From the NCBI GenBank assembly GCA_033220425.1, contig CM065653.1, positions 3,968,001-4,032,000 of the forward strand: a DNA stretch of 64,000 bases, written 5' to 3'. This document shows, in pieces, positions 1 to 64,000 of this stretch. Numbering within the stretch: the first letter of the stretch is position 1; each line of letters opens with the position of its first letter. The notes under the pieces are model-generated. The model saw only the letters and a program-made list of their open reading frames with translations. It did no database searches and was not told the origin of the DNA. The stretch is from Lepraria neglecta (lineage: Eukaryota > Ascomycota > Lecanoromycetes > Lecanorales > Stereocaulaceae). The position numbers and the translations under genes were made by a program.

Positions 1-682
1 ATATATAGAATCCTCTATACGAAGACTCTACTACCTCTCTCGCTAAACCCCTCGCCCTAAAGCCTTATAAATTCTCCTCTTTAATTAAGTAAGCCTACTA
101 GTATTTCCTACCCGGCCTCTAAATAATCCTATACTTATCTATTCCGATATAAATAATAGTAGCTATACTAGTAATTAGGAAGAGAAGGAGTAAAAGGAAG
201 AAGGGGATACTATAGACGAGGATAAGGAGAAGGTATTAAAGGTTAGTAAGGCCTATAATAGTAGGGTTCCGAAGTTATATAATATTAAGAGATCTATCGT
301 ATATAGTAAGTACTAGATATAAATAGAAGTTGAGTACGATACTCTAAATAGTAAGTAAGTACTCCTATATATAGTAATAGGAAATCCCGCCAAGTATCCT
401 ATAAGCGCTAGATCGCTCAGCGCTCCTAGCGCTCACTATTCTTAATCGCCTTGATCGCTTAGCGCTCCTAGCGCTTATCGCTTAAGTTGCCTATCCTATC
501 CCTAGTCCTTCCGTTCTACGCGATAGTCCTGTTAGAACCACTAGTTCTAATATCCTATAGTATAGACTTAGGAACCTTTCGTATCGTTTGTTTATACTCG
601 CTAACCGGCTTACGAGCCCTACCGTTTATTTAACCTCGCTAACAAGCGTACGAGAGCGGGATAAGGATAAAATATATTCTAA
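1..682. repeat. RIP-degraded retrotransposon fragments
   Basis: AT-rich sequence with almost no CA/TG dinucleotides. About 286-545 resembles the Gypsy-1 LTR (the block around the AAGAGATCTATCGTATATAG motif) but diverges at its ends. About 553-682 matches 62635-62754, the leader next to the 5' LTR of the minus-strand Gypsy-2 element, and shares the block with GTTTGTTTAT and CTCGCTAACCGGC. This is the 5' end of a minus-oriented Gypsy-2 copy whose body lies outside the window. No open reading frame of note. Confidence 0.6.
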
Positions 683-898
683 TATTAGAGGCCTGCCTAG
701 AGCAAGTCGATAGGGGTATAGTATAACTAGAAGAATATATCTAAGGAGAGAAGATAGATATATAAAGCCTACGCGTCCTAGAGACGCGCCAAGCCGCTAG
801 CCATGAGCGATGATCGAACGTTCGATAACTATATTCGATAACTATACTTTATACTACGCGTATCGGCACTAATAGTAAGTAAAGACCAAGTCGTAATA
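683..898 (-). repeat. Gypsy-2 LTR (minus orientation)
   Basis: 216-bp LTR matching the 205-bp LTRs at 57090-57294 and 62755-62959. It begins TATTAGAGGCC and ends GTCGTAATA, which are RIP-altered TG...CA termini. It carries a short internal duplication of the ATTCGATAACTATA segment. It abuts plus-oriented Gypsy-2 interior at 899, so one Gypsy-2 copy inserted into another in opposite orientation. Confidence 0.7.
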
Positions 899-943
899 AT
901 TAACGCGATAGCTAATAAAGACTTACCTCTATATATAAGGGTA

Positions 944-2521
944 TATCACGGTACCGTCTAGAGTCAAGTTATAGGGGTAGAATAGACTAGGATATCGAAT
1001 CTAAGGAGGAAAACTATATAGAGCGAGCGAAGGATTTATATAGGTAGTAACCCCTAAGCTCGGCCCGAAGGTCCGATAGGGCTGACCAGGAGGCTACAAG
1101 GTACGCCTATAATATCAACCCCCTCTCTAACAAGGTATCGACCGTAATACCTATAGCTGTCCTTTGCCTCTAAAACCCTTCTATATCTTAGCCTGCGGCG
1201 GCGGCGATATCAAACGGATCGATTTGGCTATATAGTAGTGGCTGCCAGGGCCGAAAAGGCGCGCTATAGATCAAGCGCGATATTGAGTAAAAGTGTAGCC
1301 GAATTTGAATCGATCGAGGTATTCGAAAATATACCCTAAACTTGGTAGCGTTCCTGATGCTTGGCGCTTATCACGTGATCTTAACCCTGCCAGCTATATT
1401 GATATATATCTATATACTCTACCGTATCTATCCTATATATAGTCCTACTAAGCTTCCTAGCTCTTACCCTAGCTTAGTATTACTATTACCTTGCCAAGTC
1501 ATCCTAGTCCAGCGTTGCCATCGCCTTATAGGGGTTGTGATCTTATAGGTTGGATAGTAGGTAAAAGGGCTATCGAGCGGCAGGCGGAAGAAGTGTATAA
1601 TAATGAAATAAAATATATAGTTGGCTCATAGCGATATAAGCGCTGCAGGGTCGTTAGGGGTACGATATAAGTATAGCGTCATTATATAGTCAATACTATT
1701 ATAGCAGGCTCACTGGGTGGTACCATTGCAGCAGGCTCACTATTTGGCTTGTCAGTTAGATTATTGTAGTTATAGACGGGGTAGAGCTCAAACGAGGTGC
1801 AATTGACGAATTATCCTGATTGTTGTACTTTGCCATTCAAGCAGGCTTACTATACTGGTGCCGTTCAAGCAGGCTCACTATTGCTGGTGCTATTCAAGCA
1901 GGCTTACTGTTGCTGGTGCTATTCAAGCAGGCTCACTATTGCTGGTGCCATTCAAGCAGGCTTACTGTCAGGGGTGCTATTGTAGCAGGCTCACTCCAGT
2001 AGGTGCTCACTGCCGTCTCTAGCGATTCCATTCTGGTCTCTAGTCGGTGCCATTGTAGCAGGCTCACTGTTAGGTGCTCACTGCCGTCTCTAGTGATTCT
2101 ATTCTAGTCTCTTGTCGGTGCCATTGAAGCAGGCTTACTATCGGGGGTGTTTTGGTATGGAGGAGTCCTTAGGTTGCTCAGGATTCCACACCGTCGTAGC
2201 TGCTTTATTTTGACTCGCAGTTACAACCGGTACGAGTGTTCGGCCATTCTTTTAACTCACGTGCCTTTATGAGTACTACGGTTGTTTAAAGTCGCCCGCG
2301 CGACCGTGCCTTATTTAACATCGCCAGTCAACGATAGAGATTCGATATAATGTCACGGTGCCGCCTAGAGTCAAGTTATAGGGGTGGAATAGACTAGGAT
2401 ATCGAATCTAAGGAGGAAAACTATATAGAGCGAGCGAAGGATCTATATAGGCAGCAACCCCTGAGCTCGGCCCGAAGGTCCGATAGGGCTAACTAGGAGG
2501 CTACGAGGTACGCCTGTAATA
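944..2521 (-). mobile_element. TRIM-like miniature LTR element, copy A
   Basis: 1578-bp element with identical-length 171-bp direct repeats (944-1114 and 2351-2521) and a 5-bp target duplication GGGTA (939-943 and 2522-2526). The empty site is visible in the Gypsy-2 copy near 58840, where one GGGTA joins the same flanks. The interior holds no gag-pol; it holds a 29-bp minisatellite around 1826-2000. A polypurine tract next to the left LTR, read on the minus strand, gives the orientation. The small open frames inside (for example 1342-1548) are not protein-like. Moderately RIP-mutated. Relatives: copies B (7124-8479) and C (33697-35174). Confidence 0.85.
1826..2155. repeat. 29-bp minisatellite inside TRIM copy A
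   Basis: Tandem units of about 29 bp built on TTCAAGCAGGCTCACT followed by ..GGTGC. Five to six near-perfect units are followed by longer, degenerate units containing GCCGTCTCTAG. Copy C has about four compact units and copy B about two, so unit number explains much of the length difference between the three TRIM copies. Confidence 0.7.
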
Positions 2522-3916
2522 GGGTAGTACTAGTAAATAAGGAAGACGACGACTGTAAGCGTATTCGTAATACCCTCGCGAAGGATCCGTCTTAGATATT
2601 CGAGATAATTAACCTATATTATTACTCTAGTTATAATAATATACTCTTCTATAAGGATTATCTTTAGGTTCTAGTAATAGCTAAGCTCTATACGGACCTA
2701 ATTAAGGAAAGCTATAACTAACCCGTATACGGCTATTCTAGTAGAAATAGGATGCTTAAGTTAGTAAAGAGATAGTTCTACTAGCGTAGTATAAAAGATA
2801 AGATTACTCGCTATATCTATAATTACTATATCTACTAATAAAGTAAGGCCCCTCGAGACCAATATAATAGGCTACTATAGACTTTACCGGTGCCGGAGTA
2901 ACGCTAGTAAGATATCTCTATAGATTTTATTACTAGACTTCTCGTCTCGAAAGGGTATAATACTATATATACTATCGTAGATCGGCTTTCTAAAGAGCGC
3001 TACTACGCTCTATATATTATAATCGATTAAAGTATATCTATAGAAGCTATAGCTAATACCCTAATAAGATATATCTTCCGCTTATATAGTCTTCTAGAGT
3101 CAATTATCTCCGATCGAGGGCTATAGTTCGTATTATTAGTATAGAAGATACTATATTAGCGACTAAAGATTAAGGTTAAGCTATCTATAGTATTCTATTC
3201 GGAAACTAATAGTTAGATAGAATAAATTAAGACGTCGAGCGTTACCTAAGAATGTATTACTTATATATATAAGATAATTAGGTCCGACTTCTCCCTATAG
3301 CCGAATTTATAGATAATAACTCTATTACTAGTACTACGGGAATAACTCTCTTCTTTGCCAATAACGGTTTCTACCCTTAGATATCTTTCTCTCTACCTAT
3401 AGACGCTAGATCTATAGTTTATAAGTATATCTAGTATACTAAGGTAAATAATATCGTAGACTATATAACGAGAGTCTTAGACTTTATAACCAAGTAATCT
3501 ATTATAAGCCGTAGAAGAATAATAGATTAAGCTAATAAGAAGTAATCTAACGTTATATACGATAAAGGAGATATAGTATTCCTATCTAGTCGGAATATAA
3601 GTATAGAATATCCGAGTAGGAAACTGGATAATAAGATACTAGAACTATTTAAGATATTAGATAAAGTTAGATTATTATACCGCCTAGAACTCCTATCTAG
3701 TATATAAATATATAATATCTTCTACCCTAGTCTACTACGAAAAGTATCTACGGACCCTTTATCTAGTTAGCGAACGGAGCCGCTAGGACCTATTATAGTA
3801 GATAACTAGAAAGAGTAGAAGATCGACGATATCTTAGATACTAGACTATTTAGTCGCGGCCGCTATCTATAGTTCCGGGTCCGATAGAAGAACGAGTAAT
3901 AACCGGACTACTAATG

Positions 3917-4389
3917 TGTTACGAACCACGTTGCGTGCGGTGGTCGTAGTGTGGATTGATTCTCACTAGGATGGGAGTGCAATAGAGCAAGAGTATGAAG
4001 TAGGCTTCAAGTAATACTAAGCGGGTCTAGTATATAATTAGATGATATATATTCAGTGCCTAGCCTAAGAGATCTATCGTATATAGTAGATACTAGATGA
4101 AAATAGAAGTAAGTTAAGTATAATACTCCAAGTGGTAAGTAGTGCTCCGTATATATAGATATACGAAAGTTCGCTAAGCCCTCCTTGAGCGTACTAATCG
4201 CACGGCGCTTATTGCGCTTATGATCCTTAAGCGTATTAAGCGTACTACGCTTATAATACTTATCGCTTAGTATACCAAGCCTTAGGGTCTTGTCCGAGTC
4301 GTATACTAATTCGTCCGACTCGGTGCCAAGCCCGTTCGACAACGTTCGGCAACTATGCGTTCAAGATAGTACAGTTGTAGCTTGTAATA
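3917..4389 (-). repeat. 3' LTR of Gypsy-1a
   Basis: 473 bp, starting TGTTACGAACC and ending TTGTAATA on the plus strand. A 111-codon open frame inside it (minus strand 4007-4342) recurs in the sister LTR only because the LTRs are copies. It is not evidence of a gene. Confidence 0.8.
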
Positions 4390-7123
4390 TTAGCTCCCTC
4401 TCCCAGATTTCTCGTCCCGAGAAACTATCTATCCTTTATATTACCCTACTATACTAAATATTTAAAGAAGTAAGCTGTCCGCCGAAAGGAGCTGGCTAGC
4501 GAGTTATCCGAGTTTATAATACGGCTGTATTCTCGATGCGTTGCCGGTGGCAAGCAGTTCTAGTAGGTACTGAATCCGATTAATACTCTAACTGCGTGGA
4601 CGGTAGTAGGAAATACGACCTTATAGTGTCGGTCCTTAAGATATATCGTATTGAAAAGCGGCGAAATGAAATACTATAGGAGCTATCCAATTCTATAGTA
4701 AAGCTCGGTTGTCTCTAAAAATAGCTCGAGGCGGTAGAAGGTGAAAAGAAGCTAATGGTCGAACGTAAGCTATAGAATATTAGGGAATTGGAGGAGGACT
4801 AGCGTATCGCTCCTACGTCTTCTAATAACCTAATATTTAACGTCTCGTCCGAACGGTTCGATCTCCCCGGTAGGCTAGAAGCCCCTGAGAGCTTCGACTA
4901 GTCTTCTCTTATCTCTGATAGAACTCTTATAGATATTCCCTATAGTTCCCCGCAAGGTTCCTAAGAGGTTCCCAGGTATTTTCCGTTTCGTTATACCCTT
5001 TCTATTTAACTAGATAGAACTAATTTCTCCTATCTAGGATCCTCTCGACCTTATACTCTGTTTCTTCCTTAATATTATAGTAAAATATTTCTTAGAGAGG
5101 TATATTAGAGTCCGCTGGCTCTAAGAGTAAGATATAGAATATCGGATATACTTTAGTATTAGGTAGTAGTTAGAGTTTATAGTTAACTGGTCCTTTTAAC
5201 CGTTTAATTAAGAATAGTCCGATCTTAATATAATCTAGTTTCTTATTTAGTCTTATTATCCTTATATTTTTTATTAGGAGGTATACTTTATCCCTCTCTT
5301 TTAGCTAAGGAATATTCTTTCTTTTCTTATCGACTTAGTTCTTTAACTTACTATTCGAGCTTTTAATAGACCTTTATATATCTTTATATAAATTCTTTAG
5401 CTCTTCTATCTTAACTAAGGCCTTTTCTATATCCGGTCCTTTCCTTAGATCTAGAAATATATTTATATTCTTTCCGAAGTTGGTAAAGAATAGTATAAGG
5501 CCTATTATATCTAACCTTTTTTTATTATACGCTAGTTATACTATTAGAAGTAGTAAAACCTAGTTATCTTATTTCTAGTTTACGTAATATCTTAAATATA
5601 CTTCTATTATCTAGTTTATACGTTTAGTTTATCTATTAGTCTATAGATAGTATACTATCGATATCCGAAGTTTTGTTCTAATTACTACTATAAGCGTTCT
5701 CTAGTAGCTAGACGTGAATAACTTATCTCTATCGGATATTATCGACTTCGGTATACTATAATCTCTTATTAGTTTATCGAGTAGTACGAAGGCTAACTAA
5801 TCCGCTTTATAGATTTCTTTGAATAGTATTATAATCGTATACTTCGTTAGTTTATCTATAATAACTATAATTAAGTTAAAGGTATCCTATATAGCTGGAT
5901 CTTTCGAAGGTAGTAGTTTGACTATAAAGTCTATTATAATATCGTCCTATAGTAACTCTAGTATAGGAGTAAACTATATTTATCTATACTTAGCGTATCG
6001 TACTACTTTATTTTACTAGCACCCGATATATTCTTTAATATATTATTCGACGCGTATTCGAAGCTTCGGCGCCGTATATCCTCGTCCTAGGAGTTCTATA
6101 GTCTTAGCTACTCCTAGGTAACCTTATAAAGGGTCGTCGTAGTAATCCTTAATTACTTCCTTAACGTATATATTAGGTAAGTAGATTTTATCCTAGTATT
6201 TAAGTAATACTAAATCCTACTAATCTTTTCGTAGGTTTATTACGAATATATCGTTATTATAGGCCTTTACAATTCTATTAGTTATATTAGGTCCTAATAT
6301 ACGAAGGGTTATTACTAATACCTAGTATAGTATAAGCGATCCGTCCGCCTCTCTCTTTAGGATAGGTCGTTCTATAACGTTCTTTTCTTCTATATAGTCC
6401 GATCGCCTACTTAGGGTATCTACTCGACTATTATCCTTTCCTAGGGTATAGGTTATCTTGAATTTATATTAACCTAATAGTTCTAACTATCGAACTTATC
6501 TTCTATTTAGCTCCTTTATTATTATAAAGTTAAGAAGATTCTTATAATCCGTAAAGATAGTTAGATCCGAGTAGCTTTCTACGTATACTCGCTAGTTCTA
6601 TAATATATATACTATAGTAAGTAGCTCCTTATCGTGTATATTATAGTTCTATTCTACTACTAATATCTTCCTTGAATAGTAGGTAACTAGATACTACTTT
6701 TAGTCTTTTATTTAATATAGATATACTCTAATTATAAGATCCGAGGTATCTATTTTAATATAGGCCGGTTCGTTAGCCTAAAAGGTATAGAGTACTAGTG
6801 GATCTATATATACTTTCTTTAATATATCGAATGATTTCTATTAGTCTTTTCCCTATATAAATCTAATATCCTTTTTTATAATATCCGTTAGAGATAGTAC
6901 TTTCTTAGAGTAGCCCTCGATAAACTTCCTATTAAAGTTAGCGAATCCTAAGAAGCTTTATACTACTTTAACGTCCTGTAGTATAGGCTATTCTACTATA
7001 GCTTTGATCTTTTCTAGGCTTATACTAATACCTTCTATACTAACTATAAATCCTAGAAATTCTACTAACTATCGATAAAATTCGTACTTTTCTAGTTTAA
7101 GGAGAAGTTTCACTTACGATAGG

Positions 7124-8479
7124 TATTATAGGCGTACCTCGTAGCCTCCTAGTCAGCCCTATCGGACCTTCGGGCCGAGCTCAGGGGTTGCTGCCTATAT
7201 AGATCCTTCGCTCGCTCTATATAGTTTTCCTCCTTAGATTCGATATCCTAGTCTATTCCACCCCTATAACTTGACTCTAGATGTCACCGTGATATTATAT
7301 CGAATCTCTATCGTTAACTGGCGATATTAAATAAGGTATAGTCGCGCGGGCGACTTTAAACAACCGTGGCACTTATAAAGGCACGTGAGTTAAAAGAATG
7401 GCCGACCACTCGTACTAGTTGCAACTGCGAGTTAAAACAAAGTAGCTACCTACCCCTAACAGTGAGCCTGCTATAATGGCACCGACAAGAGACTAGAATG
7501 GAATTACTAGAGACGGCAGTAAGTACCTACTGGAGTGAGCCTGCTATAATAGCACCCCTATAACTAGCAATAGTAAGCCTACTTGAACGGCAAAGTATAA
7601 CAATCAGGACAATTCGTTAATTGCACCTCGTTTGAGCTCTACCCCGTCTATAACTATAATAATCTAACCGACAAGCCAAATAGTGAGCCTGCTACAATGG
7701 TACTACCTAGTAAGCCTACTATAATAGCATTGACTATGCGATGACGCTATACTTATATCGCACCCCTAACGACCCTACAGCGCTTATATCGCTATAAGCC
7801 AACTGTATATTTCATTTCATTATTATATACTTCTTACGCCTACTACTCGATGGCCCTTTTACCTACTATCTAACCTATAAGATCACGACCCCTACAAGGC
7901 GATAGCAACGCTAGACTAGGATGACTTGGCAAGGTAATAGCAACACCAAGCTAGGGTAAGAGCTAGGAAGCTTGGTAGGACTATATATAGGATAGATACG
8001 GTAGAGTATATAGGTATATATCAATATAGCTGGCAGGGTTGAGATCACGTGATGAGCGCTAAGTATTAGGAACGCTACCAAGTTTAGGGTATATTTTCGA
8101 ATACCTCGATCGATTCAAATTCGGCTATACTTTTACTCAATATCGCGCTTAATCTATAGCGCGCCTTTTCGGCCCTGGCAGCCACTACTATATAGCCAAA
8201 TCGATCCGTTTGATATCGCCGCCGCCGCAGGCTAAGATATAGGAGGGTTTTAGAGGTAAAGGACAGCTGTAGATATCGCGGTCGATGCCTTGTTAGAGAG
8301 GGGGTTGATATTATAGGCGTACCTCGCAGCCTCCTAGTCAGCCCTATCGGACCTTCGGGCCGAGCTTAGGGGTTACTGCCTATATAGATCCTTCGCTCGC
8401 TCTATATAGTTTTCCTCCTTAGATTCGATATCCTAGTCTATTCTACCCCTATAACTTGACTCTAGGTATTACCGTGACA
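7124..8479 (+). mobile_element. TRIM-like miniature LTR element, copy B, nested in Gypsy-1a
   Basis: 1356 bp with 171-bp repeats at 7124-7294 and 8309-8479, in opposite orientation to copies A and C. Target duplication ATAGG (7119-7123 and 8480-8484). The uninterrupted target is visible in Gypsy-1b near 38180, where the flanks join as ATAGATATCTAAGG. A polypurine tract AGAGAGGGGG lies just before the right-hand LTR. It inserted in the reverse-transcriptase region of Gypsy-1a. Confidence 0.85.
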
Positions 8480-11445
8480 ATAGGTATCCGAGGACGTCCT
8501 ATATATATAAAATATATTCTTCCTTGTTTTCCGAGTAAATTAGTATATTATCGAGGTATACTATCGCTATTCAATCTAAGTATACTCGTATAACGTTATT
8601 AATAAGTATTTAGTAGGTTACTAGTGCGTTGGTAAGTCCAAATAGTATTACTAGATACTTATAGTAGCTATATCTTGTTCGGAAGGCAGTTTTCTATTCT
8701 TCGCCCTCTTTTATCCAAATTAGATTATATATACCTCTAAGATCTAGTTTAGTAAATATCCTTGCTTTTCTAAGCTAATTCTATAGCTCGCCGATATTAG
8801 GCAAAGGGTATCTATTCTTGATTATAATATCGTTCAACTTTTAATAGTCGATATATAGTCTTAGGCTTCTATCCTTCTTTAGTATAAAGAGGATTAGATA
8901 ATCTACTAGTAATTTGGATTCCCGAATAAATCCCTTTTTAAGGTTCTCGTTAATATACCCGCGAAGTACCTTAAGTTCCTTTTCTAATAATATATAAATA
9001 GATCTAAATATCGGCTATTTACTAGGTTCGAGTTCGATCTTATAATCCTATAGCTAGTACCTAGGTAATACTTCTATATTCGTCTCTTCCTCGAATAAGT
9101 ACGTCTATTTACTATATTCTCGAGGGATAGAGGGTATATTAGTTCCTCCCTTATCTCTTACTTTATTATCCTACTAACCTTTACTAGTAACTATAGAGTC
9201 GGACTACCTTTTAGTACCGTCCTTATATAAAGCTAGGTAATATATACCTCGACCGGTCTTCGGTTCGGCTTCTTATCTACTATTAAACGCTGCTGATATA
9301 TAGGTATAATCCTGGTAATATTGCCGGATTAATCTATCTTGAGTACTCCTCGAGCCTAATTAATTATTAGATTATACTTCTTTAACTAAGGTATTCCTAA
9401 AATTATATAATAAGTAGCTATCCTAACGATATTAAAGGTAATCTCCTTATAGTAGTACTGAATTATAATAGGTAACGAAAGTATCTCTTCGTCTACCTTT
9501 CCTGTTAATAGTATTAACCTATTAGCTATCTAAAGGTTATACTACTATAACTTCTTCTGAGTTAGTATTCTAGTTATTCGCACTAAGTCTCGTAAGATAA
9601 AGTTTCTAGTAGCTCTAGAATCTATTATCGCAACGGTCCGCTATCTATTAACGATTACCGGTATCTTTATATATATATTATATTACGCGGAATATAGATA
9701 TTATTTAGGGGTTAATATATTGATCTCCTTATAGCTACCCCTGCTATAAGGGATTACTCTTTTCCCTATATAGGGAGGAATCCTATAAGTTATTTCTCGA
9801 ACTTGTATTTCTTATAGTCGTCGTATAAATATATATACTATTACTATAGATAGTATTAGTTTACTTCTAGACTCTAACGTCTTATTTAGTTTTAATAGTA
9901 AGTCTCTTCTTTATCCTTCTTGCGCGGAAAGTAACTTAGTTATTATTTTCTTACTAAGTACTAAGGATATCTATCGTCCTTATATTTATAGTACTAGTAA
10001 TTACTATAGGATGATTTTATTAGAACTCCTAGTTCCTTCCTATAGTTAATTCTATAATAGTCGTAACTATTTTCTATATACTATCTCTAGTAGACTTCCT
10101 TATATTTAGGGTAATAGTAGTTATACCTGAAGTCTAAGATACTAAAATCGTTCTAGAATCCTTTTAGTCTTTCTTCCTCTAAGTATTCCTTTCTCTCCTT
10201 AGATATAGTAGATCTAGGTTCGGGTATTATCGGTAGTTCTTTCCTTTTAATTATAACCTCCTATTCTAATTCTTCCTTATTCTAATCCTACTTAGGTTAT
10301 TTTCCCTAAGTATTACTACTATCCCTAACGTATAGCTTTTCTATCCGAGTATTAGCTTTATTCGTAAAGCTATTATTAGAGAACTCCTTGTCTCCTAAGT
10401 TAGATTCCCTATCTAGTTACTAACCGTAGACTTCGTCCTATATTAGTAAGATTCTACTAGAATTACTATCCTGGTCTCGTACCTTTTCTAGTACGTTTAG
10501 CTACTATCGATATACTATATTCTTCGACTTATAGTCTCTGGCGAAGTAGCTCGGTTTACTATAGCTATAACACGTAAGTATTTTCTTTCTACCCCTTTAC
10601 TGCTTCTTACCCCTAGCTAGCCCCCTAAAGGCCTATTTGCCTTTCTTCTCTGTAAAATCTAGTTCTATTAGTACTAGTCTATATAGGTTATATTCTTTAT
10701 ATCCTAGGTAATAGCTCTTCGATTTAGTAAAAAAGCTCGAGTATCCTATTCCGTTGACTCTTCTATTATCCCCTTTCTCTATAGTCCTTTTAAATAGCTT
10801 ATTATTAATTTCGATTACTTCCTTAATTAGTTTATTAAGGGTATCTAAGATAATCCCTAACCTTATAAGTTCGTCCTTAATATTATCCTTTAGACCTCTT
10901 TAGTATATAGTTATTAATATATTATTATCCTAGTTAGTCTTTGCTATATACTATTAAAACTAAGTTAAATACTCTAATATAGACTTCTTCTAAGTTAAGT
11001 ACTAGATAGTTCGTATTACTATATTAATTTTATTAGACGGTCCGAATATACGGCAGATTTCGAGTCTAAATATAGCTATACTCTCTATCTACTGCTTGAT
11101 TTCCGTATTATCGTCGTCTTCTAGTTCTTCTATATACTTCTTTAGGAACGGGTTAATCTACTTCTAGGCTCTTCTACGTAAGTAAGTAATAGCGAAGGTT
11201 AGATATTACTAAGTAGGTATATAGTCTCCCTGGAAAGCTAGGTATAGACTAACCTAAGATAGCTATCCCTCGAGCTTATCTCTTTCTCTATAGTATAAGT
11301 TAGGCTAGGCTATCTTAATATATCTACTAGTTCCTTCGTTAATAGTCGGGTGTCTCTATTATTATTATCCGCTCCCTCCTAAGGAGCTTAGGGTATTAGC
11401 CCTAGGGTCTCTTAGTGTAGTACTTATCCTTAAGGGTGCTTAAAG

Positions 11446-11918
11446 TATTATAAACCACGTTGCGTGCGGTGGTCGTAGTATAGATTAATTCTTACTGGGA
11501 TAGAGGTGTAACAGAGTAAGAGTATGAAGCAGGCTTCAAGTGATACCAAGCGGGTCTGGTATATAATCAGATGATATATGTTCAGTGCCTAGCCTAAGAG
11601 ATCTATTATATATAGTAGATACTAGATGAAAATAGAAGTAAGTTAAGTACGATACTCCAAGTGGTGAGTAGTACTCCGTATATATAGACATACGAAAGTT
11701 CGCCAAGCCCTCCTTGAGCGTACTGATTACACGGCGCTCATTGCGCTTATGATCCTTGAGCGTATTAAGCGCACTGCGCTTATAATGCTCATCGCTTAGT
11801 ATACCAAGCCTCAGGGTCTTATCCGAGTCGTACACTGATTCGTCCGACTCGGTGCCAAGCCCGTTCGACAACGTTCGGCAACCATGCGTTCAAGACAGCA
11901 CGGTTGTGGCTTGTAACA
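11446..11918 (-). repeat. 5' LTR of Gypsy-1a
   Basis: 473-bp partner of 3917-4389, with TATTATAAACC and TTGTAACA ends. It is less RIP-mutated than its partner: it retains several CA/TG sites that are TA in the other LTR. Confidence 0.8.
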
Positions 11919-11931
11919 TAATGGTACTATA

Positions 11932-12165
11932 TGTTGCGGGCGCGTATGCATGGCAGCCACTGTCGCATCGCAAGCCTCAATCGTTGTATGCATGGCAGGC
12001 CTCAACAGTACTTCTCAGTACGACTGCGTACGTCTCAGCCCGCGTAGTGGCTTGGCACTGGAAGCAACATCAAATATCGTGCATGTATGCTCCTTCTTCT
12101 CCTTTAGCTTAGTTATCTCAGTCAATCAATACCTATATGATTCGCTCTATACTGGCCACCTGACA
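11932..12165. repeat. 234-bp solo LTR of another element
   Basis: The segment begins TGTTGCGGG and ends CACCTGACA (TG...CA termini). It is flanked by the 5-bp duplication CTATA (11927-11931 and 12166-12170). The uninterrupted sequence is present in Gypsy-2 near 57430. It is barely RIP-mutated and has no partner LTR in the window. Confidence 0.75.
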
Positions 12166-12298
12166 CTATACGGACGGCGGCGAATTTGGTAACGCTTGGG
12201 ATATAGTCGACGACTTCTATGCGCGCTACCCGAATAAACTAGATAGTCCGAGTCGGCTATAGTCGTCTTGCCTTCCACATCAGGGACGATGCTTACTT

Positions 12299-12312
12299 GA
12301 GAGGGGGGGTAG
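12299..12312 (+). other. Polypurine tract of Gypsy-2
   Basis: GAGAGGGGGGGTAG lies directly before the LTR start TGTCACGG. It corresponds to the CTACCCCCCTCTC block at 57295-57307 on the other copy. Plus-strand DNA synthesis of Gypsy elements is primed at such a tract, which fixes the orientation of this copy as plus. Confidence 0.6.
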
Positions 12313-12521
12313 TGTCACGGCTTGGCCTTTGCTTACTGTTGGTGCCGATACGCGTAGTATAGAGCATGGTTATCGAATGTTCGATCATTACTTATCGTCT
12401 ATGGCTAGCGGCTTGGCGCGTCTCCAAGACGCGCAGGCTTCATGTATCTATCTTCTTCCTTAGATATGTTCTTCTAGTTATACTTCACCCCTATCGACTC
12501 GCTCTAGGCAGGCCCCTGATA
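12313..12521 (+). repeat. 3' LTR of Gypsy-2 (plus copy)
   Basis: 209 bp from TGTCACGGCTTGG to GGCCCCTGATA, homologous to the LTRs at 57090 and 62755. A further TAGGCAGGCCTCTGACA repeats the LTR end at 12522-12538. This looks like a small terminal duplication. It marks the boundary to the gene island. Confidence 0.7.
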
Positions 12522-13940
12522 TAGGCAGGCCTCTGACAAAACCTTTCGAGTATTTTAGAAATTACTCGGACTTAGAAAAAATAAATCGAGTTTTTTATAT
12601 ATAATCTACGTGCTAGCGGGATCGTATCCGATAATATAACTCCCTATATAGCGATATCGCGTTAGCTTAGCACGGTCTCTAGATACGGGTACAAACCATC
12701 AGCAAATTGAAGGACAAGTTGACCAAAAATGATCCGCTGATGGGACCCTGGATCTGTTCCCATTATAATCATCGGATTCCTGGAAAGGCTCCAAATGATC
12801 GCAAGTGCGGCTAGTGCGGCCATATACTTGTCAGGTTTGACTAGATTTGAGCGAGCGAGAGACAAGTGGTAACAATGTGATATTCATACACTGTTGCTCA
12901 GATAACGTGCTCTCACTACGCTTCTTCTTGTCATCTGGAAACCTGGTCATACACGGAACGTGAAAGTTGTAAGGAACAAAGATGCACTCAATGAGTGCCT
13001 GGTGTTAGTATTGCATGGCCAATGAACTGCTTCAACTATGAATCAGAATGCGTCAAAGTCTATGACGTCATCCGAGTATCAGTATCCATCATCAGGATCC
13101 AACGGGATAGATCTTCCTCAAGCCCGCCACACACCTAATACTAAAGTCTTCCCTCGCGAAAGGTACATCCTCGGTGGTCTATTGATAGAGGTTGCCAGGG
13201 TGCTACGAGTAAAACCACCGAGTGGAGCCATGTCCACGGAACAAACCCCTTAGTCCCACGTACACCGAGGCTCTTCTCATCACAGGCATGTCTGATCTAT
13301 TACAGCATTGGCAATCAACCCTCGGCTACATCGCCTAGCTAAGCCGTTTGCTCGGGAGCGAACACGCGCATCACATAACGTGTAACATCATCAATTCGGA
13401 GCGGCTCCGTTGGACTGGTAGCAGCCGCGATGCTAGAAGCAACGGAAAGTGGGCATTCCGCTAGCAACCAGATTCTCTAGTTGGTGTGCAGAAGAGTTAT
13501 AATACAAAAGCAAGCAGTAACTTCCCCGGCAGCAGAACATGGGAAAGAAGGGCGAGATAGTCATGGAGACCAAGAGCTTGCAGAACCCTTGGAGGCCAGC
13601 GATAACGATATTGCAACGTATAGAATCACTATCGAGTGTATGAAAGGGGCTTCATCAGTACACAGGAACAACTGCGTTGGCTTCCATTTGGGATGCCGGC
13701 ATCTGTCGATGAGTCTAGGGAAGGATCTTGGTCCGCAATGGTGATAGTAGCAATCTATCCGTAAGTATCGTGTTCAGTATCGACATCTTCATTTGTCTCT
13801 CTTTTCACCAGGGAGGAACTCTGGTAGTGTAAAATCGCAATCATGACTAAATGGAGCGACTGCAGAATCGCGAGCTCCAGATTGCCTAGTCCCAGCCCAA
13901 TATATAAGGTAATACTATTCTACCTCATCTCAGCACCTCC
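12522..13940. other. No gene recognised (border of the gene island)
   Basis: AT-rich to about 12660, then base composition like the gene island. Open frames of 67-87 codons occur (12662-12865 minus, 13038-13253 plus, 13481-13744 plus), but none shows a recognisable motif or plausible splicing partner. It may include the 3' region of the P450 that ends at 13941. Confidence 0.5.
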
Positions 13941-15696
13941 TCACTTCCGCACCTTAATGCGAATTCCCTTGCTGTCCGCCCTCGGATACGGCACGAAGCG
14001 ATCGCTGGCCATGTCCGTATCACTGCGGTCCGTCTCCCACAGCTCCCACCAGCCGTCCTCGCCATGGTCCTCCTCGCTGCCGAAGCGCCGCCAAATCTCC
14101 GAGAGCAGCAGGTAGATCTCCGTGTACGCCAGCTGCATGCCCAGACACTGCCGGGAGCCCTGCGAGAACGTCATCAGGTAGCGCTTCAGCTGCGGGTTCT
14201 CGATGAAGCGCTCAGGTCGAAACGAAAGGGGATCGGCGAAGACGTCAGGGTTCAGGTGGACGAGGGGCGCGGCCATGCCAACGGGAGTCTGGATTATTGG
14301 TTAGAAGGTGTGCATGGGAGTGAGAACGGAGGGGGAGACGCACGCCGGGAGGGATGTGCCACTTTTTCCTGCCGTCGTTGAAAGTCATGACTTCGTTGGG
14401 GCTGATGCGCGTCTGCCGCTGGCTGGTACCGATGGCTAGACGGAGACCCTCCGTGATGACGGCGCTGAGGTAGGGCAACTGTTCGATATCTTTGATGACC
14501 AAAGGCGCGGAGACGTCTGGGAGAGCCGCTGTGAGCTCGGCTCTCAGCTTTGCGAGGACCCGTGGGGTGGAAAGAAGGTGGACGGTCATGATCTGGGCCA
14601 CGGGTCAGCTTTCATGAGATGAAGGGGTTCCTGCTCTCGCACGACGCACACTTAGAATCCAAGATGTGGTTTCGGTGCCTGCTATTGAGAAGTTCTGAGC
14701 CTCTTGGAGAAGGCGGAGCGGTTTCTTGTCCTCCTCAGATAATTTGCTGTCAAAGATCTCGTCGAATACCGTTTTGCTGTCTTTCCCTTCATGATGAGAC
14801 TTGGCGACTCTGTCAATGTTGCTTAACAGTTGCTATAATGAGTTTAGCTTCGTTGCCTGCGTGGTCAAGCCGTCAAGATTACCAATTTAAACTTGATAAA
14901 GGTCTCGAAGCCGGGATTGATCTTCAACACTAGCCACCTAGGCAGCCTGGCGAAGAGCGGCATAAACCACTTGAACTGAACCGCAAAAGGCCCGAGATCA
15001 TGAAAGCCGTCAATCTGCAACCTTTTCAGTCATCGAGCTTCACACGCATTGTCTGGTACCCACCATTTCAAAAAAGACCTTGTTAAACTGCGGTGCTTGC
15101 ACCCAATTCAAACTGAAGCCATATGCATACTCGGAAATCACATCATTCGTAAAAGCCCCAAACATGGGAAGCAGACTGATCTCCCTCCCATCATCCTGGA
15201 ACTCCTTCAGCCGAACCAAGAGCTTATTAAAGTTCGCCCTCATGATCGGCTCCAGCCGCCTCACCGATTCTTTCGAGAACATCTTTGACATGGCCGCCCG
15301 CCGCGTTCGATGCAAATCGTGATCCGCGGTGGCACCCGCGGCCTGCGAGAAGCCAAAAATCTGGATCATGCGCGGGTACTTGTCCCTGCGACGTCCGCCA
15401 GCGGGCATCAGCTCGGGAAGGAAAGAAGGGTCGTTAATATGTAGTTCGTCGGGAGAGATGCGCACGATGTGGCCGTACTTGGCGTGCATGTCGCGGATGC
15501 GAAAGAGGTATTGGCCGCCACGGAAGTAGTCATGGTAGAATTCACACCAGAAGGTCACTGCTGCAAGGCGCGGGCCGGGAAATTTGGCAAGTGGATGCAG
15601 AGTTAGGCGGTAGGTAGAGAGGAGGACGACATAGAGGGCGAAAGAGATAGCTATGGTGGTCAATGGCCAGGTAATGACAAGATCGAGGACATGCAT
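13941..15696 (-). CDS. Cytochrome P450 monooxygenase, five exons, intact
   Basis: Microsomal heme-thiolate oxygenase, probably tailoring the polyketide. Exons: 15064-15696, 14883-15014, 14650-14832, 14344-14592 and 13941-14288. The four introns (49, 50, 57 and 55 bp) have GT...AG ends, all phase 0, and join into 514 residues with no stop. Visible: N-terminal membrane anchor (about residues 7-27), proline hinge FPGPRL (39-44), I-helix AGTETT (306-311), ExxR as EGLR (364-367), FRPERF (422-427), and heme loop FSQGSRQCLG with the cysteine ligand near residue 447. The C-terminal half resembles fungal secondary-metabolism P450s of the trichodiene-oxygenase type. The substrate is unknown. It is the only P450 here that is still open. 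Adjacent to a dead P450 and a dead PKS, it may be a surviving cluster gene. Confidence 0.88.
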
Positions 15697-16748
15697 AGTG
15701 TTACTGGTTCAGTCACTGAGACGGAATGAGTCGCGAATCTTTGCCTCCTAGCTAACCAGGCAACAAGTAGAAAGAAGAAGTAGATAGAATACGAAAACAC
15801 TGCTGAACACAATGATGTAAGCGGGACGGCATGTACTACAATCGTATTCATATGATTTGATCATACGAATTCGGTGACTGGCTCCGAGTCCGCCAAGACG
15901 AGAAATACTTTCGGTGCATTGTAAATGCTCCGAATGTTGACCAGGTACTTCGGAGTAGGAAGATGTGGCTCTTTATCTTGCATGAGGGTCGACGCATCTG
16001 CCTGCTCACTTTGCTCGCCCCACACTGCATTCCGCGTCTTTTGCTATCGACGACGGACTCGATACCTTGATTGGCATAACGGGCTTGATTTGCGCATCGC
16101 TTTGCAGGTCACCGTCAATCGGTAACAAAGGACCGAGTCCTGCGCGTGTTCTTATCGACACTGCTTTTGAGATTGCGTCTTTCTTGCCGATCCATGCCCA
16201 GAACTGACAGCATCATTTGATATGTTGGAGATGTGAAGACATGAACCTGGGAGGAAGAAAGGAACTCTAAGAGCAGACCTTTATGGCTAATCCCATTGAG
16301 GACTAACGTCACATTCTTCCTATCACCAGTAACGGAAGATGCTGCAACTGAACATCTCGGAGATGCACAATTCGTCTCTATTATGGAGTGGCAGGCATTG
16401 CTGCTGGGTTCTAGATAGATTGTTGGGATCAAGCAAGTGGCTGGGAAGTAGTCTGCCTTCAACTATCTACTACGTAGCAAGCTAAAGTCGGCTCTATGTA
16501 AGATCAAGGTGCACGAGGCTTTAGTAAGCAAATAGACTTAGGGCTTCTAGTAGGCTAAGCCTAACCCGTGCCAATATAGACAATACCGGGTTTGGACTTC
16601 TTGATAGTTGGCTATATGTTTTAGATGTTAGTACAGCATACATTAGGTATTTGATAGCACCTGTGCAATCCGATTGAGGATGGTTATACAAAGGCAGCAG
16701 GTTCACCGGGTATGTTGAATCTCGGCTTTCCCCCTTCTAACTTTACGT
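15697..16748. other. Intergenic, no gene recognised
   Basis: Lies between the start of the intact P450 and the 3' end of the decayed P450, so it should hold the promoter of the former. Open frames (for example minus 16115-16462) show no domain. No clear TATA box or regulator site was found. Confidence 0.5.
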
Positions 16749-18441
16749 CTAAGCCTTCTCTTTCAACTTGACCATCAGGGCCTTCGGCTCAAAGACAAGG
16801 TAAGCCTTCTGATCCATCCAGTTCCAATCGTTCGGATCGACCATCTCGAAATCAAAGTTCCAGACCATCTTTGACAGAATTACTCGTGCCTCGGCCAGGA
16901 AGACCCTGTTATTCAATATTAGAGGATGAAGTGCAAGACATTGTATCGCAGACTTACTTTCCACCTATACAATTCCGTCCGCCCCACTGAAAACGGCTGG
17001 AAAGCCTGCTTGTTGTCTTTGTCGAAACGCTTCTGGTATCTCGAATCCGATTCGGGCATAAATCTTTCAGGATGGAAAATCCGAGGCTCCACCCAATTGG
17101 CAGGATCGTTCTGGATATTCTGGAGATTTACGCCGATAATGTTCTGAGCTCAAGTCAGCGGCTGTTAACCTCTTGTGGATGTACCCAAACAGTCGATGCA
17201 AGAGAAAGAATGTACTTACCCCTCCGGGAATCCAGTGGCCATCAATCATTTGACCTTCTAGCGGGACGACTCTCGGCAGATTGATAGGCGTGGGGTGGTG
17301 AATGCGCAAGGTCTCATTAATAACAGCTGCAAGATATGGTAATGTCGGCCTCTAGTTTGAAGCTTCCACGGATCTCTTCTGTGAGCCGCTTTAAAGTCTC
17401 GGGGTAGCGCATCAGAAGATAAGTGGATGTGGACAATGCCCCAGTTGTCAATTGACACCCAGCAATGACGACGGCAAGCCCATTGGTGTTGAGCTTTTTC
17501 CTTGTGATGCCTTTCTGCTGCGTCTCGTCCAGCCTTCCAACGACAGGCGTGATGAAATCTGATCTCGAAGCGCCCAAGTCCCCCATCTCCAATCGACGCG
17601 AGATCTTGTCCGTCGCAACTTGCCAACTGCGTGCTCGGTTCTTTGCCGTCAACCGAAGAAATATCCATCCGAAATCTTGTCGATAGGATGGAAGCGGCTC
17701 AAACTATTTCTCACTGAACCAAACTTCGCGCCGAGGAAGCTCAGGATTCACGAGTGTTCGTTGTCGCCCTCCAAGCCGTAGAAAGATTCCCCAAAGGTCA
17801 GATCTGCGATGTTGTCCAGAGTTGCGTAACCGTAATATTTCGCCATGTCGACTTTTCCATCCGGGGTCTTGATAATCTCTCTGCGAAGCCTTGTCATCAA
17901 GAGATTGGCATAAGACTCTATTATTGGGGACTGGTCCTTCAATGCTGTCAGAAAAGGCGTTGATAAAATTTTTGCGAATCCGGTGGTGTGTTTCGCCTGC
18001 GGCGGTAAAGAGTGATTCGGCTCCGTTCATAGATGGTGTCTGGCTGAATGGATCCTTTGGCATAAGTGGTTTGGTTGTGTATATATCCTTCCAGGCGCCA
18101 GAGGATGTAGTGGCGATCTCGTCTGGAGCGATGCGAACGATCGATCCGTAATGCGCATGGAGTCTGTCTGTGAAACGCCATGTGTTTCCCGTTATCGTGG
18201 AGTAAATCAGAGGCTAGCGGGATATTGCCGTTATTTTTGGTCCTGGGTATTTGGACAACGGGTGGAAGTAGATGTTATAGATGATGGATGCGACAAAGTA
18301 CTAGAGAGCCATCTCAGCTTGGTATAGTAGTGATCACGTCATCCCGTAGATACCCACAACGATGAATATAGCACCGGCGGTACCCATAATCTAGCTAGCT
18401 GAAAACGCCAATGGAGAAGGCATGTCGGAGAGTGTCAGCAT
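16749..18441 (-). pseudogene. Cytochrome P450 pseudogene
   Basis: P450 features are spread over all three minus frames. They are: a possible start at 18441 with a membrane-anchor stretch, a HPLSKYPGPK hinge (about 18245), YGSIVRIAPDE (about 18130), an I-helix-like AGCQLTTGAL (about 17465, lacking the usual acidic residue), the NETLR ExxR motif (about 17310), a HPERF motif (about 17060), and a heme loop FSVG..RNCIGGK (about 16975). Lesions: in-frame stops in the first 80 codons, a 2-nt loss near 17945, a TGG-to-TGA-like stop near 17745, shifts near 17690 and 17340, and a +1 shift inside the heme loop near 16980 that separates the cysteine from the upstream frame. Introns remain recognisable (17144-17219, and one just 3' of the heme loop). 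It cannot encode a working enzyme. It diverges from the PKS and probably shared its promoter. Confidence 0.85.
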
Positions 18442-18888
18442 TGTGTCGAGTCTAGTTCGCATCAGCATAATCGCCAGAAATTAGATACTAAAGAACGCGA
18501 GAGAAGACGAACCGTCCTGTGTATGCTACGGAATATGATTCAACAAAGTGCTTTAGTCGGTGACGAGTCAAGGAAGAACATCCAAGTTACAAGCGCTTGC
18601 ATCACACGTCCAACCCAGCCCCTCAGATATTGGTCAGCTCAGAAAGGGACGCCTCGAGATGCCGCAAGGCACTCTCGCAAGCGGGAACACAAGAACACAG
18701 ACGTCGCTAGCATGTGACTGATGATCCATACTAGGTATTGACATCGTTTCCGATAGGGAAAAGACCATTCCGTCTTGCTTAAGCTAAGCTCCGAAGGACA
18801 GGCGCTATGCGCTAAACCTACCGAATGCGGATCTAGGATGTATCATGTTCTCTTACACCGAAAATGAAACCGAAGAGACCCCCTACTC

Positions 18889-18901
18889 TCGGTACTTCCG
18901 A
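18889..18901. promoter_or_regulatory. Candidate Zn2Cys6 binding site
   Basis: TCGGTACTTCCGA: inverted CGG triplets with a 5-bp spacer, the arrangement bound by many Zn2Cys6 dimers. It is close to the TCG-N5-CGA type known for AflR but not identical. It sits in the divergent region and may be a target of the regulator at 28240-30042. This rests on pattern only; such sites occur by chance. Confidence 0.25.
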
Positions 18902-19318
18902 AGATTCTGCAAACTCGACTTAGACCGACATCCACACCGGACGCACGTCTAAGATTCGACGGGCTCCCGAAATCGGTGCAAATGACCTTGGCGTTAGATC
19001 AATGCCTCGGAAGACGCAGTGGAGTTAGAACAACTGGCGAACGATGATCCAAAGAAGACATGGCTTCTCGAGGCTCCATCAAAAGGCCAGTCTCGACCGA
19101 CTGGCAACACAACATCCTCAAAGATTCCGAGTTTCAACAACCCATTAACGCCGGCGATGTCAGTCAACCTCAATGGTCCCCCAATGGCCTCAGCAGTGTT
19201 CTGTCCTGCATCGCGCTGTTCCAAAAGTTTCTGTCATTAGCGTCACAGCTAGTTCGGCGCTATCAGCAGGCCGCAGCCAAATCAGGGTCTATATCCCATG
19301 TCAATTGCGGGCCGAGAA

Positions 19319-19708
19319 GTCAGCAGGATCAGCAACTCCGGGTTACTGTCGGCAACTGTAAGCCCCAAGCAGCCCCAAAAATTATCCCCCGAAGTTATAC
19401 GACCGCGCGCAATGATTGCGCCACTGCGACACCATAACTACACCCCCGGGTAAGCTACGGCTGTCATCCCTGCGAGAATTTGGGCCCAATCGCACGATTC
19501 TGGGGTCTGTTTTCAGCTGGTGTTGATGGTGCTCCGGGGGAGTCGCTGCCGTCGATGGCAACGATCATAGAAAATCAACCTTTTGCTTAGTCAGCAATCA
19601 CGTGATATACTGAATGCTACTGACCCTGCTGATGCTGTTAGCAAGCTGGAATTGTTGAATGCGCTGAAATCGACCTGTTAGCGGGCGCTATTTGCTGATC
19701 CCGCTGAC
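19319..19708. repeat. Inverted-repeat segment, MITE-like
   Basis: A 17-bp terminal inverted repeat, GTCAGCRGGATCAGCAA, matches at 16 of 17 positions at both ends of a 390-bp segment just upstream of the first readable SAT sequence. No clear target duplication is seen and no second copy was found in the window. It could be a small DNA transposon that separated the PKS from its start. Confidence 0.35.
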
Positions 19709-19786
19709 AGGCTAATCTTAGCCCTATCCGCGCGCCCAGCAAATCAGAAGTTCTCAGCAAGATTTGGGAAACGCCGATGTGGGGAG

Positions 19787-20766
19787 GATTATCTCACGCA
19801 ATTACACTTCTTCCTCCGTAGCAGCAAGTATCTCGAACCTTTTGTGCACAATATCCTCCACCTCAAAGACATCTGGATCATCCTCGCCAATGAGCGGCAG
19901 GACATTGCCGATATGGGCCAAGGTCTCCGATATATACACGGTCTATCCGAGTGGATCACAACAGGAAAATCATCCCAAATCACCAACTGCATGTCCGGAA
20001 TTATATCGCTTCCGCTACTGGCCGTGATTCAGACATGCCAGTATTTCCAGTATCTGGAGCTCCACGGGATATCTCACTCCCGGTGCGTAGCACAGCTCCG
20101 GGCAGGAGGCGGTATCCAGGGGTATTGCGGTGGCTTGCTACCAGCCATGGCAATTGCATGCTCGGAGAATGAATCCGACGCGAATCGCGCTCGCAATCGG
20201 GGCTTACGATGAACTTGGAGATGACGAATCGGTGCTGGGAGCAACGACAATTGTCGTTCGCACGAAACGAGTCGGCTAGGGAGATGAGCTGATCCAGAAG
20301 TTTCCAGGGGTGAGATTCTCCAAGGCGCGCTTCGCTTCGCTTCTTACCAAGCTCCCGTCACATCCCATCCCATAGCAGACATTCTAATACGCATGCGCAG
20401 TCATACATATCCGCCGTCACAGACCCAAAAACAATCAGCATCGTTGGCCCAGTGCCAGTTCTCCTCAAGCTACAATGTTACGCAAGGGAACACGGCCTGC
20501 TGGTGCAGGAAATGCACATCCGAGGCAATGTGCACAACCCCGAGAATGCCGAACTTGCCCGAGAACTGTGCCAGCTATGCGGCAAGATGAATATCCTTCG
20601 GCTTCCTCACGCCAGCAATCTGCAACCGCCCGTGAGGTCCAATAAGACGGGCAATCTGATTACAGAAGGATCACTTACCCACGAGGCAGTCAGTGTAATC
20701 CTCGCCTCACGGTGCGAATGGTATACCCTCCTTACAGAGCTGGCGAAGGACCTGGATTTGTCTGGG
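19787..20766 (+). other. SAT domain (starter-unit acyltransferase) of the PKS
   Basis: The readable SAT runs from about 19787. It includes a GGIQGYCGGLLPA segment near 20110-20150, whose G-x-C-x-G is the acyl-binding cysteine motif of SAT domains. It then shifts frame near 20175, meets TAG at 20277 (a likely former glutamine) and continues after an intron (20310-20400) as SYISAVTDPKTISIVGP. The first part of the domain is missing or unrecognised. Confidence 0.75.
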
Positions 20767-20937
20767 TGACGAACTCACACGTTTGCGGCGTTTGGGATTG
20801 GCGACTGTATTCCATTGTCCCCATTCCACAAATTCCAGCTCCAAATCACCAAGGTAGATGTGCAGTCCCTGATAGCGGAAACCACGCATAAACTCCGGGC
20901 AAATAGATTGGAAGATGGCTATTCTTATCCAAGAGAT

Positions 20938-22173
20938 GCTGTCGCCATCGTTGGCGCTTCTTGCCGCCTCCCTGGAGCTAATAGCATGGAAGAACTTTGG
21001 GATCTCATATCTAGCGGTACTTCACGACACACGGAAGTCCCAACGGACAGATTCGATCTTCATGGGAGCTTCCGCGCATCTCAGGACCGCAATATTTACC
21101 GACAAGAGAAAGTTTTACGGCAACTTCGTCGACCAAGTTGACAATTTCGACCACGCATTCTTTCGCACCAACCCTAAGGAGGCTTTAAACATGGATTCTC
21201 AGCAACGCGTACTCCTCGAACTTGCCTACCAAGCCATGGAGTCAAGCGGCTACCTAGGTTTGCATCAGCGCGAATGGGGGGATACTGTGGGATGTTTTAT
21301 AGGCGCTAGTTTCGCCGAATATCTAGATAACACAAATGCTCATCCACCAACAGCATACACCTCGACAGAGACAATCCGAGCATTTCTATGCGGCAATTAA
21401 GCTATTATTTTGGATGGAGCGGCCCTTCTGAGGTGTTGGATACGGCTTGCTCATCGTCTCTCGTTGCCATCAATCGAGCCTGTAAGCCTGTTCAAACAGG
21501 CGAATGTACCATGGCTCTTACCGGGGGCGTCAATATCATGACCGGGATAAGCAACTTCCTAGATCTGGCCAAAGCTGGCTTTTTAAGTCCTACAGGACAA
21601 TGCAAACCGTTTGATCAAGCTGCAGATGGTTACTGTCGCTCTGAAGGCGGGGCATTAGTCGTTTTGAAGCTTCTCAGCCAAGCGGTAGCGGATGGCGATC
21701 AGATTCTGGGTGTCATCCCCGGAATAGCGACCAACCAGGGTGGGCTCTCTTCTTCCATCACCATTCCGCACTCTCCAGCGCAAAAGAAGCTGTATCAAAC
21801 CGTTTTGCGCCAAGCCGGTATGAAGCCAGATCAGGTGTCCTACGTCGAAGCTCATGGGACGGGCACTCAAGCCGGAGATCCACTCGAAATGGCTAGTATC
21901 CGCGAAGTGTTTGGGGGGAAGGACAGAACGGATGTGCTGAACGTTGGCTCTCTCAAAGGCAACATTGGCCATACAGAGACCGCAGCAGGTGCAGCCAGTC
22001 TGCTTAAGGTTCTCGCCATGATCAACAACGCTGGTATCCCACCCCAGGCCAGCCATAGTTCTCTCAATCCCAAGATTCCTGCATTAGGAGTGGACAAGTT
22101 GAGCATTGCCTCAGAAGTCGCTCGCTGGGAGGCACCATTACTAGCAGCTTGTGTGAATAGTTACGGGGCAGCA
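20938..22173 (+). other. Ketosynthase domain of the PKS
   Basis: Starts at VAIVGASCRLPG. The catalytic triad is present: cysteine in DTACSSSL (codon 21448-21450), histidine in EAHGTGT (21853-21855) and histidine in GNIGHTE (21970-21972). Frameshifts near 21105 and 21391 separate the N-terminal part. The TGA at 22174 follows NSYGAA. Confidence 0.9.
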
Positions 22174-22499
22174 TGAAGCAATTGTGCCATGATCTGTTGC
22201 GAAGGTCCCCCACGAAAGACGGAACTCTCCAAGCAGATTACAATGGTTGAAGGCGATTCAACATACCCGATCATCATAAGTGCAACGTCACAAGAAGGTC
22301 TGTACGCAAATGCCGAAAGTCTGGGTCGGTACCTCCAAAAGACAACGCCAAAGCCCAACCTGGGCGACTTAGCTTTCACTCTTAGCAAGCGACGCAAGCT
22401 TCATCGTCAAATCTTCGTCACCTCCACATCCGACATCAACAGTCTGGCAGAAAACCTGAGAATTGAAGTTCAAACCTCTTTCGAGGTGCCACAAACGCC

Positions 22500-23440
22500 C
22501 AAACGAGTTGTTCTAGCTTTTGGAGGGCAGACCAAGAAAATGGTGGACATGGAGAAAAGCCTGTACGAGTCTCACCCACGTATAAAGAACTACATCGATG
22601 AATGCGACAAGATCGTCATAAAACGTGGGTTTCTCTCACTTCTGCCATTAATATTCCAGTCAGAACCGCTGAATGAGGTGGTTACGCTGCAATGCGGCAC
22701 CTTCGCCATGCAATACGCGTGCGCTAAATGCTGGATTGATGCCGGTCTCCATGTAGAGGCAATAATCGGCCACAGCTTTGGCGAGCTGACGGCCATGGTA
22801 GTCTCAGGTGTGCTCTCGCTACAGGATGGCCTCAAACTTATTGCTTCCAGGGCTTGGTTGATGGCGACCAAATGGGGCCCCGAAAGAGGAACCATGCTTG
22901 TTGTTCATGGCAGCCGCAACACTGTGCGAAATGTAGTCGCCAAAGTCAACGCGAGTTCAGCGGAGCCAGAAATCGAGATCGCATGCTACAATGCTCCGTC
23001 AAGTCAGGTCGTAGTAGGCGGCTCACTCGCGATCGATCGAACTGGAAGCCTGTTGAACAGCGACCCAGCCTTCTCCGGCACACGATTTCCACTCAAATTT
23101 GACAAAAGGCATTCTCGACGATCTCGATCAGGTTTCAGCATCACTAACCTACTCTGAGCCGGAAACATTCCTAGAAACCTGTACTGCCGAGCCGAGCTCT
23201 CAAATATCAGCGAAAAGGCCTTCTCAACATGCGCGAGAACCTGTATACTTCTCTGACGCTATCCAGCGAATCGAGAAACGTCTCGGTTCCTGTGTCTGGC
23301 TAGAGGCCGGTATGGACTCGCCGATCATCCCAATGATCAAACGAGCCCTGGCCAAACCAGAGGATCATTGTCTTCAGGCTATAAAGATGTTAGACTCTAA
23401 GGGCTCTACGAGAGTGATGTCCAACGTGACAACAAATCTC
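22500..23440 (+). other. Malonyl acyltransferase domain of the PKS
   Basis: Starts at LAFGGQTKK. The nucleophile serine is intact in GHSFGE (codon 22774-22776). Near 23090-23110 the frame changes just where the GFHS-type motif with the second catalytic residue should be. The motif is not found there, so an out-of-frame deletion of roughly 35-40 bp is inferred. TAG at 23441 probably replaces a tryptophan. Confidence 0.8.
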
Positions 23441-23639
23441 TAGTGTGAAGGGATTCAAGTATCGTACTGGAATTTCCTACCGCCAAGAATGAATACCTAC
23501 AAGCAGAGCTGGCTCCCACCGTATCAGTTCCGATCGACAGGACATTGGCTCAAGAACATCGATCGGGTCATTGAGGCACAGAAACACGTTATAGCCGAGA
23601 AGACAGCAATTGTAGAAATGCCTCAAGAACCAATAGCGC

Positions 23640-24560
23640 CACTGAGGTTAGTGAATGTTGGGAAAGTAGCGGGTAAGAACGACAACTCCAAAGAATTCGA
23701 CATCTGCCTGGGAACACAGCGTTTTACCAAGATCGTGTCTGGCCACGCGGTTCGGCAAAGACCACTGTGCCCGGCGTCAATGTGCATGGAGTACGCGGCA
23801 ATGGGGTTACAATTACTCCAAGGACATATAGAAGCCGGCACTCTTGGCTTTGCCGACCTGAGGCAGCTCTAGGCGTTGACCTTGCTCGAGAAGCTTCCTT
23901 GGCACTTGAAAAACCCAACGACTCGCACGCATGGAGCTTCGTGATCAAAAGCTCTTCTTAAACCGATCTAAAGTCGAGGTCCACATCGCATGCGAAAGGC
24001 AGAATTGTGCTGACCGTGCAGCCCGAATTTAGCACATACGAAAGACTCATCGCTTCCAGGATTAATGAGCTGCAGAGTAAGCCAAATACGGAGAAGCTGA
24101 AGTCTAACCGGACTTACGGATTGTCTTCCCAAGTCGTCCACTATGCCGATTTCCTCCAAGGAATTTCTACTATCACGATGGATAATGCTGAGGCAATAGC
24201 CAACATTGACCTGAGAGAAGATGCCCAGTTCGGTTTAGACGAGAGCACAGTAACTCAATACTGTGATACGATAGCTATAGATACATTTATTCAAGTTGTG
24301 GGCCTCCTGATCAACAGCAGCGCTCTGGTGACCAGCGAAGACGTCTTTGTCGCCACAGGAGTTGACCTTGTCTCGATGTCTCAAGTCTGCGACTTCCACA
24401 GCCGCAAGTCGTGGACCGTCTACACAAAGTACACCAGCACGGGTGAGGGCCAAGCAGCGGGCGACATCTTCATCATGACACGCGAAGGGGTTCTTGCCAT
24501 GATAATAACCGGGGCACAATTCACCAAGCTCTTAATATCGAAGCTTGAGAGATTCCTCGA
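23640..24560 (+). other. Product-template domain of the PKS
   Basis: Controls ring closure. The catalytic histidine is visible in SGHAVRQRPLCPAS (codon 23744-23746). The catalytic aspartate is probably in the AIDTFIQVVGLL segment (24280-24282). A frameshift near 23870 and TAA at 23959 break the domain between them. Confidence 0.8.
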
Positions 24561-24761
24561 CTGTGCTAATGCAAAGCCGTCTCACGCGGCTGCTATGAAA
24601 AACGAACGTTGCCCCCAAGTACCGTTTACGTCTTCGGAGACGACATCTAGAGCAACTTCTGTCGATGGAACAGAGACTCCACCCGGCATGGACAACAATA
24701 GCCAGGCGACGTCAATCGAAAGCGACGACAGGCTCGCCACACGGGAGGCAGTCGACGACGA

Positions 24762-24978
24762 CGCCGAGATGAGCTTGCGAAAGATCATCGCTACCTATAC
24801 ATATCTTTCGCCAGCAGAGGTAGCGCGCGATGCTAGTATCGGCGACATGGGTGTAGACTCTCTAGCTGCCGTTGAACTCGCGGAGGAGCTTCAGACACAG
24901 TTTGGCAAGGAGATCGTTGCCGAAGATCTTCTTATGAGTAGTTATGGAGCTCTTTCAAATATTCTTGTTCCGTTCTCC
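24762..24978 (+). other. Acyl carrier protein 1 of the PKS
   Basis: The phosphopantetheine site GVDSLAAVEL has its serine at 24859-24861. It lies in an unbroken frame that starts before 24007. Confidence 0.9.
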
Positions 24979-25109
24979 TCGACCAAGAAAGCGACGTTGC
25001 CTACACCCACGAATCAAGGGCTTCAGGCTGCAATACCTATTCCACCATCCTCACTCACGTCCTCTTTCAGCGTCAACGCTAGCTCACAAAACCTGGAAGG
25101 CAACCAAAC

Positions 25110-25315
25110 CGCTTTGAAGTTACTTTCCGATACCTCAGGAGCCCCCATCGCCTCCATCAAGGATAGTGCCACCCTTCAAGAGCTCGGTATTGATTCACTT
25201 TCGGCCGTTGAGCTCATAGGTGACCTCGAGGACGCGTTCAAAATTGATATCGAGGACGACAGGTTTACTTTAGACTCCACCGTGAAGGAGATCTTGGACT
25301 TCCTAGGAGTAGGAA
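25110..25315 (+). other. Acyl carrier protein 2 of the PKS
   Basis: The second phosphopantetheine site GIDSLSAVEL has its serine at 25195-25197. It is separated from ACP1 by a serine/threonine/proline-rich linker. Tandem ACPs are common in NR-PKSs. Confidence 0.9.
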
Positions 25316-25527
25316 GTGCATCTCAGGACACAAAATCTTCGCCGGCAGTCGCTACAAAACCAATGACGCAAGCAAGTTTAGATATATCAAGTAGACTTGA
25401 GAAGACTATTCCTGCCGAGAAGGAGCAAGGGAACGAGATCGAGCTCGGAAGCCCAATGGAAGCCTTGATCCATTGCGAGGCGTTTTTCGGCCAAGCGGCC
25501 GCGAAGCGTGGTTTTCTGAATTACTAG

Positions 25528-26570
25528 ACACAAGTAGCTCCAAAGCGAGAGGAGCTACTGCTAGCATACATATGCGAGGCTTTCAAAGCTCTCGGTTTAG
25601 ATGTCGGTCGGATAGCACAAGGTCAGCAAGTTCCCTCGATTCCCTATCAGCCTAAATACAAAAAGATGATGAAGCGAGTGTTCGAGGTCCTAGAGAAGCA
25701 TGATATTTTGATTAGGCAGGAATCAGATCATATCCGTGGCAGTCGGAAGAGCCCATCCACACTGTCTCATGAACTCCATGAGCAATTCGTCGCGCAGTAT
25801 CCCGCGTACGCTGGCGAAGCTCGACTCATGGCCTTGACAGGCCCAAAGCTAGCCGACTGTTTATCTGGCAAGACTGATCCCATATCCCTCATGTTCCGCG
25901 GGGCCGCAGCCCAAAAAGTTATGGAAGACTACTACTGTGCCTCGCCGATGCTGTCCACTTTAACGGAACAACTAGTGACCTTTATCCAAGCTGTTGTGAC
26001 CTCCAGCAGCACCATGTCCAGCGACACCCCAATACGAATCCTTGAAGTAGGTGCCGGTTTTGGCGGTACAACCACCGGTCTCGCCGAGGTTCTACAGGCG
26101 AGCGGTGTCCCCATCTCCTACAAATTCACCGACATCTCGCCCTCGCTCGTGAAAGGCGCTAAGACCAAACTCGCAAAGTATCCTTGGATAGAGTTCCAGG
26201 CCTTGAATTTGGAAAACGACATGCCGGCCCAGCTCAAGGGTAGATATGATATTGTCATAGGGACCAACTGCGTGCACGCCACGACGAACAAGACGAAAAC
26301 GATTACCAGGCTGAAAACCTTACTCAACGCGCAAGGCTTCATGGTGCTCTCAGCAGTCACGCAGCTGATCGACTGGTATGACATCGTCTTTGGGCTGCTG
26401 GATGGATGGTGGCTCGCTAATGATGGGTCAACATACCCTCTGCAGCCACTAGAGTCATGGGTTCGATCATTCGAAGAGGCCGGGTTCAGCAGGATATCAT
26501 ATTCGCAGGGCCCGAATCCAGAGTCCAGCACGCAGCGACTGCTAGTAGCATCTAATAACCCAAAGGTGAC
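25528..26570 (+). other. C-methyltransferase domain of the PKS
   Basis: An SAM-binding loop ILEVGAGFGGTTTGL lies near 26035-26080, followed by ISYKFTDISPSLV and a NCVHAT segment typical of PKS methyltransferases. Open throughout after the TAG at 25525. It would add methyl groups to the growing chain. Confidence 0.9.
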
Positions 26571-26599
26571 TACACCTCTCCGAGCTGAAGAGAAACAGC

Positions 26600-27937
26600 C
26601 GAGCGTGCAGACGGTGGTGTACAAAGAGGTAGATGACACTTCCATTGAGGCAGACATCTACCTACCTGCCCAGGCTTCCGCAGAAGCCATGCCTGTCGGT
26701 ACACATTCGTCTCCCACCAGCTCAACATTGTCCCCTAATTTCCACTACCGCACTTGCTAATCTTAGTCTTCGTATTTAGCACTCATGATCCACGGCGGCG
26801 GGCACATGACGCTTTCCAGAAAAGCAATCCGACCCTTCCAGACCGCTTTCCTTCTCGTTCATAGCGTGCTACCTGTCAGTATCGACTACTGGCTCTGTCC
26901 AGAAATAAATCTGATCGACGGGCCTATTACGGATGTATGCGACGCGTATGCGTGAGTACAAAAGGGCTTACAAGATGTCATGAGAAGTCAAGGTATTTCG
27001 GTTGATGAGGAGAAGATAGTAGTCATAGGGTGGTCCACTGGTGGGCCTTTGGCCATGATGACGGCATGGACGAGTAGACAGGCAGGGTTGAAGCCTCCAG
27101 TGGCGATTCTGAGCTTCTATGGTCCCACTGACTTCATGTCTGGAGGTGAGTCTGCTGCCGCACCATTTCCATTTTGATGTACGCATTCTTTCTTTGCTTG
27201 GCCTCGTCGAGTAACGCCTTTCACCTTGATCTTCTTTATCCAATATAGCGTAAGCATGCTGACTCCTATCCTCTGCCATAAATAGATCTCGATGTCCGTC
27301 AGGCCGAAATGTATCCGGAACGGCAGATGTCAATGGACAAAATCATCTCCTCTCTGCCTACCAAACCAGTAAACCCCTCTTACTCCACACAAGCACCCCC
27401 CTTCCCACACTCCCAGAATAATTTCTCTCATACACCTATCAAACACACATCCACACGCTAACAACCCCTCGCTCCCTCACAGATAACATCTTACACGGCC
27501 ACGCCCACTGCCACTGACAGCAGCCACCTGGCTGGATCCGCCCTGGCGACCTGCGCTCTGAGCTGGTACTCTCCCTCTTCAAAGAAGGGCACGGCCTTCC
27601 CCTCCTGCTCAACAGCATCCACCCTCCCGTCGGTACGCCCTGGTCCACGCCGCCTTCCGCGCCCCTCATCGCCAGCATCTCGCCCCTCGCCCACCTTCGT
27701 CGTGGCACGTACACCACACCGACGTTCCTGATCCACGGCACGGAGGATGAGATTGTGCCGTTTCAGACGGCGGTTGCTTTTGCCGGGGTACTAAGGGAGA
27801 AAGGTGTCAGAGGCGGGCTGGCCGAGGTGAAGGGGAAGAGGCATATTCATGATTTGAAGCTGAGGGAGGGGGAGGTGGGGTGGGAAGAGGGGGTGGGGGT
27901 TGGGTATAGATTTTTGTTGGAGGAGTTGGAGCGTTGA
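26600..27937 (+). other. C-terminal thioesterase/esterase-type alpha/beta hydrolase domain of the PKS
   Basis: Oxyanion-type MIHGGGH, nucleophile GWSTGG (27028-27045), acid HGTEDE (about 27735-27752) and histidine HIHDL (about 27842-27855) are all visible. It spans three introns. Lesions: TGA at 26953, where tryptophan is expected after DAYA, and a frameshift near 27528. It would release the product. Confidence 0.85.
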
Positions 27938-28239
27938 GGGGAGATGGAAAGGACGCTTACCCCGGAGAAGGAATGGTTGGTTCAAGAGAATGTGGTTCTA
28001 GGAGTTCTGTTTGGAAGTGCTTTTTCATTTGGGAAGGGTCATGTGCACGTGAAATACGTTCTTCAATATTATGCTAGTCCTCTATAGAGTCTTACTAGTC
28101 TAATCTATTTTAGAAGGGTATATGGGAAGGCCACATCTAAAGCTCCGGCGCTCTTCTCTTCTCTTCTCCTCTTGTCTCTACAACCAAGTGAACCCGCCCA
28201 CTACACTCTTTGCGGAACGGCGCTTCTCGCTTCCGCCAC
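27938..28239. other. Convergent 3' intergenic region
   Basis: 302 bp between the convergent ends of the PKS pseudogene and the regulator gene. No gene is seen. It would hold both transcription ends. Confidence 0.5.
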
Positions 28240-30042
28240 TTAAAAATCTATCGCTCCTTTCAGCACCCGTTTCAGCTGGCTCAGCTGCTCGCGTATGCAC
28301 TCCACCCGCTTCCCGCGCCACACCTCCTCGCGCATCAAGCACTTGACAAAGCCGCTACTGACACTCACCTCCAGCACGCCTCTGCCGCCGCCCTTGCGGC
28401 GCCCGACGCGGTACTCCTCCGGCAGGCCGAGCGCGACCTCGATCTCGCCCAGCACGTGCACAGCGATCTGCAGCAGCAGCACGACCTGCAAGGTGCCGAA
28501 GGCGTCGAGCGACACGCCACCGATCTGCAGGCCGGGAAACACGGGCGGGATGGTGGCCAGGTGCGGCGAAGCGGCCCCCGGGAACGCCAGCGTGTATTCG
28601 AGCATGCTCGTGTACATGATGCTGTGTAGGCGCGCGATGCGGATGTAGCACGTCAGCAGCTGCAGCACGGTCGTCATGTCGTTGGGGGCGGGAGGGGAGA
28701 CGCCGCTGAAGCTGGAGCTGCAGGTCGAGGCGTCGGGGTTTGTGGACGAGAACGGCGGAGGCGCTGGCTGGTAAGCGGGGGAAGCGTTGACCGGGGTGGA
28801 AAACGACGTTAGCAGTGTTAGGAACGTGTTGGAGCTCTTCAGCACGCTACCGACTAGTTGGTCCTGGAAGGCTGTCGCCGGAGCGGCGGACGCGGGTGGA
28901 TGGTTCTCGGGATCGTTGGCCGCCAGCTGGGCGTACAGATCCATCGCTAGCTCGGAAAGCTCCTGCATACGCCGGTATTGACCTTCCTTGACCGAGGAGG
29001 TTTCTTCGTTGACAGTACTCCCGGCTTCGGATTCCGCCGAGTCTTTCAACAGTGATGGCTTGGCTGTCGAGCTCACGCTGAAGCTCGTGGGTGCCCGCGC
29101 CCTGTCTTTGTCCCGGTCTCGAGCGCGGCTTTTCCGAGCATATGGGACCTTGATAGGTTGGTTCAGCGCACTCGGCAGGTCAATTTCCATCGCCTCATCT
29201 GACGGCCGGGAGCGTTGCACATTTGTTGAGCGGGTTGGTGCAGCTGTAGCATATGCATTGACACCCACATCTCGAGTCTGTCCATCGTTACTAATTGGCG
29301 AGGCTGTTAGCATCTGCATATCCATGGGCCCCGCGTGATAGTGTTGGAAGGCCCAGCTGTACTTGGGACCGAAGGGCTCGAGACCTGAAGCTTCTCCTAC
29401 ATTATCGTTGTAAAACGGTAGCAATGTTTCGTCTGGCCAAGGCAAAGTTGCAGTTGAGGATCCAACGATTGCGGGAAAGTCGACGTCGGCTCCGCCCAGG
29501 ATGTTCGAAGTGTCAAAGAGAGACGAAGGGCTCATTGTATGTGCTGGAATTGTATCCTCAGTCTCTTCTCCACTCTCTTCCTCGGCAGTATTCTCTCGCA
29601 AAAAGCTACTATCATCCCACCCACCACTCCTATTCTGATGCAGCCCTCCATCTGCCTTGCTCTCAAACAAGACTCCATGTCCGCTGGTATTGGCAGTAGG
29701 CCTTGAGGGTATTCCGCCTTGTTTGGGACTCCCGCCACCATTTCCTCTCCGCTCCTGGGGAGAAAAGGAAGAGGATCCCGCAAGTCTACCAGCACGCTTT
29801 GGTGCACCAAAGCTACAGATGGCGCCAGCTTTGAAGCAGCGGACACACGTGGAATCTTGACTTTGGTCCTCTCGTAGACACCTGAGTTTCTGGCCACGGC
29901 AGCGATCGCACGCTCCACGCTTGCTCTCACGAGGGTTTGAGATCAGAGGGTTTCGGGTCACAGCCGCTCCGGAAGCTGACATAGTTGGACTTGGGGGCAT
30001 CGAAAGCGGTCCGACCTGAAAGTAGAGCATGCCTAAGTTCAA
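28240..30042 (-). CDS. Zn2Cys6 transcription factor (AflR-like), intact
   Basis: 600 codons in one open frame. The Zn2Cys6 DNA-binding cluster is C45-x2-C48-x6-C55-x10-C66-x2-C69-x6-C76, within KRGACDRCRGQKLRC..CVRC. It is followed by low-complexity serine/proline-rich sequence and a C-terminal helical part (TCYIRIARLHSIMYTSMLEY) like that of AflR-family regulators of polyketide clusters. Nuclear, expected to activate the adjacent genes. The start is uncertain: a CTACTTTCAG just inside the first ATG looks like a 3' splice site, so an alternative start is the methionine at 30000 (MPPSPT) or an upstream exon. No stop or frameshift was found, in contrast to the PKS next to it. Transcribed towards the PKS. 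Confidence 0.88.
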   Translation of the reverse strand: MNLGMLYFQVGPLSMPPSPTMSASGAAVTRNPLISNPRESKRGACDRCRGQKLRCLREDQSQDSTCVRCFKAGAICSFGAPKRAGRLAGSSSFSPQERRGNGGGSPKQGGIPSRPTANTSGHGVLFESKADGGLHQNRSGGWDDSSFLRENTAEEESGEETEDTIPAHTMSPSSLFDTSNILGGADVDFPAIVGSSTATLPWPDETLLPFYNDNVGEASGLEPFGPKYSWAFQHYHAGPMDMQMLTASPISNDGQTRDVGVNAYATAAPTRSTNVQRSRPSDEAMEIDLPSALNQPIKVPYARKSRARDRDKDRARAPTSFSVSSTAKPSLLKDSAESEAGSTVNEETSSVKEGQYRRMQELSELAMDLYAQLAANDPENHPPASAAPATAFQDQLVGSVLKSSNTFLTLLTSFSTPVNASPAYQPAPPPFSSTNPDASTCSSSFSGVSPPAPNDMTTVLQLLTCYIRIARLHSIMYTSMLEYTLAFPGAASPHLATIPPVFPGLQIGGVSLDAFGTLQVVLLLQIAVHVLGEIEVALGLPEEYRVGRRKGGGRGVLEVSVSSGFVKCLMREEVWRGKRVECIREQLSQLKRVLKGAIDF

Positions 30043-31435
30043 TCAATGGGAACGACGTTCCGCTAGCTACTAGTATGGCGGCCAGAAGGGCAGAGGACTA
30101 GAGCCAACGTTAGGTAGGAGCGCCCAGTTGTTCTACATTGTCGTACTCGGCAAGCATGCATCAAGGCATGTAGGAAATCATGGACCGGTCTTTGAAAACG
30201 CGGTACTCGTACCGGGTTCTCAGAGCACGAGATGATCATCGCACATATCTAGCTTATGCCCGATCCATCGATCGCCTATCGGATGATGCCGATCTCCTCT
30301 ACTCTCCCACTCTCCCAGAAATGTGTGAATCTCATCTTTGATCGGATCGCCAAGACCGAAAACGTTAAATCCGAGCGGGGAAAGCGGATCTTATTACCGA
30401 GATTGAACTTAATTTCTACAGATAACGGTTCGTCGAGAGAGATTACACGGCAGCATCTTCTCGTCTTGAGAAAGTTTGTGCGGCTTTTCCCTGCGAGCAT
30501 GAAATACGAGCTATGCACTTAGGGTCACTAGCGCTGCAGAGTTCAGGGTTTGTGTTGCAATGCGTTGCTTGATTGCTTTCTATGCGATTCCAGAAGCCTG
30601 TTGCTAGCCGTTCTTTGTCTGTTTTGGCCATATATGGGGCCCTGAGGGCCCCCATTAGCTAGACATCCTTCCCAGCCTATTGCCACATTGCAACAGTTTG
30701 CGCTGCGGAATTGGGCTAGACCCGGGGCTATCGGCAGGCAACATGCTCAGCTCGTTGGCTAGGCAGAAGGATTGTTGGTGTTAGGAAGGGGCTGAAGGGG
30801 CTGAATTTGGCCGAATTTGGCGCCTATAAAAGGAACCTTCTGCTCGTGTGCTCGCCCTCATCCATTTGGATTTCGGGCAAGCAGTCATTTGATGGAATTT
30901 TCGCTTTTTGCCCGCCCACCCACTCCATAGACTCAGTCGCATAGATAGAGGGAGTTCTTCGCGCCCTGGGGCAGCTTTGATAGCCGATTTGGCCTAGGAA
31001 GCTGCTTCTAGGGGCGGAGTTTGCCCAAACACTGAACAAAAGATCCACGTGAATTCCTGCATGTGATGCCCGATAGTTAGTATTTAGATTCTTTAGATCC
31101 TTAGCAACGGTCGGTCTACCCAGCGGTTCGAGCCGCTCCATATGAACCAGGTTTGAAGATCGAGACAAGGATCGACGAGGATCAACGTCGAATGCTTCAG
31201 CTGGCCATGTTTACCTGGGTCAGTGCAATTCGATCGCAGCAGCGCTTCTGCAAGCTATCGGAACCGATTCACTAGCCACAAACCAATTCAGAATCACTTG
31301 CTGTAAGCTTCATGCGGAGGCTGCTGGTAGACTTTTGAGGAATAAGGGAGCCATTGGATATCAGATAAGATACCTCGTTGTAGCAGACATGATGCCGACT
31401 TCATTTGACATTTGACTACAAAGGACATCGAGGCT
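30043..31435. other. Intergenic region upstream of the regulator, no gene recognised
   Basis: 1.4 kb between the regulator start and the reductase stop. It contains palindromic CGG-type sites (30201-30214; also TCGG-N6-CCGA at 30279-30292). The 80-114-codon open frames (30256-30522, 30824-31168) show no domain. Confidence 0.5.
30201..30214. promoter_or_regulatory. Palindromic CGG site upstream of the regulator
   Basis: CGGTACTCGTACCG is a perfect inverted repeat with a 2-bp centre, about 160 bp upstream of the first ATG of the Zn2Cys6 gene. Its half-site CGGTAC also occurs in the site at 18889-18901. Autoregulation by the Zn2Cys6 protein is possible; this is inference. Confidence 0.3.
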
Positions 31436-32539
31436 CTAGCCATTAATCCACTTCATGCCAGCAGGGTGGTATCGATCACCCGTCACCTCGCACGTTGCAA
31501 GTATTTGATAGATCTCCGCCATTTCTTCCTCGTTCAGGTCCACATCTTTTGCTTTCCCATTCTCAATGACGCGGTCAACGGTCGTGGCTCCTGGAATTGG
31601 AATGATTGTAGGCATCCCCTTTCTCTTCGACAAATTCACGACCCAGGCAATGGCTAGCTGGGCTGAAGTACATTTCTTCTTCTGGGCCAGAGTCTCAATT
31701 CTTTTGACAAGCTTCATGTTGTTTTCGAAATTGGGTGGTTGAAAACGAGGTAGCATCCTTCGAAGGTCCTTTTCCGCGATGTCGTCGAAGGATTTGATTT
31801 GGCCGCTCAACAAACCACGACCAAGTGGGCAGTAGCTGTTGGTAGAGTATAAGCTATGACCAGTGTAGACACTCAGTGTACTCACGCGATGATTGGAATG
31901 TTCAACTCTGCGCACGCCTTGGCGATCCCGTTGGTTAAGGGGTCTGTACAAAAGAGGGAGATTTCAATTTCCACGGCCACAATTTTCGTAATCTTTGCCG
32001 CTGCCCGTATGGTATCCGCATTCACCTCGGACAGAGCGACGCCAGCAATCTTTCCCTGTTGCACCAGCTCTTCAAGCGTAGCTAGCGTAGTTTCAAGCGG
32101 AGTGTTTGGATCTCGACGTCCACATTCAAACATATCGATCTTCGCTGTGCCACCCAGCATCTCCACACACCGCTCCACACTCTGTCGCACAAAGTGCGGG
32201 CTCCCGTCGGGAATCAAGCCAGGTCTAAGAGCACCTTTGATATTCAGTACCACCTTATCGGCGTCCTCCGGATACTTGGTGAAGTACTTGTTCAACAGGG
32301 TAAGCGAATTGACATCGGTCGACCCATAGAATTCGCCGCCGTCCCAGAGGTTGCAGTCAGTAGATAGAGCTGCACGCATTGCAGCAAAACACTGCTCTTC
32401 TGTCGGGATAGCACCCGGCTTGGTCAGTGCTACAGAAGATGTTAGTGTCGTTGGACTAGCTATGATTGGTTCGACGCTGCTGACCCAACATGCCGTAGCC
32501 AATGCTGCCGACTTTGCGGCCAGATATTTCAGTTCGCAT
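31436..32539 (-). CDS. Aldo-keto reductase (pyridoxal-reductase-like), three exons, intact
   Basis: NADPH-dependent cytosolic reductase of aldehydes or ketones. Exons 32485-32539, 31886-32429 and 31436-31835; introns of 55 and 50 bp with GT...AG ends. The joined frame is 332 residues with no stop, the usual family length. The start MRTEISGRKVGSIGYG is chosen because it alone gives the N-terminal beta strand and splices in frame. Catalytic aspartate and tyrosine are in LWDGGEFYG (about residues 48 and 53), lysine in LNIKGAL (about 83). AYCPLGRGLLSG spans the second splice junction. GATTVDRVIEN near the C-terminus is typical of the coenzyme pocket. Nearest to fungal AKRs of the pyridoxal reductase / AKR8-13 type. 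Cluster tailoring or housekeeping roles are both possible. Confidence 0.88.
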
Positions 32540-33316
32540 TTTTTTTTGAAGTCAAAGAGGAGATGGAGGGCTTAGGATAGGGAGAGTATCAGCGGAGGGC
32601 AAAGTACAGTGCACAAGGATGAAATGGATGAAATGACGCGAGCTCGGGAAAAGAGAGTGTCAGTGGTACTGCTGCTAAGGTACAAGCTGTGAGTCGCTCG
32701 TTCGCTCGCTATTTGCTTTGGCCGATTGCATACTCGTATTTCTGCTTCCTTCAGAGCAAGGATTACCTTCCCTCCGGCTCTACGTACATGCATGTCATCT
32801 AATCTGAGTTATCAATCAATCAATCAATCGGGGGAGACTTCGTCGGCAAAATCGAACGTGGCCCGAACGTGGTCCCAGACGCCCGAGGTGCGCTCGGGGC
32901 CATACTAGTTACTGCTTAGGGCACCCCGTGGAGGCCTCGGGCCAACTTTTAATTAGTAAAAGATAGCGCCGGAAACCCCCTGGCTAGTCTCCCTTGGCAA
33001 ACCCCACGGGCGTATGCTACTGCACCCTAACACTAATGTCGCGCACCGCTGTCATCACGTACCGCTGTTGCACCGTTGTCGCAACCCCTGGGCGTATCAC
33101 CCCCGCAAGAAAATCGCCCGAATCGATCGTTCCAGCACCGCGTTGGGGCTAACCCCCGGGGCTGCTCCAGGGGGTTTCCCGAGTGCTCCGGTCGATCATC
33201 AAACATTTAAAAAAATCATATAGGGCTGAAAACACGTGACTTGGCCCGAGGGGCACCCGGGGCGCCTTGGGTCCCCGAAGTAGCTCGCGCTTTGGCCCGG
33301 GGCTGCTGGGGCCGGG
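32540..33316. other. Island border, no gene recognised
   Basis: Presumed promoter of the aldo-keto reductase, including a short CAAT tandem repeat near 32812-32828. Then comes a very GC-rich imperfect palindrome (32885-33290) up to the first LTR at 33317. Confidence 0.5.
32885..33290. repeat. GC-rich imperfect inverted repeat
   Basis: CTCGGGCCAA with GC-rich neighbours near 32920-32946 pairs with TTGGCCCGAG near 33241-33266. Inside this, GGAAACCCCCTGG (about 32971) pairs with CCAGGGGGTTTCC (about 33167). The nested arms suggest a foldback or MITE-like element. It is not RIP-mutated and no second copy is seen in the window. Confidence 0.4.
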
Positions 33317-33425
33317 TGTTAAGACCAGGAACCATGACCAAGGATGCGCTCAAGGAGCGTAGCGCCCGTCATGGCACGAGTCGGACGAATTAGTATCCGA
33401 CTCGGATAGAACCCTAGATACTTGG
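33317..33425 (+). repeat. Gypsy-1d 5' LTR, first part (split by Gypsy-1b)
   Basis: Starts TGTTAAGACC and reads as the Gypsy-1 LTR in plus orientation. It continues at 41654 after the Gypsy-1b insertion, as shown by the CTTGG/CTTAG target duplication. Confidence 0.6.
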
Positions 33426-33696
33426 TGTTACGAACCGTGCGTACCGGTCTTCGTATATGGATTGATTCTCAATGAGGATAGAGGTATAACCAACAAGAGG
33501 TGAAGCAGGCTTCAGTGGTGCTAAGCGGGTCTGGTATATAATCAGGTGATATATGTTCAGTGCCTAGCCTAAGAGATCTATTGTATGTAGTAAATAATTG
33601 AATAGTAAGTTGAGTACGATACTCTAAGTGGTAAGTAGTACTCCGTATATATAGATATACGAAATCTATACTAAGTATTCTTGATCGCACTGATCG

Positions 33697-35174
33697 TGTC
33701 ACGGTGTCGCCTAGAGTCAAGTCATAGGGGTGGAATAGACTAGGATATCGAATCTAAGGAGGAAAACTATGTAGAGCGAGCGAAGGATCTATATAGGCAG
33801 CAACCCCTGAGCTCGGCCCGAAGGTCCGATAGGGCTGACCAGGAGGCTGCGAGGTACGCCTGTAATATTACCCCCCTCTCTAACAAGGCATCGACCGCGA
33901 TACCTATAGCTATCCTTTGCCTCCAAAACCCTCCTATATCTTAGCCTGCGGCGGCGGCGATATCAAACGGATCGATTTGGCCATATGGTAGTAGCTGCCA
34001 GGGCCGAAAAGGCGCGCTGTAGATCAAGCGCGATATTAAGCAAAAGTGTAGCCGAATTTGAATCGATCGAGGCATTCGAAAACATGCCCTAAACTTGGTG
34101 GCGTTCCTGATGCTTAGCGCTCATCACGTGATCTTAACCCTGCCAGCTATATTGATATACACCCACATGCTCCACCGCATCTATCCTATATGTAGTCCTA
34201 CCAAGCTTCCTAGCTCTTACCCTAGCTTGGTGTTGCTATCACCTTGCCAAGTCATCCTAGTCCAGCGTTGCCATCGCCTTGTAGGGGTCGTGATCTTATA
34301 GGTTGGATAGTAGGTAAAAGGGCCATCGAGCGGCAGGCGTAAGAAGTGTATGATAATGAAATGAAATATGCAGTTGGCTTATAGCGATATAAGCGCTGCA
34401 GGGTCGTTAGGGGTGCGATATAAGTATAGCGTCATCGTATAGTCAATGCTATTATAGCAGGCTTACTAGGTGGTACCATTGCAGCAGGCTCACTATTTAG
34501 CTTGTCAGTTAGATTATTGTAGTTATAGACGGGGCAGAGCTTAAACGAGGTGCAATTAACGAATTGTCCTGATTGTTGTACTTTGCCGTTCAAGCAGGCT
34601 CACTATTACTGGTGCCGTTCAAGCAGGCTCACTGTTACTAGTGCCATTCAAGTAGGCTCACTGTTACTGGTGCCATTCAAGCAGGCTCACTCCAGTAGGT
34701 ACTCACTGCCGTCTCTAGTGATTCCATTCTGGTCTCTGGTCGGTGCCATTGTAGCAGGCTCACTCCAGTAGGTGCTCACTGCCGTCTCTAGCGATTCCAT
34801 TCTGGTCTCTGGTCGGTGCCATTGTAGCAGGCTCACTGTTAGGGGTAGGTAGCTGCTTTGTTTTGACTCGCAGTTGCAACCAGTACAAGTGGTCGGCCAT
34901 TCTTTTAACTCACGTGCCTTTATAAGTACTACGGTTGTTTAAAGTCGCCCGCGCGACTGTACCTTATTTAACATCGCCAGTTAACGATAGAGATTCGATA
35001 TAATGTCACGGTGTCGCCTAGAGTCAAGTCAAAGGGGTAGAATAGACTAGGATATCGAATCTAAGGAGGAAAACTATGTAGAGCGAGCGAAGGATCTATA
35101 TAGGCAGTAACCCCTGAGCTCGGCCCGAAGGTCCGATAGGGCTGACCAGGAGGCTACGAGGTACGCCTGTAACA
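33697..35174 (-). mobile_element. TRIM-like miniature LTR element, copy C (least mutated)
   Basis: 1478 bp with 171-bp repeats (33697-33867 and 35004-35174). Ends TGTCACGG...GTAACA. Target duplication GATCG/AATCG (33692-33696 and 35175-35179). It keeps many CA/TG dinucleotides that are TA in copies A and B, so it is the youngest or least RIP-exposed copy. Its interior has about four 29-bp minisatellite units (34590-34700) and no gag-pol. It lies inside the 3' LTR of Gypsy-1b. Confidence 0.85.
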
Positions 35175-38100
35175 AATCGTACTGATCGCATCTGCGCTTA
35201 TTACGACTACTGCGCTTATCGCTTAATATACTAAGCCTTCCTAATCGTACTAATCGCACTAATCGTATCTACGCTTATTGCGACTACTGCGCTTATCGCT
35301 TAATATACTAAGCCTTCAGGGTCTGTCCGAGTCGGATACCGACTCGTTAACTCGAACTATAACGGGCGCTACGCTCTATAAGCGTATCCCTGATTATATT
35401 TCCTAATCGTAATATTAGCTCCCTCTCCCAGATTTCTCGTCCTGAGAAACTATCTATCCTTTATACTACCCTAATATACTAAATATTCAGATAAACCGAC
35501 TATCTACCGAACGGTATTGGCTAGTAAGCTAAACGAAGTTATTATACGGCTATACTCCCGATGTATTACCAGCGGCAAATAGTACCTAATATATATAGGG
35601 TCTAATAGGTATTCTAACTATATAGGCAGCGGTAGGAAATACGACCTTATAGTATTACCCCTCGAAATATATCGTATTAAGACGGAATAAAAGGAAGTAT
35701 AGTTATAGTTAAAAAATACGCGCGAAGAGCTTAAGGATTATATACAAAAATTAATAGAGGAATCTATACGTCTTTAGACTACGCTAATATACCTTTAGAT
35801 ATAGTATAAATATCTTAAAAATAAAAAGCGGAAGATTATAGACTAAGAGATATAGAATATTAAGGAGTTAGAAGAAGACTAGCGGTCTATCCTAAGTATT
35901 CCTAATAATTAGATATTTAATGTCTTATCTAAATAATTTGGCTTCCTAGCCGGAACCGATTAGTCCTCCTTCCCGATCATTCCCGGAACTCCTATAGAAG
36001 GTCCTAGTAGTTCCGGAGGTTCTTAAGGGGTTCCTAGGTATTTTCGGTATCGTTATACCCTTTCTATTTAACTAGATATTTCTAATTAACCTAATTTAGA
36101 ATCCTCTTAACCTCGAACTCTGTTTCTTCCTTAATATTATAGTAAAATATTTCTTAGAGAGGTATATTAGAGTCCGCTGGCTCTAAGAGTAAGATATAGA
36201 ATATCGGATATACTTTAGTATTAGGTAGTAGTTAGAGTTTATAGTTAACTGGTCCTTTTAACCATTTAATTAAGAATAGTCCAATCTTAATATAATCTAG
36301 TTTCTTACTTAGTCTTATTATCCTTATATTTTTTATTAGGAGGTATACTTTATCCCCCTCTTTTAGCTAAGGAATATTCTTTCTTTTCTTATTAATCTAA
36401 TCCTTTAACTTCTTATTAGAGCTCTTAATAGACCTTTATATATCCTTATATAAATTCTTTAGCTCTTCTACCTTAATTAAGGCTCTTTCTATATTAGGTC
36501 CCTTCCTTAGTTATAGAAATATATTTATATTCTTTCTATAGTTAGTAAAGAATAGGGTTAGTCTAGTTATATCTAACCGCTTATTATTATATACTAGTTA
36601 TACTATTAGAAGTAGTAAAACCTAGTTATCCTACTTCTAGTTTATATAATATCTTAGGTATACTTCTATTATTTAATTTGCACGTTCTATCTATCTATTA
36701 GTCTATAGGTAATATACTATTAATATCCGAAGTTTAGTTCTAATTACTACTATTAGCGTTCTCTAGTAGTTAGAAGTAAATAGCTTATCTCTATCGGATA
36801 TTATTAAATATAGTATACTATAATCTCTTATTAGTCTATCGAGTAGTATAAAGGCTAACTAATCTACTTTATAGGTTTCTTTAAATAGTATTATAATTAT
36901 ATACTTTATTAACTTATCTATAATAACTATAATCAAGTTAAAGGTATTTTATATAGCTAGATCCTTTAATAGTAGTAGCTTGACTATAAAGTCTATTATA
37001 ATATTATCCTATAGTAACTCTAGTATAGGAGTAAACTATATTTATCTATACTTGGCGTATCGTATAGCTTTATTCTACTAGTACTCGATATATTCCTTAA
37101 TATATTATTTAACGCGCGCTCGAAGCTTTAGTACCGCGTATCCTCGTCCTAGAAGTTCTATAGTCTTAGATACCCCTAGATAACCTTATAAAGGGTTATT
37201 ATAGTAATCCTTAATTACTTCTTTAATATATATATTAGGTAAGTAGGTCTTATCCTAGTATTTAAGTAATACTAAATCCTATTAATCCCTCCTTAGATTT
37301 ATTACAAATATATTATTATTATAGGCCTTTACAATCTTGTTAGTTATATTAGGTCCTAATATACAAAGGGTTATAGCTAATATCTAGTATAGTACTAATA
37401 ATCTATCCGTCTCCTTCTTTAGGATTAGTCGTTCTATAATATTCTTTTCTACTATATAGTCTAATTATCGGCTAAGGGTATCTACTCGACTATTATCCTT
37501 TTCTAGGGTATAGGTTATCTTAAACTTATATTGACCTAATAGTTCTAACTATCGAACTTATCTTCTATTTAGCTCCTTTATTATTATAAAGTTAAGAAGG
37601 TTCTTATAATCTATAAAGATAGTTAGATTCGAGTAGCTTTCTATATATACTTACTAGTTTTATAATATATAAACTACGGTAAGTAGTTCCTTATTATATA
37701 TATTATAGTTCTATTCTACTACTAATATCTTTCTTGAATAGTAGGTAACTAGATACTACTTTTAGTCTTTTATTTAATATAGATATACTCTAATTATAAG
37801 GTCCGAGGTATCTATTTTAATACGGGCCGGTTTATTAGCCTAAAAGGTATAGAGTACTAGTAGATCCATATATACTTTCTTTAATATATTAAATAATTTC
37901 TATTAGTCTTTTCCCTATATAAATCTAATATCCTTTTTTATAATATCTATTAGAGGTAGTACTTTCTTTAAGTAGCCCTCGATAAACTTCCTATTAAAGT
38001 TAGTAAATCCTAAGAAGCTTTATACTACTTTGACGTCCTATAGTATAGACTATTCCGCTATAGCTTTAATCTTCTCTAGGCTTATACTAATACCTTCTAT

Positions 38101-41100
38101 ACTAACTACGAATCCTAGAAATTCTACTAACTATCGATAAAATTTGTACTTTTCTAGTTTAAGAAGAAGTTTCGCTTATAATAGATATCTAAGGATATCC
38201 TATATATACTCTATATATTCTTTCTTATTTTTAGAATAAATTAGTATATTATTAAGGTACGCTATCGCTATTTAATCTAAGTATACTCGTACGATATTAT
38301 TAATAAATACTTAGTAGGTTACTAGTACGTTAGTAAGTCTAAACGGTATTACTAGATACTTATAGTAGCTATATCTTATTCGGAAGGTAGTTTTCTATTC
38401 TTCGCCTTCTTTTATCTAAATTAGATTATATATACCTCTAAGATCTAGTTTAGTAAATATCCTTACTTTCCTAAGCTAATCCTATAGCTTGCCGATATTA
38501 GGCAAAGGGTATCTATTCTTAATAGTAGTATTATTTAACTTTCGATAGTTAATATATAGTCTTAGGCTTCTATCCTTCTTTAGTATAAAGAGGATTAGGT
38601 AATCTACTAGTAATTTAGATTCTCGAATAAATCCCTTTTTAAGGTTCTTATTAATATACCCGCGAAGTACCTTAAGTTCCTTTTCTAATAATACGTAAAT
38701 AGGTCTAAATATCGGCTATTTACTAGATTCGAGTTCGATCTTATAATCCTATAGCTAGTACCTAGGTAATACTTCTATATTCGTCTCTTCCTCGAATAAA
38801 TATATCTACTTACTATATTCCTAAGGGATAGAGGGTATATTAGTTCCTTCTCTAACTCTTACTTTATTATCCTACTAACCTTTACTAGTAACTATAGAGT
38901 TAGACTATCTTTTAGTACCGTCCTTATATAAAGCTAAGATAATATATACCTCGACCGGTCTTCGGTTCAACTTCTTATCTACTATTAAATACTACTAATA
39001 TATAGGTATAATCCTGGTAATATTGCCGGATTAATCTATCTTGAGTACTCCTCGAGCCTAATCGATTATTAGGTTATACTTCTTTAACTAAGGTATTCCT
39101 AAAATTATATAATAGGTAGCTATCCTAATAATATTAAAGGTAATCTCCTTATAGTAGCGCTAAATTATAATAGGTAACGAAAGTATCTCTTTATCTACCT
39201 TTTCTATTAATAGTATTAAACTATTAGCTATCTAAAGGTTATACTACTATAACTTCTTCTAAGTTAGTATTCTAGTTATCCGTACTAGATCTTATAAGAT
39301 AAAGTTTCTAGTAGCTCTAGAGTCTATTATCGCAACGGTCCGCTGTCTATTAATAATTACCGGTATCTTTATAGATATATTATATTGCGTAGAATATAGA
39401 TATTATTTAGGGGTTAATATATTAATCTCCTTATAGCTACCCCTGCTATAAGGGATTACTCTTTTCCCTATATAGGGAGGAATCCTATAAGTTATTTCTC
39501 GAACTTATATTTCTTATAGTCGTTATATAAATATATATACTATTACTATAGGTAGTATTAGTTTACTTCTAGACTCTAATATCTTATTTAGTTTTAATAG
39601 TAAGCCTCTTCTTTATCCTTCTTACGCGGAAAGTAACTTAGTTATTATTTTCTTACTAAGTACTAAGGATATCTATTATCCTTATATTTATAGTACTAGT
39701 AATTACTATAGGATGATTTTATTAGAACTCCTAGTTCCTTTCTACGGTTAATTCTATAATAGTTATAACTATTTTCTATATACTATCTCTAGTAGACTTC
39801 CTTATATTTAGGGTAATAGTAGTTACTTCTAAAGTCTAAGATACTAAAGTTATTCTAGAATTCTTTTAGTCTTTCTTCCTCTAAGTATTCCTTTCTCTCC
39901 TTAGATATAGTAGATCTAGGTTCGGGTATTATTAGTAGTTCTTTTCCTTTAATTATAATCTCCTATTCTAATTCTTCCTTATTCTAATCCTACTCGGGTT
40001 ACTTTCCCTAAGTATTACTACTATCCCTAACGTATAGCTTTCCTATCTAAATATTAGCTTTATTTATAAAGCTATTATTAGAGAACTCCTTATCTCCTAA
40101 GTTAGATTCTCCGTCTAGTTACTAACCGTAGACTTTATTCTATATTAGTAAGATTCTACTAGAATTACTATCCTAGTCTCGTACCTTTTCTAGTACGTTC
40201 AGCTACTATTAATATACTATATTTTTTAACTTATAGTCTCTAGCGAAGTAGCCCGGTTTACTATAGCTATAATACGTAAGTATTTTCTTTCTACCCCCTT
40301 GCTACTTCTTATCCCTAGCTAGCCCTCTAAAGGCCTATTTACCTTTTCTCTCCGTAAAATCTAGTTCTATTAGTACTAGTCCGTAAGGGTTATATTCTTT
40401 ATATCCTAGGTAATAGCTCTTCGATTTAGTAAAAAAGCTCGAGTATTCTATTCTACTAACTCCTCTATTATACCTTTTCTCTATAGTCCTTTTAAATAGC
40501 TTATTATTAATTTCGATTACTTCTTTAATTAGCTTATTAAGGGTATCTAAGATAATCCCTAACCTTATAAGTTTATCCTTAATATTATCCTTTAGACCTC
40601 TTTAGTATATAGTTATTAATATATTATTATCCTAGTTAGTCTTTACTATATACTATTAAAACTAAGTTAAATACTCTAATATAGACTTCTTCTAAGTTAA
40701 GTACTAGATAGTTTATATTACTATATTAACTTTATTAGATAGTCTAAATATACGGCGGATTTCGAGTCTAAATATAGCTATACTCTCTATCTACTACTTG
40801 ATTTCCGTATTATCGTCGTCTTCTAGTTCTTCTATATACTTCTTTAGGAATATATTAACCTACTTCTAGGCTCTTCTATATAAATAAGTAATAGCGAAGG
40901 TTAGATATCGCTAAGTAGGTATATAGTCCCCCTAGAAAGCTAGGTATAAACTAACCTAAGATAGCTATCCCTTAAGCTTATCTCTTTCTCTATAGTATAA
41001 GTCGGGCTAGGCTATCTTAATATATCTACTAGTTCCTTTATTAATAGTCGAGCGTCTCTATTATTATTATCTACTCCCTCCTAAGGAACTTAGGGTATTA

Positions 41101-41147
41101 GCCCTAGGGTCTCTTAGTATAGTACTTATCCTTAAGGGTATTTAAAG

Positions 41148-41653
41148 TATTACGAACTATATATACTAGTCTTCGTATATATATTAATTCTTAATAAGGA
41201 TAGAGGTATAACTAATAAGAGGTAAAGCAGGCTTTAGTAGTACTAAGCGGGTCTAGTATATAATTAGGTGATATATATTTAGTACCTAGCCTAAGAGATC
41301 TATCGTATATAGTAAATAATTGAATAGTAAGTTAAGTACGATACTCTAAATAGTAAGTAGTACTCCGTATATATAGATATACGAAATCTATACCAAGTAT
41401 TCTTAATCGTACTAATCGCACTGATCGTATCTGCGCTTATTGCGACCACTGCGCTTATCGCTTAATATACCAAGCCTTCCTAATCGCACTAATCGCACTA
41501 ATCGTATCTGCGCTTATTGCGACTACTACGCTTATCGCTTAACATGCCAAGCCTTCAGGGTCTATCCGAGTCGGATACCGACTCGTCGACTCGAACTATA
41601 ACGGGCGCTACGCTCTATAAGCGCATCCCTAATTATATTTCCTAATCGTAATA
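41148..41653 (-). repeat. 5' LTR of Gypsy-1b
   Basis: 506 bp, starting TATTACGAACT and ending CTAATCGTAATA. The internal array of short CTAATCGCA / CTGCGCTTAT motifs is also found in the other LTR. Confidence 0.75.
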
Positions 41654-42463
41654 CTTAGTATATTAAGCGATAAGCGGATGAGTGACGGTACGATCGTTCA
41701 ATTATAAGTATAAGCGAACGAGTAATAGTACGATCATTCGATTATAGAATACTTGGCATAATTTCCTATATCTCTATTGTAATACCAACTATTATATTGG
41801 AAGGGTTTACCTTGTTAGTAAAGCTATTCCGATATCTCCTAGCCCGCGGAGCGCTAGCGCAGACGGGATGATATTCGACCGACTTGGCAGCTATTAGGAG
41901 CTAGGCTCTCAGTGGAGCGCTAGCTGCCTGATAGCGGCTATATATTACCCGCAGGGAGAAGCTTAAGAAGCGATCTATCTATTTCTTTCCTGAGGATCCT
42001 TAGTAATTAGTTCTAATATAGAACTATCTATACTATACTAGTAATATAACTACTTCACGTCTTTAAATACCTTTATATATAGTAGCGTAGCAATAGCGGG
42101 AAGCTGAGCCGCAGTCCGATATCGTAGCGCCAGCGGGATATAGTTCCTAGAGCGCAGCAACGGTCCGCTAGCGAGGAGCCTATCTAACGGAGCGATAACG
42201 GCCCGCTAACGGGGAGCATACCTTATATCTATATATGGAGTACTACTCGCCACTTGGAGTAGTATACTTAACTTACCTTCTATTTACTTATTTACTATAT
42301 ACGATAGATCTCTTAGGCTAGATACTAAATATATATTATCTAATTATATACTAGACCCGCTTAGTATTATTTAAAGCCTACTTCACTCTCTTATATACCG
42401 TTAGTACCTCTATCCCTATTAAGAACAATCTATATACGATACTAGTACGCACGGTTCGTAATA
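41654..42463 (+). repeat. Gypsy-1d 5' LTR, second part
   Basis: Continuation of the plus-oriented Gypsy-1 LTR begun at 33317. It ends GGTTCGTAATA and is followed by the Gypsy-1 leader (about 42464-42513), which is then cut by Gypsy-1c. It is interrupted by a 450-bp solo LTR at 41778-42227. Confidence 0.6.
41778..42227. repeat. 450-bp solo LTR (family X), copy 1
   Basis: Begins TGTAATACC and ends CCTTATA, with a 5-bp duplication TCTAT on both sides (41773-41777 and 42228-42232). GC-richer than its surroundings, with few RIP changes. A second copy, split by Gypsy-2, is at 56816-57089 plus 62965-63141. Confidence 0.7.
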
Positions 42464-43381
42464 TTTTGAGTACCCTTAAGGATAAATACTATACTAAGAG
42501 ACTCTAGAGCTATTGTTACGAACCGTACGTATCGGTATCGTATTCTAGATTGATTCTCAATATAGATATAGATATAATAGAGTAAGAGTATGAAGTAGGC
42601 TTCTAGTAATACTAAGCGGGTCTAGTATATAATCGGATAATATATATTTAGTGCCTAGCCTAAGAGATCTATCGTATATAGTAAATAATTGAATAGTAAG
42701 TTAAGTACGATACTCTAAATAGTAAGTAAATACTCTATATATATATAGATATACGAAATCCGCTAAGCATCTTATAATCGCTTTGATTGTACTGCGCTTA
42801 TTACGCTTATCTTTTATAATCGCTTTGATCGTACTATACTTATTACGCTTATCGCTTAGTATAATAAGCCCTTAGGGTCTTGTCCGAGTCGGGTATCGTT
42901 TAGTCCGACTCCTACTATAATAGACGCTACGCTCGTAGACGTATCCCTAGTTATAGCTCCTGGTCTTAATATTAGCTCCTTCTCCTAGATTTCCCGTCTC
43001 GAGAAACTATTCATCCTTTATACTACCCTATCGTATAAAACGTTTAAGTAAACCGTCTATCCGCCGAATAGAGCTAGCTAGTAAGCTATTCGAATTCGTA
43101 ATAAGGCTATATTCCCGATATATTACTAGCGGTAAATAATAGCTAATAGATAATAACTCTAATAGATATTCTAACTATATTACTAGTAGTAGAAAATATA
43201 ACCTTATAGTATTACCTCTTGAAATACGTCGTGTTGAAAAGCGACGTAACGAAATATAGTAAGAGTCATCCGATACTCTAGTAAAAGTAAGCTATCTATA
43301 GAAATAATTCGAAGCGGTAGAAAACGAAAAGAAGTTGATTATCGAACGTAAGCTATAGAATATTAAGGAGTTAGAGGAGGA

Positions 43382-43843
43382 TGTTACGAACCGTATTGCG
43401 TACTAACGGTTGTATTATGGATTGATTCTTAATAGGGATGAAGTTACGGCTAATAAGAGTATAAAGCAGGCTTCAAGTAATACTAAGCGGCTCTAGTATA
43501 TAATTAGATAATATATATTCAGTACCTAGCCTAAGAGATCTATCGTATATAGTAGATACTAGATGAAAATAGAAGTTAAGCATGATACTCCAAGTGGTAA
43601 GTAGTACTCCGTATATATAGATATACGAAATCTATACCAAGCATTCTTGATCGTATTGATCGCACTGCTATCATTACTATTATCGTTCTTGATCGTACTA
43701 ATCGCAATACTATTATTACTATCGTCGCTTAGTATGCCAAGCCTCAGGGTCCTATCCGAGTCGGATACCGATTCGTCGACTCGAACCATAACGGGCGCTA
43801 CGCTCCTTGAGCGCATCCCTAATTATATTTCCTAATCGTAACA
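43382..43843 (-). repeat. Solo LTR of Gypsy-1 type
   Basis: 462 bp with TGTTACGAACC and CTAATCGTAACA ends. Target duplication GAGGA on both sides (43377-43381 and 43844-43848). Lightly RIP-mutated compared with the host element. It is the product of LTR-LTR recombination after an insertion into Gypsy-1c. Confidence 0.8.
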
Positions 43844-44624
43844 GAGGACTAGCGCGTCGCTCCCGCTTCTTCTAGTAATCTAATATTTAACGTCTTATCT
43901 AAGTAATTTAATCTCCTTAGCGAGCTAGAAGTCCCTAAGAGCTTCGACTAGTCTTCTTTTATCTCTAATAGAACTCTTATAGATATTCCTTATAGTTCCC
44001 CGCAAGGTTCCTAAGAGGCTTCTAGGTATTTTCTATTTCGTTATACTCTTTCTATTTAACTAAATAGAACTAACTTCTTCTATCTAGAATCCTCTCGACT
44101 TTATACTCCGTTTCTTCTTCGATATTATAATAGAATATCTTTTATAGCGATATATTTAGGTCTATTAGCTCTAAGAGTAAGATATAGAATACTAGATATA
44201 CTTTGGCGTTAAATAGTAGTTAGAGTTTATAGTTAATAGATCCTTTCGTATATCTAATTAAGAATAGTCTAACCTTAATATAATCTAGCTTTTTGCTTAG
44301 TCTCGTTATTCTTATATTTTTTATTAGGAGGTAGATTTTATCCCTCTCTTTTAGCTAAGGAATATTCTTTCTTTTTCTATCTACTTATTCCTTTAACTTA
44401 CTATTTAAGCTTTTAATAGACCTTTATATATTCTTATATAAATTCTTTAGCTTATCTACTTTAACTAAGACCTTCTCTATATTAGAGCCTATCTTCGGGT
44501 CTAAAAACGTATTCGTATTCTTTCTATAGTTAGTAAAGAATAGTATTAGTTCCGTTATATCTAACCTCTTGTTATTATACGCTAGTTATACTATTAGAAG
44601 TAGTAAGACCTAGTTATCCTATCT

Positions 44625-47527
44625 TGTCACGGCCTGATCTAGTAGTAGTAGAACGGTGGCTATCAATGAGGTGATATAGATAAAATACTAATGCTAAGGA
44701 AAGAAGGCCATATGGGCGCGCGAGGAATCTATATAGGCATGCGGCGGCAAGCCTCTGAGCTAGGCCCAATGAGGTATGCGTATACATGGCCAGCCCGTGA
44801 CATTACCCCCCTTCTACTAGGCATCGTCCCGATGCCTGCAGCCAATTAGGATTTCGCAGGCCTGGCGCTAGCGGAGGCTCGTGAAAGATTTCAGCCAATT
44901 AAGTGTATAGGTAGTGGCTGATTCCAGGAATTGCGAAATGGGCATGTTGAATACTGAACTTGCGACAGCAGAAAACGATGGCGTTCAGATTCCAAGCCAG
45001 CTGGTCGTTAGGGGCAACTATGGCACATAGCGACTGAAGGGCGACCTCAGGTATCAAAAGGTACATGCCATTAGGGTGGAATGGCGGCCGGTAGTTAGAA
45101 GAAGGCAATGATATATAGTATTGCATGAAAAGGCATAAAATACATAAGCATTCAAAATCGGTGAAAGCAATTATTAAATGGCGGCGTTCATAAGTCTTGG
45201 CGCCAGTGCTTTATTGAATCGAATATGAGCAAGCTGCTTCGGGGCAGGAATGCTAGATGTAGGGCATCGGTGGCCTAATGCATGGCGGTGGTAGTATCTA
45301 GGATCTGATGCCGGGCGGCAAAGCGGTGGTGGCATCTGGGATCTGATGCCTGGCGGTGAGGCGATGGTGGCATCTAGGGTCTGATGCATAGCGGTGCGGT
45401 TGCATATGGCGGAACTTGGGGCGGAGCTCGCCTGGTATAGTCAACTAGGTACTGGCGTAGGATAGCTCATCAAACGAGATCTCTGTAATAGCGGTATAGA
45501 TTTGTATGGCGTCAGGCGGAGAGGTGTTCCAGGAAATGAAGACAATGGATTTTTTGGTTTTAGTGTTTTAGGTGTTTTGGTGCTTCCATCCCCCTTTTTA
45601 GCAAGGTAGCGTCCGCGATACCTGCTAGATATAGACATCTTTTCTGATCCTGTATATGTATAGCTATCTCTTTTGGCTTGTTGGATAGCAGAGTCAGCGG
45701 AGGCAGTCGTCTTTATTGAGGTAGTAGAAGCCGCGGAAGCGGTAGCGGAATTCATAGATTTGTCGGTAGTGGTATATCGTCCGAATAGTCGAGATAAATC
45801 ACTTATCCTAAGATATGGAGGCGTATACTTGTTGGTAGCGTTTAGAGGTGCATATCTTATATAAAGGTCTTTGACGGTAAGGTAATCCTTAGTGGCTTTA
45901 TAAGCTGGCGGTGGAGGCGAAATCATTCGATATCTCGGAGGTGGCGTAGCCGGTGGAGTCGCTGGCGTAGATGGAGTTCGGGTGGATGAGGCGTGCCTAT
46001 ACACCAGGCCTTGGCATTTCTCGCGTAGATGTTAATATAGCTGATTTTTTGATGAAAACACCTTTTCGCATTGCCTGCAAGATAGCTTGTTGCATGTATT
46101 TTCCTGCGTATGTCGGATGAGGCGCGCGGTTGAGGAGAACGAGGTATTGCAGAGCTTGCAATAGTGGTATTCGGGTGCTTGGCTTGATTCTATTGGTTGC
46201 GGAGTTGTTTGCGGAGCTGTTTGCGGAGCTGCTTGCGGGAATTGAGCTTTTATGGCTTGCATGCATTTGGATAGATCCTGATGACTTCTCGATTGGTTGA
46301 ACCAGGTAAGGGCTCCGCCGCGGAGGCACTTGGGAAGAAGCGCTAGGATATTAGCTTCTAGGAATTGTGATCGGGATTGCTCGATGCGGTTACAAAAGGC
46401 GTTTATGTTATGAAAAAGGTATAGATCAGGAAAGTCATGTTGTAGCGAAAGATCTAGAAATCCGATATCTTTTGGTACTGGCTTTGGCGATAGCTTTAGC
46501 GATGGCTTTGGCGGGGATATACGCGAAGATAACTTTAGTGGTCTCTTTTGGAATATTGGGCAGCTTTCTAAGTAGATTAGATACTTAATCTCAGGATCAT
46601 CTTCTGGTTCCTAATCGTATAAGCGGGTATTGTATATCCGGCAGACAACGTTATCTGTATGGCTGGCTGTAGGCATATGGCTGAATCTAGCTTCTGCAAG
46701 ATCTTCTGGGGTAGGAGAGGTATGCGGCCATGAGGCGAATGAGGCAAGGTATTCAGTATATGTCGACATCTTAATGGATTCGGTAGTCAGGAGTAGCGGA
46801 AGGATATCTGAATCGACGGCTCAGTAAAGAGATCGATCTAGCGGTAAGGCATTGGGTGATAGGTTCGGTAGGTAGGTGGTTGGATGGTTGGTGAAGCTGC
46901 TAAGGGTGTAGTAGCTAAGGGCGGAGGCGGAGCGGAGGCGGAATAGAGGCGGAGCTGGTAGTAAGTCGATGGCTCAGTAAAGAGGTCAACTTCCGGAGGA
47001 AGGTAGAAGTAGTAATTAAGCTGCTAGGGATTTAGTAGCTGAGGGCGGAGCTGATAAGATATTATAGGTAGGCGTTGGCAAGAGGTGAGCGCTGGTAGTA
47101 GGAGGTAAGGATCAAATTCGGAAGGCGGCGGTTGGTGCTATAAAGCTATTGAGCTTCCGGATTACTCGGTGGCAGGTTGAGGTATTAAGGTATTAAGGGG
47201 CCTAGGGGTTGGTAGGTGCCCTTGGGGTGGTCCTGGCGGACCTGGTGGTGTTATTAGGTATTAACACCGTGGTTGCTGCCGGCCAAATAGTAGCTGGTAG
47301 GATGCATATGAAGATACACCCCGGTGGCTTGTTTGGAGCATTAGTATTATATCACGGCCTGATCTAGTGGTAGTAGAACGGTGGCTATCAATGAGGTGAT
47401 ATAGATAAAATACTAATGCTAAGGAAAGAAGGCTATATGGGCGCGCGAGGAATCTATATAGGCATGCGGCGGCAAGCCTCTGAGCTAGGCCCAATGAGGT
47501 ATGCGTATACATGGCCAGCCCGTGATA
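44625..47527 (-). mobile_element. Gag-only (C2H2) non-autonomous LTR element
   Basis: 2903 bp. 178-bp LTRs (44625-44802 and 47350-47527) start TGTCACGG/TATCACGG and end CCGTGACA/CCGTGATA. Target duplication TATCT on both sides (44620-44624 and 47528-47532). A polypurine tract beside the left LTR puts the coding strand on minus. Its only gene is a gag-like C2H2 ORF (45441-46769). No reverse transcriptase or integrase was found. It is largely free of RIP although its host Gypsy-1c is saturated, so it arrived late. It would need enzymes from an autonomous relative. Confidence 0.8.
45441..46769 (-). pseudogene. Gag-like protein with C2H2 zinc fingers, two nonsense codons
   Basis: One reading frame of 443 codons from AAG-ATG at 46769 to the stop at 45441, interrupted by TAG at 46611-46613 (codon 53) and TAA at 46032-46034 (codon 246). 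Both are explicable as glutamine codons hit by C-to-T. Features in order: an N-terminal part ending YNTRLYD, a helical segment with CLRGGALTWFNQS (about residues 145-160), two zinc-finger-like units, CKLCNTSFSSTARLIRHTQ and CRQCEKVFSSKNQLY (about residues 205-245), then a Pro/Thr-rich tail with YLTVKDLYIRYAPL. Such C2H2 proteins recur in fungal repeats and are probably nucleic-acid-binding Gag-type proteins; this role is inferred. Base composition is normal, unlike the flanking AT-rich sequence. Confidence 0.65.
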
Positions 47528-48705
47528 TATCTCTAGTTTATATAGTATCTTAAATATACTTCTATTATTTAATTTATATATTCTATTTATCTATTAGTCT
47601 ATAGATAATACGCTATTAATATTCGAAGTTTGGTTCTAATTACTACTATAAATATTCTCTAATAGTTAGACGTAAATAACTTATCTCTATTAGATATTAT
47701 TAATTTCGGTATATTATAGTCTCTAATTAACCTATCTAGTAGTATAAAAGCTAGCTAATCTACTTTATAGATTTCTTTAAACGGTACTATAATTATATAT
47801 TTCGTTAGTTTATCTATAATAACTATAATTAAGTCGAAGGTATCTTATATAGCTAGATTCTTTAATAGTAGTAGTTTAACTATAAAGTCTATTATAATAT
47901 CATTCTATAGTAACTCTAGTACAAGCGTAAACTATATTTGCCTACACTTAGCGTATTATACCGCCTTATTCTACTAGTACTAGATATATTCTCTAATATA
48001 TTATTCTATACGTATTCGAAGCTTCGGCGCTACGTATCCTCGTCCTAGGAGTTCTATTATCTTAGATACTCCTAGATAACCTTATAAAGGGTTGTCGTAG
48101 TAATCCCTAATTACTTCTTTAACGTGTATATTAGATAAGTAGGTCTTATCCTAATATTTAAGTAATACTAAATCCTACTAATTCTTCCGTAGATTTATTG
48201 CGAATATATCGTTGTTATAGGCCTTTACGATCCTATTAGTTATATTAGGTCCTAATATACGAAGGGTTATAGCTAATACCTAGTATAGTACTAATAATCC
48301 GTTCGCTTCCTTCTTTAGGATTAGTCGTTCTATAACGTTCTTTTCTTCTATATATTCTAATCGCCTACTAAGGGTATCTACTTAACTATTATCCTTCTCT
48401 AGAGTATAGATTATCTTGAACTTATATTAACCTAATAGTTCTAACTATCGAACTTATCTTCTATTTAACTCTTTCGTTATTATAAAGTTAAGAAGATTCT
48501 TATAGTCCGTAAAGACGATTAGATTAGAGTAGCTTTCCGTATATACTCTCTAATTCTATAGTATATAAACTACGGTAAGTAGTTCCTTATCGTGTATATT
48601 ATAGTTCTATTCTACTACTAATATCTTCCTTAAATAGTAGATAACTATATACTACTTTTAGTTCTTTATTTAATATAGATATACTCTAATCGCGAGATCT
48701 AATAT

Positions 48706-49542
48706 ATCTGCGAATTATATTTCTGCCTCGGGGGTGCCTTAGTAGCCTCCGGGGCTATGAGCGGGGTATACCAGAAAGCTAGCTCAGGAGCGCCTCTAGG
48801 GGCCACCGAGGCACCCCGAGGCAGTCACGAGGCAGTCACGAGGCAGCAAGAGGCAACCCTAAATCGATTCCGTTGGGCCCCAAATTTGGAGGCCACCCGC
48901 GCAGAGATTATGCGATAAATCAGTCTGAATCAAGGCCCCGTAGGTGCCATATTGCGCGAGTTATTCGACTGCGCAGCGTTGAAATGTTGAAGTTTTGGGG
49001 CTGCGGGCGCTAGGAACGCGCCCAGCAACGCGCCCAGCAACGCGCCCAGAAGCAGCGCGTCCAGCGCCCAGACACCAACAAAGCTAAGGCCTTAGCAGCC
49101 CCCTAACGAGCGCCACAAACGTCAGCGCAATCAGCGCAATCAGCGCAATCAGCGCAATCAGCGCAATCAGCGCAGATTGCGCAAGTCCACCGAATACGCA
49201 TAGATTTACGCCGATGATATACGCTGTAGAAGCTGCACAGGCGCGCACCCCCCGCGAGAACTTTGGCTGAATCGCCCGAATCTGAGTAGATGTTGGGGCT
49301 GCGACATGGCGCTGCTGGGGGGTGAGGCCCCCGAGCGCTGCCGCCGATCATGGAACATCACGGCTTTCGGGGTTAAGCTTCTGGGCGCTTGGCGTCGAAG
49401 CTTGGCTACTCGGGCTGCCTCAGAGCTGCCTCTACTGCCTCAGAGCATTGCGCGTTGCGCTGAGGCAGCGGGGGCACCCCTAGGAGCTCCGGGCGCTATC
49501 CGCGGAAGCTAATATCTGCCGAGGCAGAAATAATTTGCAGAT
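48706..49542. mobile_element. GC-rich inverted-repeat element, copy 1 (MITE-like)
   Basis: 837 bp bounded by inverted repeats ATCTGCRAATTAT..TTCTGCCTCGG. It is inserted in Gypsy-1c, where the empty site in other copies reads continuously. The target duplication is unclear (possibly TA). It contains GC-rich decamer and nonamer arrays and a 68-codon open frame (49306-49512) conserved in copy 2. No transposase. Not RIP-mutated. Copy 2 starts at 63306 in the opposite orientation. Confidence 0.6.
49122..49180. repeat. CAGCGCAAT short tandem array
   Basis: About six units of the 9-bp repeat CAGCGCAAT. Copy 2 of the element has only about three. On the minus strand it creates a run of alanine, aspartate and cysteine codons, which is an artefact of the repeat. 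Confidence 0.7.
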
Positions 49543-51259
49543 GTACGTCTATTTCGATATGAGCTGGCTCGTTTACTTGAAAAGTATAGAGTACTAGAGG
49601 ATCTATATATACTTTCTTTAGTATATCAAATGCTTTCTATTAGTCTTATCCCTATATAAATCTAATATCTTTCTTTATAATATCTATTAGTAGAAGTACC
49701 TTCTTAGAGTATCCTTTAATAAACTTCCTATTAAAGTTAGTAAATTCTAAGAAGCTCTATACTACTTTAACGTCCTTTAGTATAGACTATTCGGCTATAG
49801 CCTAAATCTTTTCAGGGCTTATACTAATACCTTTTATACTAACTATAAATCCTAGAAATTCTACTAATTCCTTATAGAAGTCGTACTTTTCTAGTTTAAG
49901 AAGAAGTTTCGCTTATAATAGGCATCCTAAGATATCCTATATATACTCGATATATTCTTCCTTATTCTCGAAATAAATTAGTATATTATCAAGGTACGCT
50001 ATCGCTATTCGATCTAAATATACTCGTATATTATTATTAATAAATACTTAGTATATTACTAGTACGTTGGTAAGTCTAAATAGTATTACTAAATACTTAT
50101 AGTAGCTATATCTCGTTCGAAAGGTAGTTTTCTATTCTTCGCCTTCTTTTATTCGAATTAGATTATATACGCCTCTAAGATCTAGTTTAGTAAATATCCT
50201 TGCTTTTCTAAGCCGATCCTATAGCTCTCCTATATTTAGTAATAGATATCTATTCTTAATAGTAATATCGTTTAACTTTCTATAGTCGATATATAGTCTT
50301 AAGATTCCGTTCTTCTTTAGTATAAAGAGGATTAGATAATCTACTAGTAATTTGGATTCCCGAATAAATACCTTCTTTAGGTTCTTGTTAATATACTCGC
50401 GAAGTACCTTAAGTTCCTTTTCTAATAATACGTAGATAGGTCCAAATATTAGCTATCTACTAGGTTTAAATTCAATCTTATAATCCTATAGCTAGTATCT
50501 AGGTAATACTTCTATATCGTCTCTTCCTCGAATAAGTATATCTACTTACTATATTCCCGAGGGACGAAGGGTATATTAGTTCCTCTCTTAACTCTTATTT
50601 CTTTATCTCGCTAATCTTTACTAGTAACTATAGAGTTAGACTACCTTTTTATACCGTCCTTATACGAAGCTAAGGTAATATATACCTCGACTAGTCTTCG
50701 GTTCGACTTCTTATCGACTATTAAACGCTACTAATACGTAGGTATAATCCTAGTAATATTACTAGATCGATCTATTTTGAGTACTCCTCGAGCCTAATTA
50801 ATTATTAGATTATACTTCTTTAACCAAGATATTCCTAAAATCTTTCTTCTAATAATAGATTATCGCGAAATTCGGAGCAATTCCGCACTTGTAGCCAATG
50901 AGATTGGCCCTATATTCTGTATTCCCTCTCTCGGCTAGCGTCTTCAACTACCAAAACTTGAATTCGTATCGTAACTTCTTCGCACTACTTCCTCGCGCTA
51001 TATACTCGTATTGACCCCCTACTCGGTAGTACCCTCTACTCGGTAGACGCTAAGCCTAATTTGGTAACCTAGTCCAAAACACCGATTTTTCTATTCAAAT
51101 CCTCTATTCTATCTACTTAATACTACTAATATAGCCTTATTAATACTCTACGGCCCTCCCTCCCCTCCTTCCGACCTATAGGATATAGAAGACCTCTAGA
51201 TAGGCCCTCTAGAACTCCCGAAAGAGTAAAGAATATAGCTAGTATTAGACTTCTATTCC

Positions 51260-52260
51260 AAAAACATTAGTATACTATAACCTAAACCTATTTACCAGAT
51301 CGCTATTCGGTTCTAGATTAGTCGGAGTACTCTTTAAGATCGAATCAAGGGGAAGAAATTAAGGTAGGAAGCTCGCCAAGAATAGTAATTACTATCGCTA
51401 GTAGAAGAAGCTACTATTATAAGATAGATAATTTAACTCGGCAAATAGAGGTAGCTACTAAGTATTATATAGTTATAGTTAATAGCTTAGTAGATACTTC
51501 GAAAAAGAGGCTATATAAAGGATCTAGGGTATTACTAGATCGGTAAGTTCTTGAGTCGCTATCCTAATCTAAAATCGAAATTCCTCTCGTCTATAGATAA
51601 AGATAGGAATAATATTACCAGCGACCCTAGAACGATAGCTTATTAGTTCGAGCTCTACTATATAATAAAATAGAAGTATAAAGTAGAAGACTAGAATATA
51701 TATAATATAGAGGAAAAAGGCTTTATATTTAGAGTTCTAAAGAAGGTTAAATACGTTATCTTAAAATATACTATCTAACTATATATAATCTATTATGGTA
51801 ATCGGGAATAGATATCTCTCCTTAAGCTAATTTCGCTTGATAGAAGATTTCTTCGGCTCTAGATTATCTTTAAAGGAAAGTAATAATAAATAGTCTACTA
51901 GGAAGCACTTAGTAAAGAGAAGGTCTAGGGCTATATTATATATAGCGAGAATGGCTGGATAGATAACGAATTAGGCCTGCTATAGATAAGAGAGTACTTC
52001 TACTAGTTTACGAAGCGAGAAGGCTTGAATAATAAATACAGAATATTTATATTCGATAGCTATTAATTATATATTATAAATAAAGCTATCGAATTCTATA
52101 AAGCTTATAAGATTATCCTCAATATAAGCTATAGTTATTCCGGATACGAGCCCTTCTTCTACTACTAGTCTACTACCTCCGATAGTATTATAGAGCTCTA
52201 ATTAGGCTATCTAGTTATTCAATACCCTTGAGTAGTAGTAATTATATAAGTACATTGCTA
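51260..52260 (+). pseudogene. Fot1/pogo-type transposase remnant
   Basis: Fragments in the plus frames follow the order of Fot1/pogo DDE transposases. First comes a helix-turn-helix/CENP-B-like part, then FLSRYPNLKSKF followed by DKDRNN (about 51550-51610). IYNIEEKGFIF (about 51700-51740) occupies the place of the MDEKG block with the first acidic residue. FIFDSY (about 52045-52065) occupies the place of the second aspartate block, and KAIEFYKAYKIIL follows. Several stops and RIP-type changes; no long open frame. It would have cut and pasted the element, with TA targets expected for the family. Confidence 0.65.
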
Positions 52261-52339
52261 TTTTTTAAGATAGTTGGCCTAATTAGGCTTAGCGTCTACC
52301 GAGTAGAGGGTACTGCCGAGTAGGGGGTTAATACGAGTA

Positions 52340-52870
52340 CATTATATGATATTAAGATGATTTCATATATTTTGGAGTCAATCATTAGCTTGCTTGAGCA
52401 TCAAGAATTTTTAGAATCGGCCTATTTACGCAATAGTTATGAGCAAAAGAAGCGTTTTCGCCATGTTTTGCTTGCGCACCGTAACTTCTTCGCAGGACTT
52501 CCCCGCGCCACATACATCATATAATATCGAGATGATTTCATAAGTTTTGGAACCAAGCATGCGCTTTCCAACACCGTCAAAATTTTCAAAATCAGACTAC
52601 TTACGCAATAGTTATAAGCAAAAGAAGCGTTTTCGCCATGTTTTGCTGGCAGCGCGAGCTTAGTAGCAAATGCCAAGCATTGAGCTTGGCGCCTCCGGAC
52701 CCTGGAATATTAAGAGTTGAATACGCACCGCAACTTCTTCGCAGTAATGCCCCGCGCCACATATGTCATATGATATCGAGATAATCTTATCAGTTTTGGA
52801 ACCAAGCATGCGCTTTCCAATACCGTCGAAATTTTCAAAATCGGTCTATTTGCGCAAAACTTATAAGCAA
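52340..52870. repeat. ~250-bp satellite-like repeats
   Basis: Units with GCACCGTAACTTCTTCGCA, CCCCGCGCCACAT, GGAACCAAGCATGCGCTTTCC and AGCGTTTTCGCCATG recur at a spacing of about 250 bp (starts near 52475 and 52726). A partial older unit is near 50965. Reverse-complement copies are at 55690-56230. Confidence 0.65.
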
Positions 52871-52873
52871 TAT

Positions 52874-53681
52874 TCGCACATGGCGATATGGCACCGGATG
52901 GCTCAATTCGCACATGGCGATATGGCGATGGATTGCCTATTCGCACATGGCGATATGGCGGTAGATTGCCTATTCGTACATGGCGATATGGCGCTGGATT
53001 GCCTATTCTGCACATGGCGATATGGCGCTGGATTGCCTATTCTGCACATGGCGATATGGCGATGGATTGCCTGTTCGCACATGGAGATATGGCACCGGAT
53101 GGCTCAATTCGCACATGGCGATATGGCGATGTATTGCCTATTCGCATATGGCGATATGGCGCTGGATTACCTATTCTGCATATGGCGATATGGCGCTGGA
53201 TTGCCTGTTCGCACATGGAGATATGGCACCGGATTGCTCTATTCGCACATGGCGATATGGCGGTAGACTGCCTATTCGCACATGGAGATATGGCATCGGA
53301 TTACCCATTCGCACTGTTGGCTATATGGCACCGGATTGCCTATTCGCATATGGCGATATGGCGGTATGTTGCCTATTCGCACTGTTGGCGATATGGCACC
53401 GGATTGCCTATTCGCACATGGCGATATGGCGTCGGATAGCCTATTCGCACATGGCAATATAGCGGCGGATTGCCTGTTCGGCATATGCCGATATGGTACC
53501 GGATGGCTCATTCGCACATGGCGATATGGCACTGGATTGCCTATTCGCACTGTTGGCTATATGGCACCGGATTGCCTATTCGCACATGGCGATATGGCGG
53601 CAGGTTGGCTATTCGCACATGGAGATATGGCACTGGATTGCTCATTCGCATATGGCGATATGGCGGTATGTTGCCTATTCG
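52874..53681. repeat. 33-bp minisatellite, about 24 units
   Basis: The unit is close to CGCACATGGCGATATGGC followed by GCTGGATTGCCTATT. Counting units by hand gives 24 with small variations (GCACTGTTGGC replaces the start in three or four). Because 33 is divisible by 3 and the unit lacks stops, several frames on both strands stay open for 160-183 codons. These are artefacts, not genes. Confidence 0.9.
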
Positions 53682-54917
53682 TTCCGGGGGCATTCCAATG
53701 GCTTCCGGGGGCGAAAAGTGTCCTGGAACCATCCAAACCATGCAAAGCTTCAAAAATCATTTCTATATCCTAGAGCTATCTAAATAGCCAGCTCTTATAT
53801 ATACTAAAACCGTTGCTATTATACAAAGTTATAGATAAGCTTATAATTCAACACTATAGATAGATTACTTTCTAATTCGGCTTAAATTTTCTAAATAGAG
53901 TATAAAATAAGCGAGATATATCCGTTTTACGGTAATCTTCTATAAAGATTACGGGCACTTACTTATTATATAATAGATAGCTATCCTAATAATATTAAAG
54001 ATAATCTCCTTATAGTAGCGCTAAATTATAATAGATAACGAAAGTATCTCTTCGTCTATCTTTTCTATTAATAGTATTAACCTATCGGCTATCTAAAGGT
54101 TATACTACTATAACTTTTTCCAAGTTAATAATCTAGTTATTCGTACTAAGTCTCGCGAAATAAAGTTTCTAGTAGCTCTAGAATCTATTATCGCAACGGT
54201 CCGCTATCTATTAATAATTACTAGTATCTTGATATATATATCGTATTGCGCGGAATATAGATATTACTTAAGGGTTTATATATTAATCTCCTTATAGATA
54301 TCTCTACTATAAGGGATTACTCTTTTCTCTATTCGAGAAGGAATTCTATAAGTTATTTTTACCTTATATATTTTTGATATTCTTTATAGAGGTATATATA
54401 CTATTCTATTATATAGTATCCTTCTATATTTAGATTATAGATTAATTCTCGTCGTAGATTATTTATCTATACTTGTCCGTACCCTAGAAAGTATTGAAAT
54501 ATTCGTTTCTACGCTAGATACTATTTATATAAGTCTTCTATATAGTATATCTATCGTTAGAAGCCGCATTCTATAGATAGTTCTCCGTCTATATATTATC
54601 TATCGGCCTTATATACTAGGTATAGCTAATCTATATAGTGCTTCTAATATACCCTATAGTATACTAGGTGAAAACTATTATATCGATAGTCTTTTTCAAT
54701 TTCGATACTTGTCTATAGCTTTTTTAGCCTTAGCTCTTTTAATTCTTACTTCCCTTTCTCCTTAGGTATAATAGATCTAGGTTTAGATATAGTTAGTAAT
54801 TACTTAGAGTTTCCTTCTTTTTCCTTAGATATAGTAGATCTAGGCGTCGGTTTTCCTAATAATTATATATCTTTCTATTTAGCTTCTAATATACTAAAGG
54901 CTTTTTTTCTACTCTAG

Positions 54918-55038
54918 TGTTACGAACCGTACGTACCGGTCTTCGTATATGGATTGATTCTCAATAGGGATGGCGGTATTACTATATAAGAGGTAAAGTA
55001 GGCTTTAAGTAATACTAAGCGGGTCTAGTATATAATTA
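54918..55038 (-). repeat. Gypsy-1 LTR fragment
   Basis: 121 bp from TGTTACGAACCGTACG to GTATATAATTA, matching only the first quarter of the Gypsy-1b-type LTR. It is abruptly joined to Gypsy-1c interior and has the clean sequence of a late insertion that was later truncated. Confidence 0.6.
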
Positions 55039-55413
55039 ATAAGGATCCTCGATCTTATAAGTTTATCTTTAATATTATCCTTTAGATCTCTTTAGTATAT
55101 AGTTATTAATATATTATTATCCTAGTTAGTCTTTGCTATATACTATTAAAACTAATTGGAATACTCTAATATAGACTTCTTCTAGATTAAGTACTAGATA
55201 GTTTATATTACTATATTGACTTTATTTAATAGTCCGAATATACGGCGGATCTCGAGTCTAAATATAGCTATACTCTCTATCTATCGTTTAATTTCTATAT
55301 TATTATTATCTTCTAGTTCTTCTATATACTTCTTTAGAAACGAATTAACCTACTTTTAGGCTCTTCTATATAGGTAAGTAATAGTAAAGGTAGGATATTA
55401 TTATATAGGTATA

Positions 55414-56372
55414 CAAGTTAGTGCCCGTAATCTTCACAGAAGATTACCGTAAAAACTACTATATCTCGCTTATTTTATACTCTATTTAGAAAATTTAAGT
55501 GTAATTAGAAAGCACTCTATTTATAGTATATTATATATATATAAAGTTAAGCCCTAACCCTAATATATCGAAAGTTATTAAGGGTTCAATATTTGAGTGC
55601 TCCGGAGGCACTTCGGGGGTGACTGCGGGGGCAGCTTCAGGGAACTCCGCAGGCAAAAACATGTTTTTTGAGCTTTCCTTAGCCAAATCTTAACCAAATT
55701 TCAAAAGTCGAACGGCGTTAGAAAGCGCATGCTTGGTTCCAAAACTCATGAAATTATTTCGATATCATATGATCTATGTGGCGCGGGGCATTGCTGCGAA
55801 GAAGTTGCGGTGCGCATGATGTTCTAGGGTCCGGGGGCGCCAAGCTCAATGCTTGGCATTTGCTACTGAGCTTGTGCTGCCCGCAAAAACATGGCGAAAA
55901 CGCTTCCTTTAGTTATTACTTTTGCGTAAGTAGACCGATTTTGAAAATTATGACGGCATTAGAAAGCGCATGCTTGGTTCCAAAACTTATGAAATCATCT
56001 CGATATCATATAACGTATGTGGCGCGGGGCATTACTGGGAAGAAGTTGCGGTGCGTATTCAACTTTTGCTACTGAGCTTGCAAAATATGGCGAAAACGCT
56101 TCTTTTGCTCATAACTTTCGCGTAAATGGACTGATTCTAAAAATTCTTGATGCGTAAGCAAGCTAATAATTGACTCCAAAACTTATGAAATTATCTCGAT
56201 ATTATATAACGTATATGGCGCGGGGCAATGCCGTATTCGGATTTTGATATTCTTACTTGGCGGCGCTAACTAAAGAAGGTAGTTAGTAGGGGTAATATAG
56301 GAGTACTTTAATTGGCTACAAGTACGGAATGCCTCCGAAAGTCGCGATAATCTATTATTAGAAGAAAGATTA
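55414..56372 (-). mobile_element. Deletion derivative of the Fot1-like transposon
   Basis: About 959 bp, inverted relative to 50842-53964. It has the same two ends (CAAGTTAGTGCCCGTAATC on the left, TCTATTATTAGAAGAAAG on the right) and about two satellite units, but lacks the transposase and the 33-bp minisatellite. The flanks come from differently oriented Gypsy-1 pieces, so the junction also marks a rearrangement. Confidence 0.55.
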
Positions 56373-56815
56373 AAGAAGAAATAGAGTATAAGGTTAAGAG
56401 GATCCTAGATAGAAGAAATTAGTTCTATCTAGTTAAATAGAAAGGGTATAATAAAACGGAGAATACCTAGGAACCTCTTAGGAGCCTTGCGGGGAACTAT
56501 AGAGAATATCTATAAGAGTTCTATTAGAGATAAAAGAAGACTAGTCGAAGCTCCTAGGGACTTCCAGCTCGCCGGGGAGCTTGAATTACTTAGACGAGAT
56601 ATTGAATATTAGATTATCGGAAGAAGTAGGAGCGATATACTAATCCTCCTCTAACTCCTTAATATTCAATAGCTTATATTAGATAATTAGCTTCTTTTCG
56701 TTTTCTATCGCTTCGAATTATTTCTATAGATAGCTTACTTTTACTAGAGTATCGGATAACTTCTACTATATTTTATTACGTCGCTTTTTAACACGATGTA
56801 TTTCAAGGGGTAATA
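56373..56815 (+). mobile_element. Gypsy-1 3' fragment, plus orientation
   Basis: Reverse complement of the chromodomain end of Gypsy-1a. The chromodomain remnant is at about 56390-56470. It is probably the other end of Gypsy-1d, whose 5' LTR is at 33317/41654. It is cut at 56815 by the solo LTR of family X. Confidence 0.6.
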
Positions 56816-57089
56816 TATAATACTAACTATTATATTAGAAAGGTTTGCCTTGTTAGTAAAGCTATTCTAATATCTTCTAGCCCGCGGAGCGCTAGCGGAG
56901 ACCGGGATGATATTCGATCGACTTAGTAGCTATTAGGAGCTAGACTCTTAGTAGAGCGCTAGCTGCCTAATAGCGGCTATATATTACTCGTAGAGAGAAG
57001 CTTAAGAAGCGGTCTGTCTACTTCTTTCCTAAAGATCCTTAGTAATTAGTTCTAATATAGAACTATCTATACTATACTAGTAATATAGC
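56816..57089. repeat. 450-bp solo LTR (family X), copy 2, left part
   Basis: Starts TATAATACTAAC. It matches 41778-42048 and is split by the Gypsy-2 insertion. The remainder is at 62965-63141. The summed length is 451 bp. Confidence 0.65.
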
Positions 57090-57294
57090 TATTAGGGGCC
57101 TGCCTAGAGCGAGTCGATAGGGGTGTAGTATAACTAGAAGAATATATCTAAGGAGGGAAGATAGATACATGAAGCCTGCGCGTCTTGGAGACGCGCCAAG
57201 CCGCTAGCTATAAGTATAGTTATCGAATATTCGATAACTATACTCTATAATACGTGTATCGGCACAAATAGTAAGCAAAGACCAAGTCGTAACA
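57090..57294 (-). repeat. 3' LTR of Gypsy-2
   Basis: 205 bp, TATTAGGGGCC to GTCGTAACA on the plus strand. It is followed by CTACCCCCCTCTC, the complement of the polypurine tract. Confidence 0.8.
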
Positions 57295-60200
57295 CTACCC
57301 CCCTCTCAAGTAAGTATCGTCCCTAATACGTAAGGCAAGATGACTATAGCCGATTCGGATTACCAGGCTTATTTGGGTATCGCGTATAGAAGTCGTCGAC
57401 TATATCCTGAGCGTTGCCAAATTCGTCACCGTCCGTATAGTACCATTGGCGGTCCGGTTGTTACTCGTTCTTCTATCGGACCCGGAACTATAGACGTCGA
57501 TTACGACCGAATAGTCGAGTATCCAAGATGTCGTCGATCTTCTACTCCTCCTAGCTATCTACTATAACGGGTCTTGGCGGCTTAGTTTACTAACTAGGTA
57601 GAGGGTCCGTAGCCGCTTTTCGTAGTAGACTAGGGTAGAAGATATCGTGTATTTATATACTTGATAGGAGTTCTAGGCGGTAGGATGATCCAACTTTATC
57701 TAATATCTTAAACGGTCTAAACATCTTGTTATCTAGTTTTCTACTCGGACGTTCCGTACTTATATTCCGACTAGATAGGAATACTATATCTCCTTCGTCG
57801 TATATAACGTTAGACCGCTTTTTATTAGCTTATTCTATCATCCTCCTATAGCTCGTAATATATTATTTAGTTATAAAGTCAAGGATTCTCGATATATAGT
57901 CCGCGATATCGTTCGCCTTGGTATACTAGATACGCTCACGAGCTATAGATCCAGTATCTATAGATAGAGAGAAGGATATCTAAGGGTAGAAACCTTTATT
58001 GGCAAAGAATAGAGTTACTCCTATAGCACTAGTAATAGAGTTATTATCCGCGAATTCGGCTATAGGAAGAAGCCGTACCCAATCATCTTGTATATACGAG
58101 CAATACGTCCTCAGGTAACGCTCGACGTCCTAATTAGCCCGTTCCGTCTAACCGTTAGTTTCCGGATAGAACGCAGTAGATAACTTGATATCGATCTTCA
58201 GCCGCTGATATAGTACCTTCTATAACAAGGATATAAACTAGGGCCCTCGGTCGGAGACGATCGACTCTAGAAGACCGTGCGAGCGGAAGATATATCTTAT
58301 TAGGATGTCGGCCGTAGCTTTCGTAGACGTGCCTTGGTCGGTTATAATATATAGAGCATAGTGGCGTTCTTTGGAAAGCCGATCTACTATAGCGTATATA
58401 GTATTATACCCTTCCGAAACGGGAAGTCCAGTAATAAAGTCTATAGAGATATCTTGCTATCGTTGCTCCGGCACCGGTAAAGCCTATAGTAGCCTATTAT
58501 ATTAGTCTCGAGGGGCCTTACTTCGTTAGTAGATATAGTAATTATAGATATAGCGAGTAATCTCATCTTTTATACTACGCTAGTAGAACTATCTCATTAC
58601 TAACTCAAGCGTCCTATTTCTACTAGGATGGCCGTATACGGGTTAGTTATAGCTTTCCTTGATTAGGTCCCTACGGAGCTTAGCTATTACTAGAACCTAA
58701 AGACGATCTTTATAGAAGAGTATATTGTTATAACTAGAGTAATAACGTAGGTTAACTATCTCGAATATCTAAGACGGATCCTTCGCAAGGGCCTTACGGA
58801 TACGCCTATAGTCGTCGTCTTCCTTATTGGCTAGTACTACCCTTGTATATAGAGGTAAGTCTTTATTAGCTATCGCGTTAATCCGTTCGTCTAATATAGT
58901 ATTATTACCGCTACCCCCCTCTTTAAGGTCTCTATCCTTAGAGAATTTCTAAAAATACTCTAGAGATAGTAGAGCACGGTATTAATACTTTTGATACTTA
59001 TCTTAGTTATTAGTAGGAACTAAGTTCGATATACGCGTTAGGGCGTCTACTTTGCCATTAGATTTACTACTCCGATATATGATTTTAAAGTTGAAATCAG
59101 CTAATTTCTCTGCCTATCGAGCTTGACGGTGTGTTAGCTCCTTTATCTATATAAAATATTCAAGGCTCTTATAATCAGTAAATATTTGGACGGGGATATC
59201 GGTTAATTCTAATTCAGGGCGCTAGTATTCTAGGTAGCGAACGATTACAAGTAGCTCCTTATTATAGATCTTATAGTTATACTCCGTAGGTAGTAGATTC
59301 TTACTATAGAAGGCAACTGGATAGAGGGCTCCGTTATCGTTAGCTTGGGATAGGATACCGCTATTGACGTAATCGGACGAATCTAGCTCTAGCACCGCTG
59401 GTCGGGATCTATTGTAATACCGAAGTACTAGGGCACTAGTAACCGTACTCTTAAGACGCTCGAAGGCTATCTAATATACTTTAGACTACTAGAATAGATA
59501 ATCCTTTTTAGTAAGCGATACTAGAGGTCTAACCGTTTTCGAGAAGTCCTTAATAAATCGGCGGTAGAAGTTATAGAAACCAACGAATACTTATACCTCC
59601 TTTAGACGAGTTAGGGGTTCCTAGTTAATAATAACCTCAACTTTAGAAGGGTCTATACGTAGACCTTCTATTAATATAATTAGTCCTCGGAAGGTTATCT
59701 CTTAGACGTAGAATTCGTATTTCTCGATATTAACTTATAGTCCGCCTCCCGAAGCTTTAGTAAGACCTTTTGTATATATTATTTATACTCTTTTTCCGTC
59801 TTACTATAGATTAGGATATTATCTAGATAGACCTGGTAGAAAGCATTCAGGTATTTAAAGAGGATATTATTTATATAGTACTAGAAGGACGTAGGTCTAT
59901 TAGTTAGGCCAAATAGTAGGATATAGTATTTGAACGCTCCGAAGGAGATAGTAAACGTTGTAAGATCTTCGCTGTCTAGATATATACGAAGCTTATTAAA
60001 CGCGGCGATGATATCTAGCTTCGTAAGATATTTATATCCGATAACGCGAGCAAGGGTTTCCTCGATAAGCGGTATAGGGTAGCGGTTCCGAATCGTAAAG
60101 GCGTTAAGTTTCTAATAGTCGATATAGAAACGGAGACTTCTATCGTACTTTTAGACGAAAAGGACTAGTAACGCGTAGGGAGCCGTGCTAGGTAAGATAA

Positions 60201-62754
60201 AGCCCTTCTTAAGATTGTCGTCTAAGTATTCCTTTACCTTTTAGAGCTTGAATCTAGATATCAAGTATAAGCGACTCTAAGGGGGCTTCTTTCCAGATTC
60301 TATCTCGATCTTATAATTATACGACCGATATAGTAGGAGTTCCTTGGCTTTACTCCGATTAAAGACGTTAATAAGATTATAGTATTCCTAGGGAAGCTTC
60401 TGCTTGGCTGTCCCCTCCGTTACTTCCGATATCTTATAGATCTAGTCTAGTATAGATCTATTCTAGATAGCCTTCTCTAACTTAGCCATTATTATAGAGA
60501 AGTATTAGATATCACGCTTCTTTTGGTTCCTTGTATATATATAGAATATAGTAGCACTAATCTCGGCGATATCTAGTACCTCTAGTTTCTTAGGTAGCGA
60601 AGGCGGATAATTCGTAGGAATATTTATTATCTTATCTACCTTCTCTATAGGAGGCTTTATAAGAGCTTAGGGGGCCCTAATATAGTTATAGCGGCCAGGT
60701 AGGAAGATAATATAGTCATCGGCCATATCTAGTAGGACTTTATACTTATTCATCTATAGCTTACCGAGGATAATATATTAGTTACCTAGGTTAGTAATAA
60801 GTATAGGTACGGTTGACTCAAGATGGTTACAGACCTTTATAGAAGGGTAAATAGTATAGGTAACGGGTTTCTTTCTTATCTTGCCGTTATATCTATAGAG
60901 GTAATATAGTTTAGCGAGAGGTATAGGGATAATATTAAGATATTTAGAAAGTAATTGCGCTTCTTTTTCATTGATGAATGAATATATAGTAGTACTAGTA
61001 TTAGTAAGGGCTTTAGATTAGTATTCTTTTCCTTGAGTAAGCAATATAATAGGGTATATAAATGATCTTCTGCTATATAGATTATAGATATCTACCGATA
61101 ATAAGAATAGTAGGTCCTCGAGGGCGACTTCCCTGAGAACTTCTAGTTTTCCGACTCCGAGTAGTCTTCCGTCTCGCTAATATCGCTAGGTACCTTTTCC
61201 TCCTCTCCTTCGTCGGCTTCGCCTACTTCGTCCTATATCCTTTGAACGGTCTCCTTCCTCTTCTCAGGGCAGTCTATAGCGAAATACCCTTCCTTATTAT
61301 AAATATAGTATCGCTTAGAGTCTTATAACTTGGTTAGAGGGGCGTCTTTACGAGGTAATATAGGACGGCGAGGTACAACAACGACTATAGGTTCAATAGA
61401 TTATCGTTTTGTAGGGGGGATATATATAGGTAAGGTACGCCTGGCCGTAGCTGGGGTAGTCCGAGTTAACGAGCGTGTTGAAGCCGATACTATTTGCTTA
61501 CACTTCTCGCTTATATAGCGCTATTAATTATCTACCTACTAATATAAGTTACTGAGCTCCTTTAAGGTACGGAAGTTATAAAGGGTAGCTACGATCGCGT
61601 CTTACAGGCGAAGGTTGACTTTATCCTTTAACTTATCGATTATAGTCTCCTCGTCTAGCTTTAGATAGTTAGTATATATATAGAACTAGGAGAAGAAGGT
61701 AGTAAAGGTATTAGTAGCCTTCTATCTTAGCGTCTTGAAACTATAGTATATATTATCCTTCTTATTCGGATTCCCTATAATATCGCTTAAGGTACTAAAG
61801 ACTTCTTTTGAATTTGTAAAGTACTCGAGATTATTCGTTTAATAGACTTGGATATACTTTACTATAGTATCTCCTATATAAGAGATAATATAGATTACTC
61901 GGGTAGTATTATCCTTAAAGTAATCCTCGTTAATTATAAGCTTATCGCGAATTCGCTAAGTCTAGTCCTTAATAGCAAGGTCGCTATCTATCTCGCAATA
62001 TACCGGTAGGTCAGGTACCTTTAGTATACGAGTCTTCGAACCGCTAACTATTAAACTTAGAGTCTCCTAGCGCTAGGGAGATCTATCTACTTATAATTCG
62101 GTAATACGTTCCTCCTAACGAGTATTCCGATCTTCTAGATCTATATTCTATAATTATAGCGTTCGGACCTTCTCTTAAGCTACTTTCTTCTAGTATTAGG
62201 CCGATATAATAGCGTCGTTGGCTCGATCGACCTTATTAACTATATTACTCTATTCTTTGATATAAGAGAGGGCGGCGTTACGCTCCTAACGAAGTTCGTT
62301 GAGGGATTATAGTAGCTGAGCCGGTTGGTACTTGGCCTAGTACTATAATTGCGGTATATTACTGATATCCTATAGAGTTTTAGCATCTTTAGTACCGGTA
62401 GATACATCTTGAGGGATGACTAATACGCGTCGGTATGCTTGCGCTTATTATAGAATATCGTCGCGCTATTGCTCCGTATCCTAGGGTAAGGATTCGCCTA
62501 GTTAGACTCGTGCTATGGCGTATATAGTCGGTTGTTTTGGTATAGGGGTGTTTTTTTCTTTAACACGGCAACTCGTATTGGCTATAGATAGACTAGTATA
62601 CCGTTCTTATACTCCGCAGAGCTCTCTAGTAGTATAGACTCAGGGACCTTCCGCGTCGTTTGTTTATGCTCGCTAACCGGCTTACGAGCCCTATCGTTTA
62701 TTTAACCTCGCTGACCGACTCACGAGGGCGGGATGAGGATAAGATATATTCTAA

Positions 62755-62959
62755 TATTAGGGGCCTACCTAGAGCGAGTCGATAGGGGTGTAGTATAACT
62801 AGAAGAATATATCTAAGGAGGGAAGATAGATATATAAAGCCTGCGCGTCTTGGAGACGCGCCAAGCCGCTAGCCATGAGTATAGTTATCGAATATTCGAT
62901 AACTATACTCTATAATACGCGTATCGGCACAAATAGTAAGCAAAGGCCAAGCCGTGACA
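62755..62959 (-). repeat. 5' LTR of Gypsy-2
   Basis: 205 bp, TATTAGGGGCC to GCCGTGACA. Slightly less mutated than the partner LTR. Confidence 0.8.
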
Positions 62960-62964
62960 ATAAC

Positions 62965-63141
62965 TACTTCACGTCTTTAAATACCTTTATATATAGTAGC
63001 GTAGTAATAGCGAGAAGCTAAGCTATAGTTCGATATCGTAGCGCTAGCGGGATATAGTTCCTAGAATATAGTAATAGTCTACTAGCGAGGAGCCTATCTA
63101 ATAGAGCGATAATAGCCCGCTAACGAGGAGTATATCTTATA
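62965..63141. repeat. 450-bp solo LTR (family X), copy 2, right part
   Basis: Matches 42051-42227 and completes the LTR begun at 56816. More RIP-mutated than copy 1. No target duplication is evident across the full repeat. Confidence 0.6.
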
Positions 63142-63305
63142 GTTCTAATTACTCTAACCTTTAAGGCTAAAGGCCCGGAGTAGGATATTATAGTAAGATA
63201 ACCGCGCTTTTTAGAAGAACTAGAAATAGAGACTATATACCTCGATAATACGCCGACAACGGAGCCCTCGGACTTGACCCTTTTATCTCCGGTACTCTAG
63301 TAGAT

Positions 63306-64000
63306 ATCTACAAATTATTTCTGCCTCGGCAAATATTAGCTTCCGCGGATAGCGCCCGGAGCTCCTAGGGGTGCCCCCGCTGCCTTAGCGCAACGCGCAA
63401 TGCTCCGAGGCAGTAGAGGCAGCTCTGAGGCAGCCCGAGTAGCCAAGCTTCGGCGCCAAGCGCCCAGAAGCTTAACCCCGAAAGCCGTGATGTTCCATGA
63501 TCGGCGGCAGCGCTCGGGAGCCTCACCCTCCAGCAGCGCCATATCGTAGCCCCAACATCTACTCAGATTCGGGCGATTCAGCCAAAGTTCTCGCGGGGGG
63601 TGCGCGCCAATGCAGGTTCTATAGTATATATCATCGGTGTAAATCTATGCGTATTCGGTAGACTTGCGCATTTGCGCTGATTGCGCTGATTGCGCTGACG
63701 TTTGTGGCGCTCGTTAGGGGGCTACTAAGGCCTTAGCTTTGTTGATGTCTGGGCGCTAGACGCGCTGCTTCTGGGCGCGTTATTTGGGGCGTTGCTAGGC
63801 GCGTTGCTGGGCGCGTTGCTGGGCGCGTTCCTAGCGTCCGCAGCCCCAAAACTTCAACATTTCAACGCTGCGCAGTCGAATAACTCGCGCAATATGGTAT
63901 CTACGAGGCCCTGATTCAGACTGATTTATCGCATAACCTTTGGGCGGGTAGCCTCCAAATTTGGGGCCCAACGGAATCGATTTAGGGCTGCCTCTTGCTG
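63306..64000. mobile_element. GC-rich inverted-repeat element, copy 2 (truncated by window end)
   Basis: Starts ATCTACAAATTATTTCTGCC and is the reverse complement of 48706-49542. The conserved 68-codon frame is on the minus strand at 63336-63542. The short tandem arrays have different unit numbers from copy 1. Not RIP-mutated. The 164 bp between 63142 and 63305 were not recognised. Confidence 0.6.

Follow-up and report, generated by a model that had tools for sequence, protein, structure and literature searches.

The lichen NR-PKSs of group IX comprise the PKS1 and PKS23 (atr1, atranorin) families, and in the parts of the study drawn on here they are C-methyltransferase-bearing genes with four introns, clustered with P450s and a GAL4-type regulator; the same parts list seven NR-PKSs in the studied species as likely pseudogenes (Kim et al. 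2021, PMC8262933). A second point of comparison is pksAC, the ascochitine synthase gene, which was lost in Ascochyta sister taxa and for which the portion of the report used here describes nonsense SNPs and transcripts (PMC6763771).

Here we present an NR-PKS gene from a window of 64,000 nucleotides on contig C8 (CM065653.1) of the lichen fungus Lepraria neglecta. It resembles the group IX genes in its NR-PKS domains with a C-methyltransferase, in having four introns and in being clustered with P450s and a putative GAL4-type regulator, and it differs from them, as far as the consulted parts describe them, in being broken (PMC8262933). We treat the PKS1/PKS23 family as a lead for its placement, the likeness being one of description rather than of sequence: the positions of the four introns were compared with those of a paralogue on contig C6 of the same genome, not with PKS1/PKS23. 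Like pksAC, it is a fungal PKS gene that nonsense changes have disabled and that relatives keep intact; unlike pksAC as described in that portion of the report, it adds a transposon, frameshifts and a second dead gene, and whereas transcripts of pksAC were seen, the window gene is known here from DNA sequence alone (PMC6763771). The event is of an already known kind, unusually well resolved here. Our reading, which we hold to be somewhat better than evenly probable, is that the gene is likely a pseudogene whose decay was likely begun by a MITE-like insertion and continued by ordinary mutation rather than RIP.

Gene structure

The reference for lesions was the intact Xylographa pallens orthologue P0005 (2620 aa), onto which the gene was mapped piecewise; the pieces cover 2543 of its 2620 residues, with 88% identity at the covered residues. 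A preliminary description of this DNA had read the domain order as SAT-KS-AT-PT-ACP-ACP-CMeT-TE, and this is borne out by the mapping and by Pfam, which finds SAT, KS, AT, a dehydratase-like PT, two ACPs, HTH_51 with a methyltransferase, and a hydrolase end. The gene had been taken to begin at 19787; its 5′ end was overlooked, and the start codon is actually at 19157, the N-terminus (19157-19216) having been located on P0005 separately from the remaining pieces. Besides six frameshifts, which stand, four further frame changes proved to be GT-AG introns (borders read by eye) and not lesions, and the C6 paralogue has gaps or frame breaks at matching sites.

19157..27937, + strand: broken NR-PKS gene, from the start codon (19157) to the last stop (27935-27937), inserted element included
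20310..20400, + strand: intron 1, no lesion (GT-AG; mapping; same place in the C6 paralogue)
26699..26779, + strand: intron 2, no lesion (GT-AG; mapping on P0005)
27146..27285, + strand: intron 3, no lesion (GT-AG; mapping; C6 paralogue comparison)
27369..27482, + strand: intron 4, no lesion (GT-AG; mapping; C6 paralogue comparison)

As a sole explanation of the lesions, introns fail: they cover these four frame changes and leave six others and seven stops. The predicted product is a lichen-acid precursor, and the parts of two floras that were searched for a chemical clue to it contained nothing on L. neglecta. Scans of the 64-kb window for tRNAs and Rfam families gave no matches.

Stops, frameshifts and an insertion

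Relative to P0005 and the other intact orthologues, the gene carries seven in-frame stops, six frameshifting indels and one insertion, and we would expect no working enzyme from it. The stop columns were checked against the residues in 41 aligned homologues.

20277..20279, + strand: stop 1 (SAT); Q in 6/6 homologues with a residue there
20767..20769, + strand: stop 2; R in 40/41
22174..22176, + strand: stop 3 (KS end); G in 41/41
23441..23443, + strand: stop 4; W in 41/41
23959..23961, + strand: stop 5 (PT); K or R in 35/41
25525..25527, + strand: stop 6 (before CMeT); W in 41/41
26953..26955, + strand: stop 7 (TE); W in 4/4 homologues with a residue there
20171..20186, + strand: frameshifting indel 1 (SAT; this and the next five by mapping on P0005)
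21091..21112, + strand: frameshifting indel 2 (KS)
21395..21408, + strand: frameshifting indel 3 (KS)
23086..23098, + strand: frameshifting indel 4 (AT)
23861..23871, + strand: frameshifting indel 5 (PT)
27519..27529, + strand: frameshifting indel 6 (TE)

Seven nonsense codons, the number described earlier, could be placed in frame on P0005, and where three tryptophans and one glutamine had been proposed as the lost residues, the homologue columns read W, W, W and Q. The net lengths at the six frame-changing junctions, computed by hand from the ends of the mapped pieces, are -26, +1, -1, -26, -7 and -1 nt relative to P0005; the junctions span 11 to 22 nt each, stretches too short to be introns. 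In the AT domain a 26-nt deletion directly precedes FHS, which we take to be the catalytic-histidine motif; since these three residues are retained, we do not think that the deletion costs the domain its catalytic histidine.

The first exon is split, 52 bases past the start codon, by a MITE-like element.

19209..19779, no strand assigned: MITE-like element of 571 bp, flanked by TG/TG (repeat matches, sibling alignment, recount of the target-site duplication)

The element is short, non-coding (its longest open run is 75 aa) and present in many copies, with at least 39 others in the genome at 76-88% identity among the matches listed. A 2-bp target duplication is found at 22 of 25 sampled siblings and at the window copy, and the family has terminal inverted repeats, most siblings having ends such as CATCGCGCTTTCCCAAA / TTTGGGAAAGCGCGATG, which are imperfect in the window copy. 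The first reading had overlooked this insertion as well as the neighbouring genes, both the second broken one and the intact ones.

Neighbouring genes and the paralogous cluster

Divergent from the PKS, and separated from it by a 769-bp stretch, lies a second broken gene, P450#2, in which three intron gaps were checked. Three further genes have open frames.

16752..18387, - strand: P450#2, broken by 2 in-frame stops and 4 frameshifts relative to Xylographa opegraphella P0124
13944..15696, - strand: P450#1, open relative to Letharia columbiana P0242
28240..30042, - strand: regulator-like gene, 600-codon open frame, with a weak Zn2Cys6 match below the Pfam cut-off
31436..32539, - strand: aldo-keto reductase, open after introns (homologue comparison)

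P450#1 covers 513 of the 514 residues of P0242 with four intron gaps and no stop, and together P450#1, the regulator and the reductase have 0 lesions against 8.8 expected at the pooled rate (P 1.5e-4). The + strand between 12 and 19 kb of the window gave no Pfam match. With the PKS and P450#2 broken and three neighbours open, the pathway is likely left without its core enzyme.

Contig C6 carries homologues of the PKS, both P450s, the regulator and the aldo-keto reductase. The C6 PKS aligns over P0005 residues 6-2618, all 5 of its stop letters fall inside intron-like gaps, and it is free of lesions, a control within the same assembly. The two clusters are alike in their homologous gene sets and in intron gaps at matching PKS sites; they differ in that the C6 PKS is only 63% identical to the window PKS and lacks its lesions, stands outside the window gene's clade in a CMeT tree, and is accompanied by an added O-methyltransferase-like frame. 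This cluster, or another pathway, may have made the loss of the window PKS bearable.

Age of the decay and order of events

Of 904 near-invariant columns, 20 have a private missense change in the window PKS and 4 a stop; private changes among 41 homologues average 4.8 with a maximum of 18 (P0003 has 2). The homologue with 18, P0040, is uninterrupted, and its closeness to the window's 20 counts against our preferred reading. By private missense constraint has been lost, though the rate over the whole protein is not elevated (42 changes seen only in the window PKS and 49 only in P0003, over 1559 sites), and for this reason we regard the decay as fairly recent. The earlier proposal of recent decay by point changes and indels is in this respect upheld, as the fairly recent decay of a once-constrained gene.

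The seven stops correspond to about 2.7% neutral change (about 1.1-5.6%), and the private changes of the MITE-like element, 15/421, to 3.6% (about 2.0-5.9%), both intervals being hand calculations and the latter assuming a star-like subfamily of only four copies. The missense changes at invariant columns, also calculated by hand, suggest only about 1%, below the other two clocks, and this too counts against our preferred reading. Since the ages from nonsense and from the element overlap, at roughly 1-6% per site, the insertion may have been the lesion that started the decay. On this preferred course the element would have landed 52 bases after the start codon, adjoining the intergenic stretch; the full PKS protein would no longer have been made, P450#2 would have been deprived of its substrate, and both genes would then have drifted.

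The same dead gene could also have arisen in another order, the pathway having relaxed first, for example through an earlier break in P450#2 or a takeover by another cluster, and the element having entered a gene already decaying. We consider this quite possible, if the less probable course. Lesions are denser in P450#2 (6 in 1479 bases) than in the PKS (13 in 7860 bases), so P450#2 could have died first; the paralogous C6 cluster is present to have taken over; and the overlapping age intervals by themselves give no order of events. A later insertion should, however, look younger, and the 3.6% divergence of the element is not below the coding estimates of 2.7% and about 1%.

RIP

The preliminary description placed the gene beside RIP-marked DNA and ascribed its stops in part to mild RIP-like mutation. 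The setting is confirmed: RIP marks 11 of 12 one-kb windows at 1-12 kb and, from 35 kb onward, 22 of 29. Mild RIP, or RIP leaking from the adjoining repeats, would also suit the 5 of 7 stops compatible with the C:G-to-T:A changes proposed, although these fit ordinary transition bias too. Between 12 and 35 kb, by contrast, 0 of 23 windows meet RIP criteria (three at the edges have a slightly positive index), and the composite index of the PKS is negative at -0.62, as it is in two PKS paralogues of the same genome (-0.77 and -0.85). The CpA bias that the description suggested looking for is not seen: CpA contexts account for 3 of 7 nonsense changes (expected share 0.27-0.56 over five mutation settings) and 2 of 20 private missense changes at invariant columns, as ordinary mutation would give. 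The MITE family does itself have a CpA bias, the CpA rate being at least 3 times that of other cytosines in 18 of 25 siblings, but the window copy has private changes at 3/53 CpA sites and at 6/169 other cytosines. No close duplicate was found, DNA matches elsewhere in the genome reaching at most 71% identity for the two gene segments searched, and RIP is not known to make indels. Duplication, CpA-biased C-to-T change and a positive composite index, which together define RIP-mutated sequence, are thus absent by these measures; on composition, context, missense spectrum and the duplicate search over those two segments we reject RIP as the cause and consider it very improbable.

Deposited model and assembly quality

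A database protein, OEA41_010847 (1122 aa), covers the locus and implies that a shorter working protein is still made. Its alignment to the locus consists of four exact blocks separated by gaps of 227, 30 and 832 nt; because of a split codon, each gap exceeds the implied intron by about 3 nt. These gaps excise the stops at 23959, 25525 and 26953 together with the true TE exons, the Pfam list for the protein includes no SAT, KS or AT, and a length of about 27 nt is implausible for an intron. As a gene model, OEA41_010847 leaves lesions out through its gaps, and a working short product is most improbable.

Errors of assembly or consensus are scarcely credible either: 3 of the 6 PKS indels have a net length of one base and the lesions are known only from the assembled sequence, but the C6 PKS and the three neighbours within 15 kb (P450#1, regulator and reductase) are all clean, and consensus errors do not typically take the form of seven stop substitutions, two 26-nt deletions and a transposon with its target duplication.

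Discussion

Under the preferred reading of a likely pseudogene, the open frames of P450#1 and the regulator invite a further suggestion, which we think unlikely: that selection keeps both because they now serve the C6 or another cluster after the death of the C8 synthase and P450#2. If true, a half-dead cluster would still lend enzymes and control to a distant living one.

Different lichen species and chemotypes produce different acids, and to our knowledge the lesion-level causes of this variation have rarely been described. In this one genome a transposon in the synthase, as a likely cause, occurs together with a pattern in which the synthase and one P450 are broken but three nearby genes are open, and with an intact paralogous cluster, which makes loss-of-chemistry hypotheses testable by PCR and metabolite profiling. 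The locus also exposes a deposited lichen PKS protein as a gene model built around lesions, and it indicates that pseudogenes in RIP-rich surroundings need not be RIP-made.

Results

The following features, in window coordinates, belong to the gene island considered here:

13944..15696 (-), first cytochrome P450 (P450#1)
16752..18387 (-), second cytochrome P450 (P450#2)
19157..27937 (+), broken NR-PKS, SAT-KS-AT-PT-ACP-ACP-CMeT-TE
19209-19779, MITE-like element, 571 bp, splitting the first PKS exon
28240..30042 (-), regulator-like gene
31436..32539 (-), aldo-keto reductase

The Lepraria neglecta assembly comprises 42.0 Mb in 11 contigs, and the window (C8:3968001-4032000) lies on a contig of 4,488,439 bases; the species belongs to Stereocaulaceae. 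Related tandem arrays of 29-bp and 71-73-bp units lie on either side of the island, at 1831-2139 and 34584-34837, and are perhaps one flanking repeat family.

The PKS is genuinely broken. Piecewise mapping onto the uninterrupted Xylographa pallens protein P0005 (2620 aa, 88% identity at covered sites) covers 2543 of its 2620 residues and leaves seven stops in frame and six junctions, each 11-22 nt long, at which the frame changes; the lesion counts of the preliminary description hold against an intact homologue. The domain order it had read is borne out by Pfam matches of the open pieces to SAT, KS, AT, a PT-like dehydratase fold, two ACPs, HTH_51 with methyltransferase, and a hydrolase at the end. 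The closest solved structure to the CMeT piece is that of the citrinin synthase CMeT, a resemblance at domain level only. Two other uninterrupted proteins, P0003 (2101 aa) and Letharia lupina P0014 (2513 aa), share 91% and 79% identity with the gene at covered sites; the homologue set used below consists of P0003-P0045 minus two members shorter than 2000 aa, giving 41 proteins among 120 listed of 571 found. Four further frame changes have GT-AG borders, and the orthologue sequence runs on continuously once they are skipped. In a lesion-free paralogue on contig C6, the only copy with which positions were compared, the stop letters sit in gaps at corresponding positions. Genes of the lichen PKS1 and PKS23 families are reported to have four introns, whose positions are conserved (Kim et al. 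2021, PMC8262933).

The best protein match to the part of the PKS searched is the deposited L. neglecta protein OEA41_010847 (P0002, 1122 aa; 99% identity over 98%). It is a database artefact: over 23489-27934 it forms four exact blocks separated by gaps of 227, 30 and 832 nt (each length including one split codon), which take out the stops at 23959, 25525 and 26953 together with true TE exons.

The preliminary description had placed the gene at 19787..27937, keeping its 3′ end and overlooking its 5′ start and an insertion. The first 21 residues of the database protein P0007 match 19157-19216 and the PKS resumes at 19781; the stretch between is a repeat with at least 39 other genomic copies listed, at 76-88% identity (40 of 119 candidates were scored, namely the window copy and 39 others, of which 25 were aligned). 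This MITE-like insertion sits 52 bases past the start codon. The aligned siblings are 536-625 bp long and 22 of the 25 have a perfect 2-bp target duplication (the exceptions are loci L020, L021 and L044), as does the window copy (TG), whose longest open run is 75 aa.

Three hand calculations, expressed as neutral change and carrying no calibration to years, bear on the age of the decay. The seven stops give about 2.7% (about 1.1-5.6%), if about 0.034 of all changes in 7629 nt are nonsense; the window MITE copy, with 15 private changes at 421 sites, gives 3.6% (about 2.0-5.9%), presuming a star-like four-member subfamily; and missense at near-invariant PKS columns gives nearer 1%. Over the whole protein the relative rate is not raised (42 window-only vs 49 P0003-only changes at 1559 sites; 51 vs 68 against P0004 at 1642 sites), so for most of its branch the gene was under constraint.

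RIP, the mild form of which had been proposed earlier, is not supported as the cause. The gene does lie beside RIP-marked DNA, as had been described: on the usual indices, one-kb windows score positive in 11 of 12 cases at 1-12 kb, in 0 of 23 in the middle and in 22 of 29 from 35 kb onwards. The composite index of the PKS is -0.62 (-0.77 and -0.85 for two own-genome paralogues), and the CpA share of stops and of private missense fits ordinary mutation. Nonsense changes in CpA context number 3 of 7, against an expected 27-56% (five settings of a neutral model built from the codons of the gene itself). Columns that do not vary among all 41 homologues hold 20 private missense changes: 2 CpA-type, 1 CpG, 3 other C-to-T, 7 T-to-C, 6 transversions and 1 requiring two changes. 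When two segments of 1677 and 1629 bases were searched against the genome for a close duplicate, the best matches elsewhere reached 68% and 71%.

The MITE family, by comparison with its consensus, is RIP-marked: 18 of 25 siblings have a CpA rate at least threefold the rate at other cytosines. For the window copy the factor is 2.2, a figure confounded by subfamily; private changes in this copy fall at 3 of 53 CpA sites vs 6 of 169 other cytosines.

Beyond the island, 45001-47000 is a non-RIP stretch whose GC skew is strong (0.31-0.34); its - strand has two open frames arranged head to tail, and there is a weak C2H2 zinc-finger match. In another non-RIP stretch a 33-bp unit is repeated in tandem about 24 times (52871-53681).

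The surrounding cluster is partly decayed. Aligned with Xylographa opegraphella P0124, P450#2, the divergent neighbour of the PKS, shows 2 stops and changes frame 4 times, in stretches of 1-19 nt; all three of its other gaps open with GT, and an AG end was observed for two of them. P450#1 aligns with Letharia columbiana P0242 over 513 of 514 residues, 464 of them identical, with zero stops and four GT-AG gaps; at 179 near-invariant columns it has 0 private changes, its nearest relative 1 and nine comparison proteins 1-26. The regulator-like frame is 600 codons long, has a Zn2Cys6 match under the Pfam cut-off and resembles a C6 protein in the own-genome comparison, and the frame change in the aldo-keto reductase is an intron (GTGAGT...CAG). 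Together, P450#1, the regulator and the aldo-keto reductase carry 0 lesions vs 8.8 expected at the pooled rate (P 1.5e-4) and 7.2 at the PKS rate (P 7.7e-4). Judging from consecutive locus numbers, the PKS seems to adjoin P450#2 in each of two Xylographa species, and all three genes, P450#1 included, seem to lie together in Lecanora helva.

A paralogous cluster occupies about 3,432,900-3,455,000 of contig C6 (L045-L047), with homologues of the aldo-keto reductase, P450#1, P450#2, the PKS and the regulator, and an O-methyltransferase-like frame. Its PKS has an open frame of 2,102 codons; the alignment to P0005 spans residues 6-2618, and the five stop letters in it all lie inside intron-like gaps. 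In a 28-row CMeT tree the window gene falls among P0003, P0004 and Xylographa, in a branching order that is not settled, and the C6 copy in a well-supported set outside that group; the two are therefore likely old paralogues. Several other ketosynthase matches in the genome contain in-frame stops, which may lie in introns or mark further broken PKS genes.

Discussion

The window PKS is likely a pseudogene, and its decay was likely begun by the MITE. RIP belongs to the sexual cycle. Since the MITE siblings carry CpA-biased C-to-T change in a fungus that the title of its genome paper calls leprose and asexual, cryptic or past sex in L. neglecta is a possibility. No description of this pseudogene was found by title or abstract opening among the open-licence papers searched, a scope outside which the genome paper falls. 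The closest parallel found is the ascochitine PKS, lost via nonsense changes in sister taxa (PMC6763771). The decay of the L. neglecta PKS is an event of a known kind, with an anatomy that is unusually clear.
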